64,000 nt of DNA from a virus: IMG/VR virus record IMGVR_UViG_3300030103_004672, positions 1 to 64,000 of that record; one strand, given 5' to 3'. The notes under the pieces were generated by a model. That model was not told the DNA's origin, did not search any database, and saw only the letters and a list, made by a program, of their open reading frames with translations. Numbering within the stretch: the first letter of the stretch is position 1; each line of letters opens with the position of its first letter. The position numbers and the translations under genes were made by a program. Of the stretch, positions 1 to 64,000 are shown piece after piece.

Positions 1-2
1 AA

Positions 3-620
3 AATATCTTTTTACACGAAGATGTTGTTGACTTCCCTACATCTGCAACAGCTGGATTTAACTTTCCATCATCTCTAACATCTCCTGCTGGAGCTCAGAC
101 GTTTGAATCTAGTCCATCGCTTGCGATAATCGATAGTGGTGCAGATTACTCTAGAAATGTAAAAACTAGTTTTGATACATTTGATCAATACCTATTAGGT
201 AAACAATCTTGTGGATCATATTTGTTTATAAGCTCAGATGATCATGAAAATATACAGGTTTCAGGAGACGCAACTACTTCTAAAAAGACAGTGGAGTTTG
301 GCAGCCAAAATTCACTAAATGTTCCATTGGTTTTCCAATATAGAATGACTGACTATAGTGGAGTTGGAACTGGAGGTTCTGGTAATATCGCAGGTGATAG
401 CACCGGTGCAACTACAAACCTGACTTATGCTAAGAAAATAGGATTTGATGTTTATCCTTCATTGAATGATGTATATCAGTTTGATATCGAGGTTTTTGCT
501 AAGTTCAGATCTGATAACCTAAACACTGATAGCTTCCCATCTGCTACTATTAATAATAGTTTAAATGATCTTGGTTCTACACTAAACTCTTTAGGTGCAG
601 GGTCTTTAAATGATGGTTAA
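3..620 (+). CDS. C-terminal part of a virion protein (5' end outside window)
   Basis: The frame is open from the left edge to a TAA at 618-620, giving at least 205 residues; the true start lies upstream of the window. I do not recognise the family. The visible part is rich in Ser, Asn, Thr and Gly, with a Gly/Thr loop (GTGGSGNIAGDSTGATTN) and a low-complexity tail (SLNDLGSTLNSLGAG). It lies 40 bases before a 1547-residue structural gene on the same strand and inside a run of putative tail and baseplate genes, so a structural role is inferred from context only. Confidence 0.5.
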   Translation, partial: NIFLHEDVVDFPTSATAGFNFPSSLTSPAGAQTFESSPSLAIIDSGADYSRNVKTSFDTFDQYLLGKQSCGSYLFISSDDHENIQVSGDATTSKKTVEFGSQNSLNVPLVFQYRMTDYSGVGTGGSGNIAGDSTGATTNLTYAKKIGFDVYPSLNDVYQFDIEVFAKFRSDNLNTDSFPSATINNSLNDLGSTLNSLGAGSLNDG

Positions 621-660
621 ACTCAGTAGCACTGTCGATAAATAAAAAAAATGTGCTTAC

Positions 661-3600
661 ATGGCGGTGCGTCTTCTAGATAAGACATCTTATAATATAC
701 TAAGGACAAATCCTAAGTTAACAACTAATATCAAGATTGTTACTGATCAGGAAAATGTATACTTAGAATCTTTTGATGCTAATGAACAACTTAGCAAAAA
801 GCGGTTTAAGTCATTCAAGGTTGATCCAGACCTTTCGACCTACGACAAGGATTTATATAGATTTTATGCAGATGGAGCGTTTCCATCAAATTTAGCATAC
901 CAAGTAAAAACCATTTTTTCTAGAACTTCAGTACTAGCTAATTACGGAGAACAATACGAGATGTTTTATGCATCTGGAACAAGATCTATAGGGTCTGAAG
1001 TTTACACCCAGGATTTGGGAATGTTAGCTCCTCTTTGGCTAGATGAGCAAATACCAGATTATTTCGTCATATTTAGACTAGACGACCCGGCTGCTGTCAA
1101 TAATCTAGATGCAGCAAATGCACTAGATGGCAAAGACGATGCACAAACTTCAGAAGATTTTACTAAAAATGTTTTAGAGAATTGCACAGCCATAAAAACA
1201 TTTGATCTAACAGTAAATTCACCAATTGGCAGGTATATTAGGAATTACAGATTTCAGAATGGTTTTCCAGAGGCTCCACTTACAGTATCATGGAGAAAGG
1301 ATGAGCCGATATTGTGGAATGGGATATCTCTTAAGAATGGAGGTTTTACAAGCGCCGGTGAATTTTCATACCAAGATTTGGTGACCAAAGACTCTACAAT
1401 ACTAGAGGAAGAGTTTTTTTACACTAAAGGATTTGAGAGAAATAAGGTTGTGTGCGCAAACCTGCTAAACCTAGAGTTCTTATTCTCAGATGACAATGCA
1501 GAAGATTATAGTTTAAACAGATATTTCGGGCTATATGTAAACAGTGAAGAGGAGGGATCTTTTGAATTAGATGGTGAAGCCTTCTATAAAGGAACAGAAT
1601 CATTACAAACACCTAAGATCAAATCTGTAAACGAGGTATCAGACAAATTAAATACAAAACTAGATCTACAAAACCCTAATGGCATTCTTTTATATGTAGA
1701 TCCCACAAGTGTAACAACCACAACAGGACTACCTACTAAAGACAGAGTTGACAGTGTAGATTCTATTTTCTATGTCAAGGACAAAGCGCATAACTTTCAT
1801 ACGATAAAAAAGGGATCTCTATACAAAAAGAATACTCTTAGGCTATTTGATAAAAAAGTAGATATCTCGCAGTTTACTGGCTATAAGATACCTGATACCT
1901 TTGCGGCTGCAAAACTTTTAAAAAACGAAGGAAAGTCTATATTTGAATTTTCTATTGATGGGGATATACCAATTGGATTGACAATAAAGTTCTTTGATGG
2001 AACTGATTTTGTTGGACAGGTATCTGCAGATGATTCAAAAACTAATGGTCCTGGAACTAATTTTGAAAATTTATTTAATCCTGATGGAGAACTTGCTGAT
2101 AAGGCAAGGGCTATCGTTAAGGCTATAAATCTAGGCATATCTAGAAATGAAAGGTTTTTTGAGGCATCATCTTCTGGAAATAAGGTTTATGTCAAGATGC
2201 TATTTTCAGGTGATAGATTTAATAGACACAAAGCCAGCATAAACTTTGACGCATATCCAGATGCTGATATATCTACAATACCAAGTTTAAATGAAGACAA
2301 TTCCTTTACTGCAAATTTCGTAGGCGGAAATAACTTTGAAAATGCAAGGTTAAGAGTAGAAGCTGGAGATCAAGATAGATTTACTCCAGGTAATTATGTA
2401 CAGTCCAAGGGCGGATTTGTTCAAATACAAGACTCAACTGCATATTTAGAGGATCCTATTTTAGATTCTGATAAAAACATAATTGGATATACAGGAAATG
2501 ACAGGTATCGTGTCATAACCCTGAAAGAGCCTGGTGCTAAAGTTTCAACATCAGGACAGGTTGCACTTTACCAAGATTTTAAACCTACATTTGGTAGGTT
2601 CTCGTTCTTTCCAGTAAAAGACTTTGATTTTGACTACTATGCTGAAGAATACAGCGACTTAGGAGAGCTTGATTTTGAACAGTTGCATTACAATGAAGAA
2701 AAGCCTGGTGTGTTACCTGTTCAATATGAAGGAATATCTACAAATCCTGATATACGAGACTTCTATAATAATGGTGGATTTTCAAATCTGTATGGATTAT
2801 TAGGCGAACCGAGCCCAGATGAAAACCTAGATACTAATATAGATTCAGAATATGATCGCCTCCAAGAAAACTTTTTAAAGCAGCAAGCTATAGCTTCAAG
2901 AATTGCACCATTCATAAATAAGTGGGCTTATTATCAAGATGGCCGAAATGTTAGAAACCAACCTTATAGACTTTCTTTGAGCTTGGCATTTGGCTTACAC
3001 GATTTTGCGCCTGGTAAAAGAGAGTTTGGACAAAAGCCAGTGGCATTTTCTCATGAATGGTATTACCTTTCTAAATTTCCATACTATTTTGGAGACAACG
3101 CAATACAAGAATCTTGGAGTTATTTTGATAAAGTACCGACAGATTCTATTGAAATAAACCCACTCCTAAATACTGATTACATACCTGGAACCTTTCAGGA
3201 TATAACACGTAATTATTTTGACGAATACTTTATTGCAGACAAATTTGTTGTTGATAACAAGATTCATATAATTGATAGACAGCTAAGATATGGTAGATTT
3301 AGAGGTGGAGATGCTAATAATTTTGCAGAAACATTTCTTCGGGGTATTAAGATAACTGCAAAACAAAAAGCATCAATAGAAGAGGAAGTAAACTTTAATG
3401 CTAATAAAATAGCTTACGTTAGAGATGGTAGTTTTAATGACTACAAGTTTTCGGCTATGATGGCTGTAAATGTTGCAGATAAAAGCAAGACTCAAATAAA
3501 GTTTATAAAAAATGAAAAATGGAAAACCATAGTGATGGTTGTTTTCCTATCATTTAAAGATTTTTGCCTTAATGCCAATGACCAATCTATTGACAGAACA

Positions 3601-5304
3601 ACTCTATATTCTGCAGAAAATAGGTTTGTGTACAATGAAGATACATGTGAACTTGATTTTAATACATCAAGCGACCTTCAGTTTAAAGATAACACAATGC
3701 AAGGTGCCATAAGTTTCCGTAAATCTGGAACAGGCCAAAACCCAGATCCTAGCAGAATACTAATAGTAGGACAAGAAGATATAAATGGGGTTCCAACGAA
3801 GTTTACAAGAGACATACGAGTTGGTTTAGATGGAAAGTTTACACCTATAAGGTTTACAGTTGATGGTGACATATATGAAATATCTGAGATAACTAGAGTT
3901 TTAACAGATGATAAATTGATATGTGATAAGGTAACTAAAAATGGTAATCCATACTTTGTACCAACGTTCGAGCCTAATAATATAGAACTTCGTAATGCAG
4001 AGTATACAATTATTGGTGGAGGATACAGAGAATATATTAGTTTACTAAGAGAAGTATCGTTTGCTGAAATATTTAGACTAGTCAACGCGGGATCGCCAGA
4101 CATTGAATACGAGACTATCGATGTTAATGGAAATCCTATTAGAAAAGCTAATGGAGAACGGGCACAGACGTTTACAATACAGTTTAGAGCACCTGACGAT
4201 ATTTTAAAATCAAATTACTTATCTGTAGTTCCAGATCCTGACAAGCCTACAATATTTAATTTAGTAGATGTCATTGGATTTAACTTAAGTTTACAACAAT
4301 CCCCTAATGTCACTCCTATAGCTAGGCATTCTGGTAAATATGAGCCTCTTGCAAGACCTGTGATATTTTATCAGGATCCATACATTGATATAGATTTTGA
4401 ACAGCCTACCACTGGAAGTGATACCGGGTCAACTGGTGGTAAAGTAGTGCCTGATGAAGCATATAAGCTAGCAGTGCTTAGCCAAATGCGTTACAAAAAT
4501 ACACAATTTAACCCAGATATTGCATTCTTCGGACAGCTTAGCAGATTCTTTTATCACAAAGTTAATGTAGAAGATCCATCATCAATACTAGAATTGTCTG
4601 ATAATGGAGCATTTCAAAGCCTTTATCCACTCGTGAATGAGGTGGCTATTAACTACAGAGACTTTTACATATTTTCTTCTAACTGGGAACCTGCTTATTT
4701 TAGAAAGAGCATTGATAAGAGTTCAACTGCGTCAATTATTGGAACTAGATCAATGGTAGAGAAGCCTTCATTCTTTGGATCGAAATATTTAAAAATACCA
4801 CAGCAAATAACTCTAGAAACATTTACACCAAGCGTTTTTGATCAAAATGCAATAGCTGATACCGGTCTAGTGAGTGGCACTTATATGTTCAACGAAAACG
4901 AAACGAGCATTGAGTTTTACCTTTTGATACAAAAGAGACTTATTGATGCTTTATTTGAACCGGTTAAAACTACATTTATAAAATACATCAAGCCTGGATT
5001 TAGTTTTGGAGACGAATCAACAATTGATGATGACGTTAGAGCATATATCACTAACAATTTGTTAAAGCTTTACAAGGTAGACGACATTGTATTATACGTA
5101 AAATCAGAAAGGACACAAGTGCCTAATAACTATACTACTGCTGAACTGTCAAATACAGATAAATCACTAGCTAATTTATCACCAACTGGTAATTTTGCAT
5201 CAAAAATACTTAATAATAACCCGTTTGATACAAGGCTAATATATAACAAAAGACTTGGCTTTAGTGAATCATTTGGATTCAGTGTCAGGATAATCAAAAA
5301 ATAA
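661..5304 (+). CDS. Very large putative virion/baseplate structural protein (1547 aa)
   Basis: This 1547-residue protein is the largest in the window. It has no signal peptide or membrane segment and shows beta-rich, Asp/Asn/Phe/Tyr-rich composition throughout (for example YFVIFRLDD near residue 137). A Ser/Thr/Gly-rich linker (TTGSDTGSTGGK) lies near residue 1255. I cannot match it to a named T4 protein; T4 gp7 (1032 aa) is the nearest in size among baseplate wedge proteins, but I see no diagnostic motif. The ATG at 661 follows a short A-rich leader, and the next gene starts five bases after the stop. A tail or baseplate role is inferred from size and from the fibre and tube-like genes downstream. 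Confidence 0.6.
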   Translation: MAVRLLDKTSYNILRTNPKLTTNIKIVTDQENVYLESFDANEQLSKKRFKSFKVDPDLSTYDKDLYRFYADGAFPSNLAYQVKTIFSRTSVLANYGEQYEMFYASGTRSIGSEVYTQDLGMLAPLWLDEQIPDYFVIFRLDDPAAVNNLDAANALDGKDDAQTSEDFTKNVLENCTAIKTFDLTVNSPIGRYIRNYRFQNGFPEAPLTVSWRKDEPILWNGISLKNGGFTSAGEFSYQDLVTKDSTILEEEFFYTKGFERNKVVCANLLNLEFLFSDDNAEDYSLNRYFGLYVNSEEEGSFELDGEAFYKGTESLQTPKIKSVNEVSDKLNTKLDLQNPNGILLYVDPTSVTTTTGLPTKDRVDSVDSIFYVKDKAHNFHTIKKGSLYKKNTLRLFDKKVDISQFTGYKIPDTFAAAKLLKNEGKSIFEFSIDGDIPIGLTIKFFDGTDFVGQVSADDSKTNGPGTNFENLFNPDGELADKARAIVKAINLGISRNERFFEASSSGNKVYVKMLFSGDRFNRHKASINFDAYPDADISTIPSLNEDNSFTANFVGGNNFENARLRVEAGDQDRFTPGNYVQSKGGFVQIQDSTAYLEDPILDSDKNIIGYTGNDRYRVITLKEPGAKVSTSGQVALYQDFKPTFGRFSFFPVKDFDFDYYAEEYSDLGELDFEQLHYNEEKPGVLPVQYEGISTNPDIRDFYNNGGFSNLYGLLGEPSPDENLDTNIDSEYDRLQENFLKQQAIASRIAPFINKWAYYQDGRNVRNQPYRLSLSLAFGLHDFAPGKREFGQKPVAFSHEWYYLSKFPYYFGDNAIQESWSYFDKVPTDSIEINPLLNTDYIPGTFQDITRNYFDEYFIADKFVVDNKIHIIDRQLRYGRFRGGDANNFAETFLRGIKITAKQKASIEEEVNFNANKIAYVRDGSFNDYKFSAMMAVNVADKSKTQIKFIKNEKWKTIVMVVFLSFKDFCLNANDQSIDRTTLYSAENRFVYNEDTCELDFNTSSDLQFKDNTMQGAISFRKSGTGQNPDPSRILIVGQEDINGVPTKFTRDIRVGLDGKFTPIRFTVDGDIYEISEITRVLTDDKLICDKVTKNGNPYFVPTFEPNNIELRNAEYTIIGGGYREYISLLREVSFAEIFRLVNAGSPDIEYETIDVNGNPIRKANGERAQTFTIQFRAPDDILKSNYLSVVPDPDKPTIFNLVDVIGFNLSLQQSPNVTPIARHSGKYEPLARPVIFYQDPYIDIDFEQPTTGSDTGSTGGKVVPDEAYKLAVLSQMRYKNTQFNPDIAFFGQLSRFFYHKVNVEDPSSILELSDNGAFQSLYPLVNEVAINYRDFYIFSSNWEPAYFRKSIDKSSTASIIGTRSMVEKPSFFGSKYLKIPQQITLETFTPSVFDQNAIADTGLVSGTYMFNENETSIEFYLLIQKRLIDALFEPVKTTFIKYIKPGFSFGDESTIDDDVRAYITNNLLKLYKVDDIVLYVKSERTQVPNNYTTAELSNTDKSLANLSPTGNFASKILNNNPFDTRLIYNKRLGFSESFGFSVRIIKK

Positions 5305-5309
5305 AAGTA

Positions 5310-7667
5310 ATGGCGATTACAATAAGAGAACTTTTAGCATCGGACACTATCTCCCAGGCTACGGATAAGATTAATTTTAATTTTGACCAATTACTTTTAA
5401 ATGGTGGAGGACCCGTTGGTCCTAGAGGAGTACAAGGACCTGTTGGTCCTATCGGAGGGCGTGGCGTCAGAGGTTCTCAATTCTTTGAAGATCCTGCCGG
5501 ATCTCCTGGCACGAACCCAAATACTTTAATATTTCCAGATGTTTTAGAAGGTGACAATTATTTGCAAGCAAATGGAACTGTTTGGAACTATAATGGCACA
5601 CAATGGATTGCAACTTCAGTAAATTTAACTGGACCGACCGGTCCACAAGGACCTGGTGGTGGATTCCTAAGATTTGGTGGGGCAACACCGGCTAATACTG
5701 GTAGTATAAACGACCAAAACGTAATTTATCCAGAGCCAATGCCTGAAGGTGCAGGCGGGTTAATTCCACCTGGAGCTAGTGCTGCAAATGAAGCAGTGCC
5801 TACACTAATGGTAGGTGGTGTAGTCTCTACAAGTCCTACACGAACAGGTGTCACTTATACAAATAGCCTTATTGGTGATAACATGGCAATGCGAATAGAT
5901 TCTTCTGTTACTTCTATGTTTGTTCACCAGATGGATTCTGCGGCAACATCTATAACTTTTATGGGTGGAAATTCAGGTGATGATTTTGAGCAAACTGATA
6001 TTAGCAAATTAGTTAATATGGGGCTTGAAGCTGACGACAAATTTTTCTTATTAGTTCCAAAAACTCCGACTACAAGAGCAACGCTGAACGATCTGACTGG
6101 ATTAACAATGGCTACAACCGACACAGGTCAAAGATTTAATTCAGGAAAGGACATTATTTTTGATACAGGAACTATTGCAACTAATTATGGAATAGCCGGA
6201 GAGAATAATTTCACAGTAAATGCTAATAGTACAAGTGGCAGTAATCAGCCCCAAATTGTTTTAAATGCATTCTTGCCAGCCAGTCAAGACCTTAGTTCTA
6301 GAATAATACTTGGATCTACTGGATCTGCACTTCCTGATTTTTCTGTACTAGGAGGCAATGCGCAAATAGCCGGATCGTTTATTTTTATGACTGCTAATGT
6401 TTCTAATTTTATAAGAAGCCAGCAAGCAACTACTATAGAGAGTACAAATACAAATGTAAATATAACTGCAAGCAATGGTGCAGCTGACATAGATGCACAA
6501 ACTGTAACTGTAGATTCTACACAAGGCACTACAATAACAAACACTGGGTCTGGTAGCATAACTATTGACAACAATAACGGAAATATTGTACTAGATAGCT
6601 CAGCCATACTTGATTTTAATGGAACTACTTTAGATGTAGATACGACAGCTGGTGCAAATATAACCAACAACGGCAGTGGTGATATAGTATTACAAAATAA
6701 TACTGGTGATATTCTTTTAACAAATAATGGAGCAAGTGGTGATATTACGTTAGATTCAAGAGACTTAAACGTTACCGCATCTAATATTGTTGACATAGAT
6801 GCCGATGCAGTGCAAATTGATTCACAAGCGGATATCGATATAACAACCAATTCTTCAGGAGACATAATCTTAACAAGTGCTAGTGACATTAAATTAGATG
6901 CAACTGCTATTTTAGATTTAGATGCTGCAACAATAGACATAGACTCGTCTGGAACCATAGCTATGAATTCTGTAACTAGTACTATTATCGGAGCTGCAAC
7001 GACTCTTGGCATTACAACAGGTGGTGCCATGACTGCTACGTCTAGCACCACTATTGGATTAACTTCTGGAGATGACTTTACAATAACTAGTTCATCTGGA
7101 AATCTGACCACAACATCTGATGAAGACACTACAATAAACGCCGGCCAGGATCTGACTTTATTCTCTGGAAGATATTTTGCTTTAAATTCATCTGGTGCAA
7201 CAACATCAGATTCCAACAATTTAAGGCACGACATATTAACAGCATACAACGCAATTGGTCAGTTAGGTAGTACGTCATCAAATCTATTACAACATGGTAG
7301 GCACGAATTTACCAGTGCACCGATTCTTGCCCAACCGCGTTTTGTAGGCTATAAGGCTTTATATAATAGAGTAGGTAATTGTATTACTGTTCATGGATTT
7401 TTTCAGATACCTGATGGTCAAGCTTCGGGAGTTTTAACAAATGACTTAGCTGTTCCCATAAGATCTTTATTCAACCCAATAACTAAAGCATATGGAACAG
7501 GCACTATTACAAATTCGTCCCAAAACTTTCTAGGGTCTGTTAGGATAGGCCAAACGAATGATACAGACTACGTACAATTTACATTTTGTCCAATTATTGG
7601 AGATGACTTCACAGGAGGCGGACCATTCAATGTAGAATTTTCATACCAATATATTATGGAAGGGTAA
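5310..7667 (+). CDS. Tail fibre/baseplate spike protein with collagen-like and beta-repeat regions
   Basis: This 785-residue protein starts with a short helical N-terminus, then a Gly-X-Y collagen-like stretch at residues 34-57 (GPRGVQGPVGP) and a second short one at 108-118 (GPTGPQGPGGG). Residues of about 380-640 form irregular short repeats of the type GDI-x-L and IDIDS, rich in Asp, Thr, Asn and Ser, as in beta-helical or beta-prism fibre shafts. The last 170 residues are non-repetitive and could be a tip or trimerisation domain. Collagen-like triplets and such shafts are common in phage adhesins. It sits between the 1547-residue protein and a spanin-like pair. The receptor is unknown. 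Confidence 0.7.
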   Translation: MAITIRELLASDTISQATDKINFNFDQLLLNGGGPVGPRGVQGPVGPIGGRGVRGSQFFEDPAGSPGTNPNTLIFPDVLEGDNYLQANGTVWNYNGTQWIATSVNLTGPTGPQGPGGGFLRFGGATPANTGSINDQNVIYPEPMPEGAGGLIPPGASAANEAVPTLMVGGVVSTSPTRTGVTYTNSLIGDNMAMRIDSSVTSMFVHQMDSAATSITFMGGNSGDDFEQTDISKLVNMGLEADDKFFLLVPKTPTTRATLNDLTGLTMATTDTGQRFNSGKDIIFDTGTIATNYGIAGENNFTVNANSTSGSNQPQIVLNAFLPASQDLSSRIILGSTGSALPDFSVLGGNAQIAGSFIFMTANVSNFIRSQQATTIESTNTNVNITASNGAADIDAQTVTVDSTQGTTITNTGSGSITIDNNNGNIVLDSSAILDFNGTTLDVDTTAGANITNNGSGDIVLQNNTGDILLTNNGASGDITLDSRDLNVTASNIVDIDADAVQIDSQADIDITTNSSGDIILTSASDIKLDATAILDLDAATIDIDSSGTIAMNSVTSTIIGAATTLGITTGGAMTATSSTTIGLTSGDDFTITSSSGNLTTTSDEDTTINAGQDLTLFSGRYFALNSSGATTSDSNNLRHDILTAYNAIGQLGSTSSNLLQHGRHEFTSAPILAQPRFVGYKALYNRVGNCITVHGFFQIPDGQASGVLTNDLAVPIRSLFNPITKAYGTGTITNSSQNFLGSVRIGQTNDTDYVQFTFCPIIGDDFTGGGPFNVEFSYQYIMEG

Positions 7668-7676
7668 AAATAAATT

Positions 7677-7910
7677 ATGAATCAACAAGAAATAGAATTA
7701 TTAAAAAGTATGCTTGCAGTGTATAACACACTAAATGCAGAGTTTGATAAGATAGAAATGCAACTAAAAGATCTACAAGAAAAAAGAGATAGTTTATTTT
7801 CAAACCTAGAAGAGCTAAGAGTAAATGAAAATAACTTCTTAGCTCAGCTATCTGAAAAATACGGCTCTGATGCAGTTTCTGTAGATAGTCTAGCAAAATT
7901 ATTAACATGA
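7677..7910 (+). CDS. Small coiled-coil protein
   Basis: This 77-residue protein is almost entirely helical, with heptad-like Leu/Ile spacing (residues 5-60, for example IEMQLKDLQEKRDSLFSNLEEL). It has no membrane segment. Its stop overlaps the start of the next gene (ATGA at 7907-7910), suggesting translational coupling with the membrane-anchored protein that follows. I do not recognise it. It could be a partner of the spanin-like protein or a virion component. Confidence 0.7.
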   Translation: MNQQEIELLKSMLAVYNTLNAEFDKIEMQLKDLQEKRDSLFSNLEELRVNENNFLAQLSEKYGSDAVSVDSLAKLLT

Positions 7911-8701
7911 AAAAGATATTTGAAAACTTAACACATCCCAGGGTTTTAACTTCAACTATGCTTTTAGTTGTTGTTGTTTTAATCATGATGAATTTGCAAC
8001 AATGTTATTCATCAAATGATTTAAAGAAGCAACACAAGAAAGAAGTTACTAGGCTTAAAAATAACCAACTAGCATTACAGGATACTATTGTAAACTATAA
8101 GGATGAGAATGGTATGATGAAAGCTTCTATTAGAGGCTACGAACTTAACTTAGATGAATTAGCAGAAGATCTAGAATTTGAAAAGTCTAAGCCGCCTAAG
8201 ACTGTAGTAGAATACAGAACAATAGTACAAGAGAAAATAGTCGAAGTGCCGACGACAATTGTTAAAAATGATACTGTTAAAATTATAGATGGTGTGCAAT
8301 ATGATTCATCAATCGTTATAAATGCAGATACTACATTCGAATCAAGCTCAAGATCTGTAACTGTAACCACGCCGTTTAGACTCGATTCTAATGGAATAGA
8401 CTTTGCATCAAGCACAATTGATTTAGAACAAAATATTTGGCTAAAGGCATCTGTATTGCAAGATCGCAAAACTAGAGAAGTTTGGGTTGATTTAGAAACT
8501 GATTATCCAGGAATCACATTTAATGATGCTAAGGGTGTTTTAGTTATGGAGGATGAAAACCTTAGAAAGTTTAGAATGCAGAATAGAAAAAACTTAGGAT
8601 TTGGGGTTAATGTCGGAGCGTTCTATGATCCATTTAGTAATAAATTTGTGCCAGGCATTGGTATTGGATTAAATTTCAGCCCAAGATGGCTACAATTTTA
8701 A
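7907..8701 (+). CDS. Membrane-anchored, coiled-coil, spanin-like protein
   Basis: The protein has 264 residues. Residues 13-31 form one hydrophobic helix after a positively charged N-terminus, so the rest should lie in the periplasm. Residues 38-95 are charged and coiled-coil-like. A long beta-rich region follows, and the C-terminus (GFGVNVGAFYD, then GIGIGLNFSPRWLQF) has alternating Gly/hydrophobic residues and a terminal Phe like an outer-membrane beta strand. This arrangement would span the envelope, as inner-membrane spanins do during lysis. Similar TM-plus-coil proteins are common in Bacteroidetes phages (recall, not searched). The Cys at residue 33 lacks a good lipobox. The lysis role is inferred; no endolysin is adjacent. 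Confidence 0.6.
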   Translation: MKKIFENLTHPRVLTSTMLLVVVVLIMMNLQQCYSSNDLKKQHKKEVTRLKNNQLALQDTIVNYKDENGMMKASIRGYELNLDELAEDLEFEKSKPPKTVVEYRTIVQEKIVEVPTTIVKNDTVKIIDGVQYDSSIVINADTTFESSSRSVTVTTPFRLDSNGIDFASSTIDLEQNIWLKASVLQDRKTREVWVDLETDYPGITFNDAKGVLVMEDENLRKFRMQNRKNLGFGVNVGAFYDPFSNKFVPGIGIGLNFSPRWLQF

Positions 8702-8716
8702 AAGATAAATAACCTA

Positions 8717-10126
8717 ATGGAGTCGTCTAGATTTTTTCAATTAACAAATGATATATTAGTAGAATACGTTTATGCTGATCAAAGCAATCCTACAACGTTT
8801 AATACTGCTGATTTTCCCATTGAGATAATGAGGGACTTGCATACTAATGGCTCTTATTTCTTCAATACTGATACTGTTGCTGCAACTATGGGCAACCACA
8901 CAGATATCTCTGCTGTATCAATAAACGCAGCAAGAACCGAATATGTTTCACTCAATACAAGTGTTGGTGTTCCATATAATGATGTTGATCCTAAGCTTAC
9001 TAATAGTAATCAATTACCACAGACCTTTTCACCAGATTTAGATATAGTTTACGAAAGGGTCAAAATACACTTTGCTTCTGGATTTAATTTTGACAATTTT
9101 GATGGAATAGTTTTTGAAATACTTGCTAACAGAAGAGACCAGGTTGTAATTAATCTTGCATCAATAAATTTTTATAGAACAGATACTCCAGGATTTAATC
9201 CAGATCCATTTCTTTTAACAGGTAGGCTCTATACAACATTTATTGAATTTAGAGTTCCAGCTCTATTCAATATGATTAATAACTTCAGATCAAATAATCC
9301 AAATTTGCTTAGTTATAAATTGACGGATGGTAAGGGCTTTGATTCAACTTCACCTATAACTATTAGAGCTGCTGGAATAAACACTACAACTACAGACAAT
9401 AGTTTTGATTTCTATGAAATGCGTGAAATCAATGCATACCCATTTTTGAATAGAGACGTCTTTGATAACTTAAGTGCAAGTGTAGTTGAATCTTCAGCTG
9501 GTGATTATTTTGAACTTACTGGACTAGTAACTAATTCATCTCTTTCTAATTTCATAGCACAGCTGAATACTACCGGTGGAGATTATATTGCAATACATGA
9601 AATAGAAGTAAGTGAGCAAATAGGAACTAGCTTTGTGAAGACTTCAGCTCAGATGTTTACACAACTTTCTGATTTTGATGATCCACAGTTATTTAGACCG
9701 ATCATATTAAATAGTGCAATAGCTGTTTCGTTTGCTATAAATTACACACTTCGTCTTTTTAACAGGGCAGACAGCACACAAATTATTAAGAAGGCACGCT
9801 TAACTTCATTTGATCCTAAGAAATATGGTAGAAGGCTTAATAAGATAAACCTCGGAACTGTTCCGACTGTAGCTAAAGTATACAATCAAATCGAACCCGA
9901 TAATGGCAAACAAATAGTGCTTGGTGGATCTGGTTCAACTGGATTAGCCTCAGACGTATTTGCTGGTAATGTAGTCATAAGAAATAGATACGTAACTACG
10001 TTTAGAGATCGTATTAATGTCGTGGCTTCAATGGCACCTACACAAGTAGAAACTATTACTGAAGAGGACCAAGGCGTTGTACAAAACTCGTTATCAGAAA
10101 CAAATACAAATAATACAACTACTTAA
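8717..10126 (+). CDS. Putative tail/baseplate structural protein (469 aa)
   Basis: This 469-residue protein has no membrane segment or catalytic motif that I can see. It opens with RFFQLTNDILVEYVY and looks beta-rich, ending in a Thr/Asn-rich tail. It is followed immediately (ATG directly after TAA) by a coiled-coil protein, then by a tail-tube-like protein, so a tail or baseplate role is likely from context. I do not recognise the family. Confidence 0.55.
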   Translation: MESSRFFQLTNDILVEYVYADQSNPTTFNTADFPIEIMRDLHTNGSYFFNTDTVAATMGNHTDISAVSINAARTEYVSLNTSVGVPYNDVDPKLTNSNQLPQTFSPDLDIVYERVKIHFASGFNFDNFDGIVFEILANRRDQVVINLASINFYRTDTPGFNPDPFLLTGRLYTTFIEFRVPALFNMINNFRSNNPNLLSYKLTDGKGFDSTSPITIRAAGINTTTTDNSFDFYEMREINAYPFLNRDVFDNLSASVVESSAGDYFELTGLVTNSSLSNFIAQLNTTGGDYIAIHEIEVSEQIGTSFVKTSAQMFTQLSDFDDPQLFRPIILNSAIAVSFAINYTLRLFNRADSTQIIKKARLTSFDPKKYGRRLNKINLGTVPTVAKVYNQIEPDNGKQIVLGGSGSTGLASDVFAGNVVIRNRYVTTFRDRINVVASMAPTQVETITEEDQGVVQNSLSETNTNNTTT

Positions 10127-10948
10127 ATGGCTGAGATTAGAACTAACATACCATTGACTCCTAGACAAGCTGTTACTTATAAAAAGTTAAAAAATTTGTC
10201 AACAGATTCTGAGCCATTGCCACAAGGTGATGGTATTATACGCATTTCTCCTTTTGATGATTACGTTTCTTTCACATTATACGAAAAAAGAGATGGCGAG
10301 AATGTTCCAATTGATTTGTCTAATGTAGGATCTTTATACATTAGCTTTATTGGTGAGAATGATGAAATAAGGATTAAGAACTTTACTAATGCACAGGAGA
10401 TAGACTATGCAGGTGGTCAGGTTGTATTTAGAATTGATACGGAATCAAGCAAACGAATACTAGAATTAGATAACGATAACTTTTATATTTCTTCTGTTTA
10501 TGAAGATCCAAATGGAGATTCAGACGAAAGTGTTCTATATACCGGTAAATTCCTATCAATTACAGATGCGGCAGAGCAATCTCTCACATCTCAAATCAAT
10601 GAATTGAATTTACAATACACAAAAGAGATCGACACTTTACAGACAGAGAATGCTGCGTTGAGAAAGAAGGTAGAAGAGCTATCGCAAACTGTATCACAGC
10701 TAGAATCATCGCTTGGAAATTTAACTTCAGATAATAACCAGTTAGCTAACGAACTTAATGAGTTTGCAAAAAATAGTCCAAACTTCAGGGCTGCTAAGTT
10801 ACAAAAACAGGCTGCACAAAACGTGGCTATAGCTGATCAAAATAGAAAGCAAGCACAAACTGCCGGATTGTTGCAAGAACAGACTAAGGGTAAACCTACG
10901 AAGAAAAGAGCAGAAATTTTATCTAAAGGTCTAGAAAAATATTCATAA
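10127..10948 (+). CDS. Putative structural protein with C-terminal coiled coil
   Basis: The protein has 273 residues. Residues 1-150 look like a beta-sandwich domain (YVSFTLYEKRDG, GQVVFRIDTESS). Residues of about 155-215 form a strong coiled coil (INELNLQYTKEIDTLQTENA followed by similar heptads), and the C-terminus is basic and Gln/Lys-rich. It starts directly after the stop of the preceding gene. The shape, a folded head and a coiled stalk in a tail gene cluster, suggests a baseplate or fibre-connector protein. The family is unknown to me. Confidence 0.55.
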   Translation: MAEIRTNIPLTPRQAVTYKKLKNLSTDSEPLPQGDGIIRISPFDDYVSFTLYEKRDGENVPIDLSNVGSLYISFIGENDEIRIKNFTNAQEIDYAGGQVVFRIDTESSKRILELDNDNFYISSVYEDPNGDSDESVLYTGKFLSITDAAEQSLTSQINELNLQYTKEIDTLQTENAALRKKVEELSQTVSQLESSLGNLTSDNNQLANELNEFAKNSPNFRAAKLQKQAAQNVAIADQNRKQAQTAGLLQEQTKGKPTKKRAEILSKGLEKYS

Positions 10949-10951
10949 TAG

Positions 10952-11509
10952 ATGTTTTTAAGTGCAAGAAATAATCAATTTAAGTTTGATTTGCCAAGAA
11001 ACTTTGTGCCACCAGATCTAGTTAAGAAGTATAAGCCATTTCTGAACAAGATTCCCGGCAGTTTAATTACTGAACCTATTGATGCAATAAATTATGGTAT
11101 TCAGTCTATAAATTTGCCTGGACCTGCCTTTGATCCAGTTTCACAAATAGATTATCCAGGCTTTACTAGAAAATTTAGAAGTGCAGCACCGACACAAGAG
11201 CTGTTTGACAAAACGATGACAATAACAATGCAATCGTTTGATGGCTTTTTAAATTATTGGTTAATGCTTGAGATATTTCAGCATTACTATGGTCTTGGTG
11301 GTAATAGAAATCAATTCTTGCCAGAAGGTACTGGATTACAGATATATGATGGTGAGGGTAACATTTTTGTAACTATTAAACTCAAGGAGATGATCATGTC
11401 AGGTATGTCAGCGCTTGACCTAAACTTTTCATCAAATACTATTGAGTTCCAGACCTTTGACGTAAACTTCTCATATAACATATTTGAAGTTGAAGTTAAT
11501 ATCGCGTAA
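10952..11509 (+). CDS. Tail-tube-like protein (gp19-like fold candidate)
   Basis: The 185-residue protein has features of phage tail-tube proteins: a Pro/Gly-rich N-terminal arm, a central segment (LFDKTMTITMQSFDGFLNYWLMLEIFQHYY) of a strand followed by an amphipathic helix, and a C-terminal series of beta strands (IEFQTFDVNFSYNIFEVEV). T4 gp19 is 163 residues and gp54, the tube initiator, is larger. It could be the tube protein, a tube initiator or a tail terminator; the sequence alone does not decide. It ends the structural block that began at the left edge. Confidence 0.5.
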   Translation: MFLSARNNQFKFDLPRNFVPPDLVKKYKPFLNKIPGSLITEPIDAINYGIQSINLPGPAFDPVSQIDYPGFTRKFRSAAPTQELFDKTMTITMQSFDGFLNYWLMLEIFQHYYGLGGNRNQFLPEGTGLQIYDGEGNIFVTIKLKEMIMSGMSALDLNFSSNTIEFQTFDVNFSYNIFEVEVNIA

Positions 11510-11520
11510 ATATATAAACT

Positions 11521-11865
11521 ATGAAAACATTTAAAGATTTTAAACAAGAAGGAACAGATAATCTCTTCGAATCAGCTATGGCAGAGCAACTAACACCAGA
11601 GCAAGAAAAAGCTATTGACGAAGTAGTTGATAGAATCTTAGAGGGTGATGCTAACGGTGAAGATTTAGAAAAGATAATGCAAGAAATAGTTAATGAAGGT
11701 ATTATTGGATCTATATTTGGTGGCCTTACTGGTTTTGCACTTGGAAAAACAATTGGGAAAACAATTGCTAAAGTGCTTGGGATTAATAAGGGGATTTTAT
11801 ATGATATGCTAACAAGTAGACTAGTGGGTGCGGCCTTAGGTTCTGCTATTGGCAAAAAGATATAA
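11521..11865 (+). CDS. Small protein with capsid-targeting-like N-terminus and glycine-zipper helices
   Basis: The protein has 114 residues and begins MKTFKDFKQE, the K-x-F-x-x-F-x-x-E pattern seen on T4 internal head proteins such as IPIII (MKTYQEFIAE). Residues 25-60 are acidic and helical. The C-terminal half has two Gly-rich hydrophobic helices (IGSIFGGLTGFALGKTIGK and LVGAALGSAIGKKI) with GxxxG spacing, as in glycine-zipper membrane-active proteins. It is therefore a candidate packaged protein that could insert into a membrane after DNA ejection. That function is inference. A TATATAA element lies just upstream at 11511-11517. Confidence 0.6.
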   Translation: MKTFKDFKQEGTDNLFESAMAEQLTPEQEKAIDEVVDRILEGDANGEDLEKIMQEIVNEGIIGSIFGGLTGFALGKTIGKTIAKVLGINKGILYDMLTSRLVGAALGSAIGKKI

Positions 11866-11866
11866 T

Positions 11867-12514
11867 ATGCCACAAACGATAGTCGGAATCGACTTTAGTT
11901 TAAATAGTCCAGGAATCTGTATAAAAGAAGAAGACTATTATACTTTTGTTTCCTTTTTTAATTTTGAGGGTAGATCCTTTGATGACAAACGAATACCAAA
12001 GAGATTTAATAATCATCTTGAATTGCAAAATATAGAAGGTGTGATCACAGTGCCTTATAATAGAGTAGTAAAATCAAAAGATTACATTGAAAGAGAACGG
12101 CAGAAGATAGAAGATGCCCAGTCTATAGCTAATCATATAACATCATTTATTTGGAATTGGACGGGATCATCAGAAATAAAAATCTGTATAGAGGGATTCT
12201 CTTATGGTTCTAAAGGAAACTCTTTTATAGATATGGTCGGCTATAATTGGTTGCTTAGATCAGAAATAGTAAAAAGATTTGGATCAGAGAGTCTTCATAT
12301 TTACACTCCTTCATTAGTTAAAAAAACTGCTGGAAAGGGGAACGCTAATAAAGAGTTTATGTTCGAGTCTTTTAAAAGCAACATATTAGAAGACGATCTT
12401 TTAGCGGACAATAATTTCTTTAAATATACATGTTCTAAGGAGAAATTAGAAAAGCCTTTGGATGACCTAATTGATTCTTATTTTATAGTAAAAACCCACG
12501 AGTTGAGCTCTTAG
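11867..12514 (+). CDS. RuvC-like RNase H-fold nuclease (Holliday junction resolvase candidate)
   Basis: The ATG at 11867 lies one base after the previous stop and is preferred to an upstream non-ATG start at 11849. The 215-residue protein has RuvC-family signatures: GIDFSLNSPGI near the N-terminus (first acidic residue and strand), CIEGFSYGSKG in the middle (second acid), a basic segment YTPSLVKKTAGKGNANKE, and a C-terminal DDLIDSYFI carrying the final acidic pair. In T4 junction resolution before packaging is done by gp49; this protein may replace it. Specificity for junctions rather than other structures cannot be read from the sequence. Confidence 0.65.
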   Translation: MPQTIVGIDFSLNSPGICIKEEDYYTFVSFFNFEGRSFDDKRIPKRFNNHLELQNIEGVITVPYNRVVKSKDYIERERQKIEDAQSIANHITSFIWNWTGSSEIKICIEGFSYGSKGNSFIDMVGYNWLLRSEIVKRFGSESLHIYTPSLVKKTAGKGNANKEFMFESFKSNILEDDLLADNNFFKYTCSKEKLEKPLDDLIDSYFIVKTHELSS

Positions 12515-12566
12515 TACTTAAAGATCTTATCTCAACGGAGAATCAGGTAATAGTTATAATGCACTT

Positions 12567-12866
12567 ATGGAAAAAAGTTTCAAAATAAATGCAATTTGTA
12601 GTAATATTTTTTTAAAAAAAGACAGATTGCCAGCACTTTCTAATTATGTTTATGCATACCAGAAAGAAGCACACCTTTATCCACCATACTCTGGAGAGGT
12701 TCTTTCATTAGGAGAAGATATAGATGACGAAGACCTAGAAGTTGGATGCAGAGTTACATTTAATGATATGGCTGGTGAAGAAATTCAATATGAAGGTGAG
12801 ACATATCTGTTGATAAGATATCATAATGTTACGTCAGTGATTGGTAAAGATGTAAAAATTGCGTAA
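12567..12866 (+). CDS. GroES-like co-chaperonin (gp31-like candidate)
   Basis: This 99-residue protein matches the small beta-barrel layout of GroES/gp31. An N-terminal strand is followed by a mobile-loop-like Tyr/Pro-rich stretch (YQKEAHLYPPYSGEV), then V-x-x-L-G-E-D, an acidic turn, V-G-C-R-V-T-F and a YLLIRYHNVTSVIG C-terminus. T4 gp31 (111 aa) replaces GroES for folding gp23. A second, clearer GroES-like gene lies at 62596-62868. The assignment is from fold pattern, not a strong sequence signature. Confidence 0.5.
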   Translation: MEKSFKINAICSNIFLKKDRLPALSNYVYAYQKEAHLYPPYSGEVLSLGEDIDDEDLEVGCRVTFNDMAGEEIQYEGETYLLIRYHNVTSVIGKDVKIA

Positions 12867-12880
12867 ACATTTGCCAAACT

Positions 12881-12890
12881 AGATATATAA
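12881..12890 (+). promoter_or_regulatory. Late-type promoter element upstream of gp32
   Basis: AGATATATAA matches the TGATATATAA(A/T) element found before several head, neck and tail genes in this window. It lies 118 bases before the gp32 ATG, leaving a long leader. A single match in AT-rich DNA is weak; the repeated placement supports it. Confidence 0.5.
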
Positions 12891-12893
12891 TAT

Positions 12894-12910
12894 GTGATAT
12901 TAATTATCAC
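12894..12910 (+). promoter_or_regulatory. Inverted repeat in the gp32 leader
   Basis: GTGATA and TATCAC form a 6-base-pair inverted repeat around a 5-base loop, right after the promoter-like element and about 100 bases before the gp32 start. T4 gp32 represses its own translation through a structured leader, so a structured leader is plausible here. Alternatively this could be an operator. Confidence 0.35.
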
Positions 12911-13007
12911 GGAAGGCATTAAACAGGCAAGTATTTTGGCAATTCCCGGGCAACCAGAAGGCAGGTTTGTTTATGTCTATTTTTAACAATTTAAAAAAGG
13001 CAATAAA

Positions 13008-13928
13008 ATGGCAAACGAATTTGATATTTTTAATCTGTCTGCAAAGGATTTAAAAGCAGACGAAGGGACCAAGAAATCAGGGTCCGATCTCTATACTCCA
13101 AAAGCCGATCAAGGCAAGGATGGAGTTTATCGTGCATTGATACGATTTTTACCAAACTTAAAGAATCCACGCAAACCAATGGTGCGAAAGTACATTTATT
13201 GGTTAGACGATCCTACTACTGGAAAGGGATTCTTCGCAGATTCTCCTTCAACTGTCGGAGAACGATGCCCAGTTCAAGACATGTTTTTTAAACTACGTAA
13301 CTCTGAGTCTGCTGTAGATAAGAAAATGTCTGAAGCACTCAAGCGTCGCGAAGTACATTACGGTTTAGTACAAATTGTAAAGGATCCACAGAATCCTGAT
13401 CTAGAAGGGCAAATCAAGATCTTCAAGTTTGGTTACAAAATCAAAACTAAGATTGACGAGGAGTTAAATCCACAGTTTGACGAACCTACACAAATTTTTG
13501 ATCCATTTGAAGGTAAGAACTTTGAGTTAGTTATTTCTAAGAAAGGCGGATATCCTAGCTATGATAGCTGTAAGTTTCAAGGAACTAAATCAGCAATGAC
13601 TCTTAACGGTGAAACTGTTACCGATACCGATGAATCTAGAAAGGCTATTGTAGATTATCTACAAGCTGGACCAGACCTATCTAATTTCGAATATCAACCA
13701 TGGGACGAAGACTTGAGAGGGCGTGTTATGAATGTTCTATCACAATTCTCATCACCTGGCGAGTCTATTGGTACTCTTACCACACAGACCGCACCTACTA
13801 CAGCTTCCCCAGTTGCAGGCTCAGCCGCCACAAATTCAGCTCCCGAACCGGCACCTGCTGCTGAAGCAAAGCCTGAAGTTAAGGCTAACGATGATTTAGA
13901 TGACTTCTTGAATGGTCTAGACCTCTAA
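13008..13928 (+). CDS. 32: Single-stranded DNA-binding protein gp32
   Basis: This is the replication SSB that coats single-stranded DNA and coordinates the replisome. The 306-residue protein has the gp32 core pattern YRALIRFLPN (T4: AVIRFLPS), the internal VKDPQNPDLEGQIKIFKFG (T4: VVKDPAAPENEG), a Pro/Ala-rich linker from about residue 262, and an acidic C-terminus DDLDDFLNGLDL like the T4 tail DLDDLLNDL, which recruits other replication proteins. T4 gp32 has a zinc site (three Cys, one His); here only one Cys (ERCPVQDMF) lies in that region, so the zinc site is apparently lost. The stop overlaps the primase ATG at 13928. Confidence 0.92.
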   Translation: MANEFDIFNLSAKDLKADEGTKKSGSDLYTPKADQGKDGVYRALIRFLPNLKNPRKPMVRKYIYWLDDPTTGKGFFADSPSTVGERCPVQDMFFKLRNSESAVDKKMSEALKRREVHYGLVQIVKDPQNPDLEGQIKIFKFGYKIKTKIDEELNPQFDEPTQIFDPFEGKNFELVISKKGGYPSYDSCKFQGTKSAMTLNGETVTDTDESRKAIVDYLQAGPDLSNFEYQPWDEDLRGRVMNVLSQFSSPGESIGTLTTQTAPTTASPVAGSAATNSAPEPAPAAEAKPEVKANDDLDDFLNGLDL

Positions 13929-14986
13929 TGTCAGCTGATTCTAAAATACGAGCCCGGGTAATCGAAAAGGTTACCCGGGTTATTCGTATGAATCATACTG
14001 AATATGAAAAGAAGCAAGCAGTACAAGGTCGGGATAGACTAAATTTTGCTTGTCCATATTGTGGAGATTCTACGAATGATCCTCGAAAGAAAAGAGGAAA
14101 CATATATTGGGCAGATCTATTTTTTCATTGTTACAACTGCAATCAGCATAAGAATGTAGATGAGTTTCTTCGTGATTTCAACGAAAGTCTTGAAGGTGAA
14201 GAACGTGTTACCCTTATAAATTCAATAAAAGAATCAAGAAAGAAGTTTAGTAAGATTGAAAACCTAGACTTTTATCTCTTTGAAAAGCTAGATGAACTAG
14301 CACTTGATTTTAACATAATATCAGATTTCTTTGGTTGCAATCCTATAAACGAAGTCTCTGCTAGGGCATATCCTTACCTAAAATCAAGATTGTTGCATCA
14401 CAAGCTAAACAATTTTGGATATAACCCTAGAACACAAGACTTGTATGTTTTTAATTTCAACAGATCTGGTAAAATTATAGGATTTCAAGTAAGGTCTTTA
14501 TCAGGAAGGGGCCCTAAATATAGGACATATAACATAGAAAAGATTTACGACAGAATCTCTAAGCCACTAAATCTAGATGAAGAAGAGATAGCTGCACTAA
14601 ATAAAATATCTATGATATTTGGCTCAATGGTTTCTAACTTTTCAGATACTCTAACTATCTTTGAAGGACCGATTGATGCAATGTTTATGCGCAACTCCAT
14701 AGGTCTGACTGGTGTTAAGAAAAAGGTCATGGATTTTGGAGAGATACAGAATGTAAGATATTTCTTTGATAGTGATATTGAAGGAAAGCGAAAGATGCTT
14801 GAAAAACTCAGAGAAGGAAAGACTGTCTTCATGTGGAAAAAGTTCTTTGATGATCATAGAATCAATCCAAAGATTGTTAAGGATTTAAACGATTTAGTCA
14901 AATACGAATATAAGTATAAGAAAGGTTGTCTCAAAAACTTAGACGACTATTTTACAAACAACTCATTAGATGCAATATACATATGA
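13928..14986 (+). CDS. 61: DNA primase gp61
   Basis: This DnaG-type primase makes RNA primers for lagging-strand synthesis together with the gp41 helicase. The N-terminal zinc ribbon is visible as CPYC near residue 43 and CYNC near residue 68. A TOPRIM domain follows, with FEGPIDAMFM (catalytic Glu) and YFFDSDIEG (Asp pair), ending in KDLNDLVK. At 352 residues it is close to T4 gp61 (342). It overlaps the gp32 stop, and its own stop overlaps the next ATG (ATGA, 14983-14986). A strong hairpin lies within its first codons (13953-13979). Confidence 0.9.
   Translation: MSADSKIRARVIEKVTRVIRMNHTEYEKKQAVQGRDRLNFACPYCGDSTNDPRKKRGNIYWADLFFHCYNCNQHKNVDEFLRDFNESLEGEERVTLINSIKESRKKFSKIENLDFYLFEKLDELALDFNIISDFFGCNPINEVSARAYPYLKSRLLHHKLNNFGYNPRTQDLYVFNFNRSGKIIGFQVRSLSGRGPKYRTYNIEKIYDRISKPLNLDEEEIAALNKISMIFGSMVSNFSDTLTIFEGPIDAMFMRNSIGLTGVKKKVMDFGEIQNVRYFFDSDIEGKRKMLEKLREGKTVFMWKKFFDDHRINPKIVKDLNDLVKYEYKYKKGCLKNLDDYFTNNSLDAIYI
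13953..13979 (+). promoter_or_regulatory. Strong hairpin at the gp32/primase junction
   Basis: CCCGGGTAA (13953-13961) and TTACCCGGG (13971-13979) form a perfect 9-base-pair stem with a 9-base loop, unusually GC-rich for this genome. It lies inside the first 17 codons of the primase gene and is not followed by a T-run, so it is not a classical terminator. It may reduce primase expression or protect or process the gp32 mRNA. Confidence 0.55.
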
Positions 14987-15189
14987 AAAAGTTTAGTGAA
15001 TTTTTGTTAGAGACTAACGATTTTTATAATGAGTTTGAAGCCAGATCTAAAAGGCTTAAATTGTTTGTAGACTTCAAACCATCTGAATACGATCACTCAA
15101 AAAGGAGTATTGAAATAGAGAAACCAAAAAAGAAATTTAAGCCAACAACCTCAACATTTACAAAAAAATCTGATAAAAGCATATTTTAA
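14983..15189 (+). CDS. Small protein with capsid-targeting-like N-terminus
   Basis: The start at 14983 overlaps the primase stop (ATGA) and is preferred to an upstream start inside the primase gene. The 68-residue product begins MKKFSEFLLETNDF, matching the K-x-F-x-x-F-x-x-E pattern. The rest is basic and Lys-rich (EKPKKKFKPTTSTFTKKSDK) and ends in KSIF. It could be a small DNA-binding internal head protein released at the Glu by the prohead protease. I do not recognise the body of the protein. Confidence 0.6.
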   Translation: MKKFSEFLLETNDFYNEFEARSKRLKLFVDFKPSEYDHSKRSIEIEKPKKKFKPTTSTFTKKSDKSIF

Positions 15190-15638
15190 TGGCATACGAT
15201 GATCAACAGATAGCAAATGATAACCAACAGTTATCTCAACGTTTAGAAGAAGACCGAGCCCTTTGGGCAGATAGAATAAAAGGAATAGTCAGAGACACTA
15301 AGCAAATGAATAAACTCGCTGATGTCCAGGTTAGCATGCTATCGTTTAGACAGATGCTGATAGACAAAACCGTAGAATTCAAAAATATTTTATATAGAAG
15401 AAAGTCTTCATGGGACAAATACTTCAAGGTAAAATATAGAGAATATTCGATAAATTATGATGTAAAACTTAATTCATCGGAGAAGGCTTCATTTATAAAA
15501 GCAGATCTTAGTGCTTTAAAGACACAGATAAATATGATTGAAACCCATATTGAATATTATGGCGAATGCATAAGGACTTTAGACAATATGGCCTTTGCAA
15601 TACGCAATAGAATAAAACTTAACGAAGACGATTTTTAA
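15189..15638 (+). CDS. uvsY: UvsY-like recombination mediator (candidate)
   Basis: UvsY helps load the UvsX recombinase onto gp32-coated DNA. This 149-residue protein (T4 UvsY 137) is helical and basic in the middle, and its last 60 residues resemble the T4 C-terminus: SALKTQINMIETHIEYYGEC then AIRNRIKL here, against a segment ending AIKSRGF in T4. Its position just before uvsW fits the T4 order, where uvsW and uvsY are neighbours. It starts where the preceding gene ends. Similarity is by eye and moderate. Confidence 0.55.
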   Translation: MAYDDQQIANDNQQLSQRLEEDRALWADRIKGIVRDTKQMNKLADVQVSMLSFRQMLIDKTVEFKNILYRRKSSWDKYFKVKYREYSINYDVKLNSSEKASFIKADLSALKTQINMIETHIEYYGECIRTLDNMAFAIRNRIKLNEDDF

Positions 15639-17143
15639 TGCATCTGGAGTTAACTCAAGATAAGAGATTTTTACAAATAAAGGCCTGTACTGAACTGGAA
15701 TACGATCAGTTAAAGTCGAGTCTCACTAAAAGAATTGATGGTTGGAGATTTCATCCGTTAGTTAAAAGACGTGTGTGGGATGGAACTATAACATACGTAA
15801 AGGGAAATAAGATACCGGCCGGACTTTGGAAAGAGGTAATCGATATTTGCCGAGAATATTCATTTGAAGTGAAGCTTGACGGTGTTACAAGAATATTTGA
15901 TACAGATATAAATGAAACCGACTTTGTCGCATGGGTTGATGAATTCTTTGAAGGGCACGAACTTAGTCCTAGAGACTATCAAATAGATGCTGCATATAAG
16001 ATATTAAAATACAGAAGATGTTTAGCCGAACTTGCAACATCAGCAGGTAAGACGCTAATATCATTTATGGTCATTGGATATCTTATGGAGGTGCTAAATA
16101 AACAACGCATTCTGATGGTAGTGCCAAATGTCAGTTTAGTAGTACAAGCAACTGGCGATTTTGAAGAATATAACAATGACAAGCTATCGCTAAGAATCCA
16201 ACAAATTTATTCAGGAGCAAAGCTAAGGAAGAGTTCAAACATAGTTGTAGGAACTTACCAATCTTTGGCAAAAAAGGACAAGGCTTATTTTGAACAGTTT
16301 GATGTAATACTAATCGATGAGACACACAAAGCCAAAGCTGCGTCTATTCAGAAAATTATGGATAAATGTTGGCATTGTGACTATAGGTTTGGCTTAACAG
16401 GAACTGTTCCAAAGAGGGGCACTGTAGACAGATTGACTCTTATGTCGGCAATGGGACCATTAGTATGTCAGGTTAAGGCAAATTACTTGCAGGACGAAGG
16501 CTACATAGCAAATTGTAATGTTGTTCAATATCATTTAGATTATGCATCAGAAGAACAAAAGGAATCTTTTTCCTTCTTATCAAAAAGACCTGAAGACAGA
16601 AAAAACCTTTTTGAGCTTGAGAAAAACTTTATAAACCAAAATGATCTGAGGCTTGATTTCGTTTGCAATAAAATAGCAGAGTGTGAAAATAACTCCTTAG
16701 TGTTATTCCATAGAATTGCATATGGCGAAAAAATATACAAACGCTTAAGAGAAACTACAGATAAAATGGTTTATTATGTAGATGGATCTATTAATGCTGA
16801 GTTAAGAGAAGAATTTAAGTCTAGAATGGAACGAGGAGATGGTGTTATAATTGTAGCCAGTTATGGAACTTTCTCAACAGGTATTTCTATTAAAAAGATT
16901 CACAACATATATTTCACAGAGAGTTTTAAAAGCGAAGTTATCATTAGACAATCTATCGGAAGAGGCTTAAGAAAACACTCAAGTAAGGATACAGTTTACA
17001 TTCATGACTTTATAGATGACTTTAGATATAAAAATGCATCAGACGATTGGATTAACTATATCTTTAGACATGGGATTGAAAGAAGAAAAATATATAAAGA
17101 GGAGAAATTCCCATTTGAAATCAAAAATGTTAGATTATTTTAA
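15638..17143 (+). CDS. uvsW: DNA/RNA helicase UvsW
   Basis: This superfamily 2 helicase remodels branched DNA and R-loops in recombination-dependent replication. The 501-residue protein (T4 UvsW 503) shows the Q/phosphate-binding motifs RDYQIDAAYK and LATSAGKTL, the DEXH box as LIDETHKA, motif III as LTGT, and motif VI as QSIGRGLRK. The first 100 residues correspond to the UvsW N-terminal DNA-binding domain. It ends in NVRLF, one of several C-terminal (S/R/K)(L/I)F peptides in this genome. It lies directly after the UvsY candidate. Confidence 0.92.
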   Translation: MHLELTQDKRFLQIKACTELEYDQLKSSLTKRIDGWRFHPLVKRRVWDGTITYVKGNKIPAGLWKEVIDICREYSFEVKLDGVTRIFDTDINETDFVAWVDEFFEGHELSPRDYQIDAAYKILKYRRCLAELATSAGKTLISFMVIGYLMEVLNKQRILMVVPNVSLVVQATGDFEEYNNDKLSLRIQQIYSGAKLRKSSNIVVGTYQSLAKKDKAYFEQFDVILIDETHKAKAASIQKIMDKCWHCDYRFGLTGTVPKRGTVDRLTLMSAMGPLVCQVKANYLQDEGYIANCNVVQYHLDYASEEQKESFSFLSKRPEDRKNLFELEKNFINQNDLRLDFVCNKIAECENNSLVLFHRIAYGEKIYKRLRETTDKMVYYVDGSINAELREEFKSRMERGDGVIIVASYGTFSTGISIKKIHNIYFTESFKSEVIIRQSIGRGLRKHSSKDTVYIHDFIDDFRYKNASDDWINYIFRHGIERRKIYKEEKFPFEIKNVRLF

Positions 17144-17145
17144 TC

Positions 17146-17156
17146 TGATATATAAA
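17146..17156 (+). promoter_or_regulatory. Late-type promoter element
   Basis: TGATATATAAA, a full match to the repeated element, lies right after the uvsW stop and 34 bases before the acidic tagged protein at 17190. It would separate the tagged-cargo cassette from the replication genes upstream and place it under late control. Confidence 0.6.
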
Positions 17157-17189
17157 AATATATTACGAAACTCTAAAAAATAAAGTAAA

Positions 17190-18410
17190 ATGCCACGTAT
17201 TAAGAAATTTTCAGAACTTCTAACAGAGTCTAGATCTACAGACGTACAGGAAGTTGTTAAAAAATTAGGATTTAGTTCTTTAGAAGAAATCAAAAAAGAA
17301 AGAGCAATGCTAGCCAAGCTAGAAGCTTTGCTAAAATCTATTCCCCAGTCAAATCAAATAGCAGAGGATGATGCCGATGAAATTGAAGACGAAGTTGTAA
17401 AAATGGGTACTCCAAAATCTTTAGAAGGTGCTGATGGAGAAAAAGAAGAAGATGGTGAAACAGGTGTCGAGGGTGACGTTGAAGAGGCAGAGGAATCAGA
17501 AGAGGTTGAAGCTGAAGTATCAGTAGAAGAACCTGCTGAGGAAGAAGTTGAAGAAGCTGCCGAAGAAGATGAGGCTGAAGATGAGGCTTCTAAAATTGCC
17601 GATGAGGTTGTAGCTAAAGGCGAACCTAAAGAACAACCAGAAGGTGAGGGTGATGAAGTAGTAACTAAAGATCAGGAAATCGAGACAGAAGTCGAAGAAG
17701 AACCTGCTGATGCTGAAGCTGGCACTGATGTTCCTAAGAAAAGAATTAAGTCGTTTGCAGAATTCGTGGCTGAAAAAGAGGTTACAGTTAATAAGAATGT
17801 AAACTATCACGACGACGAAGAAGAGAAGGAAGATTACGGAATGCCAGTGGCTGCATCCGCTGATCCAATGTCTGAAGGAATGTATGAGGATGATGACGAT
17901 GATGACGATGATGATCACGACGATGATGATCATGAAGATCGCGAAGAGCATGAGGGCAAAGAGGATGAGAAGAAAGGTGAAGAACTAGAAGACGAAGGAG
18001 ATGAGGATGTTGATTCAGAAGATGATGCCGAAAAAGAAGTTCATTACAAAGACGCTGTAAAGGATGACGAAAAGGAAAAAGAAGATCTTGAAAAGGATAT
18101 AGAATACGACGAAGAAGAGGAGGACGATGCTAAAGAGGATGAAGAAAAGAAAAATGAATCTCTAACAGTATCATTTGCTAAATTTGTCGCTGAAGCTTAT
18201 GAAGCAGAAGAAACTGAAGAAGAAGAAGTTGAAGAGGAAGAAGTTGAAGAGGAAGATGCTAAAAACGAAAAATATGACAGAGTCGTATTAGGTGGAAACA
18301 AAGGAGACAAATCTAAAACTCATTCAGGTGAAGATTACGAGGACGAGGATGACAAGAAAGAAGAAGGCGAAGAGCCTTTAGCAGATGAGTCTGAAGTAAA
18401 TGAAAAATAA
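17190..18410 (+). CDS. Highly acidic protein with three capsid-targeting-like peptides
   Basis: About half of the 406 residues are Glu or Asp, including a run of nine Asp near residue 234. Three copies of an F-x-x-F/L-x-x-E peptide occur: KKFSELLTES at the N-terminus, RIKSFAEFVAEKE at 185-197 and VSFAKFVAEAYE at 327-338. T4 internal proteins carry such a peptide at the N-terminus, and the gp21 protease cuts after the Glu; T4 also packages acidic internal peptides cut from scaffold gp22. This may be a precursor of several acidic head peptides or an accessory scaffold. That role is inferred. An ATG after a late-type promoter opens the gene. Confidence 0.65.
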   Translation: MPRIKKFSELLTESRSTDVQEVVKKLGFSSLEEIKKERAMLAKLEALLKSIPQSNQIAEDDADEIEDEVVKMGTPKSLEGADGEKEEDGETGVEGDVEEAEESEEVEAEVSVEEPAEEEVEEAAEEDEAEDEASKIADEVVAKGEPKEQPEGEGDEVVTKDQEIETEVEEEPADAEAGTDVPKKRIKSFAEFVAEKEVTVNKNVNYHDDEEEKEDYGMPVAASADPMSEGMYEDDDDDDDDDHDDDDHEDREEHEGKEDEKKGEELEDEGDEDVDSEDDAEKEVHYKDAVKDDEKEKEDLEKDIEYDEEEEDDAKEDEEKKNESLTVSFAKFVAEAYEAEETEEEEVEEEEVEEEDAKNEKYDRVVLGGNKGDKSKTHSGEDYEDEDDKKEEGEEPLADESEVNEK

Positions 18411-18419
18411 AATCTAAAA

Positions 18420-19064
18420 ATGAAAAACCTCAAATCATTTGGTCAATTTTTAAACGAGCAAACATCAACTGAAGGTTTGTCAGAAAGAGCAAAGCCAGTT
18501 AAGAAAAGAGACTGGGACAAAGCTGATGATGAACAAAGAGAAGAATGGCTGCTTCAGGCATTTTCTGATCCAGATGATGCTACGGAATTTATTGAAGTAG
18601 ATTGGAAAGACCTGCCACCGACCGCAACTCAGAATATGGTGATGGAAGGCACTAGAGCCCAGGTTGGATTAATCGATCCTACTGGCCGAATCAGAAGTGT
18701 ATATTTGCATAGTGACGGTGGCCCGGATTCTGCTGGTAAAGTTTTGAAAAACAACTATTCTGATACTACTAAAGTCATCAAGTTATTAGATTTAGGAACT
18801 ATGGGGATTTCAAGCCTTGCACCTTCTATGAGGGGCGGTAAAGGTCATGATTTTTATAATAGAAAGCCTGGAGAGACTGTTTTTTATGGAAGAGACCGGG
18901 GCGAGACAGGAAGACCTATGATGACTCTAGGAAACGAAAAAAAGATGAAACAATTCATGGGCGATGCTCTAGGTGACTCAGATTTTCTTTATCTTTGGGA
19001 TTCTAGAGACGGGCAATGGTTAGTTGCAGATGCAAGAACCAAAAAATTACAACCACTTAAATAA
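18420..19064 (+). CDS. Tagged protein of an uncharacterised phage/bacterial family
   Basis: The 214-residue protein begins MKNLKSFGQFLNEQ, the capsid-targeting-like peptide, followed by a linker of about 60 residues. The body contains GRIRSVYLHSDGGPDSAGKVL, KVIKLLDLGTMGISSL, ETVFYGRDRGETG and FLYLWDSRDGQW. This order resembles a widespread unnamed family of small phage and plasmid proteins with motifs like IYCHWDGYP, LGDLSSL and AYGRDRGE (from memory, not searched); its function is unknown to me. The extra N-terminal peptide would direct this copy into the head. Confidence 0.6.
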   Translation: MKNLKSFGQFLNEQTSTEGLSERAKPVKKRDWDKADDEQREEWLLQAFSDPDDATEFIEVDWKDLPPTATQNMVMEGTRAQVGLIDPTGRIRSVYLHSDGGPDSAGKVLKNNYSDTTKVIKLLDLGTMGISSLAPSMRGGKGHDFYNRKPGETVFYGRDRGETGRPMMTLGNEKKMKQFMGDALGDSDFLYLWDSRDGQWLVADARTKKLQPLK

Positions 19065-19073
19065 TTTATAAAA

Positions 19074-19292
19074 ATGGCAAGACTATTAGGATTTAACGAT
19101 TTTCTTAATGAAAATGAGAAAATAGAGTCAGAAGCTGATTTTAAAGCATATGCTGAAGAAGTTTTAAAGGCAGCACATCCTGATGATTACGATCAGGAAA
19201 TTGCTGATAAAACAATTGCAGATTTGACACAAAAATACAATGGCGATTACGGTGCAATGATCGGAGCACTTACAAGTGGCCTAGGTAAGTAA
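19074..19292 (+). CDS. Small protein with capsid-targeting-like N-terminus
   Basis: The protein has 72 residues and starts MARLLGFNDFLNENEK, a variant of the tag peptide. The remainder is acidic and helical (DFKAYAEEVLKAAHPDDYDQ) with no recognisable motif. It lies between two other tagged genes with 9- and 5-base gaps, so it is probably co-expressed with them and co-packaged as a small internal head protein. That role is inferred from the peptide and position. Confidence 0.6.
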   Translation: MARLLGFNDFLNENEKIESEADFKAYAEEVLKAAHPDDYDQEIADKTIADLTQKYNGDYGAMIGALTSGLGK

Positions 19293-19297
19293 TACTT

Positions 19298-20569
19298 ATG
19301 AAATACATCCAATTATTTGAAAATTGGCTGGCCTCAAAAAGCCAGCCTTTTTTGTTTGAGGGCGGAGCAGCTGGGCATATGATGCATCCGTTTGACGACA
19401 AGGAATTGACATTTGGCGATTTTAAAAACATGATAGACTATGGTCTACAGGGTCGTCTTGACTTTGAAGAAGAGCCGACAGAAAAAACAGATGGCCAAAA
19501 CGTTTTTGCTACAATCCAAGATGGCAAAGTAAAATTTGCTAGAAATAAGGGAGATCTAAAAAGACCGATGTCTTTAGGTCAATTTACTCAAAAATTTGCA
19601 AACCATCCATCAGAGCAAGTTAGAGACACGTTTACATTTGCCGCAAACGATTTAGCAAGCATGTTAACAAGATTGCCTAAAGATGTGCAAGATAAAGTTT
19701 TTAACAACGGTAAGGATTTTATGAATATGGAGTTAATATATTCACTAAATCCAAATGTTATTAATTACGATAAGGACGTAATAGAATTTCACGGCATTAA
19801 GAAGACTGATGGAAATGGAAATATAATTGGTGAAGATACTAAGGCAGCTAGTGAAATAGCACAAATACTAAAAAGACTAGAAGCCAATGTAGGTAAAACA
19901 TTTTCTGTGATTCCACCAACTAGAATTAAGTTGATGAAAGATGTAAATTATGCAGCTAACAAAGCTGACTTGGTAAACAGAGTTGAATCATTAAGAAAAA
20001 AATATAACCTAAAAGACACAGATCCTGTTTCTAAATACCATGAGCAATGGTGGATGGATCTAATAAATAAAGACTTTCCAGATTTAGACGATGATGTTAA
20101 ATTAGGTTTAATGCAAAGGTGGGCATATGGTGACAAGAAATCTTTGGACATGAGATCCCTGAAATCTAGGGTATCTCCTGTAGACTTTGAAGCAATTAAA
20201 AATTTAGATAAAACTGATTTGCGAAGAAAGCAAAAAGAAAACATCGGCCCGTTTGAAGATATTTTTCTAAACCTAGGTGCTCGAATAATCTCTAATGCTG
20301 AAGATTTCTTAACAGCGAATCCAACTGAAGAAGCAAAAAGGCTCAGATCATCTATTAGTGCTGCCGCTAAAAATCTCAGAAAGGGTGGCAGTGAGCAGCA
20401 AATTGCAAGATTAGAAGATGAGCTAGCTAGGTTAGAAAAGTTAGGAGGCATAGAAATGGTTTATCCTACAGAAGGAATTGTTTTTAAATACAAAGGTAAA
20501 ACATATAAGCTTACTGGAAGCTTTGCGGCTATAAACCAATTATTAGGAATACTAAGATACGGAAGGTAA
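19298..20569 (+). CDS. RNA/DNA ligase-family nucleotidyltransferase with tag-like N-terminus
   Basis: The 423-residue protein contains ligase-superfamily motifs: motif I as EKTDGQN with the putative AMP-accepting Lys63, a following strand VKFARNKGDL, FMNMELIYS near residue 145 (motif III-like), and a C-terminal motif IV/V pair EGIVFKYKGK and YKLTGSF near residues 392-407. Such enzymes seal RNA or DNA ends through a covalent AMP-lysine intermediate. It opens with MKYIQLFENWLASK, a looser version of the tag peptide. A terminator-like hairpin overlaps codons 10-18. T4 has three ligases (gp30, Rnl1, Rnl2); which this matches cannot be decided by eye. Confidence 0.7.
   Translation: MKYIQLFENWLASKSQPFLFEGGAAGHMMHPFDDKELTFGDFKNMIDYGLQGRLDFEEEPTEKTDGQNVFATIQDGKVKFARNKGDLKRPMSLGQFTQKFANHPSEQVRDTFTFAANDLASMLTRLPKDVQDKVFNNGKDFMNMELIYSLNPNVINYDKDVIEFHGIKKTDGNGNIIGEDTKAASEIAQILKRLEANVGKTFSVIPPTRIKLMKDVNYAANKADLVNRVESLRKKYNLKDTDPVSKYHEQWWMDLINKDFPDLDDDVKLGLMQRWAYGDKKSLDMRSLKSRVSPVDFEAIKNLDKTDLRRKQKENIGPFEDIFLNLGARIISNAEDFLTANPTEEAKRLRSSISAAAKNLRKGGSEQQIARLEDELARLEKLGGIEMVYPTEGIVFKYKGKTYKLTGSFAAINQLLGILRYGR
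19326..19353 (+). terminator. Terminator-like hairpin inside the 5' end of the ligase gene
   Basis: GGCTGGC (19326-19332) and GCCAGCC (19341-19347) form a perfect 7-base-pair stem with an 8-base loop, followed by six T residues (19348-19353). This is a canonical intrinsic terminator, but it lies within codons 10-19 of the ligase-like gene. It may end transcripts of the tagged genes upstream and attenuate the ligase genes downstream. Confidence 0.6.
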
Positions 20570-20581
20570 ATAAATAAAGTA

Positions 20582-23410
20582 ATGAAAGAATTAAATCAAG
20601 TTTATAAGGATAAAGGTCGTGAATTTGTTAATAATCTTTTAGATGATTATCTTATCGTTACCGAAAAATTGTCAGGATCTAGTTTCTCTTTTGAAAGAGA
20701 TGGTTTTGACTTAGTATTCTATAAGGGCAATGGTGCAAGACGAATCAATCAGGTCGATAGAACTATGATGATGTACTACGAAGGCCCTATTAATTATTTA
20801 GAAAGGGCAACTGCTGATATCCTTGTAACATTACCTGAAAACTGGATTTTCTGCTTTCAGTATTTTGTGCATAATGAACCAGGAGTTGTAAAATACGACG
20901 AACTACCAAAAAATAATTTAGTACTAACACATATTTTAGTCAAGGGGCTTGGTGGCAAAATTGCTAAAGTTATAGATGACCCTAGAGTAATAAACGATTG
21001 GGCTAATGTTTTAGATGTAACTGCAATTAGGCCATTTTTCATGGGGAGACTAAGTGAAGAACAAAAGAAAAAGGTAAGAGAGTTTGTAGCTTTGCCAGTA
21101 GATGATCAGGAGGCTGCGTTTGGAACTGATTCATTTGTACAATACTTATTAAGCATTTTAGACAACGATGTAAATAGAACTACATTACAGACAAGTCTAA
21201 GAAAACCAATTGATTCATTAGTATTCAAATTCGTTAAGCCAGGAGGAGAGACTGCGTTCTCTGCAAAGGTTGTAGATCCATACACTAGGCACATAATGAA
21301 GAGCAAAGCTCCTGTTGATCTAAAAAGAATGCCAAAGGATATAAATGAAATATTATTATTAGATTTCTTAGCGTTTGTAGAAGAGCGAGGCATAAAGTCT
21401 GCAGATGTAATGAGCTCAGAGCCTGATAAGAGATATGTTGAGCTTATCTCCTCATTATTCAATGATTATGTAAAAAATCGTGGTGAATCTATTAAGGATA
21501 TGGATTTTGAGAAAGCTGATTTTGCGAAAGGTGATGAATTTAACTTAAACATTGATGCAATAAACAATGAAGACACTAAAAAATTAGTTAACTCAAATGA
21601 TGCATATGGGTCTCTGTACAAGATACTGCTAGGATCACTTAGGAAACATCGAAAGAAGCCAGGAAGTGTAATGACTCCAACTGTTGTTAAAGATTTTAAT
21701 AGCATGGTTGATAAGATCCAAAATATAACAGGTAAGGTTAAACAGGATGATACAATTAAAACTTTCAGCGATTATTTAGGTTTAAAGGCAATAGATGAGT
21801 CTGACAAAAAGCCGATTGATGAAATGATCATGGAGGAGTATATTAGTTCTTATGATGAATTTATAACAGAAGCGTTGAGAGTTCCTCATAAGGAACAGGG
21901 CAAAAAGCCAGTGAATGTATTTGTTGGCAGGTTCCAGCCTTTTACAAATGGCCACGTCAAGGTTTTTGAAGCTCTCCATAGAAAGAATGGATTGCCTGTA
22001 GTTGTAATGACTGTCAGAAGCGGTAAGGTTGATGATAGAAGACCTTTTTCTGAACAAGACCAGCAGGCATTATTCGCTAAACTCCAAAGACAGTATCCAT
22101 TTCTAGAAGCAATGCATATTCTGCCAAATGCTGCTATCGATTCAGTATTTGCATCAGTTAGACCAGCATACGAGCCAGTCTTATGGGGATATGGCACAGA
22201 TAGAAAAGCATCATATGAAGGCATGATCAATAAGCCTACATACAGAGAACAGCTTGGAGTAACAGATGAGTTTAAAGGTTATGAAATACCAAGATCAGGG
22301 CAGGCTGTATCTGCAACACAGGTAAGAGATGCGATAAAACGAGATGATGAGAAAATGTACAGAAAGCTAACACCAAAAAGCTTACATGATTCATACCAAT
22401 ACTTAAAAACTATATTAACACCAGTTTTAGCAGAAGAAGCTGAAGAAGATTTTGATGCTGAAGTTAGAGTTATAAACGAGGGCACTGAGAGAAATTATAT
22501 GGTTTTAGCCCAATCTTCAAGAAAGGAAGATAAAGATAAACTATATAATATGATCAACAAGGATCTTTTTGGTGGTAAGGCTCCATTCCAGAGAATCTCT
22601 CTTAAAAACTTTAGCAATGGAACAATATCTCAGGTTGATAGGCTTCTAAAGTCAAATCCGTCTGCAGCAACTAAATTGTGCAATCTAGGGGCAGATGTAA
22701 CTGGAATTGGGCGTGGTGAAATTATGCTTGCATACATAGTAGAAAACTGCGGAATCGGTGGAGGCTCACAAGATATTGATTTAACTCTTTACAACCAAAG
22801 AGGAGGGGTTCTTGACCAGTCGGAGCTAAAAGAGGCACGCCTAGGAAAGGACGGATATTTCTCTGACTGGAGAACTGGTGCAAAGCATAGGCCATATGTA
22901 AACGCTGCAAAAGACGATTTACAGGCATTGTACAAAGCACTAAAGGATGTTCTACCTGAACTAGATCCTAAAACGCCGGTTGGTGCGGACATTCAATCAA
23001 AAATGGCAAGAGGCGAAGGTGCTGCATTTATAAAGCTTGTTAGAGACATGGACCCTGTGGAAGTTGCTGCCCCGCTGAGATTCGAAGTACAAGTCACACC
23101 TGACGGTGAGCTTGTAATTTCTAAGGAAGGTGGAGACACTTTGGGAGACTTATCAAACAAGGCAACCCTAAACAGTTTAAAACAGTTATTATCCGGTCAA
23201 AACAAACAGAGCTATAAGTCTTTTAAAGATATTGAGGCTGAGCTCGCAGCTGGCTTTGGATCTATAATTGAAAAATTTGTTTTTGTCCAAACTGACAGTG
23301 CAAAGAGATTTAAAGGCGTATACTTTAAAAACAACTTATCGTCTGATCCTAATGAAACAAAGATCGTTAGTTTAACAGGTGGCACGGTTAAGGTTAAAGT
23401 TAAAGCATAA
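20582..23410 (+). CDS. Ligase-like / NMN adenylyltransferase-like / PD-(D/E)XK-like fusion protein
   Basis: The 942-residue protein has three parts. Residues 1-300 resemble an RNA ligase: motif I EKLSG with Lys29, and late motifs DSLVFKFVKPG and SAKVVDPYTRH. Residues 440-610 are a nucleotidylyltransferase domain with GRFQPFTNGH (449-458), the NadM/NadR-type signature, and VSATQVRDAI. Residues 640-942 contain GRGE (710-713), a D-I-D at 731-733 and E-L-K (748-750), the order expected for a PD-(D/E)XK nuclease core. Between parts one and two, YDEFITEA (424-431) resembles a prohead-protease cleavage site. A role in NAD or RNA repair on infection is possible but inferred. Confidence 0.7.
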   Translation: MKELNQVYKDKGREFVNNLLDDYLIVTEKLSGSSFSFERDGFDLVFYKGNGARRINQVDRTMMMYYEGPINYLERATADILVTLPENWIFCFQYFVHNEPGVVKYDELPKNNLVLTHILVKGLGGKIAKVIDDPRVINDWANVLDVTAIRPFFMGRLSEEQKKKVREFVALPVDDQEAAFGTDSFVQYLLSILDNDVNRTTLQTSLRKPIDSLVFKFVKPGGETAFSAKVVDPYTRHIMKSKAPVDLKRMPKDINEILLLDFLAFVEERGIKSADVMSSEPDKRYVELISSLFNDYVKNRGESIKDMDFEKADFAKGDEFNLNIDAINNEDTKKLVNSNDAYGSLYKILLGSLRKHRKKPGSVMTPTVVKDFNSMVDKIQNITGKVKQDDTIKTFSDYLGLKAIDESDKKPIDEMIMEEYISSYDEFITEALRVPHKEQGKKPVNVFVGRFQPFTNGHVKVFEALHRKNGLPVVVMTVRSGKVDDRRPFSEQDQQALFAKLQRQYPFLEAMHILPNAAIDSVFASVRPAYEPVLWGYGTDRKASYEGMINKPTYREQLGVTDEFKGYEIPRSGQAVSATQVRDAIKRDDEKMYRKLTPKSLHDSYQYLKTILTPVLAEEAEEDFDAEVRVINEGTERNYMVLAQSSRKEDKDKLYNMINKDLFGGKAPFQRISLKNFSNGTISQVDRLLKSNPSAATKLCNLGADVTGIGRGEIMLAYIVENCGIGGGSQDIDLTLYNQRGGVLDQSELKEARLGKDGYFSDWRTGAKHRPYVNAAKDDLQALYKALKDVLPELDPKTPVGADIQSKMARGEGAAFIKLVRDMDPVEVAAPLRFEVQVTPDGELVISKEGGDTLGDLSNKATLNSLKQLLSGQNKQSYKSFKDIEAELAAGFGSIIEKFVFVQTDSAKRFKGVYFKNNLSSDPNETKIVSLTGGTVKVKVKA

Positions 23411-23422
23411 AAAAATATTACC

Positions 23423-23737
23423 ATGAAGCATATTCTAGAAATGAATGATTTTTTGAATGAAAAAAGAGTAGTTGTTAAGAGAAGATATACTGAAAAACAT
23501 CCCGCAAGGCAAGTTTCTACTGCGGCTAGAATCAGAAATACTGTTTTAGAAGCAATTGCAGACGGCGTAATCACAGAAGAAGAGCTAAAAACTATTTTAT
23601 CACAGTTAGAAGCAAACTCACGATGGCTGAGTAGGAATACTAATTTATTTAATATAGATGAAGACGAAACAGGTGTGAAGAGATTTACATTATCACCTTA
23701 TGGACACCGTGTTAGAACTAGAACAATAGAGTCGTAA
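23423..23737 (+). CDS. Small basic protein with capsid-targeting-like N-terminus
   Basis: The 104-residue protein begins MKHILEMNDFLNEKR, a variant of the tag peptide. The following segment is basic (VVVKRRYTEKHPARQ). Residues 35-75 are helical (VLEAIADGVITEEELKTILSQL), and the C-terminus is again basic (GHRVRTRT). I do not recognise a family. It follows the ligase/NMNAT fusion by 12 bases and precedes the next gene by one base. Confidence 0.6.
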   Translation: MKHILEMNDFLNEKRVVVKRRYTEKHPARQVSTAARIRNTVLEAIADGVITEEELKTILSQLEANSRWLSRNTNLFNIDEDETGVKRFTLSPYGHRVRTRTIES

Positions 23738-23738
23738 A

Positions 23739-24140
23739 ATGCCAGCACTTTCTAAAACACAGCAAAGACTGATGGGAACTGCTTATGCAGTCAAGAATGG
23801 AGATCTAGACCTTAAGTCTGTTGATGCAGAGTACAGGGACAAAATCAAGGATCTTGTTGATGGCATGACGTTGAAGCAACTAAAAGATTTTGCAGAAACC
23901 AAACATGAAGGATTACCAGAAGTAAAAGAAACTGTAGCTCATTTAAACCCTAACATGAATGTCCAAAGCATGGGTGAACCTTCTGTACCAGGTAACCCAG
24001 GGCTAATGAATGACTTTGTGTCTCAACAAACTGGAAGTGGCGACCTACTTTCGACAAAAGATGTTAAAAAAGTTAAGAAAAAGAAAAAGAAAAAGAGCTG
24101 GTTAATGACTTTTGAGCAGTTTAACAATAAAAACATATAG
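23739..24140 (+). CDS. DUF3008-like protein sharing a capsid-protein segment
   Basis: The N-terminal 65 residues (MPALSKTQQRLMGTAYAVKNG, ending in FAETKHEGLPE) look like the DUF3008 family of small phage proteins of unknown function. Residues 68-102 then match residues 56-90 of the major capsid protein at 52381 without gaps: both contain HLNPNMN and end TGSGD, with 20 of 35 positions identical by eye. The tail is a Lys-rich run followed by SWLMTFEQFNNKNI, resembling a C-terminal version of the tag peptide. It may bind a capsid partner, mimic the capsid N-arm or be packaged. Function unknown. Confidence 0.65.
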   Translation: MPALSKTQQRLMGTAYAVKNGDLDLKSVDAEYRDKIKDLVDGMTLKQLKDFAETKHEGLPEVKETVAHLNPNMNVQSMGEPSVPGNPGLMNDFVSQQTGSGDLLSTKDVKKVKKKKKKKSWLMTFEQFNNKNI

Positions 24141-24142
24141 AG

Positions 24143-25264
24143 ATGGCAATTAAATCTAAATTCGAGATTAAAAACTTATTTCAAACTGGCGGTGTATTAA
24201 CATCATCAAGCATGAACGAGTTAATTGATGCTAGTTATAATCCTACTATAATTGCCGGTGATAATATAACAATTTCAACAATAAACACACCCGGTGGGTC
24301 AGAGATTACTATAAATTCAACTGGCGGTGGCGGCGGTGGAGGTCAAATGACCCCTGCTGAAGTTAGAGCAGCAGTTGAAGCTGCTGATAATTCAAATGTG
24401 TTTACAGATGCAAACCTCACAAAGCTTAATGGTATTGAAGCATTAGCGGATGTGACAGATGTAGCAAATGTTACAACAGCATTAAATAGCATCTCGGTTA
24501 CTGAGCTAAATGATGTAACTGCTGCAGGGTCGGGATCAATAATCACAACAGGCGAGAGGACAAAATTATCGGGTATTGACACTGGCGCAAATAACTATTC
24601 GTTCGATATAAGCGTAGACAGTGGAACCGCAGAGACTATAGATAATAACGATACTGTAGATTTCATTTCTGGAAACGGTATAACAATAAGTAACTCGGGA
24701 GCAGATGTTACTGTAAAAACCGTGTCAGACACTCATCAGAGGTATACGGCTGGAAACGAAGACTTGGTATTTCTAACTCACCAAGACTTTAATATGGTAA
24801 GTATAACAACAGCAGCAGGTAGTGGATTTCCTTCTACTTATGATGACGGCCCGGTGCAACGAAATAATACTGATATTAGTTCACTACTTTTTTCTGGAGG
24901 TGAAGAAGATGTTTTGTATGCTAGTTACGTGATACCGGCAGGTTTTAATGTAACTAGAGTTGGTGTATTTGGAAACAACCCTGAGAACAGTGCTACATTT
25001 ATGGTAAAAACCTCAAACGTTATAGGTTCAGGTGCGGATAATGCATTTGAAGCAAATAAGCAAGTTTTAACATCAACCCCTACTACATTTGCGGCATTCA
25101 AGGCAGCAGCGTACCAAACTGGTGCGGAAGAGTCTACAGTGCCATCTGCTCCATTTCCAACCAACCCGACTGAAACTACTATCAAAGGCAACTATATAAA
25201 TATTCAGGTCTATAATCCTGGCAGAATTTTTGGAGCTGTTATTCACTTAACTAGAATTACATAG
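24143..25264 (+). CDS. Fibre-like or head-decoration structural protein
   Basis: The 373-residue protein has an N-terminal IKSKFEIKNLFQTGG, a Gly-run hinge (GGGGGGG near residue 65), repeat-like fibre phrases (FTDANLTKLNGIEALADVTD and TTGERTKLSGIDTGANNY) typical of phage tail fibres, and a beta-rich C-terminal 150 residues. No enzyme motif is seen. It sits downstream of the tagged cassette rather than in the tail cluster, so it could be a head fibre as easily as a tail fibre. Confidence 0.55.
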   Translation: MAIKSKFEIKNLFQTGGVLTSSSMNELIDASYNPTIIAGDNITISTINTPGGSEITINSTGGGGGGGQMTPAEVRAAVEAADNSNVFTDANLTKLNGIEALADVTDVANVTTALNSISVTELNDVTAAGSGSIITTGERTKLSGIDTGANNYSFDISVDSGTAETIDNNDTVDFISGNGITISNSGADVTVKTVSDTHQRYTAGNEDLVFLTHQDFNMVSITTAAGSGFPSTYDDGPVQRNNTDISSLLFSGGEEDVLYASYVIPAGFNVTRVGVFGNNPENSATFMVKTSNVIGSGADNAFEANKQVLTSTPTTFAAFKAAAYQTGAEESTVPSAPFPTNPTETTIKGNYINIQVYNPGRIFGAVIHLTRIT

Positions 25265-25267
25265 TAA

Positions 25268-25906
25268 ATGTTAAAATATACTAACGACGAATTAGGTAAG
25301 AGTATCCTGATCGACTCGAATGGTGAACAAGTAATGATGGAATGGGAAAAGCCATACATGGAAGCATGTATTGATTTTCTTGAACCAAAAGGAGATGTTT
25401 TAGAGATAGGATTTGGTATGGGTTATTCTGCTACTCAGATTCAAAAACATACCCCTAAGTCATACACTATTGTAGAGTGTGATCCTGTTGTGATTGAAAA
25501 ATGTAAAGAATGGGCTAAACAATATGATAATGTAACTATCATAGAAGCCCGATGGCAAGAAGTAATTACAACTGATAGATTAGGTAAATATGACGAAGTA
25601 TTCTTTGATGATTTTCCTAACGATATTGAATACAAATCCGAATTAGAGTATTACAACGTAAATACAAGATTCCATCTTTTTATTGACTTCTTACGAATGC
25701 ATCATCTAAAGCCTAACGCCAAAATATCTGGATATCTTTGCAAAGGTGAGAGCATGCAAAAAAACAAATATTGGAAGCATAAGTATATCGATAATAATGC
25801 CTGGGACTACAAAGAGAAAATTATTGATATCGAGGTGAGTAAAATACAAAAGTATCATAATTCTGTAAATAAAGCAGTGATACCTCTCTTAACATACAAA
25901 TTGTAG
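25268..25906 (+). CDS. Class I SAM-dependent methyltransferase (GAMT/RMT2-like)
   Basis: The 212-residue protein has the SAM-binding motif LEIGFGMGYSAT, an acidic motif II region YTIVECDP and a post-motif VFFDDFPND. MMEWEKPYMEACIDFL before motif I resembles guanidinoacetate N-methyltransferase and related RMT2 enzymes (family recall). The substrate in a phage is unknown; it may be a protein side chain or a small guanidino compound. It sits four bases after the fibre-like gene and before dUTPase. Confidence 0.7.
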   Translation: MLKYTNDELGKSILIDSNGEQVMMEWEKPYMEACIDFLEPKGDVLEIGFGMGYSATQIQKHTPKSYTIVECDPVVIEKCKEWAKQYDNVTIIEARWQEVITTDRLGKYDEVFFDDFPNDIEYKSELEYYNVNTRFHLFIDFLRMHHLKPNAKISGYLCKGESMQKNKYWKHKYIDNNAWDYKEKIIDIEVSKIQKYHNSVNKAVIPLLTYKL

Positions 25907-25944
25907 TAAACATTATCGAATGCCAGTGTATAAAAAGTAAAACA

Positions 25945-26409
25945 ATGGCAAATACAGATAATAAATGTGCTAATCTAGAAGTACAAGATCATCACAAACA
26001 TGCCGAAGATACATTTGGTTTAATTTATGACAAACAGCGAGAGCTCCAAGAAAGGTTAGGGTTTGATTTCTCTAATTATACTCTTAAGGACGTTGCTGAT
26101 TTTTGGTTTGTTAACAAACATGCTTTAGATGATGAAATGGGCGAAATGTTCGATGCACTTGGTGGTGTAAATGACGGTATAGCTAATGCAGCATGGAAGT
26201 ATTGGAAGAAAGATAATTCGAAGGCATCAAAAATGTCTGTTAAAGATCTTTCAGAAGCTGACCGCCTTGAGTTATATTATGAATGGATTGACGGTTTGCA
26301 TTTCTACATGAACTTTGCGATTGCACTAGGCATGACAAGCAAAGACATCGTAAATTTATACATGGCAAAGAATGCAGAAAATTTTGACAGACAAGAAAGA
26401 GGTTATTAA
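25945..26409 (+). CDS. 56: Dimeric dUTPase (dUTP diphosphatase, gp56-like)
   Basis: This all-alpha NTP pyrophosphatase converts dUTP to dUMP, keeping uracil out of DNA and supplying dUMP for thymidylate or modified-pyrimidine synthesis. In the 154 residues, the metal-binding motifs are visible as LDDEMGEMFDAL and EWIDGLHFYMNFAIALG, with the C-terminal YMAKNAENFDRQERGY typical of the family. T4 gp56 also acts on dCTP; whether this one does is unknown. It precedes the polymerase gene by three bases. Confidence 0.85.
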   Translation: MANTDNKCANLEVQDHHKHAEDTFGLIYDKQRELQERLGFDFSNYTLKDVADFWFVNKHALDDEMGEMFDALGGVNDGIANAAWKYWKKDNSKASKMSVKDLSEADRLELYYEWIDGLHFYMNFAIALGMTSKDIVNLYMAKNAENFDRQERGY

Positions 26410-26412
26410 TAT

Positions 26413-27816
26413 ATGCTATTAGATGTTTCGCAGGAAGACGGTAACTTGATCGTATCGTACTATAATTTTGAAGGTAAGACTAGATTTAAACATTACGAAT
26501 TAACATCAAAGGATTTGTACAATTGGTATCCATGTGATGCAAGTGATAAAAGAGCAGATCTTAAGATGAAGAACTGGGATGGTACACCAGTTAGAAAGGG
26601 TCGTACAAAGCATCTTAATAAGTATCGTGTTATTGAATACTTAGAGAACATACCTGAGCAAGATAAGAAGACTATATTCGGATATGATTTTCCTAAGACA
26701 TATTTTATTGATATCGAAGTTGAAGTAACTGATAGTTTCCCAGAACCTGAAAAGGCTGAGAATGCTATTACAGCTATTTGTATAGTAACGCCTGCAAATC
26801 AATGTGTAGTTCTCGCAACACGAGACATTCCAAAGGAGCAATATGGTGCTATTGAAAACCAGATAAATGAACACTTCAAAAGCACTGGTGAGACATTTAC
26901 ATTTGACATGAAATGTTTTAAGTCTGAATACGACATGCTATACACATTTCTTAAGTCATTTGTAAGAAAGTTCCCTATGATGACTGGTTGGAACTTTGTT
27001 AAGTTTGACTGGGCTTACATAGTAAATAGAGCAAAAAAGCTTGGGATAGATGCTTCAATAGCTTCACCCCTTGACAGGTTATTCAGCAACAATAATTATC
27101 CGTCACACGTTGGTGTTATGGATTACATGGAGATATATTCTAAGTGGGACAGAACTGTAAGTATCAAAGATGATCTTAAACTCGATACTGCTGGAGCTGC
27201 TGTACTAGGAATTAAGAAGATAAAGTATGATGGCACACTGCAGGATCTGTACGAGAAAGAATACTCAAAATACATATTTTACAATGCTGTAGATACGGCT
27301 CTAGTACAACTAATCCATAAGAAGATTAAGACGATGGATATTGCGTTGACAATATCACATATGAGTAGGATTAGTATATTTAAAGCTGCCTCACCTGTTG
27401 CAATTACAGAATCTTTGTTATGTAAAGAATTCTTAAAGCAAAACAGAGTTATGGCAACTCTTGATGAGAAGAATACAAAAAGCAGACAGTATGAAGGTGC
27501 ATTTGTAAAACAACCAATAACAGGCATGCATAACTCTGTTGCATGTTTTGACTTTGCATCACTTTATCCATCAATCATGAGACAGATGAATGTCTCTCCT
27601 GAAAGTTTTGTAAAGAAGGTAGACCCTAAACATACGTCTGATGAAATGGCTGATGATAGAATAGTTGCTATAAATGGAGTCGTTTATAAGTCTGAGGAAT
27701 CAATTCTAAAAAGGATTCTTGCAGATCTATATGGTCAGCGTAAAGAATATAAAAAGAAATCTTTCGAATTGCAGCAAAAAGCTTATGACCTCGAAAAAAC
27801 CTTACCAAAAACATAA
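26413..27816 (+). CDS. 43: DNA polymerase gp43, N-terminal part (exonuclease and palm motif A)
   Basis: This 467-residue product is the first half of a family B replicative polymerase. Exonuclease motifs are intact: FIDIEVEV (Exo I), GWNFVKFDW (Exo II) and YNAVDTAL (Exo III). Palm motif A follows as DFASLYPSIMRQ. It ends in charged helical sequence (YGQRKEYKKKSFELQQKAYD) typical of the fingers, before motif B. The remaining motifs are in a separate gene at 37046, so this is a split polymerase whose halves (467 + 378 residues; T4 gp43 898) must assemble. No intein signature is present at the break. Confidence 0.9.
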   Translation: MLLDVSQEDGNLIVSYYNFEGKTRFKHYELTSKDLYNWYPCDASDKRADLKMKNWDGTPVRKGRTKHLNKYRVIEYLENIPEQDKKTIFGYDFPKTYFIDIEVEVTDSFPEPEKAENAITAICIVTPANQCVVLATRDIPKEQYGAIENQINEHFKSTGETFTFDMKCFKSEYDMLYTFLKSFVRKFPMMTGWNFVKFDWAYIVNRAKKLGIDASIASPLDRLFSNNNYPSHVGVMDYMEIYSKWDRTVSIKDDLKLDTAGAAVLGIKKIKYDGTLQDLYEKEYSKYIFYNAVDTALVQLIHKKIKTMDIALTISHMSRISIFKAASPVAITESLLCKEFLKQNRVMATLDEKNTKSRQYEGAFVKQPITGMHNSVACFDFASLYPSIMRQMNVSPESFVKKVDPKHTSDEMADDRIVAINGVVYKSEESILKRILADLYGQRKEYKKKSFELQQKAYDLEKTLPKT

Positions 27817-27882
27817 TTTTACCTTTTACTATCATCTTTAACCTGATAGATAAAACTCACAATCAAAAAGAATCACTAATTA

Positions 27883-28884
27883 ATGAGCATACCTAAACTA
27901 TTTGAAGAAAGAATACCGTTCAAGCCATTTGAATTTCAGGAGTATTATACTGACGGTTGGCTAGCCCAGGCACAAGCCTTTTGGTTACATACCGAGATTG
28001 CAATGCAATCTGATATAAAAGACTGGAATGAGAATCTTAGTCCAGAAGAGAAGAATCTTGTGGGCAACATCTTATTAGGATTTGCTCAAACAGAATGCGC
28101 CGTTAGCGATTATTGGACAACCATGGTTACTAAATGGTTTCCAAAGCATGAAATTAAGCAGATGGCAATGATGTTTGGTTCACAGGAAACCATACATGCA
28201 ACTGCCTATTCATACTTAAACGAAACTTTAGGTCTAGAAGATTTCGAGGCATTTTTGCACGAGCCTTCAATTGCAGATAGATTTGAATTGTTGGTTGCAA
28301 CTAAGGCTGACTACACTCATGAAGATCTAGCAATCAGCGAAGAGGCTAGAATCGATGTTGCAAAATCACTCGCAATATTCTCTGCATTTGCTGAAGGCGT
28401 TTCACTGTACTCGTCATTTGCTGTGCTTTACTCTTTTCAGATGCGAAATTTATTAAAAGGTATCGGACAACAGATGAAGTGGTCAGTACGTGACGAGAGT
28501 CTTCATTCAAAAATGGGATGCAAACTATTCAACCATATGTGCACCGAATATCCTGAATTAAGAAGTGAAGTACGTATTAAGGTAGAACAAGCAGCTGCCT
28601 TGATGGTCGAAATGGAGCACAAGTATATAGACAAAATATTTGAATCTGGCGATCTTGAAAATTTAACTGCTAGCGACCTCAAAAATTTTATTTCTAGAAG
28701 AGCAAATGAAAAATTAGTTGAGCTAGGATATGAATCTATTTTTAATTATGACGCAGAAAGTGCGGATAATCTTAATTGGTTCTATCATTTAACAGGAGGT
28801 TTAACACACACTGACTTCTTTGCAATTCGACCTACTGACTATTCTAAGGCTGGAGAGGGCGATGATTGGGATAATGTTTGGTAA
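27883..28884 (+). CDS. nrdB: Ribonucleotide reductase class I small subunit
   Basis: The subunit houses the metal centre and radical that start reduction of ribonucleotides. Ligands can be read in 333 residues: Glu71 (QTE), E102-x-x-H105 (ETIH), Glu171 (AEG) and E205-x-x-H208 (ESLH). Tyr109, seven residues after Glu102, is in the radical-tyrosine position. The first ligand is Glu where classical class Ia has Asp. The gene follows the first polymerase half by 66 bases and precedes nrdA. Confidence 0.92.
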   Translation: MSIPKLFEERIPFKPFEFQEYYTDGWLAQAQAFWLHTEIAMQSDIKDWNENLSPEEKNLVGNILLGFAQTECAVSDYWTTMVTKWFPKHEIKQMAMMFGSQETIHATAYSYLNETLGLEDFEAFLHEPSIADRFELLVATKADYTHEDLAISEEARIDVAKSLAIFSAFAEGVSLYSSFAVLYSFQMRNLLKGIGQQMKWSVRDESLHSKMGCKLFNHMCTEYPELRSEVRIKVEQAAALMVEMEHKYIDKIFESGDLENLTASDLKNFISRRANEKLVELGYESIFNYDAESADNLNWFYHLTGGLTHTDFFAIRPTDYSKAGEGDDWDNVW

Positions 28885-28899
28885 AAAATATATTTAATA

Positions 28900-30684
28900 A
28901 TGAATACTGTAGATATTTTAGCCCATCAGTTAGGATGGGAGAGGGGAGTAGACTACCCAGAGTGGGGTCATACTGATGTTTATTTGGCGACAATATCGAA
29001 GGGTTATTGTTATCAAAATGAAACACCTAGGGATGCATATTGGAGAGTTGCTACAACAATTTCAAAAAGGTTAAAAAAACCGGAGTTAGCCGATAAGTTC
29101 TTTAACTATATCTGGAATGGTTGGCTTTGTCTTGCATCACCAGTTTTATCAAACACTGGAACAGAAAGGGGCTTGCCAATTTCATGCTTTGGAATAGACG
29201 TTGGAGACAGCATCCATGAAATAGGCACTAAGAATCTAGAACTGATGTTGCTTGCTAAGTATGGTGGTGGGGTCGGAATTGGCCATAACCAGATCAGACC
29301 AGCAGGATCAGAGATAACTAATAATGGAACAAGTGACGGTATAGTACCTTTCATTAAGATCAATGACTCTACTATACTAGCTACAAACCAGGGAACAGTT
29401 AGGCGAGGTGCAGCTAGCTCAAACATTAACATTGATCATGAGGACTTTTGGGAATGGCTAGAGATAAGAGAGCCTAAGGGTGATATTAATAGACAATGCC
29501 TGAACATGAACCAGTGCGTGATTATTGGTGATAAGTTTATGAGAAAACTTCAGGAAGGAGATCGTGATGCCAGAGAAAGGTACTTAGCAGTTATCAAAAA
29601 GCGCAGGCAAACTGGGCAGCCCTATATAATGTATAGAGGTAATGTCAACAAGCAGAATCCAGAAGCATATAAAAATAACGGCTTGAAAGTATTCATGACT
29701 AATATATGTAGCGAAATTGTCCTACATACCGATGAAAGCCACTCTTTTGTGTGTTGTTTATCGTCGCTGAATCTTGCGAAATATGATGAGTGGAAAAACA
29801 CAAATTTAATTTATGACTCAACAGTTTTTTTAGACGGTGTATTAGAAGAGTTCATACAGCGTGCTAAGAACTTAAAGGGCTTTGAGAATGCAGTCAGATT
29901 TGCAGAAAAGGGAAGAGCCTTAGGTCTAGGGGTTTTAGGATGGCATACTTATTTGCAACAGCGAGGCATACCATTTGACTCATTGGCCGCACAGTTTGAA
30001 ACTAGGAATATATTTAGCCAACTCAAAATAGAGAGTGAGAGAGCAAGTAGAGATTTAGCTGAGGAATATGGAGAACCATTGTGGTGCAGAGATACAGGTT
30101 TTAGAAATACACATCTTAGAGCCGTTGCGCCAACAGTGTCAAACTCAAAGTTATCTGGTGGCATTTCAGCAGGCATTGAACCAATTCCAGCGAACGTGTT
30201 CACAGATCAGTCTGCGAAGGGAACATTTATAAGAAAAAATCCAATATTAGAAACTGTATTAGATAGAATCGGCTATAATAATGAATCTGCATGGAATAAA
30301 ATCATGGCAGATGGTGGGTCTGTACAAGACCTACAAATTTTAGATGACTGGTGCTATTTGAGAGGTCGACTGGTTAGAACAGATGAGGTAACAGATCAAG
30401 AAAAATCTGAAATTTATCCAGCAAAAGACGTGTTTAAGACGTTTAAAGAGGTCAATCAGCTAGAACTTATAAGACAAGCAGGCATCAGGCAGCAATATAT
30501 AGATCAAGCAGTTTCTCTAAACCTGGCATTCCCAAAGGCCGCCACACCTAAGTGGATACTGGATTGCCACCTAGAAGCATGGAAACTTGGTGTAAAAACT
30601 TTATACTATATGAGAACGGAATCAGTCCTTAGAGGAGACATCGCAGCAGCTGCTATGTCAGATTGCCTACACTGCGACGGCTGA
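28900..30684 (+). CDS. nrdA: Ribonucleotide reductase class I large subunit
   Basis: The catalytic subunit reduces NDPs to dNDPs for phage DNA synthesis. Active-site features in 594 residues include the Cys in LPISCFGID, NICSEI carrying the radical Cys, the second redox Cys in CCLSSLNL, AVAPTVSNS, and a C-terminal SDCLHCDG redox pair. At 594 residues it is much shorter than T4 NrdA (754), and there is no N-terminal ATP-cone, so the dATP off-switch is probably missing, which would favour sustained dNTP production. It is paired with nrdB 15 bases upstream. Confidence 0.92.
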   Translation: MNTVDILAHQLGWERGVDYPEWGHTDVYLATISKGYCYQNETPRDAYWRVATTISKRLKKPELADKFFNYIWNGWLCLASPVLSNTGTERGLPISCFGIDVGDSIHEIGTKNLELMLLAKYGGGVGIGHNQIRPAGSEITNNGTSDGIVPFIKINDSTILATNQGTVRRGAASSNINIDHEDFWEWLEIREPKGDINRQCLNMNQCVIIGDKFMRKLQEGDRDARERYLAVIKKRRQTGQPYIMYRGNVNKQNPEAYKNNGLKVFMTNICSEIVLHTDESHSFVCCLSSLNLAKYDEWKNTNLIYDSTVFLDGVLEEFIQRAKNLKGFENAVRFAEKGRALGLGVLGWHTYLQQRGIPFDSLAAQFETRNIFSQLKIESERASRDLAEEYGEPLWCRDTGFRNTHLRAVAPTVSNSKLSGGISAGIEPIPANVFTDQSAKGTFIRKNPILETVLDRIGYNNESAWNKIMADGGSVQDLQILDDWCYLRGRLVRTDEVTDQEKSEIYPAKDVFKTFKEVNQLELIRQAGIRQQYIDQAVSLNLAFPKAATPKWILDCHLEAWKLGVKTLYYMRTESVLRGDIAAAAMSDCLHCDG

Positions 30685-30699
30685 TAATTATATTAATTA

Positions 30700-31452
30700 G
30701 TGGATAATTTAAACATTTATATAGTAGGACCATGTAGTGTGGAAAGTAGCTTTATTTTTGGATGCGTTGCAGAGAAAATGACTAGCGCGATACCAGACGA
30801 TAAGAACTGGTATTTAAAAGGAAGCTTTGACAAAGCGAACAGAACTAGTGTCGAAGCGCCTAGAGGTCCTGGAATTTATGATTCTATTGATATTTTTGAA
30901 GATATTAAAGAAAAATTCACAAATATTAAAATCACTACCGATATCCACGAGCCCTGGCAGGCTGAAAAATTGAGGCACATTGTTGATATGATCCAAGTTC
31001 CAGCATTTTTATGCAGACAAACTGATTTGATAAGAGAATGTGCACATAATTTTGATGTGATAAATGTAAAGAAAGGCCAATGGATGGATCCTGGATCAAT
31101 GCGACATGTGGTTGAGAAGATACGTTATTATAATGAAGATGCAAAGGTATACATCACAGAACGTGGCACTCAGTTTGGATACGACAGGGTCATAGTAGAC
31201 TATAGAGCTGTTGATATCATGAAGGAATTTTGCGATGGTGTCATATTGGATTGTACACATTCAACTCAACAGTTAGGGCAGGGAACTACTGGTGGTAATA
31301 GAAATCTTGCAAAGGCATATGTTAAAACTGCAAGAGAATTTGGTTATGATGGAATTTTTGCAGAAACACATCCAGCTCCAGATACTGCAATTTCTGATAA
31401 GGATAGCCAAATAGACTTAGAGTGGATGGCTAGCGTGATAAATACTATATGA
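30700..31452 (+). CDS. kdsA: 3-deoxy-8-phosphooctulonate synthase (KDO-8-P synthase)
   Basis: KdsA condenses phosphoenolpyruvate with arabinose-5-phosphate to make the precursor of KDO, the inner-core sugar of lipopolysaccharide. The 250-residue protein keeps family blocks GPCSVES, KGSFDKANRTS, APRGPGI, TTDIHEPWQAE, QVPAFLCRQTDL, VKKGQWMDPG, ERGTQFGYDR, DCTHSTQQLG and ETHPAP. The only in-frame start is GTG at 30700, since TAA lies two codons upstream. Cellular KdsA is about 280 residues. In a phage it could sustain or alter host LPS during infection. The stop overlaps the Nudix ATG. Confidence 0.85.
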   Translation: MDNLNIYIVGPCSVESSFIFGCVAEKMTSAIPDDKNWYLKGSFDKANRTSVEAPRGPGIYDSIDIFEDIKEKFTNIKITTDIHEPWQAEKLRHIVDMIQVPAFLCRQTDLIRECAHNFDVINVKKGQWMDPGSMRHVVEKIRYYNEDAKVYITERGTQFGYDRVIVDYRAVDIMKEFCDGVILDCTHSTQQLGQGTTGGNRNLAKAYVKTAREFGYDGIFAETHPAPDTAISDKDSQIDLEWMASVINTI

Positions 31453-31898
31453 AATATTCAAGATCCGCAGGACTGGCAATCATATACAAAGGGACAGTAT
31501 TAATGGGGCATCCTAGTAATGGATCTTGGGTTGGTAGATATAGTATTCCAAAAGGTCACGTTGAAGATAGCGAATCGATTTTAGAGGCTGCGATTAGAGA
31601 GACAAAGGAAGAGGTTGGCATATCAGTTCCACTTGAAATGATTGACAAAACCCCTTACAGAGTTTACAGAATAGGTAAGCACAGCATTAAAACAGTTTTT
31701 TATTATATAGTAAAAATTGACGATCTTGGGCAAATCGGACTAGATACGATAAAGGTACCAAAAGAACAGCTTCAGATAGAGGAAATCGACTGGGCTGGAT
31801 TTATAACATACAAAGAAGCTAAGCTTAGATCATCTAGGTATCAATTAGCACTGATAGATAACTTACTTAATTTAGGATTATTAAACCCAACTTTATAA
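31449..31898 (+). CDS. Nudix hydrolase
   Basis: The 149-residue protein carries a perfect Nudix box, G-x5-E-x7-R-E-x-x-E-E-x-G-I, from Gly36 (GHVEDSE) through RETKEEVGI at residues 50-58. Nudix enzymes hydrolyse nucleoside diphosphates linked to another moiety. The fold N-terminal to the box (GLAIIYKGTVLMGHPS) resembles diadenosine-polyphosphate or NTP-type Nudix proteins; T4 NudE is such an enzyme. The substrate cannot be assigned. The ATG overlaps the kdsA stop (ATGA). Confidence 0.88.
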   Translation: MKYSRSAGLAIIYKGTVLMGHPSNGSWVGRYSIPKGHVEDSESILEAAIRETKEEVGISVPLEMIDKTPYRVYRIGKHSIKTVFYYIVKIDDLGQIGLDTIKVPKEQLQIEEIDWAGFITYKEAKLRSSRYQLALIDNLLNLGLLNPTL

Positions 31899-31907
31899 AA
31901 AAATATT

Positions 31908-32087
31908 ATGATGGAAAAATTTGAAAACATTGAGACTTTGATTGAATCAGCAAGAGTAGAGGCTGAAAAATTCTATCAGAAAGGAAACAAAACAGCTGGC
32001 ACTAGATTAAGAAAACTCATGCAGGATTTAAAGAACGCTGCACAAGAAGTTAGAGTAGAAGTACAAGAGACTAAGGCTAACCTATAA
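31908..32087 (+). CDS. Small histone H1-like (Hc1-type) DNA-binding protein
   Basis: This 59-residue gene starts MMEKFENIETLIESA and contains EKFYQKGNKTAG, TRLRKLMQDLKNAAQEVR and VEVQETK, the pattern of short Hc1-type histone-like proteins that are frequent in Bacteroidetes nucleoids (family recall). It is helical and Lys/Arg-rich in the second half. It may compact phage or host DNA or tune transcription. It starts ten bases after the Nudix stop. Confidence 0.75.
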   Translation: MMEKFENIETLIESARVEAEKFYQKGNKTAGTRLRKLMQDLKNAAQEVRVEVQETKANL

Positions 32088-32116
32088 ACAAGTAGGATCT
32101 TTTTCGTATAATATTT

Positions 32117-33199
32117 ATGGAAAAGCATACGCAGCTAAAGTACTTAACAGACTACATTAGTGATAAATCTACAAGTATAGCAATCGCTGCGCTTGTAGGT
32201 AAACTAAGTCCAAAGGCGAGTTCACACAAATCAGGTTGGGCATACCACTTAGCAAACCAGTGCCATAATGCCGGTTACGAAAACGTCACAGTAGTAACAG
32301 ATACTACCACAAATTGGGATGATTTCGATGTCGTGCTAATTGAGCATGGGATGGAGTTCAAGGGCACTTTTAATATTTTCGGTGGTGCAAATGATGATCT
32401 TTATTATCAAATAACACGGATCTTTAGTTCTGCTAAGATGTTCAGCCTTCATCATGATATGCCTTGCATAGGTTCTTTGATAGAAAAAAGGCTGCATACT
32501 GGAAGCGACTTATTCAAGACGCTAGAAAGAAAAATTGAAGAGGTTAAAAAGATTTGTGCAAACAATATTACCAGAATTGATTGCATCGAAAAAACCGACA
32601 AGCTATGTTTTGGTGACAGCCACTCATTTAGCCAATACACACCAGGATATATGACTAGTCGCCACGACGGTCTAACTATGCACGGTGCATTAAAACGAGG
32701 TCTAGACACATATGTCTATCCTTGGATAAAGTCTCTAAGAATATACCTTGGAAATATCGACGTTAGGCATCATCTTATGCGACAGCATAATCCAGAAATG
32801 GCTGTTGATAAATTACTAGCTCAATATGAAGATGGTCTTATGAAGCTACAAGAATCAGGAGTTGTGGATATAGAAGTTGTGCACACTTTACCAATAGAAA
32901 ACGAGAGTAGAGCTTTGCCAAAAACTGGATACTACAAAGGTACTCCATTTACTGGAACATGGGAAGAACGAACTGATTTGGTAAAGCAAATTAATAAAGG
33001 TATTGATAAAATGTGTGAAAGAAATGGTTGGAGTTCTTATAAGCATCCTGAGGTATTTTATAACCATATAGGTGAACTTCCGTTTGACGTTATGGAAAAG
33101 CCAAAATCAGTACATATCGCTCGAGAATACTATAGATGGGATTTAGTAAACAATCGTAAAAACAAAAAGCTGATCAAGCAATCGATGTCTTTGTTTTAA
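32117..33199 (+). CDS. Putative SGNH/GDSL-like hydrolase domain protein with clamp-binding-like C-terminus
   Basis: The protein has 360 residues. Residues 1-155 contain a Rossmann-like phrase set (SIAIAALVGKLSPKASSH, DVVLIEHGMEFKG, MFSLHHDMP). From about 165, CFGDSHSFS and, about 50 residues on, IYLGNIDVRHHL match SGNH/GDSL blocks I and III (Gly-Asp-Ser and Gly-Asn). The last residues, IKQSMSLF, match the end of RNase H (AKQNQSLF), suggesting recruitment to the sliding clamp. It is followed four bases later by a putative base-modification gene. The substrate is unknown; DNA or modified nucleotides are possible given the tail. Confidence 0.55.
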   Translation: MEKHTQLKYLTDYISDKSTSIAIAALVGKLSPKASSHKSGWAYHLANQCHNAGYENVTVVTDTTTNWDDFDVVLIEHGMEFKGTFNIFGGANDDLYYQITRIFSSAKMFSLHHDMPCIGSLIEKRLHTGSDLFKTLERKIEEVKKICANNITRIDCIEKTDKLCFGDSHSFSQYTPGYMTSRHDGLTMHGALKRGLDTYVYPWIKSLRIYLGNIDVRHHLMRQHNPEMAVDKLLAQYEDGLMKLQESGVVDIEVVHTLPIENESRALPKTGYYKGTPFTGTWEERTDLVKQINKGIDKMCERNGWSSYKHPEVFYNHIGELPFDVMEKPKSVHIAREYYRWDLVNNRKNKKLIKQSMSLF

Positions 33200-33203
33200 A
33201 ATT

Positions 33204-34406
33204 ATGGAAATAAAAACAACCAAATACTACGACGAATATTTGAGGTATTTTAATTTAGCAAAGAGGCAACAGGATTCGAGCAATCTCGGACATGTGCCAC
33301 ACGCAGATTCAGATCTAGATGATGAACTAATGCATCACATTGAACTATACGATGTGGTAGAGAGAAAATATGCCGGGTTTTCACAGATTGTTAACGATTG
33401 TTTTTACGGATGGTCAGAAGATCACCCGTATTGGTCAAGAATGAATGCAGGTCTTTATACAACTCAAAGAAAGCAGGTTGCAACGAACTGGACTGGCAAG
33501 CAAAATCATTTTGATCTGGCAGAATGGCTTTATGTTTTTATACTTCATAGAGTCACAGGATCTGCTATTAACTATGCAACTAAGCCAAGTGGCTATCATA
33601 ACACCCTTCTATTTGATTTATGGCAATCTGATACTATAGAACAAATGTGCAAACAGGTTAAGGAGGCAACAAAATCTTTTTACACATCTGTTGGCTATCA
33701 GTTTCCAGCATTCCCAAAGCCACCTGCGCCAAAATCAAATGCTGATTTTAGCTTTAGCACAAAGAGAGAATACGTGTATAAAAGAGGCGGCGATTACTTT
33801 CTATGTGAGTTCGCACCTAGACTTGCAAGGGATATGGCGCATTTTCTTGAGCAGGGTGGCAAAAAGGATCTTAGAGAGCTTGGAGAATGGATGTTTAAAT
33901 GGAATAAGGACAATGGACTAAGAGCTTACAAATTTCAATATGCAGCTGTTATTGCCGATGTTGCAGATTGGTTTCCACAATATATCAATAGGGAATCTAT
34001 GTTTTTCTATGGAACAAACGCGGTAGAGTGCATTGGTTATCTAGCAGATCCAATAAATGGCAAGGGCAAAAAATCAGAGCCTTTTTTAGATGCAGTCATG
34101 ACAAGAATTTATGAAGATACTGGATCACTACCATATAATGCCGAGGATGTTGCATGTGACTTTATTCGTTGGATAGAAAATTACATGAGACCAGGTGCGG
34201 ATTATAAGCATATCAACATGGACACTCTTTGGAACTCATCTACAATAATTGATCATCCGTTTGGTAGACAGAGGGCAATGCTTGAGTTAGGGCTATTAGA
34301 ATCTTTCAATGGAATGACCAATCACCCATCTGATGACAAAGTTATAAAAGCAGCTGGTATTGATGTAGATGAGTACAAAAAACGTGTTTCGAAACTTTAT
34401 AATTAA
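33204..34406 (+). CDS. Possible aGPT-pyrophosphorylase-like (thymine hypermodification) protein
   Basis: The 400-residue protein is helical and Trp/Tyr/His-rich, with conserved-looking blocks TQRKQVATNWTGKQNHFDLAE, GSAINYATKPSGYHNTL and DWFPQYINRES. By general pattern I suspect the alpha-glutamyl/putrescinyl thymine pyrophosphorylase group, whose members act on hydroxymethyluracil-derived bases in hypermodified phage DNA. This recall is uncertain and no database comparison was possible. Context supports a multi-step pathway: an SGNH-like gene before and a PLP-enzyme gene after, with near-zero spacing. No hydroxymethyluracil synthase or kinase is visible in this window. Confidence 0.45.
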   Translation: MEIKTTKYYDEYLRYFNLAKRQQDSSNLGHVPHADSDLDDELMHHIELYDVVERKYAGFSQIVNDCFYGWSEDHPYWSRMNAGLYTTQRKQVATNWTGKQNHFDLAEWLYVFILHRVTGSAINYATKPSGYHNTLLFDLWQSDTIEQMCKQVKEATKSFYTSVGYQFPAFPKPPAPKSNADFSFSTKREYVYKRGGDYFLCEFAPRLARDMAHFLEQGGKKDLRELGEWMFKWNKDNGLRAYKFQYAAVIADVADWFPQYINRESMFFYGTNAVECIGYLADPINGKGKKSEPFLDAVMTRIYEDTGSLPYNAEDVACDFIRWIENYMRPGADYKHINMDTLWNSSTIIDHPFGRQRAMLELGLLESFNGMTNHPSDDKVIKAAGIDVDEYKKRVSKLYN

Positions 34407-34410
34407 GATT

Positions 34411-35298
34411 ATGCCACATAACAAACATACAGATAGTCTATCTAATCAAGATCTAAATCTAATGATGCCTAATCGTGAAGCATGGCTTGATTTAGCTGGA
34501 GATTGGGAAGATCCATTTGATGCTCCTACAATTATTGAACATGATGGCTTTAAAGTCGTTAGAGAAGATATGATGGGATTTGGATCAAAGTGTAGATTTG
34601 GAGACATCTTAGTACAAAAGGCAGCTTCAGATACTCTTGTATATGTACAGCCTCGATACGGATTTGCAGGTATATCGCTTGCATATCTTGCCAAAAAGTA
34701 CAATAAAAAATTAGTATTATTTAGTCCTAGCCAAAAACAAATATCAGATCACCAGGCAATATGTATAGAAAGAGGAGCTACAATGAAATTTAGAAGAATT
34801 GCAGCAATGCCAAATCTAAATAAAATAGCCGCAGATTGGGCTAAAGATAATGGTGCATTTTTCATTCCACTCGGATTAAGACATCCGTTAGTAACTGCAG
34901 CTGCCGTAAAAGTTGCATATGATTTAGCAGAGAACAATGGCTATCCAGAAGAAGTTTGGTCTGCAATATCAACAGGTGTGCTTCAACGATCTTTACAAAT
35001 AGCGTGGCCAGATTCTAAATTCAATGCAGTTGCAGTTGCTAGAAATATAAAAAGAGGTGAAAGGGGAAAGGCAAAGATGTGGTCACATCCAAAAGCATTT
35101 AACCAAAACGTGGATCAAAAATACTATCCTCCATTTCCTTCTGCGCTGAACTATGATGCAAAGGCTTGGGAATTTATGAAAAGAAATGGATCTCCTGGCG
35201 CTTGGTTTTGGAATGTTGGGGGTGATCCTAAACCTGAATTCGATGAAACAAAAGACAAAACTGATTCACAGAGGGAATGGGGAGAAATAAGAGATTAA
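34411..35298 (+). CDS. PLP-dependent enzyme-like protein (TrpB/ACC-deaminase fold candidate)
   Basis: The ATG at 34411 lies four bases after the previous stop and is preferred to an internal upstream start at 34369. The 295-residue protein contains MGFGSKCRFGD, whose Lys matches the PLP lysine context of the TrpB/desulfhydrase fold (compare GGNK-x-R), then YVQPRYGFAGISLAYLAKKY and LVLFSPSQKQISDHQ, resembling the open-face helix and strand of that fold. PLP enzymes occur in thymidine-hypermodification clusters of some phages. Activity here is inferred; the glycine-rich phosphate cup is not obvious. Confidence 0.5.
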   Translation: MPHNKHTDSLSNQDLNLMMPNREAWLDLAGDWEDPFDAPTIIEHDGFKVVREDMMGFGSKCRFGDILVQKAASDTLVYVQPRYGFAGISLAYLAKKYNKKLVLFSPSQKQISDHQAICIERGATMKFRRIAAMPNLNKIAADWAKDNGAFFIPLGLRHPLVTAAAVKVAYDLAENNGYPEEVWSAISTGVLQRSLQIAWPDSKFNAVAVARNIKRGERGKAKMWSHPKAFNQNVDQKYYPPFPSALNYDAKAWEFMKRNGSPGAWFWNVGGDPKPEFDETKDKTDSQREWGEIRD

Positions 35299-35339
35299 AC
35301 AATTAACAAAAAATTAGTAAAATAACTAAAAATAAAAAA

Positions 35340-36101
35340 ATGGCAAGTACAGTATCACTTAATAAAATTAACGGGTATGAATTTCAATCATACGTCAAAA
35401 AACTATTATCAATTGACAAATTTATTTTCATCAAAATAGGAAATGAAACCACAACTTCTTCAGTATACCTACCTGAACGAGATGCTGTTAAATTGGCAAA
35501 CATTCCTACTTCTGACCTATTTGATTTTGATCAAGAGCTTGATGGTGATATAAAAGTTAGTTTTTACAATGGATCTAAAGTAGTAGATGCAATTTCACAC
35601 TTTAAAGGTGAAGTAACTGGTGATGTTGTCTATGATAATATAGATGATGCTAATCTTGCAGCAGACTTTGTGATTCAAAATGACAAACTTAAAATTAATC
35701 TAGCTTGCGCAGATCCAAGTTTATCATTTATGGAAATGAACAAAGAGGAGATGTCGAGAGCATTTGGTGTTGAGAACAAGTTATTTGAGTTTGACCTTTT
35801 AACTGTTGATGCGGATAGAATTAAATCACTATTTAATCTAGAGAAGGAAGAAGATGTATTTTCTTTCTCAATTAGTGAACGAGGAGTTAATGTAGTTGGT
35901 GCAGCTTATGATGCAGTCATTGCTACTAAGTTTGCAGGAGATGTTCCTGTAGGCACTAAGGTCACTGCATATAAAAAGTATTTCAATTTGTTAGACAAAG
36001 AAAACTATAAAGTGATTGTTTGTGAAAACAAAATTGTATTTAAATCAATGGATACAGACACTCTACTCACAGTTGCTGTAGCTGTAGTAGATGAGGACTA
36101 A
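35340..36101 (+). CDS. 45: Sliding clamp gp45 (DNA polymerase processivity factor)
   Basis: The clamp encircles DNA, tethers the polymerase and activates late transcription. The 253-residue protein (T4 gp45 228) has two repeated alpha/beta halves with alternating acidic and hydrophobic strands (VYLPERDAV, LFDFDQELDGDIKVSF, LKINLACADPSL, then FEFDLLTVDADRI, VFSFSISERGV, YKVIVCENKIVF), the toroidal clamp pattern. A good terminator follows at 36152. It lies between the putative modification genes and the homing endonuclease. Confidence 0.75.
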   Translation: MASTVSLNKINGYEFQSYVKKLLSIDKFIFIKIGNETTTSSVYLPERDAVKLANIPTSDLFDFDQELDGDIKVSFYNGSKVVDAISHFKGEVTGDVVYDNIDDANLAADFVIQNDKLKINLACADPSLSFMEMNKEEMSRAFGVENKLFEFDLLTVDADRIKSLFNLEKEEDVFSFSISERGVNVVGAAYDAVIATKFAGDVPVGTKVTAYKKYFNLLDKENYKVIVCENKIVFKSMDTDTLLTVAVAVVDED

Positions 36102-36151
36102 GTTTCAATTTTGAATATACTTGTTATATTTAATTTGTATATGTTATCTGA

Positions 36152-36177
36152 ATGGCCTGCTTTGCGGGCCATTTTTA
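36152..36177 (+). terminator. Intrinsic terminator after the sliding-clamp gene
   Basis: ATGGCCTGC (36152-36160) pairs with GCGGGCCAT (36164-36172) through a 9-base-pair stem with one G-U wobble and a TTT loop, followed by five T residues. It ends transcription after gp45 and before the homing endonuclease. Confidence 0.8.
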
Positions 36178-36202
36178 TTAAATATAATGTATAGTGCGTT
36201 TT

Positions 36203-36213
36203 TGATATATAAA
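36203..36213 (+). promoter_or_regulatory. Late-type promoter element before the homing endonuclease
   Basis: TGATATATAAA, a full match to the repeated element, ends only two bases before the ATG at 36216. If it is the -10-like element, the transcript from here would start inside the gene, so either a downstream start is used or the element serves the second polymerase half. Confidence 0.4.
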
Positions 36214-36215
36214 GT

Positions 36216-37025
36216 ATGAATCACAAGAAAATACATGACTTAATAATCAAAAGGGCAAAAGAGAGAACTTTAGAAGGCTACTCCGAAAAACACCACATTA
36301 TACCAAAATGCCTAGGCGGAACTGATGATCAAGATAATCTAGTACATCTAACAGCAAGGGAGCATTTTATCATACACAAACTACTATGTGAGATCTACCC
36401 AAATGAATCAAAACTCCATTGGGCTGCATTTATGATGGCAACTGCACGAGGCAAACACATGGACAACCGAGATTACCGAATAGGCTCTAGAGAATATGAA
36501 AGGCTTAGAGAATCTTTAGAGATTAGTGACGAGACTAGGCGAAAATCAGGTATTGCAAACATTGGTAACAAGTATAGACTAGGAAAAAAACATTCTGACG
36601 AAAGCAAAAAAAAGATGAGCCAGGCAGCTATGGGAAATACAAATTCGAGAGGCTATAAACACACTGAAGAAGCAAGAAAAAATATGAGTAAGGCTGCGAA
36701 GGCAAGAGATCGTAAACCACACTCTGGGGAAACTAAGCAAAAAATGAGTGATGCCTGGAAATTAAAAAAGGAACAGGGCTACGAGTCACCGATGAAAGGT
36801 ATAAAGAGGCCTGAAGAAGTAAAGAAGAAAATATCTGCTTCTAAAACTGGTGTTAAGCGTGGCAAGTTCTCGCAAGAATGGCTTGATAACATGTCAAAAT
36901 CTCTAAAGGGAAAAGCGAAGGGCAAAATATGGATTAACAACGGTGTAAAGGGTAGCATGATACTCCCAGATGAGCCAATTCCAGAAGGCTGGACACGTGG
37001 CATGCTTAGAAGAAAACAAAATTGA
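36216..37025 (+). CDS. HNH homing endonuclease with NUMOD3 repeats
   Basis: The 269-residue protein has an N-terminal HNH core: YSEKHHIIPKCLGG (His26/His27), DNLVHLTAREHFIIHKLL with Asn41, His50 and His54. About five NUMOD3-type DNA-binding repeats follow, each with a K/R-H/R-S/T-x-E-x-x-K-K-M/I pattern (for example GKKHSDESKKKMSQAA and GIKRPEEVKKKISASK). The C-terminus WINNGVKGSMI then IPEGWTRGM is common in such phage endonucleases. It lies 21 bases before the second half of the split DNA polymerase, a typical position for a homing endonuclease that targets its neighbour. Confidence 0.88.
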   Translation: MNHKKIHDLIIKRAKERTLEGYSEKHHIIPKCLGGTDDQDNLVHLTAREHFIIHKLLCEIYPNESKLHWAAFMMATARGKHMDNRDYRIGSREYERLRESLEISDETRRKSGIANIGNKYRLGKKHSDESKKKMSQAAMGNTNSRGYKHTEEARKNMSKAAKARDRKPHSGETKQKMSDAWKLKKEQGYESPMKGIKRPEEVKKKISASKTGVKRGKFSQEWLDNMSKSLKGKAKGKIWINNGVKGSMILPDEPIPEGWTRGMLRRKQN

Positions 37026-37045
37026 TAATTTAGTTATAATATTCA

Positions 37046-38182
37046 ATGGATCGAAAATTAGAAAAAAAGTACGAAGAGTTAGCAGAGCTTAAAAAATTAG
37101 CAGGCGAGTATTATAACTACGAACAAGGAATCAAGCTCATGCTTAATTCGATCTACGGTGCATTTGGAAATCCATACTTTTATTTCTTCAATGTTGACAT
37201 AGCAGAAACTATCACACTTCAGGGTAAAGATGCTATTCTTTACACAGAAGAATTAGTAAACAAATACTTTAGAGAATTTTGGCATTTAGATACGGATGCA
37301 CACAATAAGATGGGTATCACCGTTACTGGAAAGATCAAGCAACCTGTAGGAATCTATATTGACACTGATTCAATTTACATGAAATTTGAAGAAGTTATCA
37401 AAAACTCAGACTGGGAAGGTGATTCTAAAACTTTTATACTTAATTTATACAAGCATAGATTAGGAGAATACATTGAACGCATTCTACAAAAATATGCTGA
37501 TGACAACAACGCCGAAAACTTCTTAAGCTTCGAACTAGAAAGCATTGCAAAGAATGCTATCTGGTTAGCTAAAAAGAAATACATGCAAAATATAGTTTGG
37601 AAAGATCCTGACTTACATTATGATGATCTTACTAAGATCAGCGCTAAGGGATTTGAAATTATTCAATCATCTACTCCGATATTTGCAAGGCAGAAGTTAA
37701 AAGACTTATTAAAATACATCTTTTCTGTTGAAGAGCTTAGCATGAAGGATTTTGCAGGTCGTCTTAAAGAAATAAAGCGTGAGTTCAAGCTTGCAAACGT
37801 TGAAAATATAAGTTTTGCAAAAAAGGTAAACAATTATCAAAGGTATGTTCTAAACGACATAGATAGATTTGAGATTACTAAAGGATGCCCTATCGGTGTA
37901 AGAAGTGCAGGATATCATAATTACTTGCTAAATAATTCAAATGCAAAAATGAAATACAAACCGCTTGGTAATGGCGAAAAGTTAAAAATGTATTTTTCTA
38001 CAGATAGGCACTGTGATGTATTTGCATATGCACCTGGTGATTATCCTTATGAATTTGCACCTGAAATAGATTACGATGTGCAATTTGAGAAAACTATATT
38101 AGATCCAATAAATCGGGTTATTAAGGCGATGGGATTCAAGCCATTTGATCGTAACTTGATTTATGCAGTGTCTTTATTCTAA
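37046..38182 (+). CDS. 43: DNA polymerase gp43, C-terminal part (motifs B and C, thumb)
   Basis: This 378-residue product is the second half of the family B polymerase. It begins in a charged fingers helix (MDRKLEKKYEELAELKKLAG), then motif B KLMLNSIYGAFGN, motif C YIDTDSIYMKF with the catalytic Asp pair, a KKKYMQNI segment and the thumb. It ends NLIYAVSLF, a likely clamp-binding tail as in T4 gp43. The first half is 9.2 kb upstream. The break falls between the two fingers helices, where separate chains could still pack together. Confidence 0.9.
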   Translation: MDRKLEKKYEELAELKKLAGEYYNYEQGIKLMLNSIYGAFGNPYFYFFNVDIAETITLQGKDAILYTEELVNKYFREFWHLDTDAHNKMGITVTGKIKQPVGIYIDTDSIYMKFEEVIKNSDWEGDSKTFILNLYKHRLGEYIERILQKYADDNNAENFLSFELESIAKNAIWLAKKKYMQNIVWKDPDLHYDDLTKISAKGFEIIQSSTPIFARQKLKDLLKYIFSVEELSMKDFAGRLKEIKREFKLANVENISFAKKVNNYQRYVLNDIDRFEITKGCPIGVRSAGYHNYLLNNSNAKMKYKPLGNGEKLKMYFSTDRHCDVFAYAPGDYPYEFAPEIDYDVQFEKTILDPINRVIKAMGFKPFDRNLIYAVSLF

Positions 38183-38222
38183 ACATTTTGATCAATTGCC
38201 ATATAAAAAATAAACTTTTAAA

Positions 38223-39416
38223 ATGGCAACAAAAACATTCTCGTTTGATGATCTAAATAAGGAAATGAGTAAAATCTCTCAATATGGAGATACGCTTGAT
38301 AAGTCAACAATTTCATCAATTGATCATTTCATACCCACTGGTAATTTTCATCTAAACGCATGCCTTACAGGTTCACTATTTGGAGGGTTTCCAAATAATC
38401 GAGCAGTTGCTCTAGCAGGACCTTCTGGAACTGGTAAGACTTTTTTGGTTTTAAATGCGATCAAACAGGCTCAAGATTTAGGTTATTCAATCATATTCTA
38501 TGATTCAGAGAATGCTGTAGATAAGGAATTAGTAGAAAAGTTTAACATTGATACTTCAAAATTTAGATATGAGCCATGTAATACTGTTCAAGAGTTTAGA
38601 AAATCTGTAACTGCAGTTGCTGATAACCTTATTGAAATGAAAAATAAGGGATTTGAGTTACCTAAAGTTATGATCATATTAGATTCGGCAGGTAATTTAG
38701 CAACACAAAAAGAAATTGATGATGCTAAGTCCGGCAGTGACAAAGCTGACATGACACGTGCAAAACTACTGAAATCAACTTTCAGAATCCTAATGACAAA
38801 ACTTGGTATTTGTCAAATACCTTTCTTGTTTACAAACCACACTTATCAGACCCAAGACTTATTCTCTAAGACTGTTGGGGGCGGTGGAACTGGGCCTGAG
38901 TACGCAGCTTCTATTATTTTGTTCTTAGGAAAGGCAAAACTAAAAGAAGGTACTGAGCAAACTGGAATTGTTGTGACCGCAAAGCCGAACAAAAATAGAT
39001 TTGCCAAGCCACTTCCAATCAAATTCCACATCTCTTTTAATAAGGGCATGAATCCATATGTTGGCCTTGAAGAATATATTAGTTGGGATCTTTGCGGAAT
39101 AGAAAGGGGTAGATTTATAACAGAATCCCAGTTTAAAAAGTTAAATTCAACGCAGCAGGATGAATGCAGAAAGCATGAGTACGAAGATTCAGGAAAGACT
39201 AAGATTGTTTACTTCCAACCATCTCAAACCGCTAGAAAACTTTGTGTGAAACATCTTAATGACACCGTTGATCTTAATGAACTATTTACACCTAGAGTTA
39301 TTACTAGTGACGTGCTTCAGTCTATCGAGCCAATTATAAATGAGAAATTTTCTTATGGTACTGAAGATCTAAATGCAGCAGATCTGTCTATTATGTTAGA
39401 AGGAGACGATGTTTGA
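38223..39416 (+). CDS. uvsX: RecA-like recombinase UvsX
   Basis: UvsX forms filaments on single-stranded DNA and performs strand exchange to start recombination-dependent replication. The 397-residue protein (T4 UvsX 391) has Walker A GPSGTGKT at residues 66-73, Walker B VMIILDSAGNLA, and a LFTNHTYQTQ segment followed by GGGGTGPEYAASIILFL, typical of the RecA core. The end overlaps the next gene by eight bases. It is the first gene of the recombination/helicase block that runs to gp46. Confidence 0.92.
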   Translation: MATKTFSFDDLNKEMSKISQYGDTLDKSTISSIDHFIPTGNFHLNACLTGSLFGGFPNNRAVALAGPSGTGKTFLVLNAIKQAQDLGYSIIFYDSENAVDKELVEKFNIDTSKFRYEPCNTVQEFRKSVTAVADNLIEMKNKGFELPKVMIILDSAGNLATQKEIDDAKSGSDKADMTRAKLLKSTFRILMTKLGICQIPFLFTNHTYQTQDLFSKTVGGGGTGPEYAASIILFLGKAKLKEGTEQTGIVVTAKPNKNRFAKPLPIKFHISFNKGMNPYVGLEEYISWDLCGIERGRFITESQFKKLNSTQQDECRKHEYEDSGKTKIVYFQPSQTARKLCVKHLNDTVDLNELFTPRVITSDVLQSIEPIINEKFSYGTEDLNAADLSIMLEGDDV

Positions 39417-39708
39417 TAGACGAATCGATACAGGCAAGTTAAAAGTCAAATACGTTTTAGGCAATCACGCAGCGATGCCTAATTACCCTGATGGTGAGGA
39501 CATCATATTTGAAATTATACGAGAACTATGTTCAAAGCCTAACAAGAAAACTAAGTTTACTGATGTTTCAATTTCTAAAAAGTTTGGTATAAGTATTGAT
39601 GAAGTCAACAATAAACTTCTAAAATTTGTTCATGAGAATATAATAGAAATGGTTGGCAACACTCGTACTAAAATAACTTATGATTTTAAATCAAACCCAT
39701 ATTCTTAA
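39409..39708 (+). CDS. Small winged-helix-like protein between UvsX and helicase
   Basis: The 99-residue protein has a helix-turn-helix-like segment (DVSISKKFGISIDEVNNKLLKF) followed by short strands (IIEMVGNTRTKITYDF), a winged-helix outline. T4 places gene 40 between uvsX and 41, but I see no clear similarity to gp40. It might help load the helicase or bind DNA; the function is unknown. It overlaps the uvsX stop and precedes the helicase by two bases. Confidence 0.6.
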   Translation: MFDRRIDTGKLKVKYVLGNHAAMPNYPDGEDIIFEIIRELCSKPNKKTKFTDVSISKKFGISIDEVNNKLLKFVHENIIEMVGNTRTKITYDFKSNPYS

Positions 39709-39710
39709 TC

Positions 39711-40997
39711 ATGCGCAGTAGTATAGATCACGAAAAAATATTTTTTAATTACTTTTTAGAAAAGCCTACATATTTAAAGTCAGTTGGCAAAAACTTCTTT
39801 AAAAATCAAGATTTAGATTTTGTTGTAAATCTATGTAAAGACTTCTTTATTAAGTTTGGTGAAGCCCCTTCAAAGGATCAGGTAAAGGCTCTTGTCAAAG
39901 ACGTTGAGTCTGAGGTATCTGATGATATGATAGATTCTATATTTAATGTGTCTGTCAAGGAATACGATCACGAATGGCTTAAAAGAACTGCAGAGGCTTG
40001 GGTAAAATGGAACCATTTTGACAAGCAAATTGTAAGAACTATTGAATACATTAAGACTGTTGACGTTTCGCCTGAGAACGTAGAAGACGTCGTAGGTCGT
40101 GCCATAAACATGATTTCAACTGACGGTTCGTTGACATTTGATGCTGATGTAGGATTAGATTTCTTTAATCCTGAAGATCACATACAAAGAACAACTAAGA
40201 AATTAGAGACTGGCTGGAATTTTATAGATAACATCTCAGGAGGTGGTTACGATCCAAAGTCATTAATTGTATATGCAGGTGAACAGAACGTCGGTAAGTC
40301 TATTTGGTTGGCTAATGATGCAGCTAACTTTGTACGCATGGGCCATAATGTAGTTTTCGTTACTGCTGAAATGTCTGCTCAAAAAGTATTAAAGAGAATC
40401 GGATCGAATCTACTGAATGTGAAAATGATGGATTATGATCAGAAGTCTGTCAACAGAGACTTCATGAAGAGAAAGCTTGAAAAGGTATCTCGTGGTATTC
40501 TACCACCTGGTAAACTCTTTGTTAAGGAATTTCCAACATCACAAGGAACTGTACTAGATATTGAAGCGTATCTAAAAACTTTAGAAGAATCTCAAGATCA
40601 TAAGGTAAATGTTGTTATTGTTGACTATATAAATATATTAGCCAACTACCGAAATCCTAATACAGAGAATACTTACATGAAAATAAAGCAGATTGCTGAA
40701 GATTTACGTGCACTTGCAGTTAAAAGAGACATGTTAATTATTTCGGCGACTCAAATAAATCGTGGCGCCTGGGACTCGAGTGAAGTAAAGATGGAGAACA
40801 TTGCTGAATCAGCAGGTCTGGCGCATACTGTTGATGTTATGTACGCACTGATCCAGGATTCAATGATGCATGCAGGCAGAGAATATTGGCTTAAAGTTTT
40901 AAAAATAAGAGATGGCCAAGGCAAGGGAAGTAGATGTCGATTTAATATCGACTACGACTACATGAGACTTACAGAGACTGGTGATATAACACAATAG
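39711..40997 (+). CDS. 41: Replicative DNA helicase gp41
   Basis: This DnaB-type hexameric helicase unwinds the fork and works with the gp61 primase. The 428-residue protein (T4 gp41 475) has an N-terminal helical domain, Walker A GEQNVGKS at 190-197, FVTAEMSAQ, Walker B VVIVDYINIL, the ISATQINRGAW sensor and the C-terminal KIRDGQGKG arginine-finger region, all in RecA-fold order. It lies in the T4-like order uvsX, small gene, 41. Confidence 0.92.
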   Translation: MRSSIDHEKIFFNYFLEKPTYLKSVGKNFFKNQDLDFVVNLCKDFFIKFGEAPSKDQVKALVKDVESEVSDDMIDSIFNVSVKEYDHEWLKRTAEAWVKWNHFDKQIVRTIEYIKTVDVSPENVEDVVGRAINMISTDGSLTFDADVGLDFFNPEDHIQRTTKKLETGWNFIDNISGGGYDPKSLIVYAGEQNVGKSIWLANDAANFVRMGHNVVFVTAEMSAQKVLKRIGSNLLNVKMMDYDQKSVNRDFMKRKLEKVSRGILPPGKLFVKEFPTSQGTVLDIEAYLKTLEESQDHKVNVVIVDYINILANYRNPNTENTYMKIKQIAEDLRALAVKRDMLIISATQINRGAWDSSEVKMENIAESAGLAHTVDVMYALIQDSMMHAGREYWLKVLKIRDGQGKGSRCRFNIDYDYMRLTETGDITQ

Positions 40998-41002
40998 AAA
41001 TT

Positions 41003-41437
41003 ATGAATAGAGATAAAATATTTAACAATACTTACGGAGAGCAAGATCTAAGTGATTCTAAAATAGAATTTAAGGTTGCACCTAGTTACGAGACAGATCT
41101 AGATCCTGATGACCAGATGCACTACAACATATTGTTCAAAAAAATAGATGCTTTAATAGAGGACTCAGAATTCAGCCAGCTTAGTAAAGTCACACCTGAT
41201 GGTGTTGTTAAAAAGCTTAACAAAGTACAAATCAACAAAGTATTTCTATACGTTATCGAACATTTAGGTACTTCTTATTCAAGGATAGATCTATTTAGTG
41301 TGATTTCTGACTACTTTGATGTATTTCCAAATAAGTTTTATAATTCATTGTCTAACAAATTTAAAGATGAATTGATACTAGAGCTTGATAAGAAGTACGA
41401 TATTCTTAAGAAGAAAAAAATTAATAAACTCTTTTAA
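41003..41437 (+). CDS. Possible late-transcription co-activator (gp33-like candidate)
   Basis: The 144-residue protein is helical. The segment INKVFLYVIEHLGTSYSRID with downstream FKDELILELDKKYD resembles in pattern the T4 gp33 core (MVEEFGMSYLEA), and the C-terminus KKKINKLF ends hydrophobically, as gp33 does where it touches the sliding clamp. The similarity is weak and judged by eye; no other gene in the window is a better gp33 candidate. It lies between the helicase and gp47. Confidence 0.35.
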   Translation: MNRDKIFNNTYGEQDLSDSKIEFKVAPSYETDLDPDDQMHYNILFKKIDALIEDSEFSQLSKVTPDGVVKKLNKVQINKVFLYVIEHLGTSYSRIDLFSVISDYFDVFPNKFYNSLSNKFKDELILELDKKYDILKKKKINKLF

Positions 41438-42540
41438 TGAAAAGGGTTTGGATGATATCCGACACGCATCTCGGCTGTCGGTCTAACTCAGTCATGTGGC
41501 TGAATTTAATCGAGGACTACTTTTTTAATTTTTTTATACCTTTAGTTAAAAAGGAATATAAAAAAGGCGATGTACTATTCCATCTTGGTGATGTCTTCGA
41601 TAACAGGCAAAGCCTAAACTTAGCAGCACAAAACCTTGGTATAAGAGTTTTTGAAGAACTTGGTAAAATATTTCCCGAAGTGCATATTATCGTTGGGAAT
41701 CATGATATCATGAGAAAAAACTCAAATGATATTTCTTCGGTTGACTGTCTAAAATATATTCCGAATGTAAATGTGCATAAGGAGCCAAAAATTATTAGTC
41801 GTAACTCAAATGCAAACTGTGTGCTCATGCCATGGAGGCGTAACTCAGATCATGAAAAGGAAACTCTTGCTAAAATAGCTAAAAAGCTAAAAGGAGATAA
41901 AAAGTCATTCTTGTTCTGTCACTCAGAAACACAAGGCGTGCAGACAAGCCCTAGTAAAAGGCATTTACATGATGGCGGTAATTCAGTTGAAGTGTTTAAA
42001 GGATATCATAGAGTTTATTCTGGACATATCCACTATAGACAAGAAAAGAAAAACTTTACACTAGTTGGAAATCCTTATCACATGACAAGATCAGATAGGG
42101 ATAATACTAAAGGCATATACCTTTTAGATCTAGAGACAGGTGATCATACCTTTTTTGAAAACAAATATTCTCCAAAGTTCACTAGATATTATATGAATGA
42201 TTTATTTGAGAGAAGAATGGCTGACATCAAATCAGAAATAGAAAATAATTTCGTTGACATATTCGTTCCTTCAAACGCTCTAGGCAAATACAATATAAAC
42301 CAGTTTATGACCTACTTAGATGGTCACGCTAGAAAATTAGAGCCAAGAATTTATGATGAGGAAAATCCCATAGAATGCCAAGATGATAACATTTCAGATT
42401 TTAAAGGTGAATTAGACATATTTAAGATAGCTCAAGATTACGTTAATGGTCTGGATTATGACGAAGAACTAAAACAAAAGTTAGTGAATTCCATAAAAGA
42501 GTTATATTTAGAGACAACCACACCATCGTATGCGCATTAA
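41437..42540 (+). CDS. 47: Recombination endonuclease subunit gp47 (Mre11-like)
   Basis: With gp46 this subunit resects DNA ends for recombination and degrades host DNA. The 367-residue protein (T4 gp47 339) shows the metallophosphatase motifs SDTHLGCRSNS, LGDVFDNRQ, VGNHDI, FCHSE and SGHIHY in order. It overlaps the preceding stop by one base, and its stop overlaps the gp46 ATG by eleven bases, so the two are probably translationally coupled. Confidence 0.92.
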   Translation: MKRVWMISDTHLGCRSNSVMWLNLIEDYFFNFFIPLVKKEYKKGDVLFHLGDVFDNRQSLNLAAQNLGIRVFEELGKIFPEVHIIVGNHDIMRKNSNDISSVDCLKYIPNVNVHKEPKIISRNSNANCVLMPWRRNSDHEKETLAKIAKKLKGDKKSFLFCHSETQGVQTSPSKRHLHDGGNSVEVFKGYHRVYSGHIHYRQEKKNFTLVGNPYHMTRSDRDNTKGIYLLDLETGDHTFFENKYSPKFTRYYMNDLFERRMADIKSEIENNFVDIFVPSNALGKYNINQFMTYLDGHARKLEPRIYDEENPIECQDDNISDFKGELDIFKIAQDYVNGLDYDEELKQKLVNSIKELYLETTTPSYAH

Positions 42541-44197
42541 ATCACTGCAATTTAAGAACTTCGCAAGCTACGGTAACCGAATACAGAACATTGAATTTGA
42601 AAAGGGTAAAGGCGACCTTTACTTAGTTCTTGGTAACAATGGCGTAGGAAAAAGCACTCTTGCTAGAGTGATGACATATTTATGCTATGGAAGAGTTGAA
42701 GGTGTAAACCTCAGAGATCTTCCAAACAGAGTTAATAGTGGCCTGTGGGGAAAAATACATCTCGAAAGCAAAGGTAAGCACATAGAAATAGAAAGAGGAA
42801 TAGCACCTAGTATTTTCAATGTAAAAATAAATGGCGAAGAATACGATGTTGCAGGTAAAAGCAACATGCAGGATTTTCTGGAAACTGAGATGTATGAAAT
42901 CCCTTACCATGTATTTAAGAATGTAATCATATTGTCAGTTAATGATTTTAAATCATTCATTACGATGTCTCCGCATGATAAAAAGATGATCGTCGATAGA
43001 ATATTTGGATTTTCTGTGATAAACGATATGCGTGAGATTGTAAAACAAAAGCGCAGAGAGATTATTGATGAAATAAGAACGTTTGATGATGAAATAAGAA
43101 CGCTAGACGATTCTATTAGATCTGTGGCTAATCAGCTTGAAAAACTTGAAAAAGAAAATGAAGCTAAGAATAAAGCAGAAATAAAAATACTAAAGGAAAA
43201 GCTCATCAAACTTGGCGAGAGCAAGAAAAAGCTAGTAGAAGCAAATAATAAGATAAAGGATCAAATATCTAAAGTTGATAAAGAGCTTAAGGAAGAATCA
43301 TCTTTAGCATACGACATTAAGTCAAAAATACGAGGCATTCAAACTGGTCTTAAATTATATGAACAGAAGGCATGCCCTACATGTAGTGCACCTTTGGATT
43401 CCGATTTCCATACAAACCTAAAGCAAGATAAATTAGATCAGGCAGAAGACCTTAAAGAATCTTTTAAAGCTGCAAGCGAAAATGTAACTTCGCTAGAATC
43501 TAAGATGTCAAAGCTGAGGGAGCAGAATAGAGAGATTATATCACGAGCTAGTAACTTGGATGCATCAGTTAATCAATTAAAAGAGGAACTAGTAAAGTTA
43601 GCTAAGCGCGAATCAAATGACTCAGACCATTTAAAAACCCTAGTTAAGCAGTTTGGGGATAGGCTAAAATCTAAAAAAGATTCTAAGAATAAAATAGAGG
43701 GTGAAGACTATTATTTGACTATTTTGGAGAATATGATGGGCGACGATGGTATTAAGAATATGGCAATTAGATCAGTCTTGCCTTCTCTAAACAACAATGT
43801 AACTCTGATGGCAAAGGAAATGGGAATTCCATTTGGTATCAGGTTTGATGAAAAATTTAATTGCACTCTACATCATCTAGGAGAAGAAATAAGCCCAAAG
43901 ACTTTATCAACAGGTGAGAAAAAGAAGGTTGATTTCGTAGTGATCATGTCACTGATAAAAATGATAAAGATTAGATTCCCTAGCCTAAATATTTTATTCC
44001 TAGATGAAATCTTCTCAAGTATAGACGCTGATGGAGTTTACCATATCGTTAGCATTTTACACAATACCATACAGGAGATTGGTTTAAATACATTTGTAAT
44101 TAATCATACTGTACTACCTAGCGAATACTTTGATAAAAAATTAGAGATAAGTAAGGATGCAGGTTTTAGTGAGTTCAACATTGAAACAATAGGCTGA
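42530..44197 (+). CDS. 46: Recombination endonuclease subunit gp46 (Rad50/SMC-like)
   Basis: This ATPase partners gp47. The 555-residue protein (T4 gp46 560) has Walker A GNNGVGKST near residue 36, two coiled-coil arms separated by the zinc hook CPTCSAPL near residue 285, the ABC signature LSTGEKKKVDF and Walker B ILFLDEIFSSID. It is the last gene of the recombination block; a late-type promoter element overlaps its stop codon. Confidence 0.93.
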   Translation: MRIKSLQFKNFASYGNRIQNIEFEKGKGDLYLVLGNNGVGKSTLARVMTYLCYGRVEGVNLRDLPNRVNSGLWGKIHLESKGKHIEIERGIAPSIFNVKINGEEYDVAGKSNMQDFLETEMYEIPYHVFKNVIILSVNDFKSFITMSPHDKKMIVDRIFGFSVINDMREIVKQKRREIIDEIRTFDDEIRTLDDSIRSVANQLEKLEKENEAKNKAEIKILKEKLIKLGESKKKLVEANNKIKDQISKVDKELKEESSLAYDIKSKIRGIQTGLKLYEQKACPTCSAPLDSDFHTNLKQDKLDQAEDLKESFKAASENVTSLESKMSKLREQNREIISRASNLDASVNQLKEELVKLAKRESNDSDHLKTLVKQFGDRLKSKKDSKNKIEGEDYYLTILENMMGDDGIKNMAIRSVLPSLNNNVTLMAKEMGIPFGIRFDEKFNCTLHHLGEEISPKTLSTGEKKKVDFVVIMSLIKMIKIRFPSLNILFLDEIFSSIDADGVYHIVSILHNTIQEIGLNTFVINHTVLPSEYFDKKLEISKDAGFSEFNIETIG

Positions 44198-44205
44198 TAT
44201 ATAAT
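44195..44205 (+). promoter_or_regulatory. Late-type promoter element
   Basis: TGATATATAAT, a full match to the repeated element, overlaps the gp46 stop and lies 33 bases before the ATG of the gp15-like gene. It marks the switch from recombination genes to structural genes. Confidence 0.62.
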
Positions 44206-44237
44206 TCAGCGCAACTTTGTGCAAATTTTTAGTTAAT

Positions 44238-45440
44238 ATGTCAGCATACAATCAGGAATTTAATAAAGACAACGTAGTTCTTAGGTATATTATTGTTGCC
44301 TTGCTTGCTGAACTAAGAGAAAAGGTATTTTATTACAATCAGCTTGATGAGGACACTACTCAGAAAGTACAAGTTCCTTTTTATTATTCAGTTACAGGAA
44401 ACGAGAGGTTGTTGTTAGATGTTTTTAAGTTTGGAACTGCTGAAAACGACGAAGCGATAGGTGATTATGATGTTGTGCCAAGGGGAGTGATTCAACTAAC
44501 AGGAGTTTCTATTGATTCAGGCTCACTAACTAATAAGTTTACAAGAGCAAGTTTTGTTAGAAATATTGGTGGATATTTAAAAACTCTTATGTTGGATACA
44601 GCATACATTCCATTAGTAATGACATTTGATACAACTGTGGTTTGTTCGTCTAATCTTGAAATGCTTAAGGTTACAGAATCTTTGATGAGTAGAATGTATA
44701 AAACAACCAGATTTCAGGTTGATTTAGGCATGTTTAGAGTTGAAGCATCTGTTGGTTTACCTGAGGACTATTCACAAAATAAACTTTTTGAGTATGGCCT
44801 CTCTGATAAAAAGGAGTTTACTGTGACATTTGCACTAGAAGTTAAATCGTTCCTTCCTGTATTTGACGGAGGATTCTTAATGAAAGAAATAGATGTTTTA
44901 GCAGAAGAGGCGATTGATAAAGCTATAGCTGAACATGAAGCTGCTGTTCAAGCGGCACGAGGCACTGGGCTAGTTCCTGGTGTCGGGGCAGGTACTGTAG
45001 ATAACGGAACTCCAAATCCGTCACCTAGTAATATAGAATCTACACAGGCTAATGACGATGGCACCTACACAATAACATTTAAAGATGGAACAACAACTGT
45101 CACAGATGATTTGAGAACCGTTTCTCCTACTGCAACTGGAGACGGCGCATTTCCAGAAATACCACTAAGTATTGGCCAAGTTGGAGTTTTAAGAAATGGT
45201 ACAATAGAATTTATAGGTGGGTCTATGACGGAAATGCAATCGAGCGTTGAGCCTATTAAGAAATTTTCACCGCAGTCAACAGTATCTGGAGATTCAAATT
45301 CTGCATTTGTAGATCCTGATAGTATTAATGAGCCTAATTTCTCAAGCAACACGGTGACTACAAATCAGCCAGCGCCAGAGCAGAAAGATAGTAAAGTATA
45401 TAGAAATGCTTCAAATGAAGATAACAACAGTAATACATAA
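44238..45440 (+). CDS. Tail-sheath stabiliser/tail completion protein (gp15-like candidate)
   Basis: The ATG at 44238 is chosen over an upstream non-ATG start at 44217 because it follows the promoter-like element with normal spacing. The product has 400 residues. The first 220 resemble gp15-type proteins: an N-terminal helix, KVQVPFYYSVTGNERLL, GVIQLTGVSIDSG, then PLVMTFDTTVVCSSNLEMLK and VTESLMSRMYKTTRFQV. The last 170 residues are Ser/Thr/Pro/Asn-rich and probably flexible. T4 gp15 has 272 residues, so the tail is an extension. Confidence 0.5.
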   Translation: MSAYNQEFNKDNVVLRYIIVALLAELREKVFYYNQLDEDTTQKVQVPFYYSVTGNERLLLDVFKFGTAENDEAIGDYDVVPRGVIQLTGVSIDSGSLTNKFTRASFVRNIGGYLKTLMLDTAYIPLVMTFDTTVVCSSNLEMLKVTESLMSRMYKTTRFQVDLGMFRVEASVGLPEDYSQNKLFEYGLSDKKEFTVTFALEVKSFLPVFDGGFLMKEIDVLAEEAIDKAIAEHEAAVQAARGTGLVPGVGAGTVDNGTPNPSPSNIESTQANDDGTYTITFKDGTTTVTDDLRTVSPTATGDGAFPEIPLSIGQVGVLRNGTIEFIGGSMTEMQSSVEPIKKFSPQSTVSGDSNSAFVDPDSINEPNFSSNTVTTNQPAPEQKDSKVYRNASNEDNNSNT

Positions 45441-45471
45441 TACATTTTTTATGATGTTACTTTTTTATTGA

Positions 45472-45482
45472 TGATATATAAA
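45472..45482 (+). promoter_or_regulatory. Late-type promoter element
   Basis: TGATATATAAA, a full match to the repeated element, lies 17 bases before the ATG at 45499 in a short AT-rich gap. Confidence 0.6.
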
Positions 45483-45498
45483 ACAAATTAGATTATAG

Positions 45499-47346
45499 AT
45501 GTCGAAGATTAACGAAGGACAGACCCAAGTTTATATGAATGGGATGGTAACACCACAAGTTGGTGTTGATACAAGTGCAGCTTATCTCAATACGCCTCCA
45601 CAGCAATTGATGGATTTAGCTTACGAATTTTTTAAAAGCGGTAAATCAGAATCACAAGTTCTTGCAATTTTAGTAGGAATGGGTACTCCACAACAGTTAG
45701 CATACTCGGCAATTCAACATTATAAAATGGAAACAATGCAAAATAACCCAACAGTAGCAGAAAATACTAATCAAAAAAATAATTCAACGATGAACTTCAC
45801 ACTTACTGGTCTATATGAAATGGTAGTTAAAACCTTAGATAGCTTAAAAGAAATGTCTAGCGACAACTCTAGAGTTTCCTTTTCAGTTAAAGCCGCAACA
45901 GAAATATTGGAAAATGTAACAAGACAATTCCCAGTTAAATTCAATTCTCTTGGAGTAGATGGCCTTACAGAGGAAGTTGAGGCTACAGTGAATCCTTCAC
46001 TTAAATTTATGATAGCCAAAAATATACACAATCAGATTTCAGCATATAATTGGATCGATCCAGTGTTAGAATTAAAAGGTTTTATCGAAGAATGCTATAA
46101 CGAAAGAAAGTGGGCATTTAGAATTGCAGAGTCTGTATCTAACATGACCAGAAAAGACGGAATGTATGCTAAGCTAGGAGAAGAAATGGGTGCATTATTA
46201 AATGAATCAGAGCAAGTTATCTTTTCAAAGATGCCATTGATATCTTATTCAAACCCTTGGTCTCCAGAAGCTAAGAAATTAGTTGCTGAAATGAAGGAAG
46301 CTAAGAAAGAAAGCACTCCACAATCTGGAGCAACACCATACCGACTATTTACGCCAATGATTACCGAAGGCGAGTCTATGATATTCAGACTGCACGGAAA
46401 GGATTACAAGATGACTGATGGTTCTATCGAAGAAACAAAGGTTACAGATAACAGATACAACGTCATTGCAATGACTTTAGCTGAGGCTAATCATTCCGGA
46501 GACTCAATTGTATTCTTCGGTGATAATGGAAAATCATTAGAATTTAATATTAATGAAGGGACTATCATGTTAGGAAATATGGATATTTCTAACCATAGCT
46601 CGATTGAAATTCAAGAAGCACTTATTGCTACTAAATTCTATGGATTTAGAGATCAGTGGAAGATCAACAACCTTTGCACATTATTTGAAAATATAGGAAT
46701 GGTAACTGAAATGGATAACTTCCTTAATTTAACATCAGAGCAATTTCTACATGTATACTTAACTATGTTGAGCCTCCCTTTGAAAGAGGGTGTTTATGTA
46801 AATAAAGTAAATCACTCAATGGGCCTCAATGAAATGAAGTTTTTTGAGTCTGCAACTGATGCATTAAATGAAGCAAAGGATTTTATTGGATACGATGCTA
46901 CCACATATCTTTCTGAGAAGCTACAAAAAGAGAATAACGAGAAAGCTATTGTTGAAGCTAAAAGATCTAAGATCAACGAAGAAATCGATTTTCTAGAAGA
47001 AAAAAGAAAGGAGATCGAAGATGCTATGTCCAGAATTGGAGAAGACGAGTCTTTAAAAGAAGCCTTAGAGTTAATCAGCACTGAAATTGCTAAAAAGGAA
47101 AAAGAACTTTCAGGAACTTATACAACTGAGAAGATCAAAAACATTAATCAATATCTAAATGATGGTTATGTCGAGGCTACTGTTGCCAAGAATATACCAG
47201 GTTTAAGAAAAGGCGAGGCAATTTTAGTAAATGCAGAAGAATATTCTAGCCTTGGCGATGAAGATTTGATTGATACAATTATCGTTAAAAGCGGAAACAC
47301 TAAAATGGTAAAAAGAGGTGATTTAGAGATTAGTCTATCTAAGTAA
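45499..47346 (+). CDS. Putative head-associated structural protein (615 aa)
   Basis: This 615-residue protein is not recognised. It is mainly helical and acidic, with a compact middle domain (SMIFRLHGKDYKM, SIVFFGDNGKSLEFNINEG), a long coiled coil near residues 470-540 (INEEIDFLEEKRKEIEDAMS), and a small C-terminal domain (VAKNIPGLRKGEAILVNAEEY). It is expressed behind its own late-type promoter element and followed by a weak terminator, between neck-like and head genes. It may be an internal head or scaffold-associated protein; that is inferred from position. Confidence 0.5.
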   Translation: MSKINEGQTQVYMNGMVTPQVGVDTSAAYLNTPPQQLMDLAYEFFKSGKSESQVLAILVGMGTPQQLAYSAIQHYKMETMQNNPTVAENTNQKNNSTMNFTLTGLYEMVVKTLDSLKEMSSDNSRVSFSVKAATEILENVTRQFPVKFNSLGVDGLTEEVEATVNPSLKFMIAKNIHNQISAYNWIDPVLELKGFIEECYNERKWAFRIAESVSNMTRKDGMYAKLGEEMGALLNESEQVIFSKMPLISYSNPWSPEAKKLVAEMKEAKKESTPQSGATPYRLFTPMITEGESMIFRLHGKDYKMTDGSIEETKVTDNRYNVIAMTLAEANHSGDSIVFFGDNGKSLEFNINEGTIMLGNMDISNHSSIEIQEALIATKFYGFRDQWKINNLCTLFENIGMVTEMDNFLNLTSEQFLHVYLTMLSLPLKEGVYVNKVNHSMGLNEMKFFESATDALNEAKDFIGYDATTYLSEKLQKENNEKAIVEAKRSKINEEIDFLEEKRKEIEDAMSRIGEDESLKEALELISTEIAKKEKELSGTYTTEKIKNINQYLNDGYVEATVAKNIPGLRKGEAILVNAEEYSSLGDEDLIDTIIVKSGNTKMVKRGDLEISLSK

Positions 47347-47357
47347 GTATATTGTTT

Positions 47358-47380
47358 GCCAATAAACCATTGGCTTTTAT
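47358..47380 (+). terminator. Probable intrinsic terminator
   Basis: GCCAAT (47358-47363) and ATTGGC (47369-47374) form a 6-base-pair stem with a 5-base loop, followed by TTTTATTT. It lies 12 bases after the 615-residue gene and before gp55, where a terminator is expected, though the stem is short. Confidence 0.5.
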
Positions 47381-47404
47381 TTCATATAATAATAAATAAG
47401 CAAT

Positions 47405-47770
47405 ATGCCTAGAAAAAGAAAATATCTAAATAATAGAGACCTCTTAGAAGAGATCAAAAAATCAAGAGAGCAGGACGAGCTCACCCCTAAGGCATTAAAA
47501 ATGCTTATGATGTTAGCTGAGAGATCTTCTAACCGATTACAATATAGAGATCCAGACGATAAGCAAGATTGTATAGCTTATGCTTACATGGATTTATACA
47601 GATACTGGAGAAACTTTGATCCTGCTAGAAGTAGTAATGCATTCGCATATTTTACAGAAGTAGCAAAGAGAGGATTTGCTAAAGGCTGGAATGCTTTGCA
47701 TCCTAAAAAATACCATGGCACGGTTTCAATAAATGGAAGCGCAGATTCCGACGGGATTTACACTATTTAA
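47405..47770 (+). CDS. 55: Late sigma factor gp55
   Basis: gp55 directs host RNA polymerase to late promoters. The 121-residue protein matches the T4 gp55 core: LTPKALKMLMMLAERSSNR, RDPDDKQDCIAYAYMDLYRY, then NFDPARSSNAFAYFTEVAKRGF (T4: FNPAKSKNPFAYFTQI). This corresponds to sigma region 2. It is shorter than T4 gp55 (185), lacking most of the C-terminal part; the last residues (DSDGIYTI) may be the clamp-binding end. Its stop overlaps the next ATG. Confidence 0.85.
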   Translation: MPRKRKYLNNRDLLEEIKKSREQDELTPKALKMLMMLAERSSNRLQYRDPDDKQDCIAYAYMDLYRYWRNFDPARSSNAFAYFTEVAKRGFAKGWNALHPKKYHGTVSINGSADSDGIYTI

Positions 47771-48246
47771 TGAGCATCAAAAAAGTAAAACCTACTGTAA
47801 AGTCCGGTTTTAAACAAGGATATTACAAACCTGTTAACATTGAAAAATATGTTGGTGCATTTCCAATAATTTACAGAAGCAGCTGGGAAAGAAAGTTTTG
47901 CCACTGGTGTGATCATAATGAAGATGTTATATCTTGGATGTCCGAGCCCTTTTCAATTAAATATTTTAATCTACTAGATAAACGATTTCATAACTATTTT
48001 CCAGACTTTTTTATAACAATGAAAAATGGTGACGAACAAACAAATTATGTAGTTGAAATAAAGCCAAAGTCGCAGTTGGTAAAACCAAAACCTCCATCGC
48101 GTAAATCAAAAAAGGCAGTTGAAAACTATAAATATAGTTACGAAATGTACGTTAAAAATCTTTGCAAGACAGATGCATTGAATAAAGAGGCACAACGTAG
48201 AAATTATAAGGTCATGCTGTTAACAGAAGATTCAAAGATATTTTAA
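47770..48246 (+). CDS. 4: Head completion protein gp4 (PD-(D/E)XK nuclease-like)
   Basis: gp4 (also gp50/gp65) completes filled heads before tail joining. The 158-residue protein has the family blocks QGYYKPVNIEKYVG, YRSSWERKFCHWCD, the metal-site Asp in NYFPDFFI, and VVEIKPKSQL (E-x-K), a restriction-nuclease-like core. T4 gp4 has 150 residues. It ends in DSKIF. It is directly upstream of a structural gene and the portal, as expected for a head operon. Confidence 0.85.
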   Translation: MSIKKVKPTVKSGFKQGYYKPVNIEKYVGAFPIIYRSSWERKFCHWCDHNEDVISWMSEPFSIKYFNLLDKRFHNYFPDFFITMKNGDEQTNYVVEIKPKSQLVKPKPPSRKSKKAVENYKYSYEMYVKNLCKTDALNKEAQRRNYKVMLLTEDSKIF

Positions 48247-48833
48247 TGGCACAACTAGATGGAACATTTAGGCTTGAACTAGATTATGCGCTTAGTTCAA
48301 ATGGTGGTGCGAAAAAAGCATCAAAATTTTCACAAGAAGAAATAGAATTACTAAAAGCAAGTAGTAGAGGATTCTTAGAGCCTGGGAAAATGTATGCATT
48401 TGAATATGATACAGACTTAGAACCGGAATACGACGAATATCCAATAGTTATCGGTTTAGGTTATTATAAACAAAAAAATACAGACAATCAGCTTGGTATA
48501 AATTTACATTACATGCCATACGACGTGAGGCTACCATTTATAGAACTTATTATAAAGTCGATGCAATCACACATAGAACAAGAGCTAGATAAAAGTTTCG
48601 GTGATGGCGAAGCACAGAATCCATATCCGCAATTTACATGGGACAACGTAAAGAAGGCCTATGGATCAAAATACAATCTTTCATATTGTGTTCGACAGTA
48701 CAGAATGAAACAAATCGAGAATATTAAAGTATTAGGTTATGAAGATTGGTATTTAGGTACCTTAAATGACGAGGATAATTTTTCAGGAACTAATATGAGA
48801 ATGGTTCAAAACAATTATTACAAGAATATATAA
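48246..48833 (+). CDS. Putative head/neck-associated protein upstream of the portal
   Basis: The 195-residue protein contains GKMYAFEYDT, EYDEYPIVIGLGYYKQ and LGINLHYMPYDVRLPFIEL. This order (short barrel strand, Y-D-x-Y/F-P, L-G-x-N-x-H-Y) is common in a T4-like phage protein family that I recall only vaguely, possibly annotated as a DNA-end protector; I do not assign it. It lies between gp4 and the portal, so it probably acts in head filling or completion. Confidence 0.55.
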   Translation: MAQLDGTFRLELDYALSSNGGAKKASKFSQEEIELLKASSRGFLEPGKMYAFEYDTDLEPEYDEYPIVIGLGYYKQKNTDNQLGINLHYMPYDVRLPFIELIIKSMQSHIEQELDKSFGDGEAQNPYPQFTWDNVKKAYGSKYNLSYCVRQYRMKQIENIKVLGYEDWYLGTLNDEDNFSGTNMRMVQNNYYKNI

Positions 48834-48850
48834 AACAACTATAAGTAGAA

Positions 48851-50497
48851 ATGGCCGGCTTTACAAACAGAAAAGGACCCTTAACTAATACTAATCCCGT
48901 TAGAAAGTTACTCAAGGATTTATCAAATCTTGGGATGGCTTATGACGATATGATTTTGCGGAATTCAAGAGCTATTGGTTTTGCTGAAAATCAAATGGGC
49001 TATACGATGAATCCCATGGGATCTGATGCAGATGACATGTACGGTTTTTTTGCAGGTCTTTCCCTAACAGATACATCATTGAAGAAGAACATCAGTTTCT
49101 TCGATAAAAACTATGCTAAGAAAAGAGAACAGCTTAGAACATTCGCCGTTCAGGATGAAATAGAAGACATCTTAGATGTTATATGCGACGAGTGTATTGT
49201 ATTTGATGAGTCTAATTATATGGCTTATGCAGATTATCATGGTGAAATTTCTAAAGCTATCGAAGAGGAAATCTCTGACACATATAATAACATTTACAAT
49301 TATTTTGGTTTTAATGATGCTGTATCGCCTTGGAACTATTTTAGAAAATGGTTAGTTGATGGCTACCTTGCATTTGAAATAATCTACAATGACAGGCAGA
49401 CTGAGATTATTGGTTTTAAAGAACTAGATCCTGTGTCTCTATTACCGGTCGTTGATACAGAAACCGGTCAAAAGATGTGGATCCAGTATAAGGACCAGGG
49501 TCCTAAGGAGAGAAAGCTTTATGACACGCAAATTATTTACCTGTCTTATTCTTCTGTTAATTCTCCACAGAGAATATCTTATGTTGAAAGGCTGATTAGA
49601 GCATTTAATATGTTACGCATTATGGAGACCACAAGAATCATATGGTCTGTTACTAATGCTTCCTACAAAACACAATTTATAATACCAGTTGGTGGTAAAT
49701 CTAAGACGAGAGCAAAACAATCACTTGCACAACTCATGAATTCCTACAGAGAAGTTGTTGAATTTGATCATAACTCAGGTGAATTACAAACCAATGGTAA
49801 GCCAATGATGGCATTTAATAAAGAATATTGGTTACCAAGCAAGGACGGGGAAGTTCCAGAAATTTCTACAATAGGTGGAGATGGTCCTGATTTAGGGGAC
49901 ACGGAATCTCTTAAATACTTTTCTGATAAGCTGAAATTAGCATCAAAAATACCATTTTCTAGATTCGATAGAGAGGCTGCAAGTACCTACAGCATGGATG
50001 CAAGTGGTATGATGCGAGACGAGATTAAGTTCTCAAAGTTTGTTGATAGGTTAAGATCTATATGGCAAGAGGTTTTAATTAAACCACTGTATATTCAATT
50101 ATGTATGAATCACCCTGAATTGAATGACGATGTGGCGTTTAAGGCAGGTCTTGCACTCAAATTCGTTAAGGATAATGTATTTGAAGAAATGAAGGAAATG
50201 GAGCTTCAAAATAGAAGAATAGATTTCATTGGTAACATGAAAACACAATTGAGCGTAACTGATGAAAACATGAATGAAATTCCATATTTTGATCTAGGAT
50301 GGTTAATAAGTAAATATGGTGGATTCACTAGAGATGACCTGAAAGCAAATAGTCGAGCTAAGCGTAGAGAGGAGCTTGAAAAAGAAGGTTATAGAGAAGA
50401 AGACATCGAAAAGATTCTATTAGGAGCCGATAAATCTAAATTTAAGGCTACAAAAACCGAAGAAGATCCATTGGGTGGCTTAGGCGGCGGAATATAA
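48851..50497 (+). CDS. 20: Portal vertex protein gp20
   Basis: The dodecameric portal is the DNA entry channel and initiates prohead assembly. The 548-residue protein (T4 gp20 524) shows portal-family blocks: LRTFAVQDEIEDILDVICDE, NYFGFNDAVSPWNYFRKWLVDGYLAFEIIY, LSYSSVNSP, RIMETTRIIWSVTNA, and a C-terminal RRIDFIGNMKTQLS region with a helical tail. It is followed 47 bases later by the gp21 fusion, in T4 head-gene order. Confidence 0.9.
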   Translation: MAGFTNRKGPLTNTNPVRKLLKDLSNLGMAYDDMILRNSRAIGFAENQMGYTMNPMGSDADDMYGFFAGLSLTDTSLKKNISFFDKNYAKKREQLRTFAVQDEIEDILDVICDECIVFDESNYMAYADYHGEISKAIEEEISDTYNNIYNYFGFNDAVSPWNYFRKWLVDGYLAFEIIYNDRQTEIIGFKELDPVSLLPVVDTETGQKMWIQYKDQGPKERKLYDTQIIYLSYSSVNSPQRISYVERLIRAFNMLRIMETTRIIWSVTNASYKTQFIIPVGGKSKTRAKQSLAQLMNSYREVVEFDHNSGELQTNGKPMMAFNKEYWLPSKDGEVPEISTIGGDGPDLGDTESLKYFSDKLKLASKIPFSRFDREAASTYSMDASGMMRDEIKFSKFVDRLRSIWQEVLIKPLYIQLCMNHPELNDDVAFKAGLALKFVKDNVFEEMKEMELQNRRIDFIGNMKTQLSVTDENMNEIPYFDLGWLISKYGGFTRDDLKANSRAKRREELEKEGYREEDIEKILLGADKSKFKATKTEEDPLGGLGGGI

Positions 50498-50518
50498 TAT
50501 AAAAAATATAGTATCACT

Positions 50519-50530
50519 TTAATATATAAA
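50519..50530 (+). promoter_or_regulatory. Late-type promoter element (variant)
   Basis: TTAATATATAAA differs from the consensus at the first bases and lies 13 bases before the gp21 fusion ATG at 50544. It would drive the protease-scaffold gene. Confidence 0.5.
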
Positions 50531-50543
50531 AAAACCTTGACAG

Positions 50544-52214
50544 ATGTCTAAAAATTTATTAATCATAGAAAGATCGAGCACCGTACTCAATACGCAGAAG
50601 GAGACGGATGGTTCGGTAATACTCGAAGGAGTCTTTACACAAATAGGAGTAAAGAACAAGAATAACAGAATTTACGAAGAAGAGGAAGTTCTACCTCATA
50701 TTAATGAGCTAAAAGAGAAGGTTGCTAGTAAAAAATTATTAGGCGAACTTGATCATCCAAAGGATTTTGATATTAGCTTATCAAATGTATCTCACGTTAT
50801 CGAGGATCTAAGATATGATGAAAACAAAAAACAAGTTTTAGGTCGAATTAAATTATTGAACACATCTAAAGGTAAAGAAGCAAAGGCGCTAATAGAAGAC
50901 GGTATTCCATTACACATCTCTAGCAGGGCTGCTGGAACTGTAGGTGATGATGGTCGAGTAAAAATTAAAAAATTCTTTACATATGACTTAGTCGCTGATC
51001 CTGGTTTTGAAAACGCAGAATTAGCAAGAGTTAACGAATCATTTGGATTTGATGCAGATGACTCTTTATACATCTATGAAGTTAATGAACAGATAAATAA
51101 ACCAAATAAAAAATCAGAAGAAATGGCTCAAGAACAATATGTAACTGTTGAGGACTTTAACAAGTATACTGAATACTTAAAAAATGAAATTGAGAGAGTA
51201 AAAGAAACAGCTAACGATGATCAGTCTGCTACAATTCAAAAACTAGTTGAGTATTCTGAGCATATCGCTGAGAAAGTAAATCAGGTTACTGATTATGTTG
51301 AGTATGTAGCTGAAAATGTCGATAAGAGCATTTCATATACTGACTACTTAGCAGAAAATATGAACAATATTAAGGAATACACAGATTATTTAGCTGAACA
51401 GTTAGATACAGGTATTCAATATTCTGAGCATGTTGCTGAAAAGACAGATCAGTCTATCGAATATGCTAATTACCTAGGAGAAAGCTTAGAGAAAGGAATT
51501 GCATATAGCGAGTACATTGCTGAGAAACTCGATAAGAGCATTGCCTATTCTGAGTACTTGAAAGAGAATGTCGAAAAGAGCATTACTTATACTGAGTATG
51601 TTGCTGAAGAAGTAAACAACGAATACGGAAAGATTTTAGCTGAAAATGCTAAAGATACAGCTGATGGTAAAATTGTTGTAGAGTCTGACGATTCTTACAA
51701 AGCTAACATTAGTGAAAAACTAACAGCTCTTGTTGAGAAGGCTGAATCTAAGAGCAATCACAACTTGTTCTTCATGAATTTCTTAACTGAAAAGAAAAGA
51801 AATGAGTTCGGTGCATTAAACAATGAAAAGCAAGATAAGATTGTAGAGCAAATGAATTCAAACCGTTGCATGTCTACCATAGACGCTGAGAGAATTTGGG
51901 ATTCTTGCTTTGTTACTGAATCTAATAAATTAGATGTTGTAGATAGCATGCCAGAGAAATACCGCGCAAAATGGGAATCATTGAGTGAAGGTAAGAAAAA
52001 CCAGATTCTAGCCGAGTCACAGTTCAGAAGCTTAGATACTCAATATGCTATCGATAACTTCTGGGCAACTAGAGATCTTCGCGATACTAAAGTTGAGTTA
52101 GAAAAAATCAACGAATCTAAAGTTGCTGGTGAGGATGTAGAAAATCCATATGCAGTAAATGAAGATTTCAAGAATGACTTAGTTAACAGACTAAGATTCA
52201 ACTTAGGAAGATAA
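50544..52214 (+). CDS. 21: Prohead protease gp21 fused to a gp22-like scaffold
   Basis: Residues 1-175 are a prohead protease: LLGELDHPKD carries the catalytic His71, HISSRAAG the serine at 126/127, and ADPGFENAEL matches the family. From residue 194 the protein becomes a helical acidic scaffold: nine 14-residue repeats at 234-359, then a helical C-terminal part with protease-site-like FLTE and ILAE. In T4 protease (gp21) and scaffold (gp22) are separate genes; here one 556-residue frame carries both. An in-frame ATG at 51123 (MAQEQYVTVEDF) could make a scaffold-only product. It is followed by a strong terminator. Confidence 0.85.
   Translation: MSKNLLIIERSSTVLNTQKETDGSVILEGVFTQIGVKNKNNRIYEEEEVLPHINELKEKVASKKLLGELDHPKDFDISLSNVSHVIEDLRYDENKKQVLGRIKLLNTSKGKEAKALIEDGIPLHISSRAAGTVGDDGRVKIKKFFTYDLVADPGFENAELARVNESFGFDADDSLYIYEVNEQINKPNKKSEEMAQEQYVTVEDFNKYTEYLKNEIERVKETANDDQSATIQKLVEYSEHIAEKVNQVTDYVEYVAENVDKSISYTDYLAENMNNIKEYTDYLAEQLDTGIQYSEHVAEKTDQSIEYANYLGESLEKGIAYSEYIAEKLDKSIAYSEYLKENVEKSITYTEYVAEEVNNEYGKILAENAKDTADGKIVVESDDSYKANISEKLTALVEKAESKSNHNLFFMNFLTEKKRNEFGALNNEKQDKIVEQMNSNRCMSTIDAERIWDSCFVTESNKLDVVDSMPEKYRAKWESLSEGKKNQILAESQFRSLDTQYAIDNFWATRDLRDTKVELEKINESKVAGEDVENPYAVNEDFKNDLVNRLRFNLGR
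51243..51620 (+). repeat. Nine tandem 14-residue coding repeats in the scaffold part of gp21
   Basis: Nine in-frame 42-base units encode Y-(S/T)-(E/D)-(Y/H)-(V/I/L)-A-E-x-(V/L)-x-(K/N/Q)-(S/G)-I-type units (for example LVEYSEHIAEKVNQ and SIAYSEYLKENVEK). DNA copies are diverged but protein spacing is exact, with Tyr and Glu every 14 residues, as in a repeated coiled coil that might measure scaffold length. Confidence 0.8.
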
Positions 52215-52239
52215 TAGTTATTTAATCAATTATTTTTGT

Positions 52240-52266
52240 AGGGGCCAAGTTTTGGCCCCTTTTTTA
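52240..52266 (+). terminator. Strong intrinsic terminator after gp21
   Basis: AGGGGCCAA (52240-52248) pairs with TTGGCCCCT (52252-52260) in a 9-base-pair stem with a GTT loop, followed by a T-run to 52266. It separates the protease-scaffold transcript from the capsid gene. Confidence 0.9.
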
Positions 52267-52297
52267 TATTATATTATAAAAATCGAATATATCGACA

Positions 52298-52308
52298 TGA
52301 TATATAAT
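52298..52308 (+). promoter_or_regulatory. Late-type promoter element of the major capsid gene
   Basis: TGATATATAAT, a full match, lies 73 bases before the gp23 ATG, just after the gp21 terminator. This gives the capsid gene its own promoter between two strong terminators (52240 and 54141). Confidence 0.65.
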
Positions 52309-52380
52309 ACGTATCCAAGGACTAAGAAGCAAAAAGTCAGGATAGTAAATCTTAATTAAAAATTAAAAAACATAAAAATT

Positions 52381-54117
52381 ATGTACGCAAATCGTCTTAT
52401 TAATGAGGCTGAGGTTCAAAAGACTTGGACACCTATCATTTCAGAGGCTACTGGTATCGAGGACAAAAGCAAACTTGCTTGGATGTCTAAGTATTGCCAC
52501 TACCATAACTTGAATGAGAGTGTTTATAACACTGTGCACCTCAACCCTAACATGAACCTTCAAGGTATGAATGCGCCAGCTTTCCCAAATGACCCAACTA
52601 CCTTGAATGCATTCCCAGGCCAAGTAACTGGTTCTGGTGACAAACCTTTCTCTTTGCTTCCACTTGCTATGCAGGTTGCTGCTCAGACTGTAGGTCTTGA
52701 CTTAGTACCTGTTGTGCCAATGCAAGGTCCTATGGGAGTATTAACTTACCTGGACTTCGTATACGGTGGTGGTAGAATTCAAGATGCTGGTGGAAAAGCA
52801 ACTGATTCTGCACCATTGATGATCAAATTCGCTTTTGATAACTTACAAGGTGCTGCTTTAGTAGAAAACGACCTAGTATACGCATCTTCTGCCGCGCTTA
52901 CTACAACTGTTGCTCCTTACGAATTAACATTCATTGGATTATCAAGAATTGATGGTAAATCTATTTTCCGTGTAAGAGGTAACGATGACGCCACTGCAAC
53001 TACTGCTGGTGTTTACCAACAAGGTGAAGTAGGTTATGAGCCTATCTATGATGCAATTGCTAATAACGTAGACTTCTACGATGCTGCTGCCGCACAAGCT
53101 GGTGATGTAAAAGGTACAGTTGACGGAAATGTTGAGTTAGTAAAAGCTTTAGAAGATCATATCCCAGGTTTCTCAGGTTCTGCATTTGAAGCAAACAACC
53201 CAGTTGGATCTGCTCCTACTTTCGGTGTTGAGAATATCGGTGGTGTTGACCCATACCAAAGAGGTGTTGGTGAAGCTACTCCTGATAACAACTTAGGTCT
53301 TTCTTTATTCAACAAGTCAGTTGCTGCTATGACTTACCAAGTTGCAGCTGCTGTTACTCGTGAGCAAGTACAAGATCTTAAGCAATTCGGAATCGATGCA
53401 GTTGCTCAAGTAGAGGCTGTACTTGTTAATGAATTGACTCAGTCAATCAACAAGTTAATCCTTGATCGTATCTTCAAGCTTGGTGTAACTAACGCATTCC
53501 AAGTATCTCAAGTCAATGGAACAGTTCTTTCTGCTCACTTTGACCTAACTGGAGGTGTTGGTACTACAATTGCTCTCGGCCAAGATAACACTGGTACTGC
53601 TCGTTCAGTAACTGTTGATAGTGTTAACGTTGCTGGCGGTGGAGAAACTCAGGGTACTCTACAGCGTAGAATCTTAACTAAGATCTTAGCTGCTACAAAC
53701 CTTATCGCTGTACGTGGACGTCGTGGTCCAGCTACTTTCGCTGTAACTAGCGGAAAGATGGCCACTGCTATCCAAGACGTTGCAGGTTTCGTACCTTACC
53801 CACTATCAAATACAGTTAACCAAGCTGGTGGATCACTCTACCCAATTGGTGCTGTTGCTGGTGTAACTATCTACGTTGATCCAAACCGTGATTTTGATGA
53901 TAACAAGATTGCTGTTGGACGTAAAGGAGATGGAAACTCACCAGGATTGGTATTCATGCCTTACTTAATGGCTGAATCAGTTGAGACAATCGCTGAAGGA
54001 ACTATGGCTCCTAAAATTGCGGTTAAATCACGTTTCGCTCTTGTTGAGGCTGGTTTCCACCCACAAACTATGTACTACACTTTAGACTTCGTGTTGACAG
54101 GTGTTGACTTGATCTAA
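52381..54117 (+). CDS. 23: Major capsid protein gp23
   Basis: The 578-residue protein (T4 gp23 521) is the main shell protein. The start LINEAEVQKTWTPIIS and the N-terminal 50 residues resemble the T4 delta domain; a prohead-protease site may be LNE near residue 50. Family blocks include LVPVVPMQGPMGVLTYLDFVYG, AAVTREQVQDLKQFGIDA, NKLILDRIFKLG, RGRRGPATFAVTSG and VGRKGDGNSPGLVFMPYLMAE. Codon choice is visibly richer in C-ending codons than neighbours, as for a highly expressed gene. Residues 56-90 are shared with the small protein at 23739. It has its own promoter and terminator. Confidence 0.92.
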   Translation: MYANRLINEAEVQKTWTPIISEATGIEDKSKLAWMSKYCHYHNLNESVYNTVHLNPNMNLQGMNAPAFPNDPTTLNAFPGQVTGSGDKPFSLLPLAMQVAAQTVGLDLVPVVPMQGPMGVLTYLDFVYGGGRIQDAGGKATDSAPLMIKFAFDNLQGAALVENDLVYASSAALTTTVAPYELTFIGLSRIDGKSIFRVRGNDDATATTAGVYQQGEVGYEPIYDAIANNVDFYDAAAAQAGDVKGTVDGNVELVKALEDHIPGFSGSAFEANNPVGSAPTFGVENIGGVDPYQRGVGEATPDNNLGLSLFNKSVAAMTYQVAAAVTREQVQDLKQFGIDAVAQVEAVLVNELTQSINKLILDRIFKLGVTNAFQVSQVNGTVLSAHFDLTGGVGTTIALGQDNTGTARSVTVDSVNVAGGGETQGTLQRRILTKILAATNLIAVRGRRGPATFAVTSGKMATAIQDVAGFVPYPLSNTVNQAGGSLYPIGAVAGVTIYVDPNRDFDDNKIAVGRKGDGNSPGLVFMPYLMAESVETIAEGTMAPKIAVKSRFALVEAGFHPQTMYYTLDFVLTGVDLI

Positions 54118-54140
54118 TCATAGTCAAAGTACTTTGTTTT

Positions 54141-54167
54141 AAAGGGGCTCATATGAGCCCCTTTTTT
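54141..54167 (+). terminator. Strong intrinsic terminator after gp23
   Basis: A perfect 24-base palindrome (54141-54164) consists of AAAGGGGCTCAT and its complement ATGAGCCCCTTT, running into a T-rich tail. A second small palindrome, CAAAGTACTTTG, lies at 54125-54136. Together they isolate the capsid transcript. Confidence 0.9.
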
Positions 54168-54170
54168 ATT

Positions 54171-54181
54171 TGATATATAAA
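54171..54181 (+). promoter_or_regulatory. Late-type promoter element
   Basis: TGATATATAAA, a full match, lies 20 bases before the ATG at 54201 and directly after the gp23 terminator. Confidence 0.62.
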
Positions 54182-54200
54182 ATAACAAAAAAATAATCAA

Positions 54201-55211
54201 ATGATTTTTTCTTACGACACCTTTAATAGAATCAACGAATCTGTAGAAAGAGTTGAAAAAAATGGATTAGTAGAAGAAGGCCTGCTTGCCGCTATTAAAT
54301 TTCCAATTAAATTTACTAAAATTAAAAATAATGCCAAGAAATATCTAAAGGCTAAAATGAAGCACATGTCTGTAGAGGTTGCATTGGCTAAAAAGAAAGC
54401 AAATACCAACTGGGCTGACCTTCCACCAGAAAAGAAAGAAGTGGTAAAATTGGCTGCAGATGCTAAAAAGAGAGCAATTGACCTAGAAATGAAGTCTATT
54501 ACAGACAGGATTGCTAAATTGGCTTCTAGTCCTATGTTACAGGATTATGCAGCTTATAAGAAAGGGGAAGCAGATTTAGAGGCTGCACTAGAGCTCCAAA
54601 AAAATATGGAGAGTGAAGCTGACCAAATATTAATTCAAAAGAGAATTAAAAATCTTCAGACTAAACAGGCTGAAAGAAAGGCTGAACTAGAAACAAAACC
54701 TGATCCGGAAGAAGATAAAGGTGGTAAAAGTGATCAGAAGGCGGACGAAACGCCGTCAAGAGCTGAACAAGATGCTGAGGCTGAAAGGGAAAAGGAGAAG
54801 GCTGCAGAGGATAAAAAGAAACAGGCTTTAGAAGATGCTAAAAATAAGATTGCTGACGCTAAAGCTGCATATGATAAGGTTAAGGATGGTGATGATGAAA
54901 GAGCAAAGTTTGACGCACAGATAACGTTTAAGCAAGCACAGCAGGAGAAAGCAAAGATAGAGGGAAATACCGAACTATACCAAGCACTAGCTAAGGATCA
55001 AGGAGATATCCTAAAGAAAATTGACAATCTAGATAAAAATAAAGATCCCAAGGTAAAAAAGCATGAAGATAAGATTAAGGAATACGAAGAAGCAATTGAT
55101 GTCTTAAAAGACAAGACAGACAAAAAATCAAAAGGAGATCTTCAAATAATACAGTCTGCATTGAAATCCGAAAAAGAAAAATTAGCTAAGGCTAAAGAAG
55201 AATCAAAATAA
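54201..55211 (+). CDS. Charged coiled-coil protein with capsid-targeting-like N-terminus
   Basis: The 336-residue protein begins MIFSYDTFNRINESVERV, a variant of the tag peptide (F-x-x-F-x-x-x-x-E). Residues 25-65 are basic; the rest is a Lys/Glu/Asp/Ala-rich coiled coil to the end (for example AEREKEKAAEDKKKQALEDA). It has no hydrophobic core domain. A late-type promoter 20 bases upstream and the position after gp23 point to an internal head or scaffold-associated protein. I do not recognise the family. Confidence 0.6.
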   Translation: MIFSYDTFNRINESVERVEKNGLVEEGLLAAIKFPIKFTKIKNNAKKYLKAKMKHMSVEVALAKKKANTNWADLPPEKKEVVKLAADAKKRAIDLEMKSITDRIAKLASSPMLQDYAAYKKGEADLEAALELQKNMESEADQILIQKRIKNLQTKQAERKAELETKPDPEEDKGGKSDQKADETPSRAEQDAEAEREKEKAAEDKKKQALEDAKNKIADAKAAYDKVKDGDDERAKFDAQITFKQAQQEKAKIEGNTELYQALAKDQGDILKKIDNLDKNKDPKVKKHEDKIKEYEEAIDVLKDKTDKKSKGDLQIIQSALKSEKEKLAKAKEESK

Positions 55212-55217
55212 TTAATT

Positions 55218-55352
55218 ATGGCAACAGGTAGATTTATTTCAACGTCAGCGCGACAACAAGGACAAACTAAAAACAATAATAAGAAGCGAACTAGCTCAAC
55301 TAAAAGAAATAACAAGAGTAAATCTAAGCTTAGCGGCAAGAAATATCTATAG
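55218..55352 (+). CDS. Very small, strongly basic protein
   Basis: A 44-residue open frame starts at an ATG seven bases after the coiled-coil gene and ends with a TAG overlapping the next GTG. The product (MATGRFISTSARQQGQ, then Asn/Lys/Arg/Ser-rich sequence ending SGKKYL) has about 14 Lys/Arg and almost no acidic residues. Such peptides can neutralise packaged DNA or bind RNA. Short length and low complexity limit certainty. Confidence 0.5.
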   Translation: MATGRFISTSARQQGQTKNNNKKRTSSTKRNNKSKSKLSGKKYL

Positions 55353-55846
55353 TGTATAAGGTTAGAGCCATAAATTTTGGATGGTACAGGCGTAAGCATG
55401 GTATTCTTCTAGAGAACCTGCCTCCTGCAAAACAGAAGCTAATTAAAAATAATGATTTTTTTAAATGGCTCGATGCAGATACACAAGCTATTGAAGTTAT
55501 TTTTAAGCTAGAGGATAATAATGACATGATGAAAGTATTTCATCAACAAGTCTGGAATCCATTTACTGAACAAATATCTACAAAAAAAGAATTAGATCAG
55601 TCTGCTAAGACGGTTGAATGGTCATGTGCAATTTGCAAGACTGACATACTTTGCAAATCAAGTTATACAAGAAAAGTAGAAAACTTCGTATGCGATAAAT
55701 GCTCGGAAGTCCATAATTCAAAAAATAAGATAGTTGATCAACGAATTATTGATTCATCAAATGAATTTACTGAACACTGCAGAAGCTTGCTAAAAAAAGA
55801 ACAAAAAGAGTTCATAAAATATGCTAGAAAGACTGCTAAATCATAG
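55352..55846 (+). CDS. Zinc-ribbon protein of unknown function
   Basis: The start is GTG at 55352, overlapping the TAG of the basic peptide gene. The 164-residue protein has an N-terminal VRAINFGWYRRKHG and a Cys4 zinc site: CAIC near residue 92 and CDKC near residue 114. The C-terminus is helical and basic. A role in RNA or DNA binding, for example transcription control, is plausible but unproven. Its end overlaps the last six bases of the minus-strand gene. Confidence 0.6.
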   Translation: MYKVRAINFGWYRRKHGILLENLPPAKQKLIKNNDFFKWLDADTQAIEVIFKLEDNNDMMKVFHQQVWNPFTEQISTKKELDQSAKTVEWSCAICKTDILCKSSYTRKVENFVCDKCSEVHNSKNKIVDQRIIDSSNEFTEHCRSLLKKEQKEFIKYARKTAKS

Positions 55847-56647
55847 TTTTAAACCTTGATCTAATGTAATCTTTGGAAAGCAATCTAAAAGGCTTTTCGG
55901 ATTTGTATTGTAAACCTTTATTTTTTTATTTTTTAAGGCACTTGCTATATGTGGAAATGCAGGAATGAACTGTATTTGGTAGGTTGAGTTTTTGGTTTTT
56001 CTTGTTGGGTATCCGTCATGAAAATGCGATTCATGATCGTTTGTTACCATGTCAAATCCTAGTAGAACAATCTTGGATGCACCGAGATGATATGCAAGAT
56101 TTATTGCAGCATAGCCACTATTATTACCATGTGCGATTGCATCTGAATTTTCTTCAAGCCCAAACTTGTTTCCTTTCCTTAAAACTGTAACACTATCGTT
56201 ATAATTACGATTCCTGCCTATTGTAAACTTTAATCCATTAAAATTGTCAATATCATTTTGATACCAATTGTAAACCCTAGAATCAGTCCAATACAAAACA
56301 GAAGCAAATGGTACGCTATAAAATGCTTTGTTTATAGCTATAGTTTTTTTAAGTTTAAGCGAGTCAAAATCAAATGACTTTAATGATGGACCACCGCCCA
56401 CGATATAAATAGTTTCTCCCCTAAACACAGGATCTACCTTGCCAAATTTTATATTAGGCATACCTAAAGTCCTAGTTTTATTTCTAGGCATCTTAGTGGG
56501 TTCTATCCTGGTTTTTGTTGATTTTATCCGACGAGATATAGTGACGTCATCGCGTGGTTCGCCTATTCTTGATCTTACCACTTTGGTTTTTAGTGATGGT
56601 GAATTTGCAGGAGTTTTTATCTTACGTAAACTTCGCCTTCTTTGCAT
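55841..56647 (-). CDS. Lone minus-strand gene: MptE/DUF115-like putative glycosyltransferase-fold protein
   Basis: This is the only convincing gene on the minus strand. The ATG at 56647 gives 268 residues (an in-frame ATG at 56701 would add 18 hydrophobic residues). After a basic N-terminal 60 residues come YIVGGGPSLKSFDFDSL, AINKAFYSVPFASVLYWTDSRVY, and NNSGYAAINLAYHLGASKIVLLGFDM, a pattern of the DUF115/MptE-like Rossmann family found in glycan and flagellin modification (family recall). It sits between two plus-strand genes and points against them, so it looks like an independently acquired, separately expressed gene. Confidence 0.65.
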   Translation of the reverse strand: MQRRRSLRKIKTPANSPSLKTKVVRSRIGEPRDDVTISRRIKSTKTRIEPTKMPRNKTRTLGMPNIKFGKVDPVFRGETIYIVGGGPSLKSFDFDSLKLKKTIAINKAFYSVPFASVLYWTDSRVYNWYQNDIDNFNGLKFTIGRNRNYNDSVTVLRKGNKFGLEENSDAIAHGNNSGYAAINLAYHLGASKIVLLGFDMVTNDHESHFHDGYPTRKTKNSTYQIQFIPAFPHIASALKNKKIKVYNTNPKSLLDCFPKITLDQGLKL

Positions 56648-56717
56648 AATACAGTATCTATTGTAAACAAATTGATAGCTAATGATATAATTTATATACA
56701 TTTCTACAATATTTCAA

Positions 56718-57680
56718 ATGAAAAATATAAGTTCAATACTACTTACTGAAAAATATAGGCCCAAGAATTTAGATGATTTAATAGTACCTGAAAGGCTTAA
56801 CAATAAACTTAACAAAGGAATCTATCAACATTTGCTGCTATATGGATCTCCAGGAACTGGTAAGACTAGCGCTGCTAAGGCATTGGTGAAACACTTTAGT
56901 CATCCATACCTTTATATTAACGCTTCAACCGATACTAGCATAGATGTCGTCAGAACAAGAATCACGGATTTTTGTGCTAACAGGTCAGTGATGGATGCAT
57001 CTAACAAAATGAAAATAATTCTACTAGATGAGATCGATGGCGTATCTGATCAGTTCTTTAAAGCATTAAGAGCGACTATGGATCAGTTTTCGGCCAATGC
57101 CCGCTTTGTTGCAACATGCAACTATATAAACAAGGTACCAGATCCTATTCAGTCTAGGTTCGAACTAATAGACTTCGATTTTACAAAAGAGGAGGAGGCT
57201 GAAATCATGAAGTCATACATTATACGTGTCCTTAACATTTGTAAAGATGAAGGGATTAAGATCGATAAGTATGCGGCTGTAGAGCTTGTAAAAAGAAAAT
57301 TCCCAGATTTAAGAACAATACTTAATATGCTTCAGGGATTTAAGTCACAGGGTGATGATATGATCACTGTTGAAGATATTAAAAAGTTCAACTCTATATA
57401 CAAGGATGTGTTTGATTTAGTTATTGACAATACAGATCCTGTTAAAAATTATCAATATATGGTGTCTAATTACTCAAACAGGGTTGATGATGTTTTATCA
57501 TCTCTTGGTAGTGAGTTTATAGAATACATTCAGCAGGAGTTTAGTTCATACATTTCACTTATACCACAAATAGTTGTATGTGTCGCTAAGTACCAATCAC
57601 AACGTCAATTTGTTGTTGACCCGGTAGTGTCTATGTTAGCTTGTATTTATGAACTGCAATCAATAATTAACGAAGCATAA
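56718..57680 (+). CDS. 44: Clamp loader large subunit gp44
   Basis: This AAA+ ATPase opens the sliding clamp with gp62. The 320-residue protein (T4 gp44 319) has TEKYRPKNLDDLIVPE, Walker A GSPGTGKT at 43-50, Walker B IILLDEIDG, sensor VATCNYINK and the arginine-finger region PIQSRFELIDF (an S-R-F form of the usual S-R-C). It starts 70 bases downstream of the minus-strand gene's start. Confidence 0.92.
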   Translation: MKNISSILLTEKYRPKNLDDLIVPERLNNKLNKGIYQHLLLYGSPGTGKTSAAKALVKHFSHPYLYINASTDTSIDVVRTRITDFCANRSVMDASNKMKIILLDEIDGVSDQFFKALRATMDQFSANARFVATCNYINKVPDPIQSRFELIDFDFTKEEEAEIMKSYIIRVLNICKDEGIKIDKYAAVELVKRKFPDLRTILNMLQGFKSQGDDMITVEDIKKFNSIYKDVFDLVIDNTDPVKNYQYMVSNYSNRVDDVLSSLGSEFIEYIQQEFSSYISLIPQIVVCVAKYQSQRQFVVDPVVSMLACIYELQSIINEA

Positions 57681-57717
57681 ATTTTATTTTTAACAAAAAA
57701 AGTGTTATATTAAGTAT

Positions 57718-58926
57718 ATGGCAAATAACAGATACACATTATTAATAGACGGAAATTACTTTTTATTTAGAACCTTGTTTGTAAATCCAAGTTCTAGATC
57801 TGGTGAATTATTAGCAGATGAAAACTCTATTGCAGTCTTTGTTAGAAAACTAGCAACAGACCTTACTTATCAAATAAGACTATTCGATGGACTTATTGGC
57901 AATATAGTATGGGCACAGGATTCTAAATCATGGCGAAAGCCATTCCATCCTGAATTAGATTATAAGGGTAGTAGAAAGAAAAACAATAAAGTCAATTGGG
58001 ACAATTTTCAAAAGGCTTCTGAATCATTTACAAAGATTCTCGCACAATATGGAGTTAGTATTTCAAAAGCTGCAGGTGCAGAAGGAGATGACCTAGTATG
58101 GGCATGGTCTGAGAGACTAATAAATGACGGTACATCTTCTATAATTTTTTCAGGGGACAGAGACTTAATGCAATTGATCCAGAGAAGTGGCGACAACCAT
58201 ATCTTATTTTACAGCCCAACTCACAAAAACTTGTCTGTTCCCATAGGTTTCAATAACTGGATTAGTCATAAGGAAGATGACGAAGGCGTTGACATATTTA
58301 ACATGTCATCTATAAGTGAAAACCAAACTAAGCAAAAGCTAGAGTCGGTTATCAAGAAGAAAAAGATTGATCCCTCTGAATTAAATGTAGAAATATTTAA
58401 ACTTAACAAAGTTTTAACAGGTGACGCTGGTGACAATGTTCCGCCAGTCTATACAAAAATTGTTGCGGGCAAGGACGGTAAGGAGCGCAAGTATGGTGTG
58501 AGCGATAAGAAGGCTTCTAAAATTTGTATTGAATATGCAAAAAAATACAATGATTTGTCAATATCAAATCTTTTAACTGACGATGCCTGCACTTATATGG
58601 CTAACACTATTATTAAGAACTTAAATATACAAGACAAAACGCAGGAAGATATCATAGAATCAATTAAGCTTAATTGCAAGTTGATGATACTGTCAACTGA
58701 TTTAGTTCCATCGGAAGTATTAGAAGCAATGGAAGACGATATTAGCAACAATATAAATAATAAAACAGACTTATCTAAGTTTAAAAATATGAAATCTCTA
58801 TTAGCTAATAGCGATTTTGTTACAAAGGATTTAGAAATGGCACAATCGTCATCATTCTTAAAAGATGCAGGAGACAGCGATATGTCATTTATTACAGATG
58901 CTAAACAAAATCAAAGTTTGTTCTAA
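57718..58926 (+). CDS. rnh: RNase H / 5'-3' exonuclease (FEN family)
   Basis: T4 RNase H removes RNA primers from Okazaki fragments. The 402-residue protein (T4 305) has the metal-binding motifs LIDGNYFLFR, AQDSKSWRK, AEGDDLVWAW and FSGDRDLMQL, and the helix-hairpin-like LTGDAGDNVPP. The C-terminus AKQNQSLF resembles a clamp-binding peptide and is almost identical to the end of the SGNH-like protein at 33199. It precedes a gp62-like gene. Confidence 0.9.
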   Translation: MANNRYTLLIDGNYFLFRTLFVNPSSRSGELLADENSIAVFVRKLATDLTYQIRLFDGLIGNIVWAQDSKSWRKPFHPELDYKGSRKKNNKVNWDNFQKASESFTKILAQYGVSISKAAGAEGDDLVWAWSERLINDGTSSIIFSGDRDLMQLIQRSGDNHILFYSPTHKNLSVPIGFNNWISHKEDDEGVDIFNMSSISENQTKQKLESVIKKKKIDPSELNVEIFKLNKVLTGDAGDNVPPVYTKIVAGKDGKERKYGVSDKKASKICIEYAKKYNDLSISNLLTDDACTYMANTIIKNLNIQDKTQEDIIESIKLNCKLMILSTDLVPSEVLEAMEDDISNNINNKTDLSKFKNMKSLLANSDFVTKDLEMAQSSSFLKDAGDSDMSFITDAKQNQSLF

Positions 58927-58933
58927 AATATAC

Positions 58934-59353
58934 ATGAAGCTATTTGACTACATATCAAAACTATTTGGATCGTCTGATCTCGAGTGGGAGAAAATAAAAG
59001 ACTATGACAAGTCTAAGAATTCATTTATGACTCAAAGATTTATGAGTATTAAATATCCTATTCAAGCTAATATGTTCAATGGCTTAAAAACTAACCCTGT
59101 AGGCATTGCAAATAGCTGGAGATTGGTTGCTTCAAAATTTAACCGAACGCCTTCATGGATCTATACCAAGGTTAAAAAGGCTTCGACAAAGACTAAAGAT
59201 AATTGGTCACCTAACCCTGAAGCTCTTAAAATGTATTTAAAGCTTAATGAAATTGGTACTAGAGAATTTGAGTTAGCTTTAAAGATGGAACCTACAACCG
59301 TTAAAGCATCGATAAATAAGTTAGAAAAACAGATGCATGTCAATGCTAATTAA
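58934..59353 (+). CDS. 62: Clamp loader small subunit gp62 (candidate)
   Basis: The ATG at 58934 is chosen, seven bases after the RNase H stop; a longer form from 58865 would run inside rnh. The 139-residue protein starts MKLFDYISKLFG and has NSFMTQRFMSIKYPIQANMFN, resembling the gp62 N-terminal pattern in T4-like phages (short FD-x-I start, then F-M-x-x-R). T4 gp62 has 187 residues. No other gene here fits the gp62 role that gp44 needs. Medium-low confidence, by pattern only. Confidence 0.45.
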   Translation: MKLFDYISKLFGSSDLEWEKIKDYDKSKNSFMTQRFMSIKYPIQANMFNGLKTNPVGIANSWRLVASKFNRTPSWIYTKVKKASTKTKDNWSPNPEALKMYLKLNEIGTREFELALKMEPTTVKASINKLEKQMHVNAN

Positions 59354-60002
59354 TACTTCGGAATTTAGTATACCAACAAGAATACATTTTACTCTCTTTA
59401 GATATGATCATACAGATTCGATTTTAATATCTAGAGTTAAGAGTACTTGCCATAATTATTCTAGAGATAAGGATTCAGATCATTTCATAGTAAGAGCATC
59501 ACACCTAAAAAATGCCATAGAGACTTCCAGTAGGCTTAGTCATATAGCAAAGTCTGGTGAAGGTGGTGACTTTAAGTCTCTAAAGCTTAATTCAGTAATT
59601 TTTATATGGAAGATACTTAATAGTATGTCTAATCTAAGACTTGTGTCTTTTAACGTATCAAAAGATAAAAACTACACCAGATTGTTTAAGCATGAAGGCA
59701 AGGACGTTTTTGGTTTTAACTTTAAGATCCAAGAAGGATTTATGGATCTTCCAAGAGTTTTATCAAGAAAAAACTTAGACAGATTCAATATGAAATTGAT
59801 AGAGATGGGTCTAATGAAAAATTCATTTTTATCTAGATCTCCATTTTTTCAAATGGATGCAAGTCTATTCTTTGAGGCTCTTGCGTTGGCACAGATGGAC
59901 CATGATGATCCAGAACTTGCATTGGTTTTAGAAAGTATTGATCCTCAGCTCGAAGAAGATAACCCAGTACTACTTGTTAAAACTGACTATTCAGCTTATT
60001 AA
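59337..60002 (+). CDS. Conserved-looking protein of unknown function (221 aa)
   Basis: The 221-residue protein is not recognised. It starts MLINTSEFSIPTRIHFTLFRYD, is alpha/beta with a central helix-rich region (RASHLKNAIETSSRLSHIA), and ends in an acidic tail (ESIDPQLEEDNPV). Its ATG overlaps the preceding stop by 17 bases, suggesting coupling to the gp62 candidate. Size fits the T4 gp59 helicase loader (217), but I see no sequence support for that. Confidence 0.6.
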   Translation: MSMLINTSEFSIPTRIHFTLFRYDHTDSILISRVKSTCHNYSRDKDSDHFIVRASHLKNAIETSSRLSHIAKSGEGGDFKSLKLNSVIFIWKILNSMSNLRLVSFNVSKDKNYTRLFKHEGKDVFGFNFKIQEGFMDLPRVLSRKNLDRFNMKLIEMGLMKNSFLSRSPFFQMDASLFFEALALAQMDHDDPELALVLESIDPQLEEDNPVLLVKTDYSAY

Positions 60003-60012
60003 GATATATAAA
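60002..60012 (+). promoter_or_regulatory. Late-type promoter element
   Basis: AGATATATAAA lies immediately after the preceding stop and 26 bases before the ATG at 60038, at the change from replication genes to neck and terminase genes. Confidence 0.55.
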
Positions 60013-60037
60013 AGGCAAGTAATTCACTCAATGTCTA

Positions 60038-61981
60038 ATGGCTGTAAACGGAACCACTACAAATGAAAATGGCGATGCCATTCTAATATCGCTTCAAGAA
60101 CCTTATAAAAATGTTGTTGAAGTTGTATCATTTACTGATGAAGTAGAAGGAGAGTCCACAGATTGTTTCTATACAAAACAATTCAGATGGGGAACCGATG
60201 GAGTTGCATATTCTGATTATGTAGACTTAACAAACGAAAACCTAGCAGCTTTACTATTAAATCCTGAGGAACCTTTCTGGATTCAATACAAATATACACA
60301 AGTTGGTGATTGCACTTTAGAGTTTAAATCAATTGCACTAGAAATAGTAACAGATGGCGGTGTGATCTGTAGAGTACCGCAGGTTGAGTGCTGCGATAGT
60401 CAGTCTATGTCAGGTGCACAAAACCTTGTAGTCGATTGCTGTGAATCTACATGGAATCCTTACGATTTGTCAAGAGCAAGTCAGATGTACAATCAATTGT
60501 CTTCTGTAGCTTCTCAGATATTCGGATTTTGTGTTAAATACTTTAAAACACAGGCTGATCAAAGATCAAAAGATGTTATATTAAAGGAATATTCATTATT
60601 TGATGTTATTGACACTGCAGAGGTCAAGCTGATGATTCCCGATAATGCATTTCCGACAAGGGAATTGCAATTTAACCCTTTAATGATTGACTACCCAGTC
60701 CAATTTGAAGTGCATATTGTAAAATCAGAGTTCGAGAAAGTTTTCGGGGCAGGAGCAAAACCTGAGATGCGAGATTATCTTTATTTTGAGCAATATCTTA
60801 ATAAGGTTTATGAAGTAGATGCAATAGCAGAGCCAGATGACTTCTTATATGCAGGATCTTATTGGCGGGTTAGTTTAGTACAATATCAGCAGAGAACGGC
60901 AGTACAATATCCAGATAAAAACATAGAAGCTGTAAAAGATGCTATTGTTACGTCAGTTGAAGAAGAATTTGGGGAAGAGCGAGAAAAAGAATTTAAGGAT
61001 GTACGCAAGCCTAAGCTTTATAACACAATCGGTAACCAAGATAACGATTACGTAAGGCGGATTCTTGATAAACAACTTATTATAAAACAGGAAAACGTTT
61101 ACAATTTCTATACAATAATCTCTAAATACCATTATAAGCTGAGCTCAATGAAAAAGGGTGAAGAGGCAGTAGAGTACCGATTTACAGATGGTTGGACTGC
61201 AGAACAAAATAGGGCATTCACAGGATGGATAAGGCCAACATATATAAACCAAATAGGAAGCAACGTACTAATAACGGCAGTTTCAGATATCGGTGGCCGA
61301 GCTGCATTGAGTACAAATGGTTTGCCACAGCCTGCAAATAGAAAGGTAGTAGCTGGTGATTTCTTGCGAATAACTGGCACAAATTCATATAATGGTATTC
61401 AGGAAATATTGTCGATTTCAGGTAATACAGTGATACTGAATACCCCATTTGTAGATGCTACTATAAACCCAAATGCTAAATTTAAGAAAGAAGGCGGAAG
61501 CAGATTTTTTGTTTACGAGTCAAATGACCAAGAATATTTTTCATTAATACAAACCGTAGGTGCTTTCATAGTAAACATAAATGATACTAAATATGAGTTT
61601 GATATGCCATTCCAGTTTCTTGCTAATAATTTTTATTCATATGTCATAAATCTTAACAATAAAGCTAGGCAATTAAGTTTATTTGTTTACGAAACTCAAA
61701 TGAACGTGACACAACCAAATGCGGGTTCTACAGGTGAACTTAAAAAGGTGTACGAAAACACCATTACGATTAGTCCTGTAGCAGTGCCTAGCGGACATTC
61801 TTGGAGGTTATTAGCTTCTGATGTTGACTTTACAAACAATAGAATATGGAATACTCCAATAGAAATAGAAGAACAGAATTTAGTATTGAGCCAATATGTG
61901 GTTAATGACACAAGTTTAGCTTTATTAATTGACAATGCATCTCCAAGGCTATTAGTTCCACGCACTAATAATCCAAGATAA
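60038..61981 (+). CDS. Neck/virion structural protein with gp14-like region (candidate)
   Basis: The 647-residue protein has an N-terminal Cys-rich region (CRVPQVECCDSQS, VVDCCEST), then residues of about 190-300 with a gp14-neck-like set: EYSLFDVIDTAEVKLMIPDNA, PEMRDYLYFEQYLNKVYEV and DFLYAGSYWRVSLVQYQ. The C-terminal 250 residues are beta-rich. In T4, genes 13 and 14 lie just before 15, 16 and 17; here it precedes the terminase genes. T4 gp14 has 256 residues, so much of this protein would be an added domain. Confidence 0.5.
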   Translation: MAVNGTTTNENGDAILISLQEPYKNVVEVVSFTDEVEGESTDCFYTKQFRWGTDGVAYSDYVDLTNENLAALLLNPEEPFWIQYKYTQVGDCTLEFKSIALEIVTDGGVICRVPQVECCDSQSMSGAQNLVVDCCESTWNPYDLSRASQMYNQLSSVASQIFGFCVKYFKTQADQRSKDVILKEYSLFDVIDTAEVKLMIPDNAFPTRELQFNPLMIDYPVQFEVHIVKSEFEKVFGAGAKPEMRDYLYFEQYLNKVYEVDAIAEPDDFLYAGSYWRVSLVQYQQRTAVQYPDKNIEAVKDAIVTSVEEEFGEEREKEFKDVRKPKLYNTIGNQDNDYVRRILDKQLIIKQENVYNFYTIISKYHYKLSSMKKGEEAVEYRFTDGWTAEQNRAFTGWIRPTYINQIGSNVLITAVSDIGGRAALSTNGLPQPANRKVVAGDFLRITGTNSYNGIQEILSISGNTVILNTPFVDATINPNAKFKKEGGSRFFVYESNDQEYFSLIQTVGAFIVNINDTKYEFDMPFQFLANNFYSYVINLNNKARQLSLFVYETQMNVTQPNAGSTGELKKVYENTITISPVAVPSGHSWRLLASDVDFTNNRIWNTPIEIEEQNLVLSQYVVNDTSLALLIDNASPRLLVPRTNNPR

Positions 61982-61990
61982 TATATAATA
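61980..61990 (+). promoter_or_regulatory. Weak late-type promoter element
   Basis: AATATATAATA resembles the repeated element but lacks the TG. It lies 13 bases before the small-terminase ATG at 62004. Confidence 0.35.
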
Positions 61991-62003
61991 TAAATAAAGA
62001 TAC

Positions 62004-62606
62004 ATGGAAGAATCTAAGAAAAATCTTAGAGAGAGCCTAGATGATATATTAGGCTCAGATTTACCAGATGAAGTTCCTGGACTTTCCGATGCTCCAGATT
62101 TAAGGCCCGTTAGAAAGACTAGCATAAATGTCGGTCTAGAACGCGCTAAGAAAAAGGCTACAAAAGTAATGGACTCACTCTTAAAATTTTATTTGAGTGA
62201 AGAAATTATCGAAGAACAGGAGTACATTAAGGCTAAAAGCGAACTTGATAAGTACGCATTGACTTCGTTAATAAGACAGATGGAAAATAGCGAAAAGGCT
62301 ATAACTACATTGATGGCAACTATTGATGAGGGTGATGTTTCGCCTAGAATGTTTGAAGTTCTTAGTGATTTGCAAAGAACTATGCTAGATATAATTAAGA
62401 GCCAAACAATGTACATGGTTGCAATTGAAGAGAACGCTAAAAAAATATCTAGAGATCTAGATGTTTATCATGGAACTAGTAACAAAAAACTTAAAGGCGA
62501 ATCCGGTGTGAAATCAAGGGGAACTAAGGATTTAATGAAAGCTTTACAAAATTCAATAAACGAAGAAAATATACAAGATGTCGATTCAAGTGAAGATGAA
62601 GAATAA
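62004..62606 (+). CDS. 16: Terminase small subunit gp16 (candidate)
   Basis: The small terminase recognises DNA and regulates the gp17 packaging motor. The 200-residue protein (T4 gp16 164) is helical, with RKTSINVGLERAKKKATKVM then a long central coiled coil (residues 65-150, for example LTSLIRQMENSEKAITTLMA), and charged ends, the usual architecture. It lies in the T4 order before the large terminase, separated only by a GroES-like gene. Assignment rests on position and architecture. Confidence 0.6.
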   Translation: MEESKKNLRESLDDILGSDLPDEVPGLSDAPDLRPVRKTSINVGLERAKKKATKVMDSLLKFYLSEEIIEEQEYIKAKSELDKYALTSLIRQMENSEKAITTLMATIDEGDVSPRMFEVLSDLQRTMLDIIKSQTMYMVAIEENAKKISRDLDVYHGTSNKKLKGESGVKSRGTKDLMKALQNSINEENIQDVDSSEDEE

Positions 62607-62868
62607 ATTTATTCTTATCAAAGATTTAGATGAAGATGGATTAACCGAAACCGAATCTGGTTTGTTTGTTCCAAAGGATAAATTAGAAGTAGGTAGAACT
62701 GCAATAGTATTAGCAGCCGGAGATTGTGATAAAGTTAAAAAAGGTGATATAGTCTATAAAATAAAAGGCAACGGAACGCCTATTATTCTGAATGATATTA
62801 AAATGGAGATGATTCATATAGACTTTATATTAGGTGTTATAGAAAATGGCGAAACCGCAACCACATAG
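62596..62868 (+). CDS. GroES/Cpn10-like co-chaperonin
   Basis: The ATG at 62596 gives a 90-residue protein starting MKNKFILIKDLDE, the usual GroES-type start; an in-frame ATG at 62578 would add six residues. Features follow the Cpn10 pattern: GLFVPKDKLEVGRTAIVLAAGD, VKKGDIVYKIKGNG, then MEMIHIDFILGVIE at the end. The mobile loop is short (TETESG). It overlaps gp16 upstream and gp17 downstream, so it is probably expressed with packaging genes and may help fold virion proteins. Confidence 0.75.
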   Translation: MKNKFILIKDLDEDGLTETESGLFVPKDKLEVGRTAIVLAAGDCDKVKKGDIVYKIKGNGTPIILNDIKMEMIHIDFILGVIENGETATT

Positions 62869-64000
62869 TGCAGGATTTGACTTCAGTGTAGATGCTGCAG
62901 AAAGTAATTTTTCTTGGTCAACTGAAAAAGTTAACCAATTGATGATTGCTTTAGATGAGGGCTATAAACCAAAAGCACACCCCTTTCATAGTGGTGATCC
63001 AAATCTCAGAAAGGGTAACATTGTATTTAATTATACAGATAAGGAAATTAAGGAAATACGAAAGTGTGCTACTGATATAGTTTATTTTGCAAATACCTAT
63101 TGTACTGTAATGACAGATGAGGGCTTGAAGTCTATAACACTAAGACCTTATCAGGAAGAAATGCTAGAGCAATTTCAAAACGAAAGGTTCAATGTATGCT
63201 TAGCAAGCCGACAGGTAGGAAAAACTATATGTTCATCAATTTTTGTTGCATGGTACTCACTTTTTAATTTTGATAAAAACGCATTAGTTCTTTCAAATAA
63301 AGGTGCAACCACAAGAGAGATTATTGATAAGGGTAAAACTATCTTAACCCACTTGCCTTTCTTTCTTAAACCTGGTGTGATAAAATGGGACGTATTTAGT
63401 TCAAAATTTGATAATGGTTGCAGAATTATTGGACAAACAACTACTAAGAAGGCTGCTATCGGTTTTACGATCCATCTTCTATTTATGGATGAGTTTGCAC
63501 ATATTCCAAATCAGTTTGTTGATACTTTTTATGAGAACGTTTATCCAACAATTTCGGCATCCACGACATCAAAGGTTATTATAACAAGCACACCAAACGG
63601 ATTTAATAAGTTTTACGATATTTACAATGGCGCTTCATCAGGACTGAATGAGTATACACCATTTAGAGTGGATTGGTGGGATGTCCCAGGACGTGATGAG
63701 GCATGGATGCAGCAAGAAGTTTCAAACCTTGGAAGCGAGGAGGCTTTTAACCGCCAATACGGAAATCAGTTTATAGCATCATCGTCTTTATTATTAAGTC
63801 CAGATAGTATTAAAAAACTTGGACAAAATAGAAAAGAATTCGTTTTTAGAGACATTCCAGAGTTTGAAGGAGAAGGTATAGATTACCAAGGTCTAGTTTG
63901 GGATCCTGATTTTGATATTGATGATGCATCTGATGAGCTGAACTATTACATGTTTTCAGTTGATATTGCAGAGGGAGCAGGCGGAGATTATTCAGTTATC
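62846..64000 (+). CDS. 17: Terminase large subunit gp17 (3' end outside window)
   Basis: The packaging motor ATPase/nuclease starts at ATG 62846, overlapping the GroES-like gene, and runs past the window edge (385 residues visible; T4 gp17 has 610). Walker A is SRQVGKT at 121-127, preceded by TLRPYQEEML (adenine-binding). Walker B is LLFMDEFAH with Asp215/Glu216, followed by the coupling motif ITSTPNG. The nuclease domain begins with SVDIAEGAGGDYS at the right edge, including the first catalytic Asp. Confidence 0.93.
   Translation, partial: MAKPQPHSAGFDFSVDAAESNFSWSTEKVNQLMIALDEGYKPKAHPFHSGDPNLRKGNIVFNYTDKEIKEIRKCATDIVYFANTYCTVMTDEGLKSITLRPYQEEMLEQFQNERFNVCLASRQVGKTICSSIFVAWYSLFNFDKNALVLSNKGATTREIIDKGKTILTHLPFFLKPGVIKWDVFSSKFDNGCRIIGQTTTKKAAIGFTIHLLFMDEFAHIPNQFVDTFYENVYPTISASTTSKVIITSTPNGFNKFYDIYNGASSGLNEYTPFRVDWWDVPGRDEAWMQQEVSNLGSEEAFNRQYGNQFIASSSLLLSPDSIKKLGQNRKEFVFRDIPEFEGEGIDYQGLVWDPDFDIDDASDELNYYMFSVDIAEGAGGDYSVI

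Follow-up and report, generated by a model that had tools for sequence, protein, structure and literature searches.

In bacteriophage T4, a capsid-targeting sequence of ca. 10-13 residues (MK..[FY]xx[FY][IL]xE) precedes protein bodies that are otherwise diverse and operates together with a protease of the gp21 family (PMC3012670, PMC9026906). The first ten residues of T4 IPIII (MKTYQEFIAE) are enough for targeting; residues 4 and 7 govern targeting, residues 8 and 10 govern cutting, and an Asp at position 10 allows targeting while inhibiting cutting (PMC9026906). Phages phiKZ and SPN3US also have big sets of head proteins (inner-body and ejection proteins), use a related protease and eject such proteins (PMC5694885, PMC13282480), but their propeptides are mostly long (often >100 residues), end in AxE or SxE cut sites and show no short universal tag (PMC5694885). 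Polyvalent phage proteins are likewise head-packaged effectors meant for action on entry (PMC5512222, PMC9503650); unlike the proteins described here, they are multi-domain, are recognised by their domains and carry no tag.

Here, we analyzed a 64-kb stretch of DNA (the window), which is a part of an 88,677-base viral record. The nearest relative in the annotated collection is LR756500.1, an uncultured phage whose major capsid protein (MCP) is 56% identical; since LR756500.1 spans 462 kb, our record is probably a piece of a larger genome. Along with a portal gene, the window encodes an S77 prohead protease, a scaffold and a T4-type MCP (Table 1), the set that accompanies a capsid-targeting sequence of the T4 type. 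A megablast search of the cassette of tagged genes against phages gave no match, and a scan with the single protein 18420 retrieved only a near-identical contig. Genes were called as simple open reading frames (ORFs) and are designated by their first nucleotide.

The tag found in the window shares the T4 traits listed above, and its conserved positions are the same four as in T4 IPIII; the spacing between Met and the tag is usually three residues longer than in T4. While T4 has a handful of such proteins (IPI, IPII, IPIII and Alt), the tagged set here comprises 6-34 proteins per genome or fragment. Also unlike T4, the cargo is located in a conserved island and is rich in enzymes, and the protease is fused to a scaffold built from tandem repeats that resemble the tag. 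We regard the system as a variant of T4 capsid targeting that has been greatly enlarged. A preliminary description of this DNA knew of no described cargo set of this kind. As a statement about kind this is too strong, for the internal proteins of T-even phages already form such a set on a small scale (PMC3012670, PMC9026906). For a set this large, and for the island arrangement, the open-access literature that we searched offered no counterpart.

The tag in the window genes

The preliminary description placed the peptide at the starts of eight genes of the window, and the ORF starts that it gave are right. Genes 17190 (KKFSELLTE), 18420 (KSFGQFLNE), 19074 (LGFNDFLNE) and 23423 indeed open with canonical peptides of the [FY]xx[FL][LIV]xE class; in 23423 (MNDFLNE) a Met replaces the first aromatic residue. 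The tags of 14983 and 11521 are backed by orthologues, which open with MIKNYSNFVTE and MIKKYNEFVTE in the former case and with MKTFLDYIAE and MKTFFEYLEE in the latter. Two of the eight genes are exceptions. The candidate tag of 54201 (FSYDTFNRINES) scores -0.2 bits in our profile, is not supported and should be dropped. The 19298 copy (LFENWLAS) is degenerate and has no Glu, yet 40 of 45 unfused 19298 orthologues, chosen without regard to the motif and counted by eye, keep a canonical tag; in one subclade of the family, Asp or Ser replaces the Glu. Altogether, the Glu of the [LI]xE processing site is present in six of the eight genes. The internal copies described earlier were also recovered: 17190 has two, IKSFAEFVAE and a further one at F329, and 20582 has one at residue 421; in 20582, the tag is internal only.

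Several carriers are new. Genes 78730 and 82118, outside the window in the same record, are tagged; 78730 codes for an ATP-grasp protein with tagged orthologues in five phages. Gene 23739 bears a C-terminal version of the tag. A region similar to 19074 is found at the C-termini of longer proteins of the related records G014 and G016, and an acidic tagged protein resembling 17190 is encoded in G014 at position 110120.

Table 1. Features of the window that bear on the tag, its candidate carriers and head assembly
Feature	Position	Strand	Details
114-aa protein, tag MKTFKDFKQE	11521..11865	+	Glycine-zipper-like C-terminus; Lys in place of aliphatic residue; tag kept in orthologues retrieved by body
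68-aa basic protein, tag MKKFSEFLLE	14983..15189	+	Matches pattern with T4-type spacing; orthologues
406-aa very acidic protein, tag RIKKFSELLTE	17190..18410	+	42% D+E, pI 4.1; two internal tag copies
214-aa protein (phrog_1987), tag LKSFGQFLNE	18420..19064	+	
72-aa protein, tag LLGFNDFLNE	19074..19292	+	Opens conserved island core
423-aa protein, predicted RNA-ligase fold	19298..20569	+	Degenerate N-terminal tag; conserved LxE-GG site, residues 19-23
942-aa protein, predicted RNA-ligase-fold domain (~1-385)	20582..23410	+	Internal tag; HIGH-type cytidylyl/adenylyltransferase (Pfam match 446-505); C-terminal domain
Internal tag ISSYDEFITE of 20582	21842..21871	+	Directly 5' of cytidylyltransferase domain; 17.1 bits, second in genome
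104-aa basic protein, tag ILEMNDFLNE	23423..23737	+	Island core; best profile score of the genome; tagged orthologue
133-aa DUF3008 protein	23739..24140	+	Capsid-arm mimic, poly-Lys linker, tag-like C-terminus; closes island core
MCP N-arm copy (HLNPNMNVQSMG...GSGD) in DUF3008 protein	23898..24044	+	BLASTP against own MCP E=1e-11
S77 (gp21-type) prohead protease-scaffold fusion	50544..52214	+	PF03420 E=2e-15
Nine tandem 14-residue scaffold repeats, Yxx[YH][LIV]xE	51243..51617	+	Tag signature; spacing exactly 14
T4-type MCP	52381..54117	+	PF07068 E=1.6e-31; N-terminus MYANRLINE-AEV, several [LI]xE sites
Coiled-coil protein 3' of MCP, tag not supported	54201..55211	+	Profile score -0.2 bits; one homologue MKELVNFEHFRIIKEAE

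Enrichment of the tag at protein starts

The tag is defined by sequence, and its counts vary with the threshold. Because a loose regular expression applied to the window only gave weak statistics, a profile from another genome was used instead. Since circularity was to be avoided, the position profile was built from 22 N-termini of LR756500 alone, and every protein start in the window genome (n = 91) was scored with it. The top six starts were 23423 (18.4 bits), 82118, 19074, 78730, 18420 and 17190 (8.6 bits), the seventh reaching 4.6 bits. At least 8 bits were obtained for 6 of 91 starts compared with 5 of 563 internal methionines of the window genome (Fisher p = 0.0016); four of the five internal matches come from 20582 (twice), a scaffold repeat and the MCP, and without them p = 4e-5.

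A motif search across related phage genomes found the tag enriched at starts in many of them. In LR756500, about 34 of 692 starts, compared with none of 1812 internal methionines, score at least 10 bits (p = 6e-20). At the level of genes, the counts are 26/156 in G009 (with 0/574 for internal methionines), 22/303 in G014, 11/326 in G008, 9/166 in G016 and 6/174 in G010. When the DNA was searched with MKx[ILVMF]xx[FY]xx[FY][LIVMF]xE, 19-20 matches were found in LR756500 and its contig, 21 in G009 (126 kb), 18 in G014 and 14 in G008; the reversed pattern had no match across 26 records. An unbiased set came from loci retrieved solely through similarity to 19298-family bodies, and there the motif is present at 225 of 1221 starts versus 173 of 6906 internal methionines (p = 2e-87). 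Among 106 tagged island proteins, a biased set chosen by motif, the first aromatic position is F or Y in 105, and the position three residues further on is F or Y in all 106. Judged by sequence, the 13-residue tag is shared by this phage and many uncultured relatives and is carried by dozens of unrelated proteins.

As a positive control, the motif scan of T4 found ipII, ipIII and 61.1 and missed ipI and Alt; since these two escaped it, the scan is conservative. The profile probably erred in one case, a tagged protein with a topoisomerase match (G008, position 136472). The main tag pattern was not found in PTm1, pT24, PAU, MaF61, Lak-B5 and S-PM2, and the trait is therefore not general among MCP relatives; PTm1, pT24 and S-PM2 are T4-like yet lack the pattern. 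A cultured phage, Chryseobacterium phage MA9V-1, has three tags of T4 spacing, MK[NT]FxxF[IV]NE (MA9V1_146, 150 and 207), its MCP propeptide ends with WSEFINE-AAP, and its scaffold is rich in F[IVA]NE sites. A C-terminal NADDFG tag that occurs genome-wide was rejected as a part of the general system: it is limited to LR756500 and the near-identical contig.

The putative cargo island and its predicted ligase-fold proteins

We compared 50 distinct loci that showed at least two of five landmarks, namely, a UvsW-type helicase, 19298, 20582, 23423 and 23739; relatives of 19298 occur on ca. 593 contigs in all. The order of the landmarks is the same in 50/50 loci. The number of tagged inserts among them varies from none in G016 to four in G014 and ca. 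18 in G009. The window phage has a compact island, with 17190, 18420 and 19074 between the helicase and 19298. The cassette of the window is the constant part of an otherwise variable cargo island, to which individual lineages add tagged cargo of their own. The tagged cargo of LR756500 includes a PNK3P phosphatase (E=2.4e-21), a metallopeptidase with a VWA domain, LRR proteins and a possible GNAT protein.

The earlier assignment of tagged proteins to the ligase family was borne out by structure prediction, according to which both 19298 and 20582 have RNA-ligase folds. Their best structural matches are T4 Rnl1 and Rnl2, respectively; the T4 ligases are untagged, and the window proteins lack a detectable Pfam or PDB sequence match. 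In 19298, E62-K63-x-D65-G66, E392-G393 and K404 are invariant in 40 sequences; the protein thus has the Lys-containing motif I (KxDG), the EG of motif IV and the Lys of motif V by which the RNA ligase superfamily is recognised. A Foldseek search with its model ranked Rnl1 first (E=2.5e-3, prob 0.96), a weak match, and a sequence search against PDB gave nothing convincing. A second site, [LIV]xE before GG, is present in 54/54 listed N-termini of the 19298 family, fused forms included. In the predicted model, this stretch is disordered, and the fold starts after it; conservation of the GG may have a structural reason, as the conserved domain begins at the same GG.

Residues 1-385 of 20582 match Rnl2 with E=3.7e-7 and prob 1.0 (model pLDDT 75), which places them within the nucleotidyltransferase fold as predicted. 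The catalytic Lys of motif I, kept in 19298, is not conserved in the 20582 family (EKLSG in the window; ENLDG, ENIQG and EDIQG in homologues), and because of this no enzyme activity is claimed for 20582. In G009, the cytidylyltransferase (13855) is free-standing and tagged, which is why the internal tag of 20582 is best read either as left over from a fusion or as a tag that works from an internal position. A single protein combines a cytidylyltransferase with a 19298-like domain in Mel-JY01 and LR756508. Speculatively, a role in RNA repair on host entry would fit these proteins.

The DUF3008 protein 23739 at the end of the core has a counterpart in LR756500, where the match between the DUF3008 protein and the MCP arm has E=1e-9; in the G016 counterpart, the C-terminal tag is explicit (MKYIYSFKSFLNERLEK). 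T4 61.1 is similar: besides a tag (MKTFKEFIKE), it has a Lys-rich tail and a stretch copied from the N-terminus of mature gp23 (E=6e-9). The order of these parts differs from that in 23739, and 61.1 is a 54-aa protein with the tag at its N-terminus and without DUF3008. The common architecture suggests a conserved linker that would join cargo or core to the inner face of the shell.

Scaffold repeats and the proposed route into the head

The scaffold repeats share the signature of the tag, as in KEYTDYLAE, SISYTDYLAE and IAYSEYIAE. The window scaffold contains ten motif matches against a mean of 0.26 in shuffled sequences, and counts of Yxx[YH][LIV]xE exceed those in 500 shuffles in 5/5 phages (p<=0.002). 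The repeats have Tyr and His where the tag favours Phe, and only one repeat of the window phage scores >10 bits in the tag profile. The T4-type MCP and the S77 protease are both found at threshold in all larger tag-rich records except two: G014 has only the protease, and G009 has neither. Four shorter fragments that lack one or both were not counted against the association.

These data suggest that the tag corresponds to one scaffold repeat with a built-in cleavage site, i.e., that it is a capsid-targeting sequence mimicking a single 14-residue unit of the scaffold in the phage's own prohead. A protein bearing it, mostly at the N-terminus and at times internally or at the C-terminus, would join the scaffold core during assembly. 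While destroying the scaffold, the S77 protease would cut after the Glu of [LIV]xE, and the released cargo would already lie in the head when DNA fills it. The cargo would most likely be ejected with the DNA and act early against host responses, and the RNA-ligase-fold and nucleotidyltransferase members of the set hint at RNA repair. The sequences themselves show the tag with its enrichment and sharp boundaries, its likeness to the scaffold, the protease and the island; from these we infer the head location, cutting, ejection and function of the tagged proteins. Of these, packaging into the head appears well supported.

The tag appears to work at the protein level, as a bounded module. The 115 tagged proteins fall into 88 body clusters, 74 of which are singletons. 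In an alignment of 74 tagged proteins, only M1, F10 and E13 are near-invariant; since these proteins were selected by the profile, the alignment demonstrates unrelated bodies rather than the tag. DNA similarity of tagged genes is at background 5' of the start and again past codon 13, with G008 paralogues as the exception. Within the tag, the third codon position is the most variable, and synonymous codons are mixed (TTT/TTC, GAA/GAG). A signal in DNA or RNA, such as a translation start context, or recent duplication could be imagined as the source of the shared start, given the AT-rich DNA and some paralogues (the LRR family of LR756500 and the G008 repeats). We reject such an origin on the codon and boundary data, the unrelated bodies and the existence of internal and C-terminal copies also speak against it, and we consider it extremely improbable. 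A chance low-complexity pattern deserves even less credence: enrichment is modest when the strict pattern is applied inside the window alone (4/91, p = 0.016), but the ranking by an independent profile and the enrichment across many genomes refute chance at the significance given above.

It is also conceivable that the tagged proteins are prohead core or scaffold parts that are consumed in assembly and stay in the head or are lost from it. Gene 17190, with its acidic composition and three tag copies, resembles a core protein and may be one rather than cargo, 23739 links a copy of the capsid arm with a tag, and gp21 also cuts T4 core proteins (PMC9026906). As a general explanation this is unlikely, since bodies differ between phages, as the singleton clusters show, and enzymes are frequent among them (PNK3P phosphatase, metallopeptidase with VWA, ATP-grasp, PAP2 phosphatase, GNAT). 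N-terminal peptides can be used by any sorting system, and the tag could thus direct proteins elsewhere (for example, to a phage nucleus, a membrane or the site of replication) or mark them for degradation. This we regard as very unlikely: the tag matches both the proven targeting peptide of T4 and the scaffold repeat, a gp21-type site stands at its end, the T4-type protease and MCP co-occur with it, and the replication proteins of the window are untagged.

We consider the capsid-targeting explanation as a whole, with scaffold mimicry, S77 cutting, the cargo island and likely ejection, highly probable. The large packaged cargo set, ligase-family proteins included, proposed in the preliminary description is partly supported, as a capsid-targeting-like tag is present on many unrelated proteins and an S77 protease is encoded in the same genome; the details concerning 54201, 19298, 20582 and 17190 are corrected as described above.

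A broader reading is tentative and, in our estimate, falls just short of probable. It holds that a large, mostly uncultured group of T4-like huge phages uses a general head address code, whereby any protein with a peptide resembling the scaffold repeat is loaded and trimmed. The island between the UvsW-type helicase and the DUF3008/capsid-arm protein would then be a site of cargo exchange with up to ca. 18 tagged genes. Each phage would deliver tens of proteins, including an RNA-repair kit (the ligase-fold proteins, the nucleotidyltransferase and the PNK-type 3' phosphatase of LR756500) acting before phage gene expression.

If the tag is indeed a packing label, the proteins that hundreds of uncultured phages inject would be readable from sequence, and what a phage brings into the cell would become a question testable gene by gene. 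This is of value given how little information there is on the injected toolkit of such phages. The match between the tag and the scaffold repeat would provide a simple, testable reason for why the T4 targeting peptide works, and islands of fast-changing tagged genes would be a natural hunting ground for new anti-defence proteins.

Tagged proteins in the relatives and in the full record

Among the proteins carrying the capsid-targeting-like peptide (the tag) in LR756500, the uncultured 462-kb relative, one is a 3′ phosphatase of the polynucleotide-kinase type (PNK3P, E=2.4e-21), which could partner the ligase-fold protein that is probably packaged. A C-terminal ending, NADDFG(F/L)xDN, is common to 11 or 12 tagged LR756500 proteins (L009, L007, L006 and L013), many of which contain leucine-rich repeats; it was not found in the other records searched. 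Two tagged proteins of G016, another tag-rich phage record, appear ADP-ribosyltransferase-like by eye (YHATYNALLPEI, YHFTSFPGL), and neither matched a Pfam family.

Coordinates of the features
Record	Positions	Feature
LR756500	317088-317720	PNK3P phosphatase, tagged
LR756500	13446-14282	example of tagged protein with NADDFG(F/L)xDN ending
G016	104466; 105797	ADP-ribosyltransferase-like proteins, tagged
Full-length record (G000)	78730-79680	ATP-grasp protein, tagged; outside window
Full-length record (G000)	82118-82399	small Cys-containing protein, tagged; outside window
Window	50544-52214	prohead protease + scaffold
Window	23739-24140	DUF3008 protein
T4 (L087)	18966-19130	61.1
LR756508 (L016)	18903-31025	capsid-region proteins sharing a start peptide

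Probable head proteins and a different start peptide

The prohead protease and scaffold of the window phage form a single ORF, as they are likewise annotated in Tenacibaculum phage PTm1. The DUF3008 protein bears a C-terminal tag and a copy of its own phage's capsid-protein N-arm, which is paralleled by T4 61.1, where the gp23 cleavage region is copied. In LR756508, a different start peptide (MKLTERKLRNLVKEVLKES, MKISEQRVRNIIRKELKS) is common to capsid-region proteins; it may direct proteins to the head as another type of address.

What the first reader, a model, noticed from the sequence alone, without database searches (positions are those of the whole stretch)
20582..23410. Three-part fusion: ligase-like, NMN adenylyltransferase-like, PD-(D/E)XK-like
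Seen: one 942-residue frame holds motif I (Lys29 in EKLSG), GRFQPFTNGH (449-458) with VSATQVR, and GRGE / DID / E-L-K (710-750) in the order of a restriction-type nuclease core. A FITEA prohead-protease-like site (427-431) lies between the first two parts. Known: NMNAT domains make NAD; RNA ligases repair cut tRNAs; both counter host defences that destroy NAD or tRNA. Inference: it may be a multifunctional repair protein cut into parts during head maturation and injected.
Basis: partly seen in the sequence, partly recalled or inferred. Interest (0 to 1): 0.78.

Follow-up and report, generated by a model that had tools for sequence, protein, structure and literature searches.

The report
Phage head polyprotein of repair enzymes
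A large bacterial virus encodes an RNA-ligase-like enzyme, an NAD-making enzyme and a probable nuclease as one long protein that looks built to be packed into the virus head, cut into its parts there by the virus's own protease, and delivered into the host with the DNA.

Summary
Part 1 has an RNA-ligase nucleotidyltransferase fold (AlphaFold pLDDT 83; best match T4 RNA ligase 2, Foldseek E 1.6e-6, Z 11.4). Part 2 is a NadM-type adenylyltransferase by profile. Part 3 keeps E, D and ExK invariant down to about 20% identity; its fold only weakly supports PD-(D/E)XK. FITE|A matches T4's capsid-targeting peptide (YQEFIAE|A) and lies in a disordered linker. A second site, VINE|G, separates parts 2 and 3. 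The window encodes a gp21-type prohead protease, and neighbouring genes start with the same targeting peptide. In relatives the parts occur as separate genes or with other partners, and the joins fall at such sites: the NMNAT module moves between genes starting exactly after E. An independent contig has the same three-part fusion (53% identity over part 3). Ligase, NMNAT-like and part-3 genes also stand together in cultured Vibrio phages. The likeliest reading is a head-packaged polyprotein, a variant of T4 internal proteins and "polyvalent" proteins. Packaging, cleavage, catalysis and the defence countered are inferred.

The parts
20582..23410 (+). 942-aa three-part protein (P0001)
   Evidence: open frame; homologous three-part protein in L113
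20582..21781 (+). Part 1 (residues 1-400): RNA-ligase-fold nucleotidyltransferase; K29 of motif I at 20666-20668
   Evidence: AlphaFold pLDDT 83.4, pTM 0.78; T4 Rnl2 best match, Foldseek E 1.6e-6, Z 11.4 over 191 residues, rmsd 4.0
21842..21871 (+). Internal capsid-targeting-like decapeptide ISSYDEFITE (421-430) with candidate cleavage E430|A431
   Evidence: matches T4 IPII/IPIII MKTYQEFIAE|A at Y4, E6, F7, I8, E10, A11; residues 402-430 pLDDT <50; site before the NMNAT module kept in relatives
21872..22480 (+). Part 2 (431-633): NadM-type nucleotide adenylyltransferase (NMNAT-like), GRFQPFTNGH and VSATQVR
   Evidence: Pfam PF01467, phrog_3041, profile vs PDB best MJ0541 NMNAT E 2e-8
22469..22483 (+). 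Second candidate prohead-protease site VINE633|G634
   Evidence: LITE|A at the same junction in L113; stand-alone versions carry AINE|N or VLNE|N near their start
22481..23407 (+). Part 3 (634-942): PD-(D/E)XK-like domain; E713, D733, E748, K750
   Evidence: invariant in 12 relatives and in a 22%-identical Vibrio phage homologue; weak restriction-enzyme matches Z 3.6-4.2
19298..20569 (+). Adjacent second ligase-like protein (423 aa), canonical EKTDG, ARNK, TEGIVF, KLTG motifs
   Evidence: invariant motifs in 9 relatives; fused to NMNAT in other phages
17190..18410 (+). Acidic protein with three CTS-like motifs (FSELLTE, FAEFVAE, FAKFVAE)
18420..19064 (+). phrog_1987 protein with N-terminal CTS (LKSFGQFLNE)
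19074..19292 (+). 72-aa protein with N-terminal CTS (LLGFNDFLNE)
23423..23737 (+). 104-aa protein with N-terminal CTS (ILEMNDFLNE); in relatives fused to the NMNAT module
23739..24140 (+). DUF3008 protein with C-terminal CTS-like tail (MTFEQF)
50544..52214 (+). Prohead protease (S77, T4 gp21 family) fused to scaffold-like repeats
   Evidence: PF03420 E 2e-15, phrog_207 head maturation protease
51252..51608 (+). Nine scaffold repeats, exactly 14 residues apart, Y-x-x-[YH]-[ILV]-x-E, the same pattern as the CTS
   Evidence: 10 motifs observed, 0.23 expected

Best explanation
The protein is a head-packaged polyprotein. The phage makes an RNA-ligase-fold enzyme, a NadM-type adenylyltransferase and a PD-(D/E)XK-like nuclease as one chain. 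An internal T4-type capsid-targeting peptide (residues 421-430) brings the chain into the prohead scaffold, whose own repeats have the same pattern. The encoded gp21-family protease then cuts after E430 and E633, leaving three free enzymes in the head that enter the cell with the DNA and act before phage gene expression. The most likely task is to mend nucleic-acid ends and restore NAD. Shown here: the fusion, the ligase fold, the adenylyltransferase profile, the conserved nuclease-type residues, the T4-like site, the protease gene, and module shuffling at the sites. Inferred: packaging, cleavage, injection, activity and role.
For: T4 IPIII and IPII begin MKTYQEFIAE|A; the window has SSYDEFITE|A in a linker with pLDDT <50. 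T4 gp21 cuts after [L/I]-x-E, and CTS positions 4, 7, 8 and 10 matter (PMC9026906). gp21-family proteases are encoded in the window and in 9 of 10 related records. The NMNAT module sits after ligase 2 in some phages and after the KRRYTE protein in others; 10 of 12 junctions read [ILV]-x-E|[AG]. Part 3 is a separate gene beside ligase2-NMNAT in L012, L014 and L020. Proteins of the same block in relatives are rich in phi-[NT]-E|[AGKS] sites (8 vs 0.76 and 5 vs 0.59 expected). CTS-like N-termini cluster at 14.9-23.7 kb. The trio recurs in cultured Vibrio phages.
Against: No virion proteomics. [LIV]-x-E alone occurs 17 times in the protein, so each site has weight only through context and conservation. 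The targeting peptide is internal, whereas T4's is N-terminal. The L002 junction (STFE|A) does not fit [ILV]-x-E. Motif-III Glu is Gln in this clade. NadV was not found in the record.
Confidence: 0.58

Rival explanations
1. An ordinary late or early cytosolic three-domain enzyme, never packaged; the phi-x-E matches are coincidental linker sequence.
For: [LIV]-x-E is common (17 in this protein); the protein's own N-terminus has no targeting peptide; in Mendera and X1 the NMNAT is a plain separate gene without such a site.
Against: Strict CTS+Ala motif 1 vs 0.012 expected; neighbours with N-terminal CTS; modules shuffle at the sites; protease encoded.
Confidence: 0.2
2. Part 1 is a decayed ligase that serves mainly as a carrier or adaptor bringing exchangeable enzymes (NMNAT, nuclease or unknown modules) into the head.
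For: Motif-I Lys is missing in 10 of 36 relatives and motif-V Lys in 8 of them; motif-III Glu is Gln here. Part 1 is fused to at least three different downstream modules. A canonical second ligase lies next door.
Against: Window clade keeps K29, an acidic motif IV and K229; those without Lys form a separate, mostly NMNAT-less huge-phage branch.
Confidence: 0.27
3. The set is an end-repair kit for nucleic acid (entering genome or cut RNA), and the adenylyltransferase supports ligation by remaking NAD from NMN, rather than countering NAD-destroying defences.
For: NMNAT is repeatedly fused to or beside a ligase in different orders without NadV in most records; a Pol-beta-like NTase gene lies nearby in several.
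Against: No NAD-binding Ia domain was looked for or seen; RNA-ligase-type folds normally use ATP (established knowledge).
Confidence: 0.3
4. Part 3 is not a nuclease but a structural or DNA-binding head component.
For: No Foldseek match below E 0.001 in PDB or BFVD; no Pfam or PHROG family.
Against: E, D and ExK invariant at about 20% identity; the best VIA rows are restriction enzymes.
Confidence: 0.2

Closest known systems
T4 internal proteins IPI-III and Alt (capsid-targeting sequence, gp21 processing)
   Same: decapeptide of the same pattern, cleavage after phi-x-E, gp21-family protease, clustered head-packaged genes
   Different: signal is internal between enzyme domains; one chain holds three enzymes; no virion data here
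Polyvalent proteins of phages and conjugative elements (PMC5512222)
   Same: several unrelated enzyme domains in one virion-associated chain, presumed injected
   Different: no peptidase domain in the chain; apparent cutting by the prohead protease; NMNAT is not mentioned in that paper by a text search, and RNA ligases are mentioned only as not associating with its 2H domains
T4 RNA ligase 2 (Rnl2) and tRNA-ligase family
   Same: nucleotidyltransferase fold, motif I EKxxG
   Different: motif III Glu to Gln, motif IV Asp, sequence identity about 12%
NadM NMN adenylyltransferase (MJ0541; NadM-Nudix)
   Same: GRFQPF-x-x-GH and SxTxVR motifs, profile match
   Different: fused to ligase and nuclease instead of Nudix; below NCBIfam equivalog cut-offs; NadV not found
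SPN3US/phiKZ ejected head proteins cut by a gp21-related protease (PMC5694885)
   Same: ejected head proteins cut after Glu by a gp21 relative
   Different: there mostly propeptides are removed; here enzyme modules would be separated

Membership tests
RNA ligase / covalent nucleotidyltransferase (part 1) | nucleotidyltransferase fold | tested here: met
   T4 Rnl2 Foldseek E 1.6e-6; Z 11.4, rmsd 4.0, 191 aligned
RNA ligase / covalent nucleotidyltransferase (part 1) | motif I nucleophilic Lys | tested here: met
   K29; kept in 26 of 36 relatives
RNA ligase / covalent nucleotidyltransferase (part 1) | motif III Glu | tested here: not met
   Q93 in the window clade; Glu in 19 and Asp in 4 of 36
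RNA ligase / covalent nucleotidyltransferase (part 1) | motif IV acidic residue and motif V Lys | tested here: met
   D211 and K229, aligned by sequence only
RNA ligase / covalent nucleotidyltransferase (part 1) | ligation activity | not testable with these tools
   needs purified protein
NadM-type NMN adenylyltransferase (part 2) | HIGH-superfamily nucleotidylyltransferase domain | tested here: met
   PF01467 23.4 bits, cut-off 21; profile vs MJ0541 NMNAT E 2e-8
NadM-type NMN adenylyltransferase (part 2) | score above an NMNAT equivalog cut-off | tested here: not met
   all NCBIfam NMNAT models far below cut-off
NadM-type NMN adenylyltransferase (part 2) | use of NMN as substrate | not testable with these tools
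   needs an assay
PD-(D/E)XK nuclease (part 3) | conserved helix Glu, Asp and (D/E)xK | tested here: met
   E713, D733, E748, K750 invariant in 12 relatives and the Vibrio phage homologue
PD-(D/E)XK nuclease (part 3) | PD-(D/E)XK fold | tested here: inconclusive
   MspI Z 4.2, MvaI 4.1, EcoRV 4.1, DpnI 3.6 head the list but Z is low; model pLDDT 75.6; no Foldseek hit
T4-type internal (CTS-bearing) head protein | N-terminal capsid-targeting peptide | tested here: not met
   the peptide is internal at 421-430
T4-type internal (CTS-bearing) head protein | gp21-type cleavage motif and encoded protease | tested here: met
   FITE|A; PF03420 in window, E 2e-15
T4-type internal (CTS-bearing) head protein | presence in the virion, cleaved | not testable with these tools
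   proteomics needed
Polyvalent protein | several disparate enzyme domains in one chain | tested here: met
Polyvalent protein | injection with DNA | not testable with these tools
   inferred from CTS context only

The most novel reading that the evidence does not exclude
These phages use the head scaffold as a delivery platform. Cargo enzymes carry a copy of the scaffold's 14-residue repeat, are written as polyproteins, and are released by the prohead protease, so enzyme modules can be swapped at the cleavage sites. The delivered set (ligase, NMNAT, nuclease, with a Pol-beta-like NTase in some relatives) is a ready-made nucleic-acid and NAD repair kit that works from the first minute of infection.
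Probability: 0.33. Interest if true: 0.85.

Novelty: new variant of a known kind. Interest (0 to 1): 0.7.

Why it matters
Internal head proteins of T4-like phages are mostly small and unexplained. If true, this gives them a general logic: modular enzyme polyproteins loaded by scaffold mimicry and cut apart at maturation. It would make counter-defence before phage gene expression directly testable, point to a recurring ligase-NMNAT-nuclease set in cultured Vibrio phages (with ligase-NMNAT fusions in Campylobacter phages and similar gene sets in Stenotrophomonas and Xanthomonas phages), and offer new internal targeting and cleavage tags for loading proteins into phage heads.

Tried and rejected
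DNA-level search of phage records: no match. tblastn of part 3 from the window against phages: no match even at E 1, although the L012 version reached Vibrio phages (E 0.06, supported by hhalign E 4e-8). Profile searches of parts 1 and 3 and of the neighbour ligase against PDB sequences: nothing meaningful. phmmer of the window NMNAT part alone against PDB: no hit at 0.01; the family profile did match. Foldseek of the part-3 model in PDB and BFVD: no hit below 0.001. Part 3 in bacterial and archaeal genomes: no confirmed relative with the one pattern used. NadV in own record: absent. Pol-beta-like NTase of L113 in own record: absent. Assembly artefact rejected because L113/L114 carry the same fusion. 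Homology of the PD-(D/E)XK-looking genes of Mendera and X1 to each other: not detected, so that label is by eye only. The two ligase-like families align only weakly (hhalign E 0.0023, probability 12%).

Full report
THE OBSERVATION. The frame at 20582-23410 is one open ORF of 942 codons. The window is part of an 88.7-kb virus record from a T4-like phage: portal, major head protein and head maturation protease by PHROG. Its closest major-capsid relative among phage records is the 462-kb huge phage LR756500 (56% identity).

THE FUSION IS REAL. L113, an independent IMG/VR contig, encodes a 947-aa protein with the same three parts in the same order; identity to the window is 52% over part 1 and 52-53% over part 3. 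In L012, L014 and L020, ligase2-NMNAT (about 620 aa) and part 3 (334-359 aa) are adjacent separate genes. In L002 (LR756500) ligase2-NMNAT exists without part 3. In L003 and L004 (other huge phages) only the ligase-like part is found.

PART 1. AlphaFold with 36 relatives gives pLDDT 83.4 and pTM 0.78; residues 402-430 are below 50. Every leading structural match is an RNA ligase. The best is T4 Rnl2 (Foldseek E 1.6e-6; VIA Z 11.4, rmsd 4.0 over 191 residues, covering model residues 1-238). K29 is kept in 26 of 36 relatives. Those lacking it (Asn, Asp, Val or Glu) are L052, L090 and a huge-phage branch. The window clade has Gln for the motif-III Glu, Asp at motif IV and Lys229 at motif V (motifs III-V assigned by sequence only). 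Catalysis is therefore plausible, not assured. The gene just upstream (19298-20569) is another ligase-like protein with canonical EKTDG, ARNK, EGIVF and KLTG motifs, invariant in nine relatives.

PART 2. Pfam PF01467 is above its cut-off; phrog_3041 and phrog_395 cytidyltransferase; the family profile's best PDB match is the MJ0541 NMNAT (E 2e-8), then NadM-Nudix enzymes. It stays far below all NCBIfam equivalog cut-offs, so NMN as substrate is inferred. Phage NadM has been reported always to go with NadV (PMC9503650). NadV is absent from the window's record and from 8 of 10 related records, including the 190-kb genome of Microcystis phage Mel-JY01, and present in LR756500 and its close relative. 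Several records are incomplete.

PART 3. No Pfam or PHROG family. E713 (GxGE), D733, E748 and K750 are invariant in 12 relatives and in a 270-aa protein of cultured Vibrio phages at about 22% identity (GIGPGE, GVDL, EIK; hhalign E 4e-8). The model (pLDDT 75.6, pTM 0.65) has no confident Foldseek match in PDB or BFVD. The second-look aligner ranks MspI, MvaI, EcoRV and DpnI first at Z 3.6-4.2, just above unrelated rows. PD-(D/E)XK is the best reading, not proven.

THE CUTTING SITES. T4 IPIII and IPII begin MKTYQEFIAE|A. gp21 cuts after [L/I]-x-E; targeting depends on positions 4 and 7, processing on 8 and 10 (PMC9026906). The window has SSYDEFITE|A at 422-431, identical at 4, 6, 7, 8, 10 and 11, inside the disordered linker. 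In shuffles of this protein the strict motif plus Ala is expected 0.012 times. A second site, VINE|G (633/634), lies between parts 2 and 3; L113 has AVSE|A and LITE|A at the two junctions. A bare [LIV]-x-E occurs 17 times in the protein, so the weight comes from context.

MODULES MOVE AT THE SITES. In L039, L047 and L051, ligase 2 (51-56% identical) is followed by unrelated modules. The NMNAT module sits instead in the downstream gene, after a domain that in the window is the separate 23423-23737 protein. There too it begins directly after [ILV]-N-E|A. Of 12 junctions in front of NMNAT, 10 read [ILV]-x-E|[AG]. Proteins of the same block in L061 and L020 are dense in phi-[NT]-E|[AGKS] sites (8 vs 0.76 and 5 vs 0.59 expected). 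In the closest clade the linker after ligase 2 keeps [FY]-x-x-F whatever module follows.

THE HEAD CONTEXT. The window's 14.9-23.7 kb block holds several proteins with N-terminal CTS. The S77 (gp21-family) protease is at 50544-52214 and is found in 9 of 10 related records. It is fused to a region with nine repeats of Y-x-x-[YH]-[ILV]-x-E exactly 14 residues apart (10 motifs vs 0.23 expected); LR756500 has a similar region. The cargo peptide thus has the pattern of the scaffold repeat, which suggests cargo joins the core by imitating the scaffold (inference).

A RECURRING SET. NMNAT and ligase are fused in the other order in Mel-JY01 (639 aa) and, with a ParB-like domain, in LR756508 (915 aa). 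Cultured Vibrio phages carry a ligase-NMNAT-like fusion with a part-3 gene right behind it. Campylobacter phages CP220, CPt10 and CP21 carry the ligase-NMNAT-like fusion near the portal gene. In Stenotrophomonas phage Mendera and Xanthomonas phage X1 the NMNAT gene follows a ligase-like gene (homologous), a gene with PD-(D/E)XK-looking motifs (by eye; not homologous to each other) and a Pol-beta-NTase-looking gene (homologous). A Pol-beta-like gene with N-terminal CTS also stands beside the L113 fusion and, homologous, in L081.

HOW IT PROBABLY WORKS. Synthesis as one chain; entry into the scaffold through the internal peptide; cutting by the S77 protease at 430/431 and 633/634; retention of three enzymes beside the DNA; injection; mending of nucleic-acid ends and NAD supply before phage genes are read. 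Steps up to the sites rest on sequence evidence. Packaging, cutting, injection, activity and target are inferred.

COMPARED WITH WHAT IS KNOWN. It works like T4 internal proteins and like polyvalent proteins (PMC5512222) but is not a standard member of either: the signal is internal and the cutting enzyme is the prohead protease. A text search of the polyvalent-protein paper for NMNAT found nothing, and that paper mentions RNA ligases only to say that its 2H domains were not seen associating with them. Searches of the open literature found no description of an enzyme polyprotein cut by a prohead protease; most subscription papers were not searchable. Verdict: new variant of a known kind, of high interest if packaging is confirmed.

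Noticed in passing
51252-51608: Scaffold part of the protease fusion has nine repeats of Y-x-x-[YH]-[ILV]-x-E exactly 14 residues apart, the same pattern as the capsid-targeting peptides of cargo proteins; a similar region occurs in LR756500 (L121).
   Followed up: partly
26413-27816 and 37046-38182: Two ORFs that look like the N- and C-terminal halves of a family-B DNA polymerase, about 9 kb apart; the first half ends similarly in L113 and L002.
   Followed up: no
L007:8290-10209 and L008:4483-7230: NMNAT and ligase fused in the reverse order in Microcystis phage Mel-JY01, and with a ParB-like domain in huge phage LR756508.
   Followed up: yes
L113:4429-5313, L081:8039-8971, L009:1420-2340, L010:1071-2138: Pol-beta-nucleotidyltransferase-looking genes near the ligase/NMNAT genes; the L113 copy has an N-terminal CTS. 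The label is by motif; no Pfam hit.
   Followed up: partly
L127:5986-7506: Campylobacter phages (CP220 group) carry a ligase-NMNAT-like fusion near the portal gene, annotated only as a hypothetical protein.
   Followed up: partly
23739-24140: DUF3008 protein with a lysine run and a CTS-like C-terminal tail; similar tails in L002, L039 and L113 homologues suggest C-terminal targeting.
   Followed up: no
L091-L110: Huge-phage branch of the ligase-like protein has lost motif-I Lys and mostly motif-V Lys, i.e. likely pseudo-ligases that are nevertheless conserved.
   Followed up: partly
30700-31898: A gene resembling KDO-8-phosphate synthase followed by a Nudix-like gene, downstream of ribonucleotide reductase genes.
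   Followed up: no

Follow-up and report, generated by a model that had tools for sequence, protein, structure and literature searches.

Small phage proteins carry a copy of the mature gp23 N-terminal arm that co-varies with the cognate capsid protein

The carrier gene and its match to gp23

The window analysed here spans 64,000 nucleotides of a viral record of 88,677 bases. It contains a small gene whose product, referred to below as the carrier, combines a DUF3008 domain with a C-terminal copy of a segment of gp23, the major capsid protein (table 1). The DUF3008 assignment made in the original prediction was confirmed by a Pfam match to PF11450 above the cut-off (40.5 bits against 24; E 3e-10). 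The gp23 gene was recognized by the PF07068 profile (106 bits, cut-off 24.4), and a sequence search against the PDB matched its capsid body to T4 gp23 and gp24. AlphaFold2 modelled the carrier as three helices, a long coil that includes the arm and a short C-terminal helix, with a mean pLDDT of 66 and values of about 80 across residues 11-50 of the DUF3008 domain. Foldseek returned DUF3008 or uncharacterized phage proteins as top matches, none with E <= 0.001, and searching the PDB with the carrier sequence gave no significant match. DUF3008 was the sole Pfam match in the 133 residues, and no capsid fold of the T4 gp23 type was found in the carrier. The model of gp23 itself (pLDDT 49) was too poor for placing the arm.

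Table 1. Features of the window and gp23-like frames of other records; a slash within a motif marks the candidate cut.
Feature	Position	Strand	Basis
Cytidylyltransferase-domain protein, 942 aa	20582..23410	+	Pfam
Carrier gene, 133 aa: DUF3008 domain and C-terminal capsid-arm copy	23739..24140	+	ORF, Pfam
DUF3008 domain, residues 3-62; helices predicted at 6-20, 30-42, 45-53	23745..23924	+	Pfam PF11450, AlphaFold2
Candidate prohead-protease sites L59-P-E61/V and V62-K-E64/T, directly before arm copy	23913..23930	+	sequence
Arm copy, residues 67-102, predicted unstructured	23937..24044	+	alignment, AlphaFold2
Lysine-rich stretch, residues 107-119	24057..24095	+	sequence
C-terminal peptide W-x-x-x-F-x-x-F, residues 121-129; helix 125-131 predicted	24099..24125	+	sequence, AlphaFold2
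Prohead protease (S77)/core protein, may process both gp23 and the carrier	50544..52214	+	Pfam PF03420, E 2e-13
gp23 major capsid protein, 578 aa	52381..54117	+	Pfam PF07068, E 3e-30
Candidate gp23 maturation site L44-N-E46/S47	52510..52518	+	E46 invariant in alignment A2; cleavage itself inferred
gp23 mature N-terminal arm, residues 47-87, GSGD end; T4 N-fist equivalent by position	52519..52641	+	alignment
Frame like gp23 propeptide and P-domain start (LR745206)	L427:871-1377
Frame like gp23 propeptide and P-domain start (LR756502)	L428:731-1267
Frame like gp23 propeptide and P-domain start (LR756500)	L152:12198-12713

Carrier residues 68-102 aligned without gaps to gp23, with 20 of 35 positions identical, including HLNPNMN and TGSGD. 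This was the observation that had drawn attention to the locus, and it was borne out, except that the gp23 residues originally given as 56-90 were numbered 3 too high and are 53-87. The alignment reached a Smith-Waterman score of 114, compared with a mean of 32 (s.d. 4.7) and a maximum of 56 in 2000 shuffles, which rules out chance similarity. With blastp within the window, the match grew to 47 residues (E 7e-10), and the LPE of the carrier came to lie opposite LNE46 of gp23. The matching gp23 stretch comes after the invariant E46 and before the P domain and begins six residues past the candidate LNE46/S47 site, in agreement with its earlier placement just past a probable cleavage site. Apart from the carrier and gp23, nothing in the full 88,677-base record matched the segment.

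Similarity between the two proteins is concentrated in the arm: identity falls at once past GSGD and fades upstream. When the arm was masked, 17 of the 19 carrier-gp23 pairs described below scored inside the range of 60 shuffles, the window carrier among them (29, shuffle maximum 30), and the pairs from G077 (42 versus 36) and LakC1 (28 versus 27) lay slightly above it. Common ancestry of the whole proteins was ruled out, since no convincing similarity remained once the arm was masked. Within the arm, codons agreed at 164 of 341 identical residues other than M and W, with 184 expected from codon usage. As this agreement is no higher than usage predicts, the identity has been kept as protein and not as a DNA signal or a recent copy. 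The same test rules out recent gene conversion and gives no support to a duplicated nucleic-acid packaging signal, which had been among the first suggestions.

Distribution of the arm copy among phages and carrier proteins

Scanning IMG/VR with the carrier protein returned 80 loci. The open reading frame was read at 38 positions, comprising 37 of these loci and one locus of LR756500. In most close DUF3008 relatives, the C-terminal part contained a core GMG-x-V-x-(L/F)P ... GSGD, with a basic stretch after it and then an aromatic peptide. The shared segment, whose absence from relatives would have counted against the original prediction, is therefore present in them. The window carrier reads SMG instead of GMG and was detected through GSGD in the regular-expression scans below. 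In 15 aligned carriers, the invariant columns included G79, P84 and GSGD 99-102, and the DUF3008 domain and the arm core were equally conserved. A profile scan added 80 loci, some on contigs already seen, with GSGD after the domain in 26 and absent in 54, of which a few reads end at a contig end. A scan of GTDB gave three short matches of DUF3008 type, covering the matched stretch only.

Regular-expression ORF scans of the window and ten large contigs (G005, G007, G008, G012, G014, G029, G080, G052, G056 and G066) found gp23 and one small carrier per contig in 11 of 11; contigs were taken in pieces of up to 20 kb, so that a copy spanning a boundary could be missed, and the scans also gave chance matches in long unrelated ORFs. 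The pair was seen again in the 180 of 462 kb of LR756500 that were read. A motif profile search of 14 whole records detected a carrier in 10 (LR756500, PTm1, Lak-B5, Lak-C1, LR756501, LR756502, LR745206, G077, G029 and G080), with two carriers in LR756502. It returned gp23 only in PAU and MA9V-2 and no match at all in pT24 and MaF61. Likewise, the complete sequences of PAU, MA9V-2 and MaF61 and 175 of the 235 kb of pT24 (60 to 235 kb) contained no carrier, so the carrier is dispensable in the wider group. Among 19 contigs found through gp23 (13.8-182 kb), all of which may be fragments, none had a carrier.

The arm copy is not bound to one type of protein. The DUF3008 proteins of G029 and G080 have no arm; there it is encoded by the adjacent downstream gene, whose product likewise has the lysine-rich tail and the aromatic peptide. 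The carriers of the LR7565xx, Lak and Tenacibaculum PTm1 records are unrelated proteins of 60-280 aa, and the parts other than the arm look unrelated in LR756501/502, LR745206, Lak-B5/C1, PTm1 and G077. In those of LR756501/502 and LR745206, a targeting-like N-terminus comes first, then an x-E site, the arm and finally a basic tail; the LR756501 carrier starts MKRVITFTEYLNES, with the arm next. The Lak carrier is an open frame of 63-77 aa, and that of PTm1, a cultured phage, is a 279-aa frame at about 217 kb of the record, with the protease and capsid genes following closely downstream. The arm copy has thus moved as a module between carrier proteins, and DUF3008 was ruled out as an essential part because the arm sits in other proteins elsewhere.

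Three kinds of open frame were noted alongside. One, of 60 aa, lies in the LR756501 record at 714073-714150 (L365) and has GSGD and a long lysine-rich stretch, with a weak profile match (E 0.05). Frames of 169-179 aa in LR745206, LR756502 and LR756500 resemble the gp23 propeptide and the start of the P domain, without the arm (table 1). A 191-aa frame in LR756501 (L430:717-1289) resembles a C-terminal piece of gp23.

Co-variation of the carrier arm with the cognate gp23

The comparison of carriers with capsid proteins covered 19 carrier/gp23 pairs from seven gp23 clades. Contigs without one partner, LR756503, LR756504 and other Lak records were excluded, and the second LR756502 carrier (82 aa) was used only in variants of the test. 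Clades were assigned by the analyst and agree with a tree of gp23 built without the arm, except for the group of the window and LR756500 (support 0.39). In all 19 pairs, the small protein carries the segment between the candidate gp23 cleavage site and GSGD. Cognate pairs scored 85.7 on average and non-cognate pairs 55.4. In the seven-clade block matrix, each diagonal cell topped its row and column, and of the 5040 possible clade permutations only the true one reached the observed value. The same 1 of 5040 was obtained in 8/8 variants (fixed windows, two gap settings, either LR756502 carrier). Depending on the variant, the single best gp23 was the carrier's own for 8-11 of 19 carriers and came from the carrier's clade in 14-17 of the 19 cases, which makes the match for the most part specific to the clade.

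Cross-similarity drops as the gp23 bodies diverge. One old duplication should have left cognate arms no closer than non-cognate ones. At the level of sequence, these comparisons show that the carrier arm and the gp23 arm co-evolve, and the joint change of the two copies across distant phages suggests insertion of the small protein into the wall of the capsid. Of the readings first proposed, the one with strong support is that the carrier mimics the mature capsid N-arm, as the copy spans the candidate cleavage site to GSGD and co-varies with the phage's own gp23 arm in seven clades; a capsid partner for which the two proteins compete, or which they share, would also fit.

Possible processing, head location and roles of the arm copy

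Cleavage by T4 gp21 follows an [LI]xE rule. Dereplication reduced 61 carriers to 45, and 35 of these had a site of the form [LIVMFY]xE/[SNDGA] at most 34 residues upstream of the arm, compared with a mean of 11.9 and a maximum of 21 in shuffles. The enrichment is weaker when DUF3008 proteins are compared, with the strict site in 26/35 with the arm and 17/39 without it. The window carrier lacks a strict site, as V or T follows E in both LPE/V and VKE/T. Given this lack and the frequency of such sites in arm-less DUF3008 proteins, we did not take the candidate sites as proving cleavage of the window protein. Tails with an aromatic-x-x-aromatic motif were found in 36/45 carriers (shuffle mean 14.0), and 34/45 had a basic, net positive tail. 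No N-terminal capsid-targeting sequence was found in the window carrier; its aromatic peptide, which resembles capsid-targeting peptides, is C-terminal instead.

In cyanophage S-SCSM1, for which mass spectrometry identified 45 virion proteins (PMC9602691), the 69-aa DUF3008 homologue has no arm and is annotated as a virion protein, and its neighbours match those in the window: cytidylyltransferase-domain, DUF3008 and tail-fibre genes follow the order of the S-SCSM1 virion-protein genes. Cytidylyltransferase-like proteins are reported in cyanophage virions (PMC9602691). Cyanophage DUF3008 (PF11450) proteins share the N-terminal domain and the nucleotidyltransferase and tail-fibre neighbourhood, and the named ones among the best matches listed end at or soon after the domain. 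Targeting-like N-termini such as MKNLKSFGQFLNEQ occur in window ORFs 11521-11865, 14983-19292, 19298-20569, 23423-23737 and 54201-55211, many of them close to the DUF3008 gene, which suggests a cassette of head-interior proteins.

Known systems were compared through excerpts of PMC9602691, PMC9958956, PMC3012670, PMC7136217, PMC5694885 and PMC10052503. In T4, mature gp23 starts with the N-fist (25 residues, 66-91), whose region is on the inside before the prohead expands and on the outside thereafter; the five gp23 subunits that face the portal have a disordered N-fist (PMC9958956, PMC7136217). The N-fist touches four subunits and contributes to the Soc site (PMC9958956). The T4 internal proteins (IPI-III, Alt) lie in the head interior and have a targeting peptide and a protease cut (PMC9958956, PMC3012670); these excerpts describe no gp23 arm for them. 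The carriers of LR756501/502 and LR745206 share their order of parts, whereas the window carrier, with its C-terminal aromatic peptide, differs. The T4 vertex protein gp24 is a second gp23-related head protein (PMC5694885), which is a paralogue over the whole fold, while the carrier has only the arm in common with gp23. Like the N-fist, the present arm directly follows the maturation cut and precedes the P domain, and in a weak local alignment, capsid profile position 100 (near window residue 103) falls on T4 gp23* residue 40. There was no clear sequence similarity between the present arm and T4. To our knowledge, the arm occurs only in gp23 in T4, and no arm-copy protein is known there. No mention of DUF3008 was found in the openly licensed papers searched, and titles and abstract openings of those listed on capsid mimicry and Lak heads contained no arm copy.

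We give about even chances to the reading that the carrier is a basic accessory protein of the head interior that uses a copy of the mature gp23 arm of its phage to dock on gp23. We infer its virion location, cleavage, binding site and function as follows. The carrier would enter the prohead core via the DUF3008 domain and/or the C-terminal aromatic peptide. A T4-type prohead protease would then cut just before the arm copy, as in gp23, exposing the same arm on both proteins. Docking on the gp23 arm site is proposed because the present arm is positioned like the T4 N-fist; by this analogy, the freed arm may take the place on gp23 where the arm of an adjacent subunit usually binds, and would probably do so at a minority of sites, for example around the portal. 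The lysine-rich tail would thereby be fixed to the capsid wall, facing inward and contacting DNA or the core.

Co-evolution would arise equally if one further protein (scaffold or core, portal, decorating protein or chaperone) recognized both arms and the carrier recruited or titrated it, and the part of the N-fists in forming the Soc site offers a precedent. However, among partners that would change along with each gp23 clade, gp23 itself is the simplest, and we consider such a third partner rather unlikely. An arm that merely marked two substrates for the prohead protease or for prohead import would account for the protease-like sites upstream of it and the presence of an S77 protease. Yet the arm is C-terminal to the cut and retained on mature gp23, and other window ORFs with targeting-like N-termini and L-x-E sites have no arm, which makes this explanation improbable. 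Similarly low is our confidence in a competitive regulator of assembly, whose arm copy would block receiving sites and slow or time lattice closure or expansion without lasting in the virion. A less abundant competitor bearing the same arm would target that very site, and T4 arm regions do move outward at expansion, but the lysine-rich tail and the targeting-like peptide speak for a protein that stays in the head interior. Finally, repeated copying from gp23, or gene conversion, could have left the arm behind without a function, given that carriers differ between clades and the arm has moved more than once. This we regard as highly implausible, as its residues stay alike while codon agreement is at chance level, and as its core is as conserved as the DUF3008 domain.

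On docking to gp23, we tentatively propose a new class of head protein, the arm-copy tether, in which megaphages with Lak-type gp23 would encode a small, carrier-independent module that docks in capsid arm sites and serves either to tie DNA or core to the wall or to occupy arm sites left vacant at special vertices. As part of the same tentative proposal, the module would comprise a cleavage site, a private copy of the mature arm, a basic tail and an aromatic peptide and would co-evolve with gp23, and some of these phages may encode further pieces of gp23 as separate proteins. If this is true, huge phages reuse the capsid arm that locks their lattice as a plug-in anchor on another protein. The arm sequence offers a means of finding head-interior proteins in megaphages that have not been cultured, Lak among them, and its co-variation with the cognate gp23 predicts a binding interface that is testable with peptides and gp23 assemblies.
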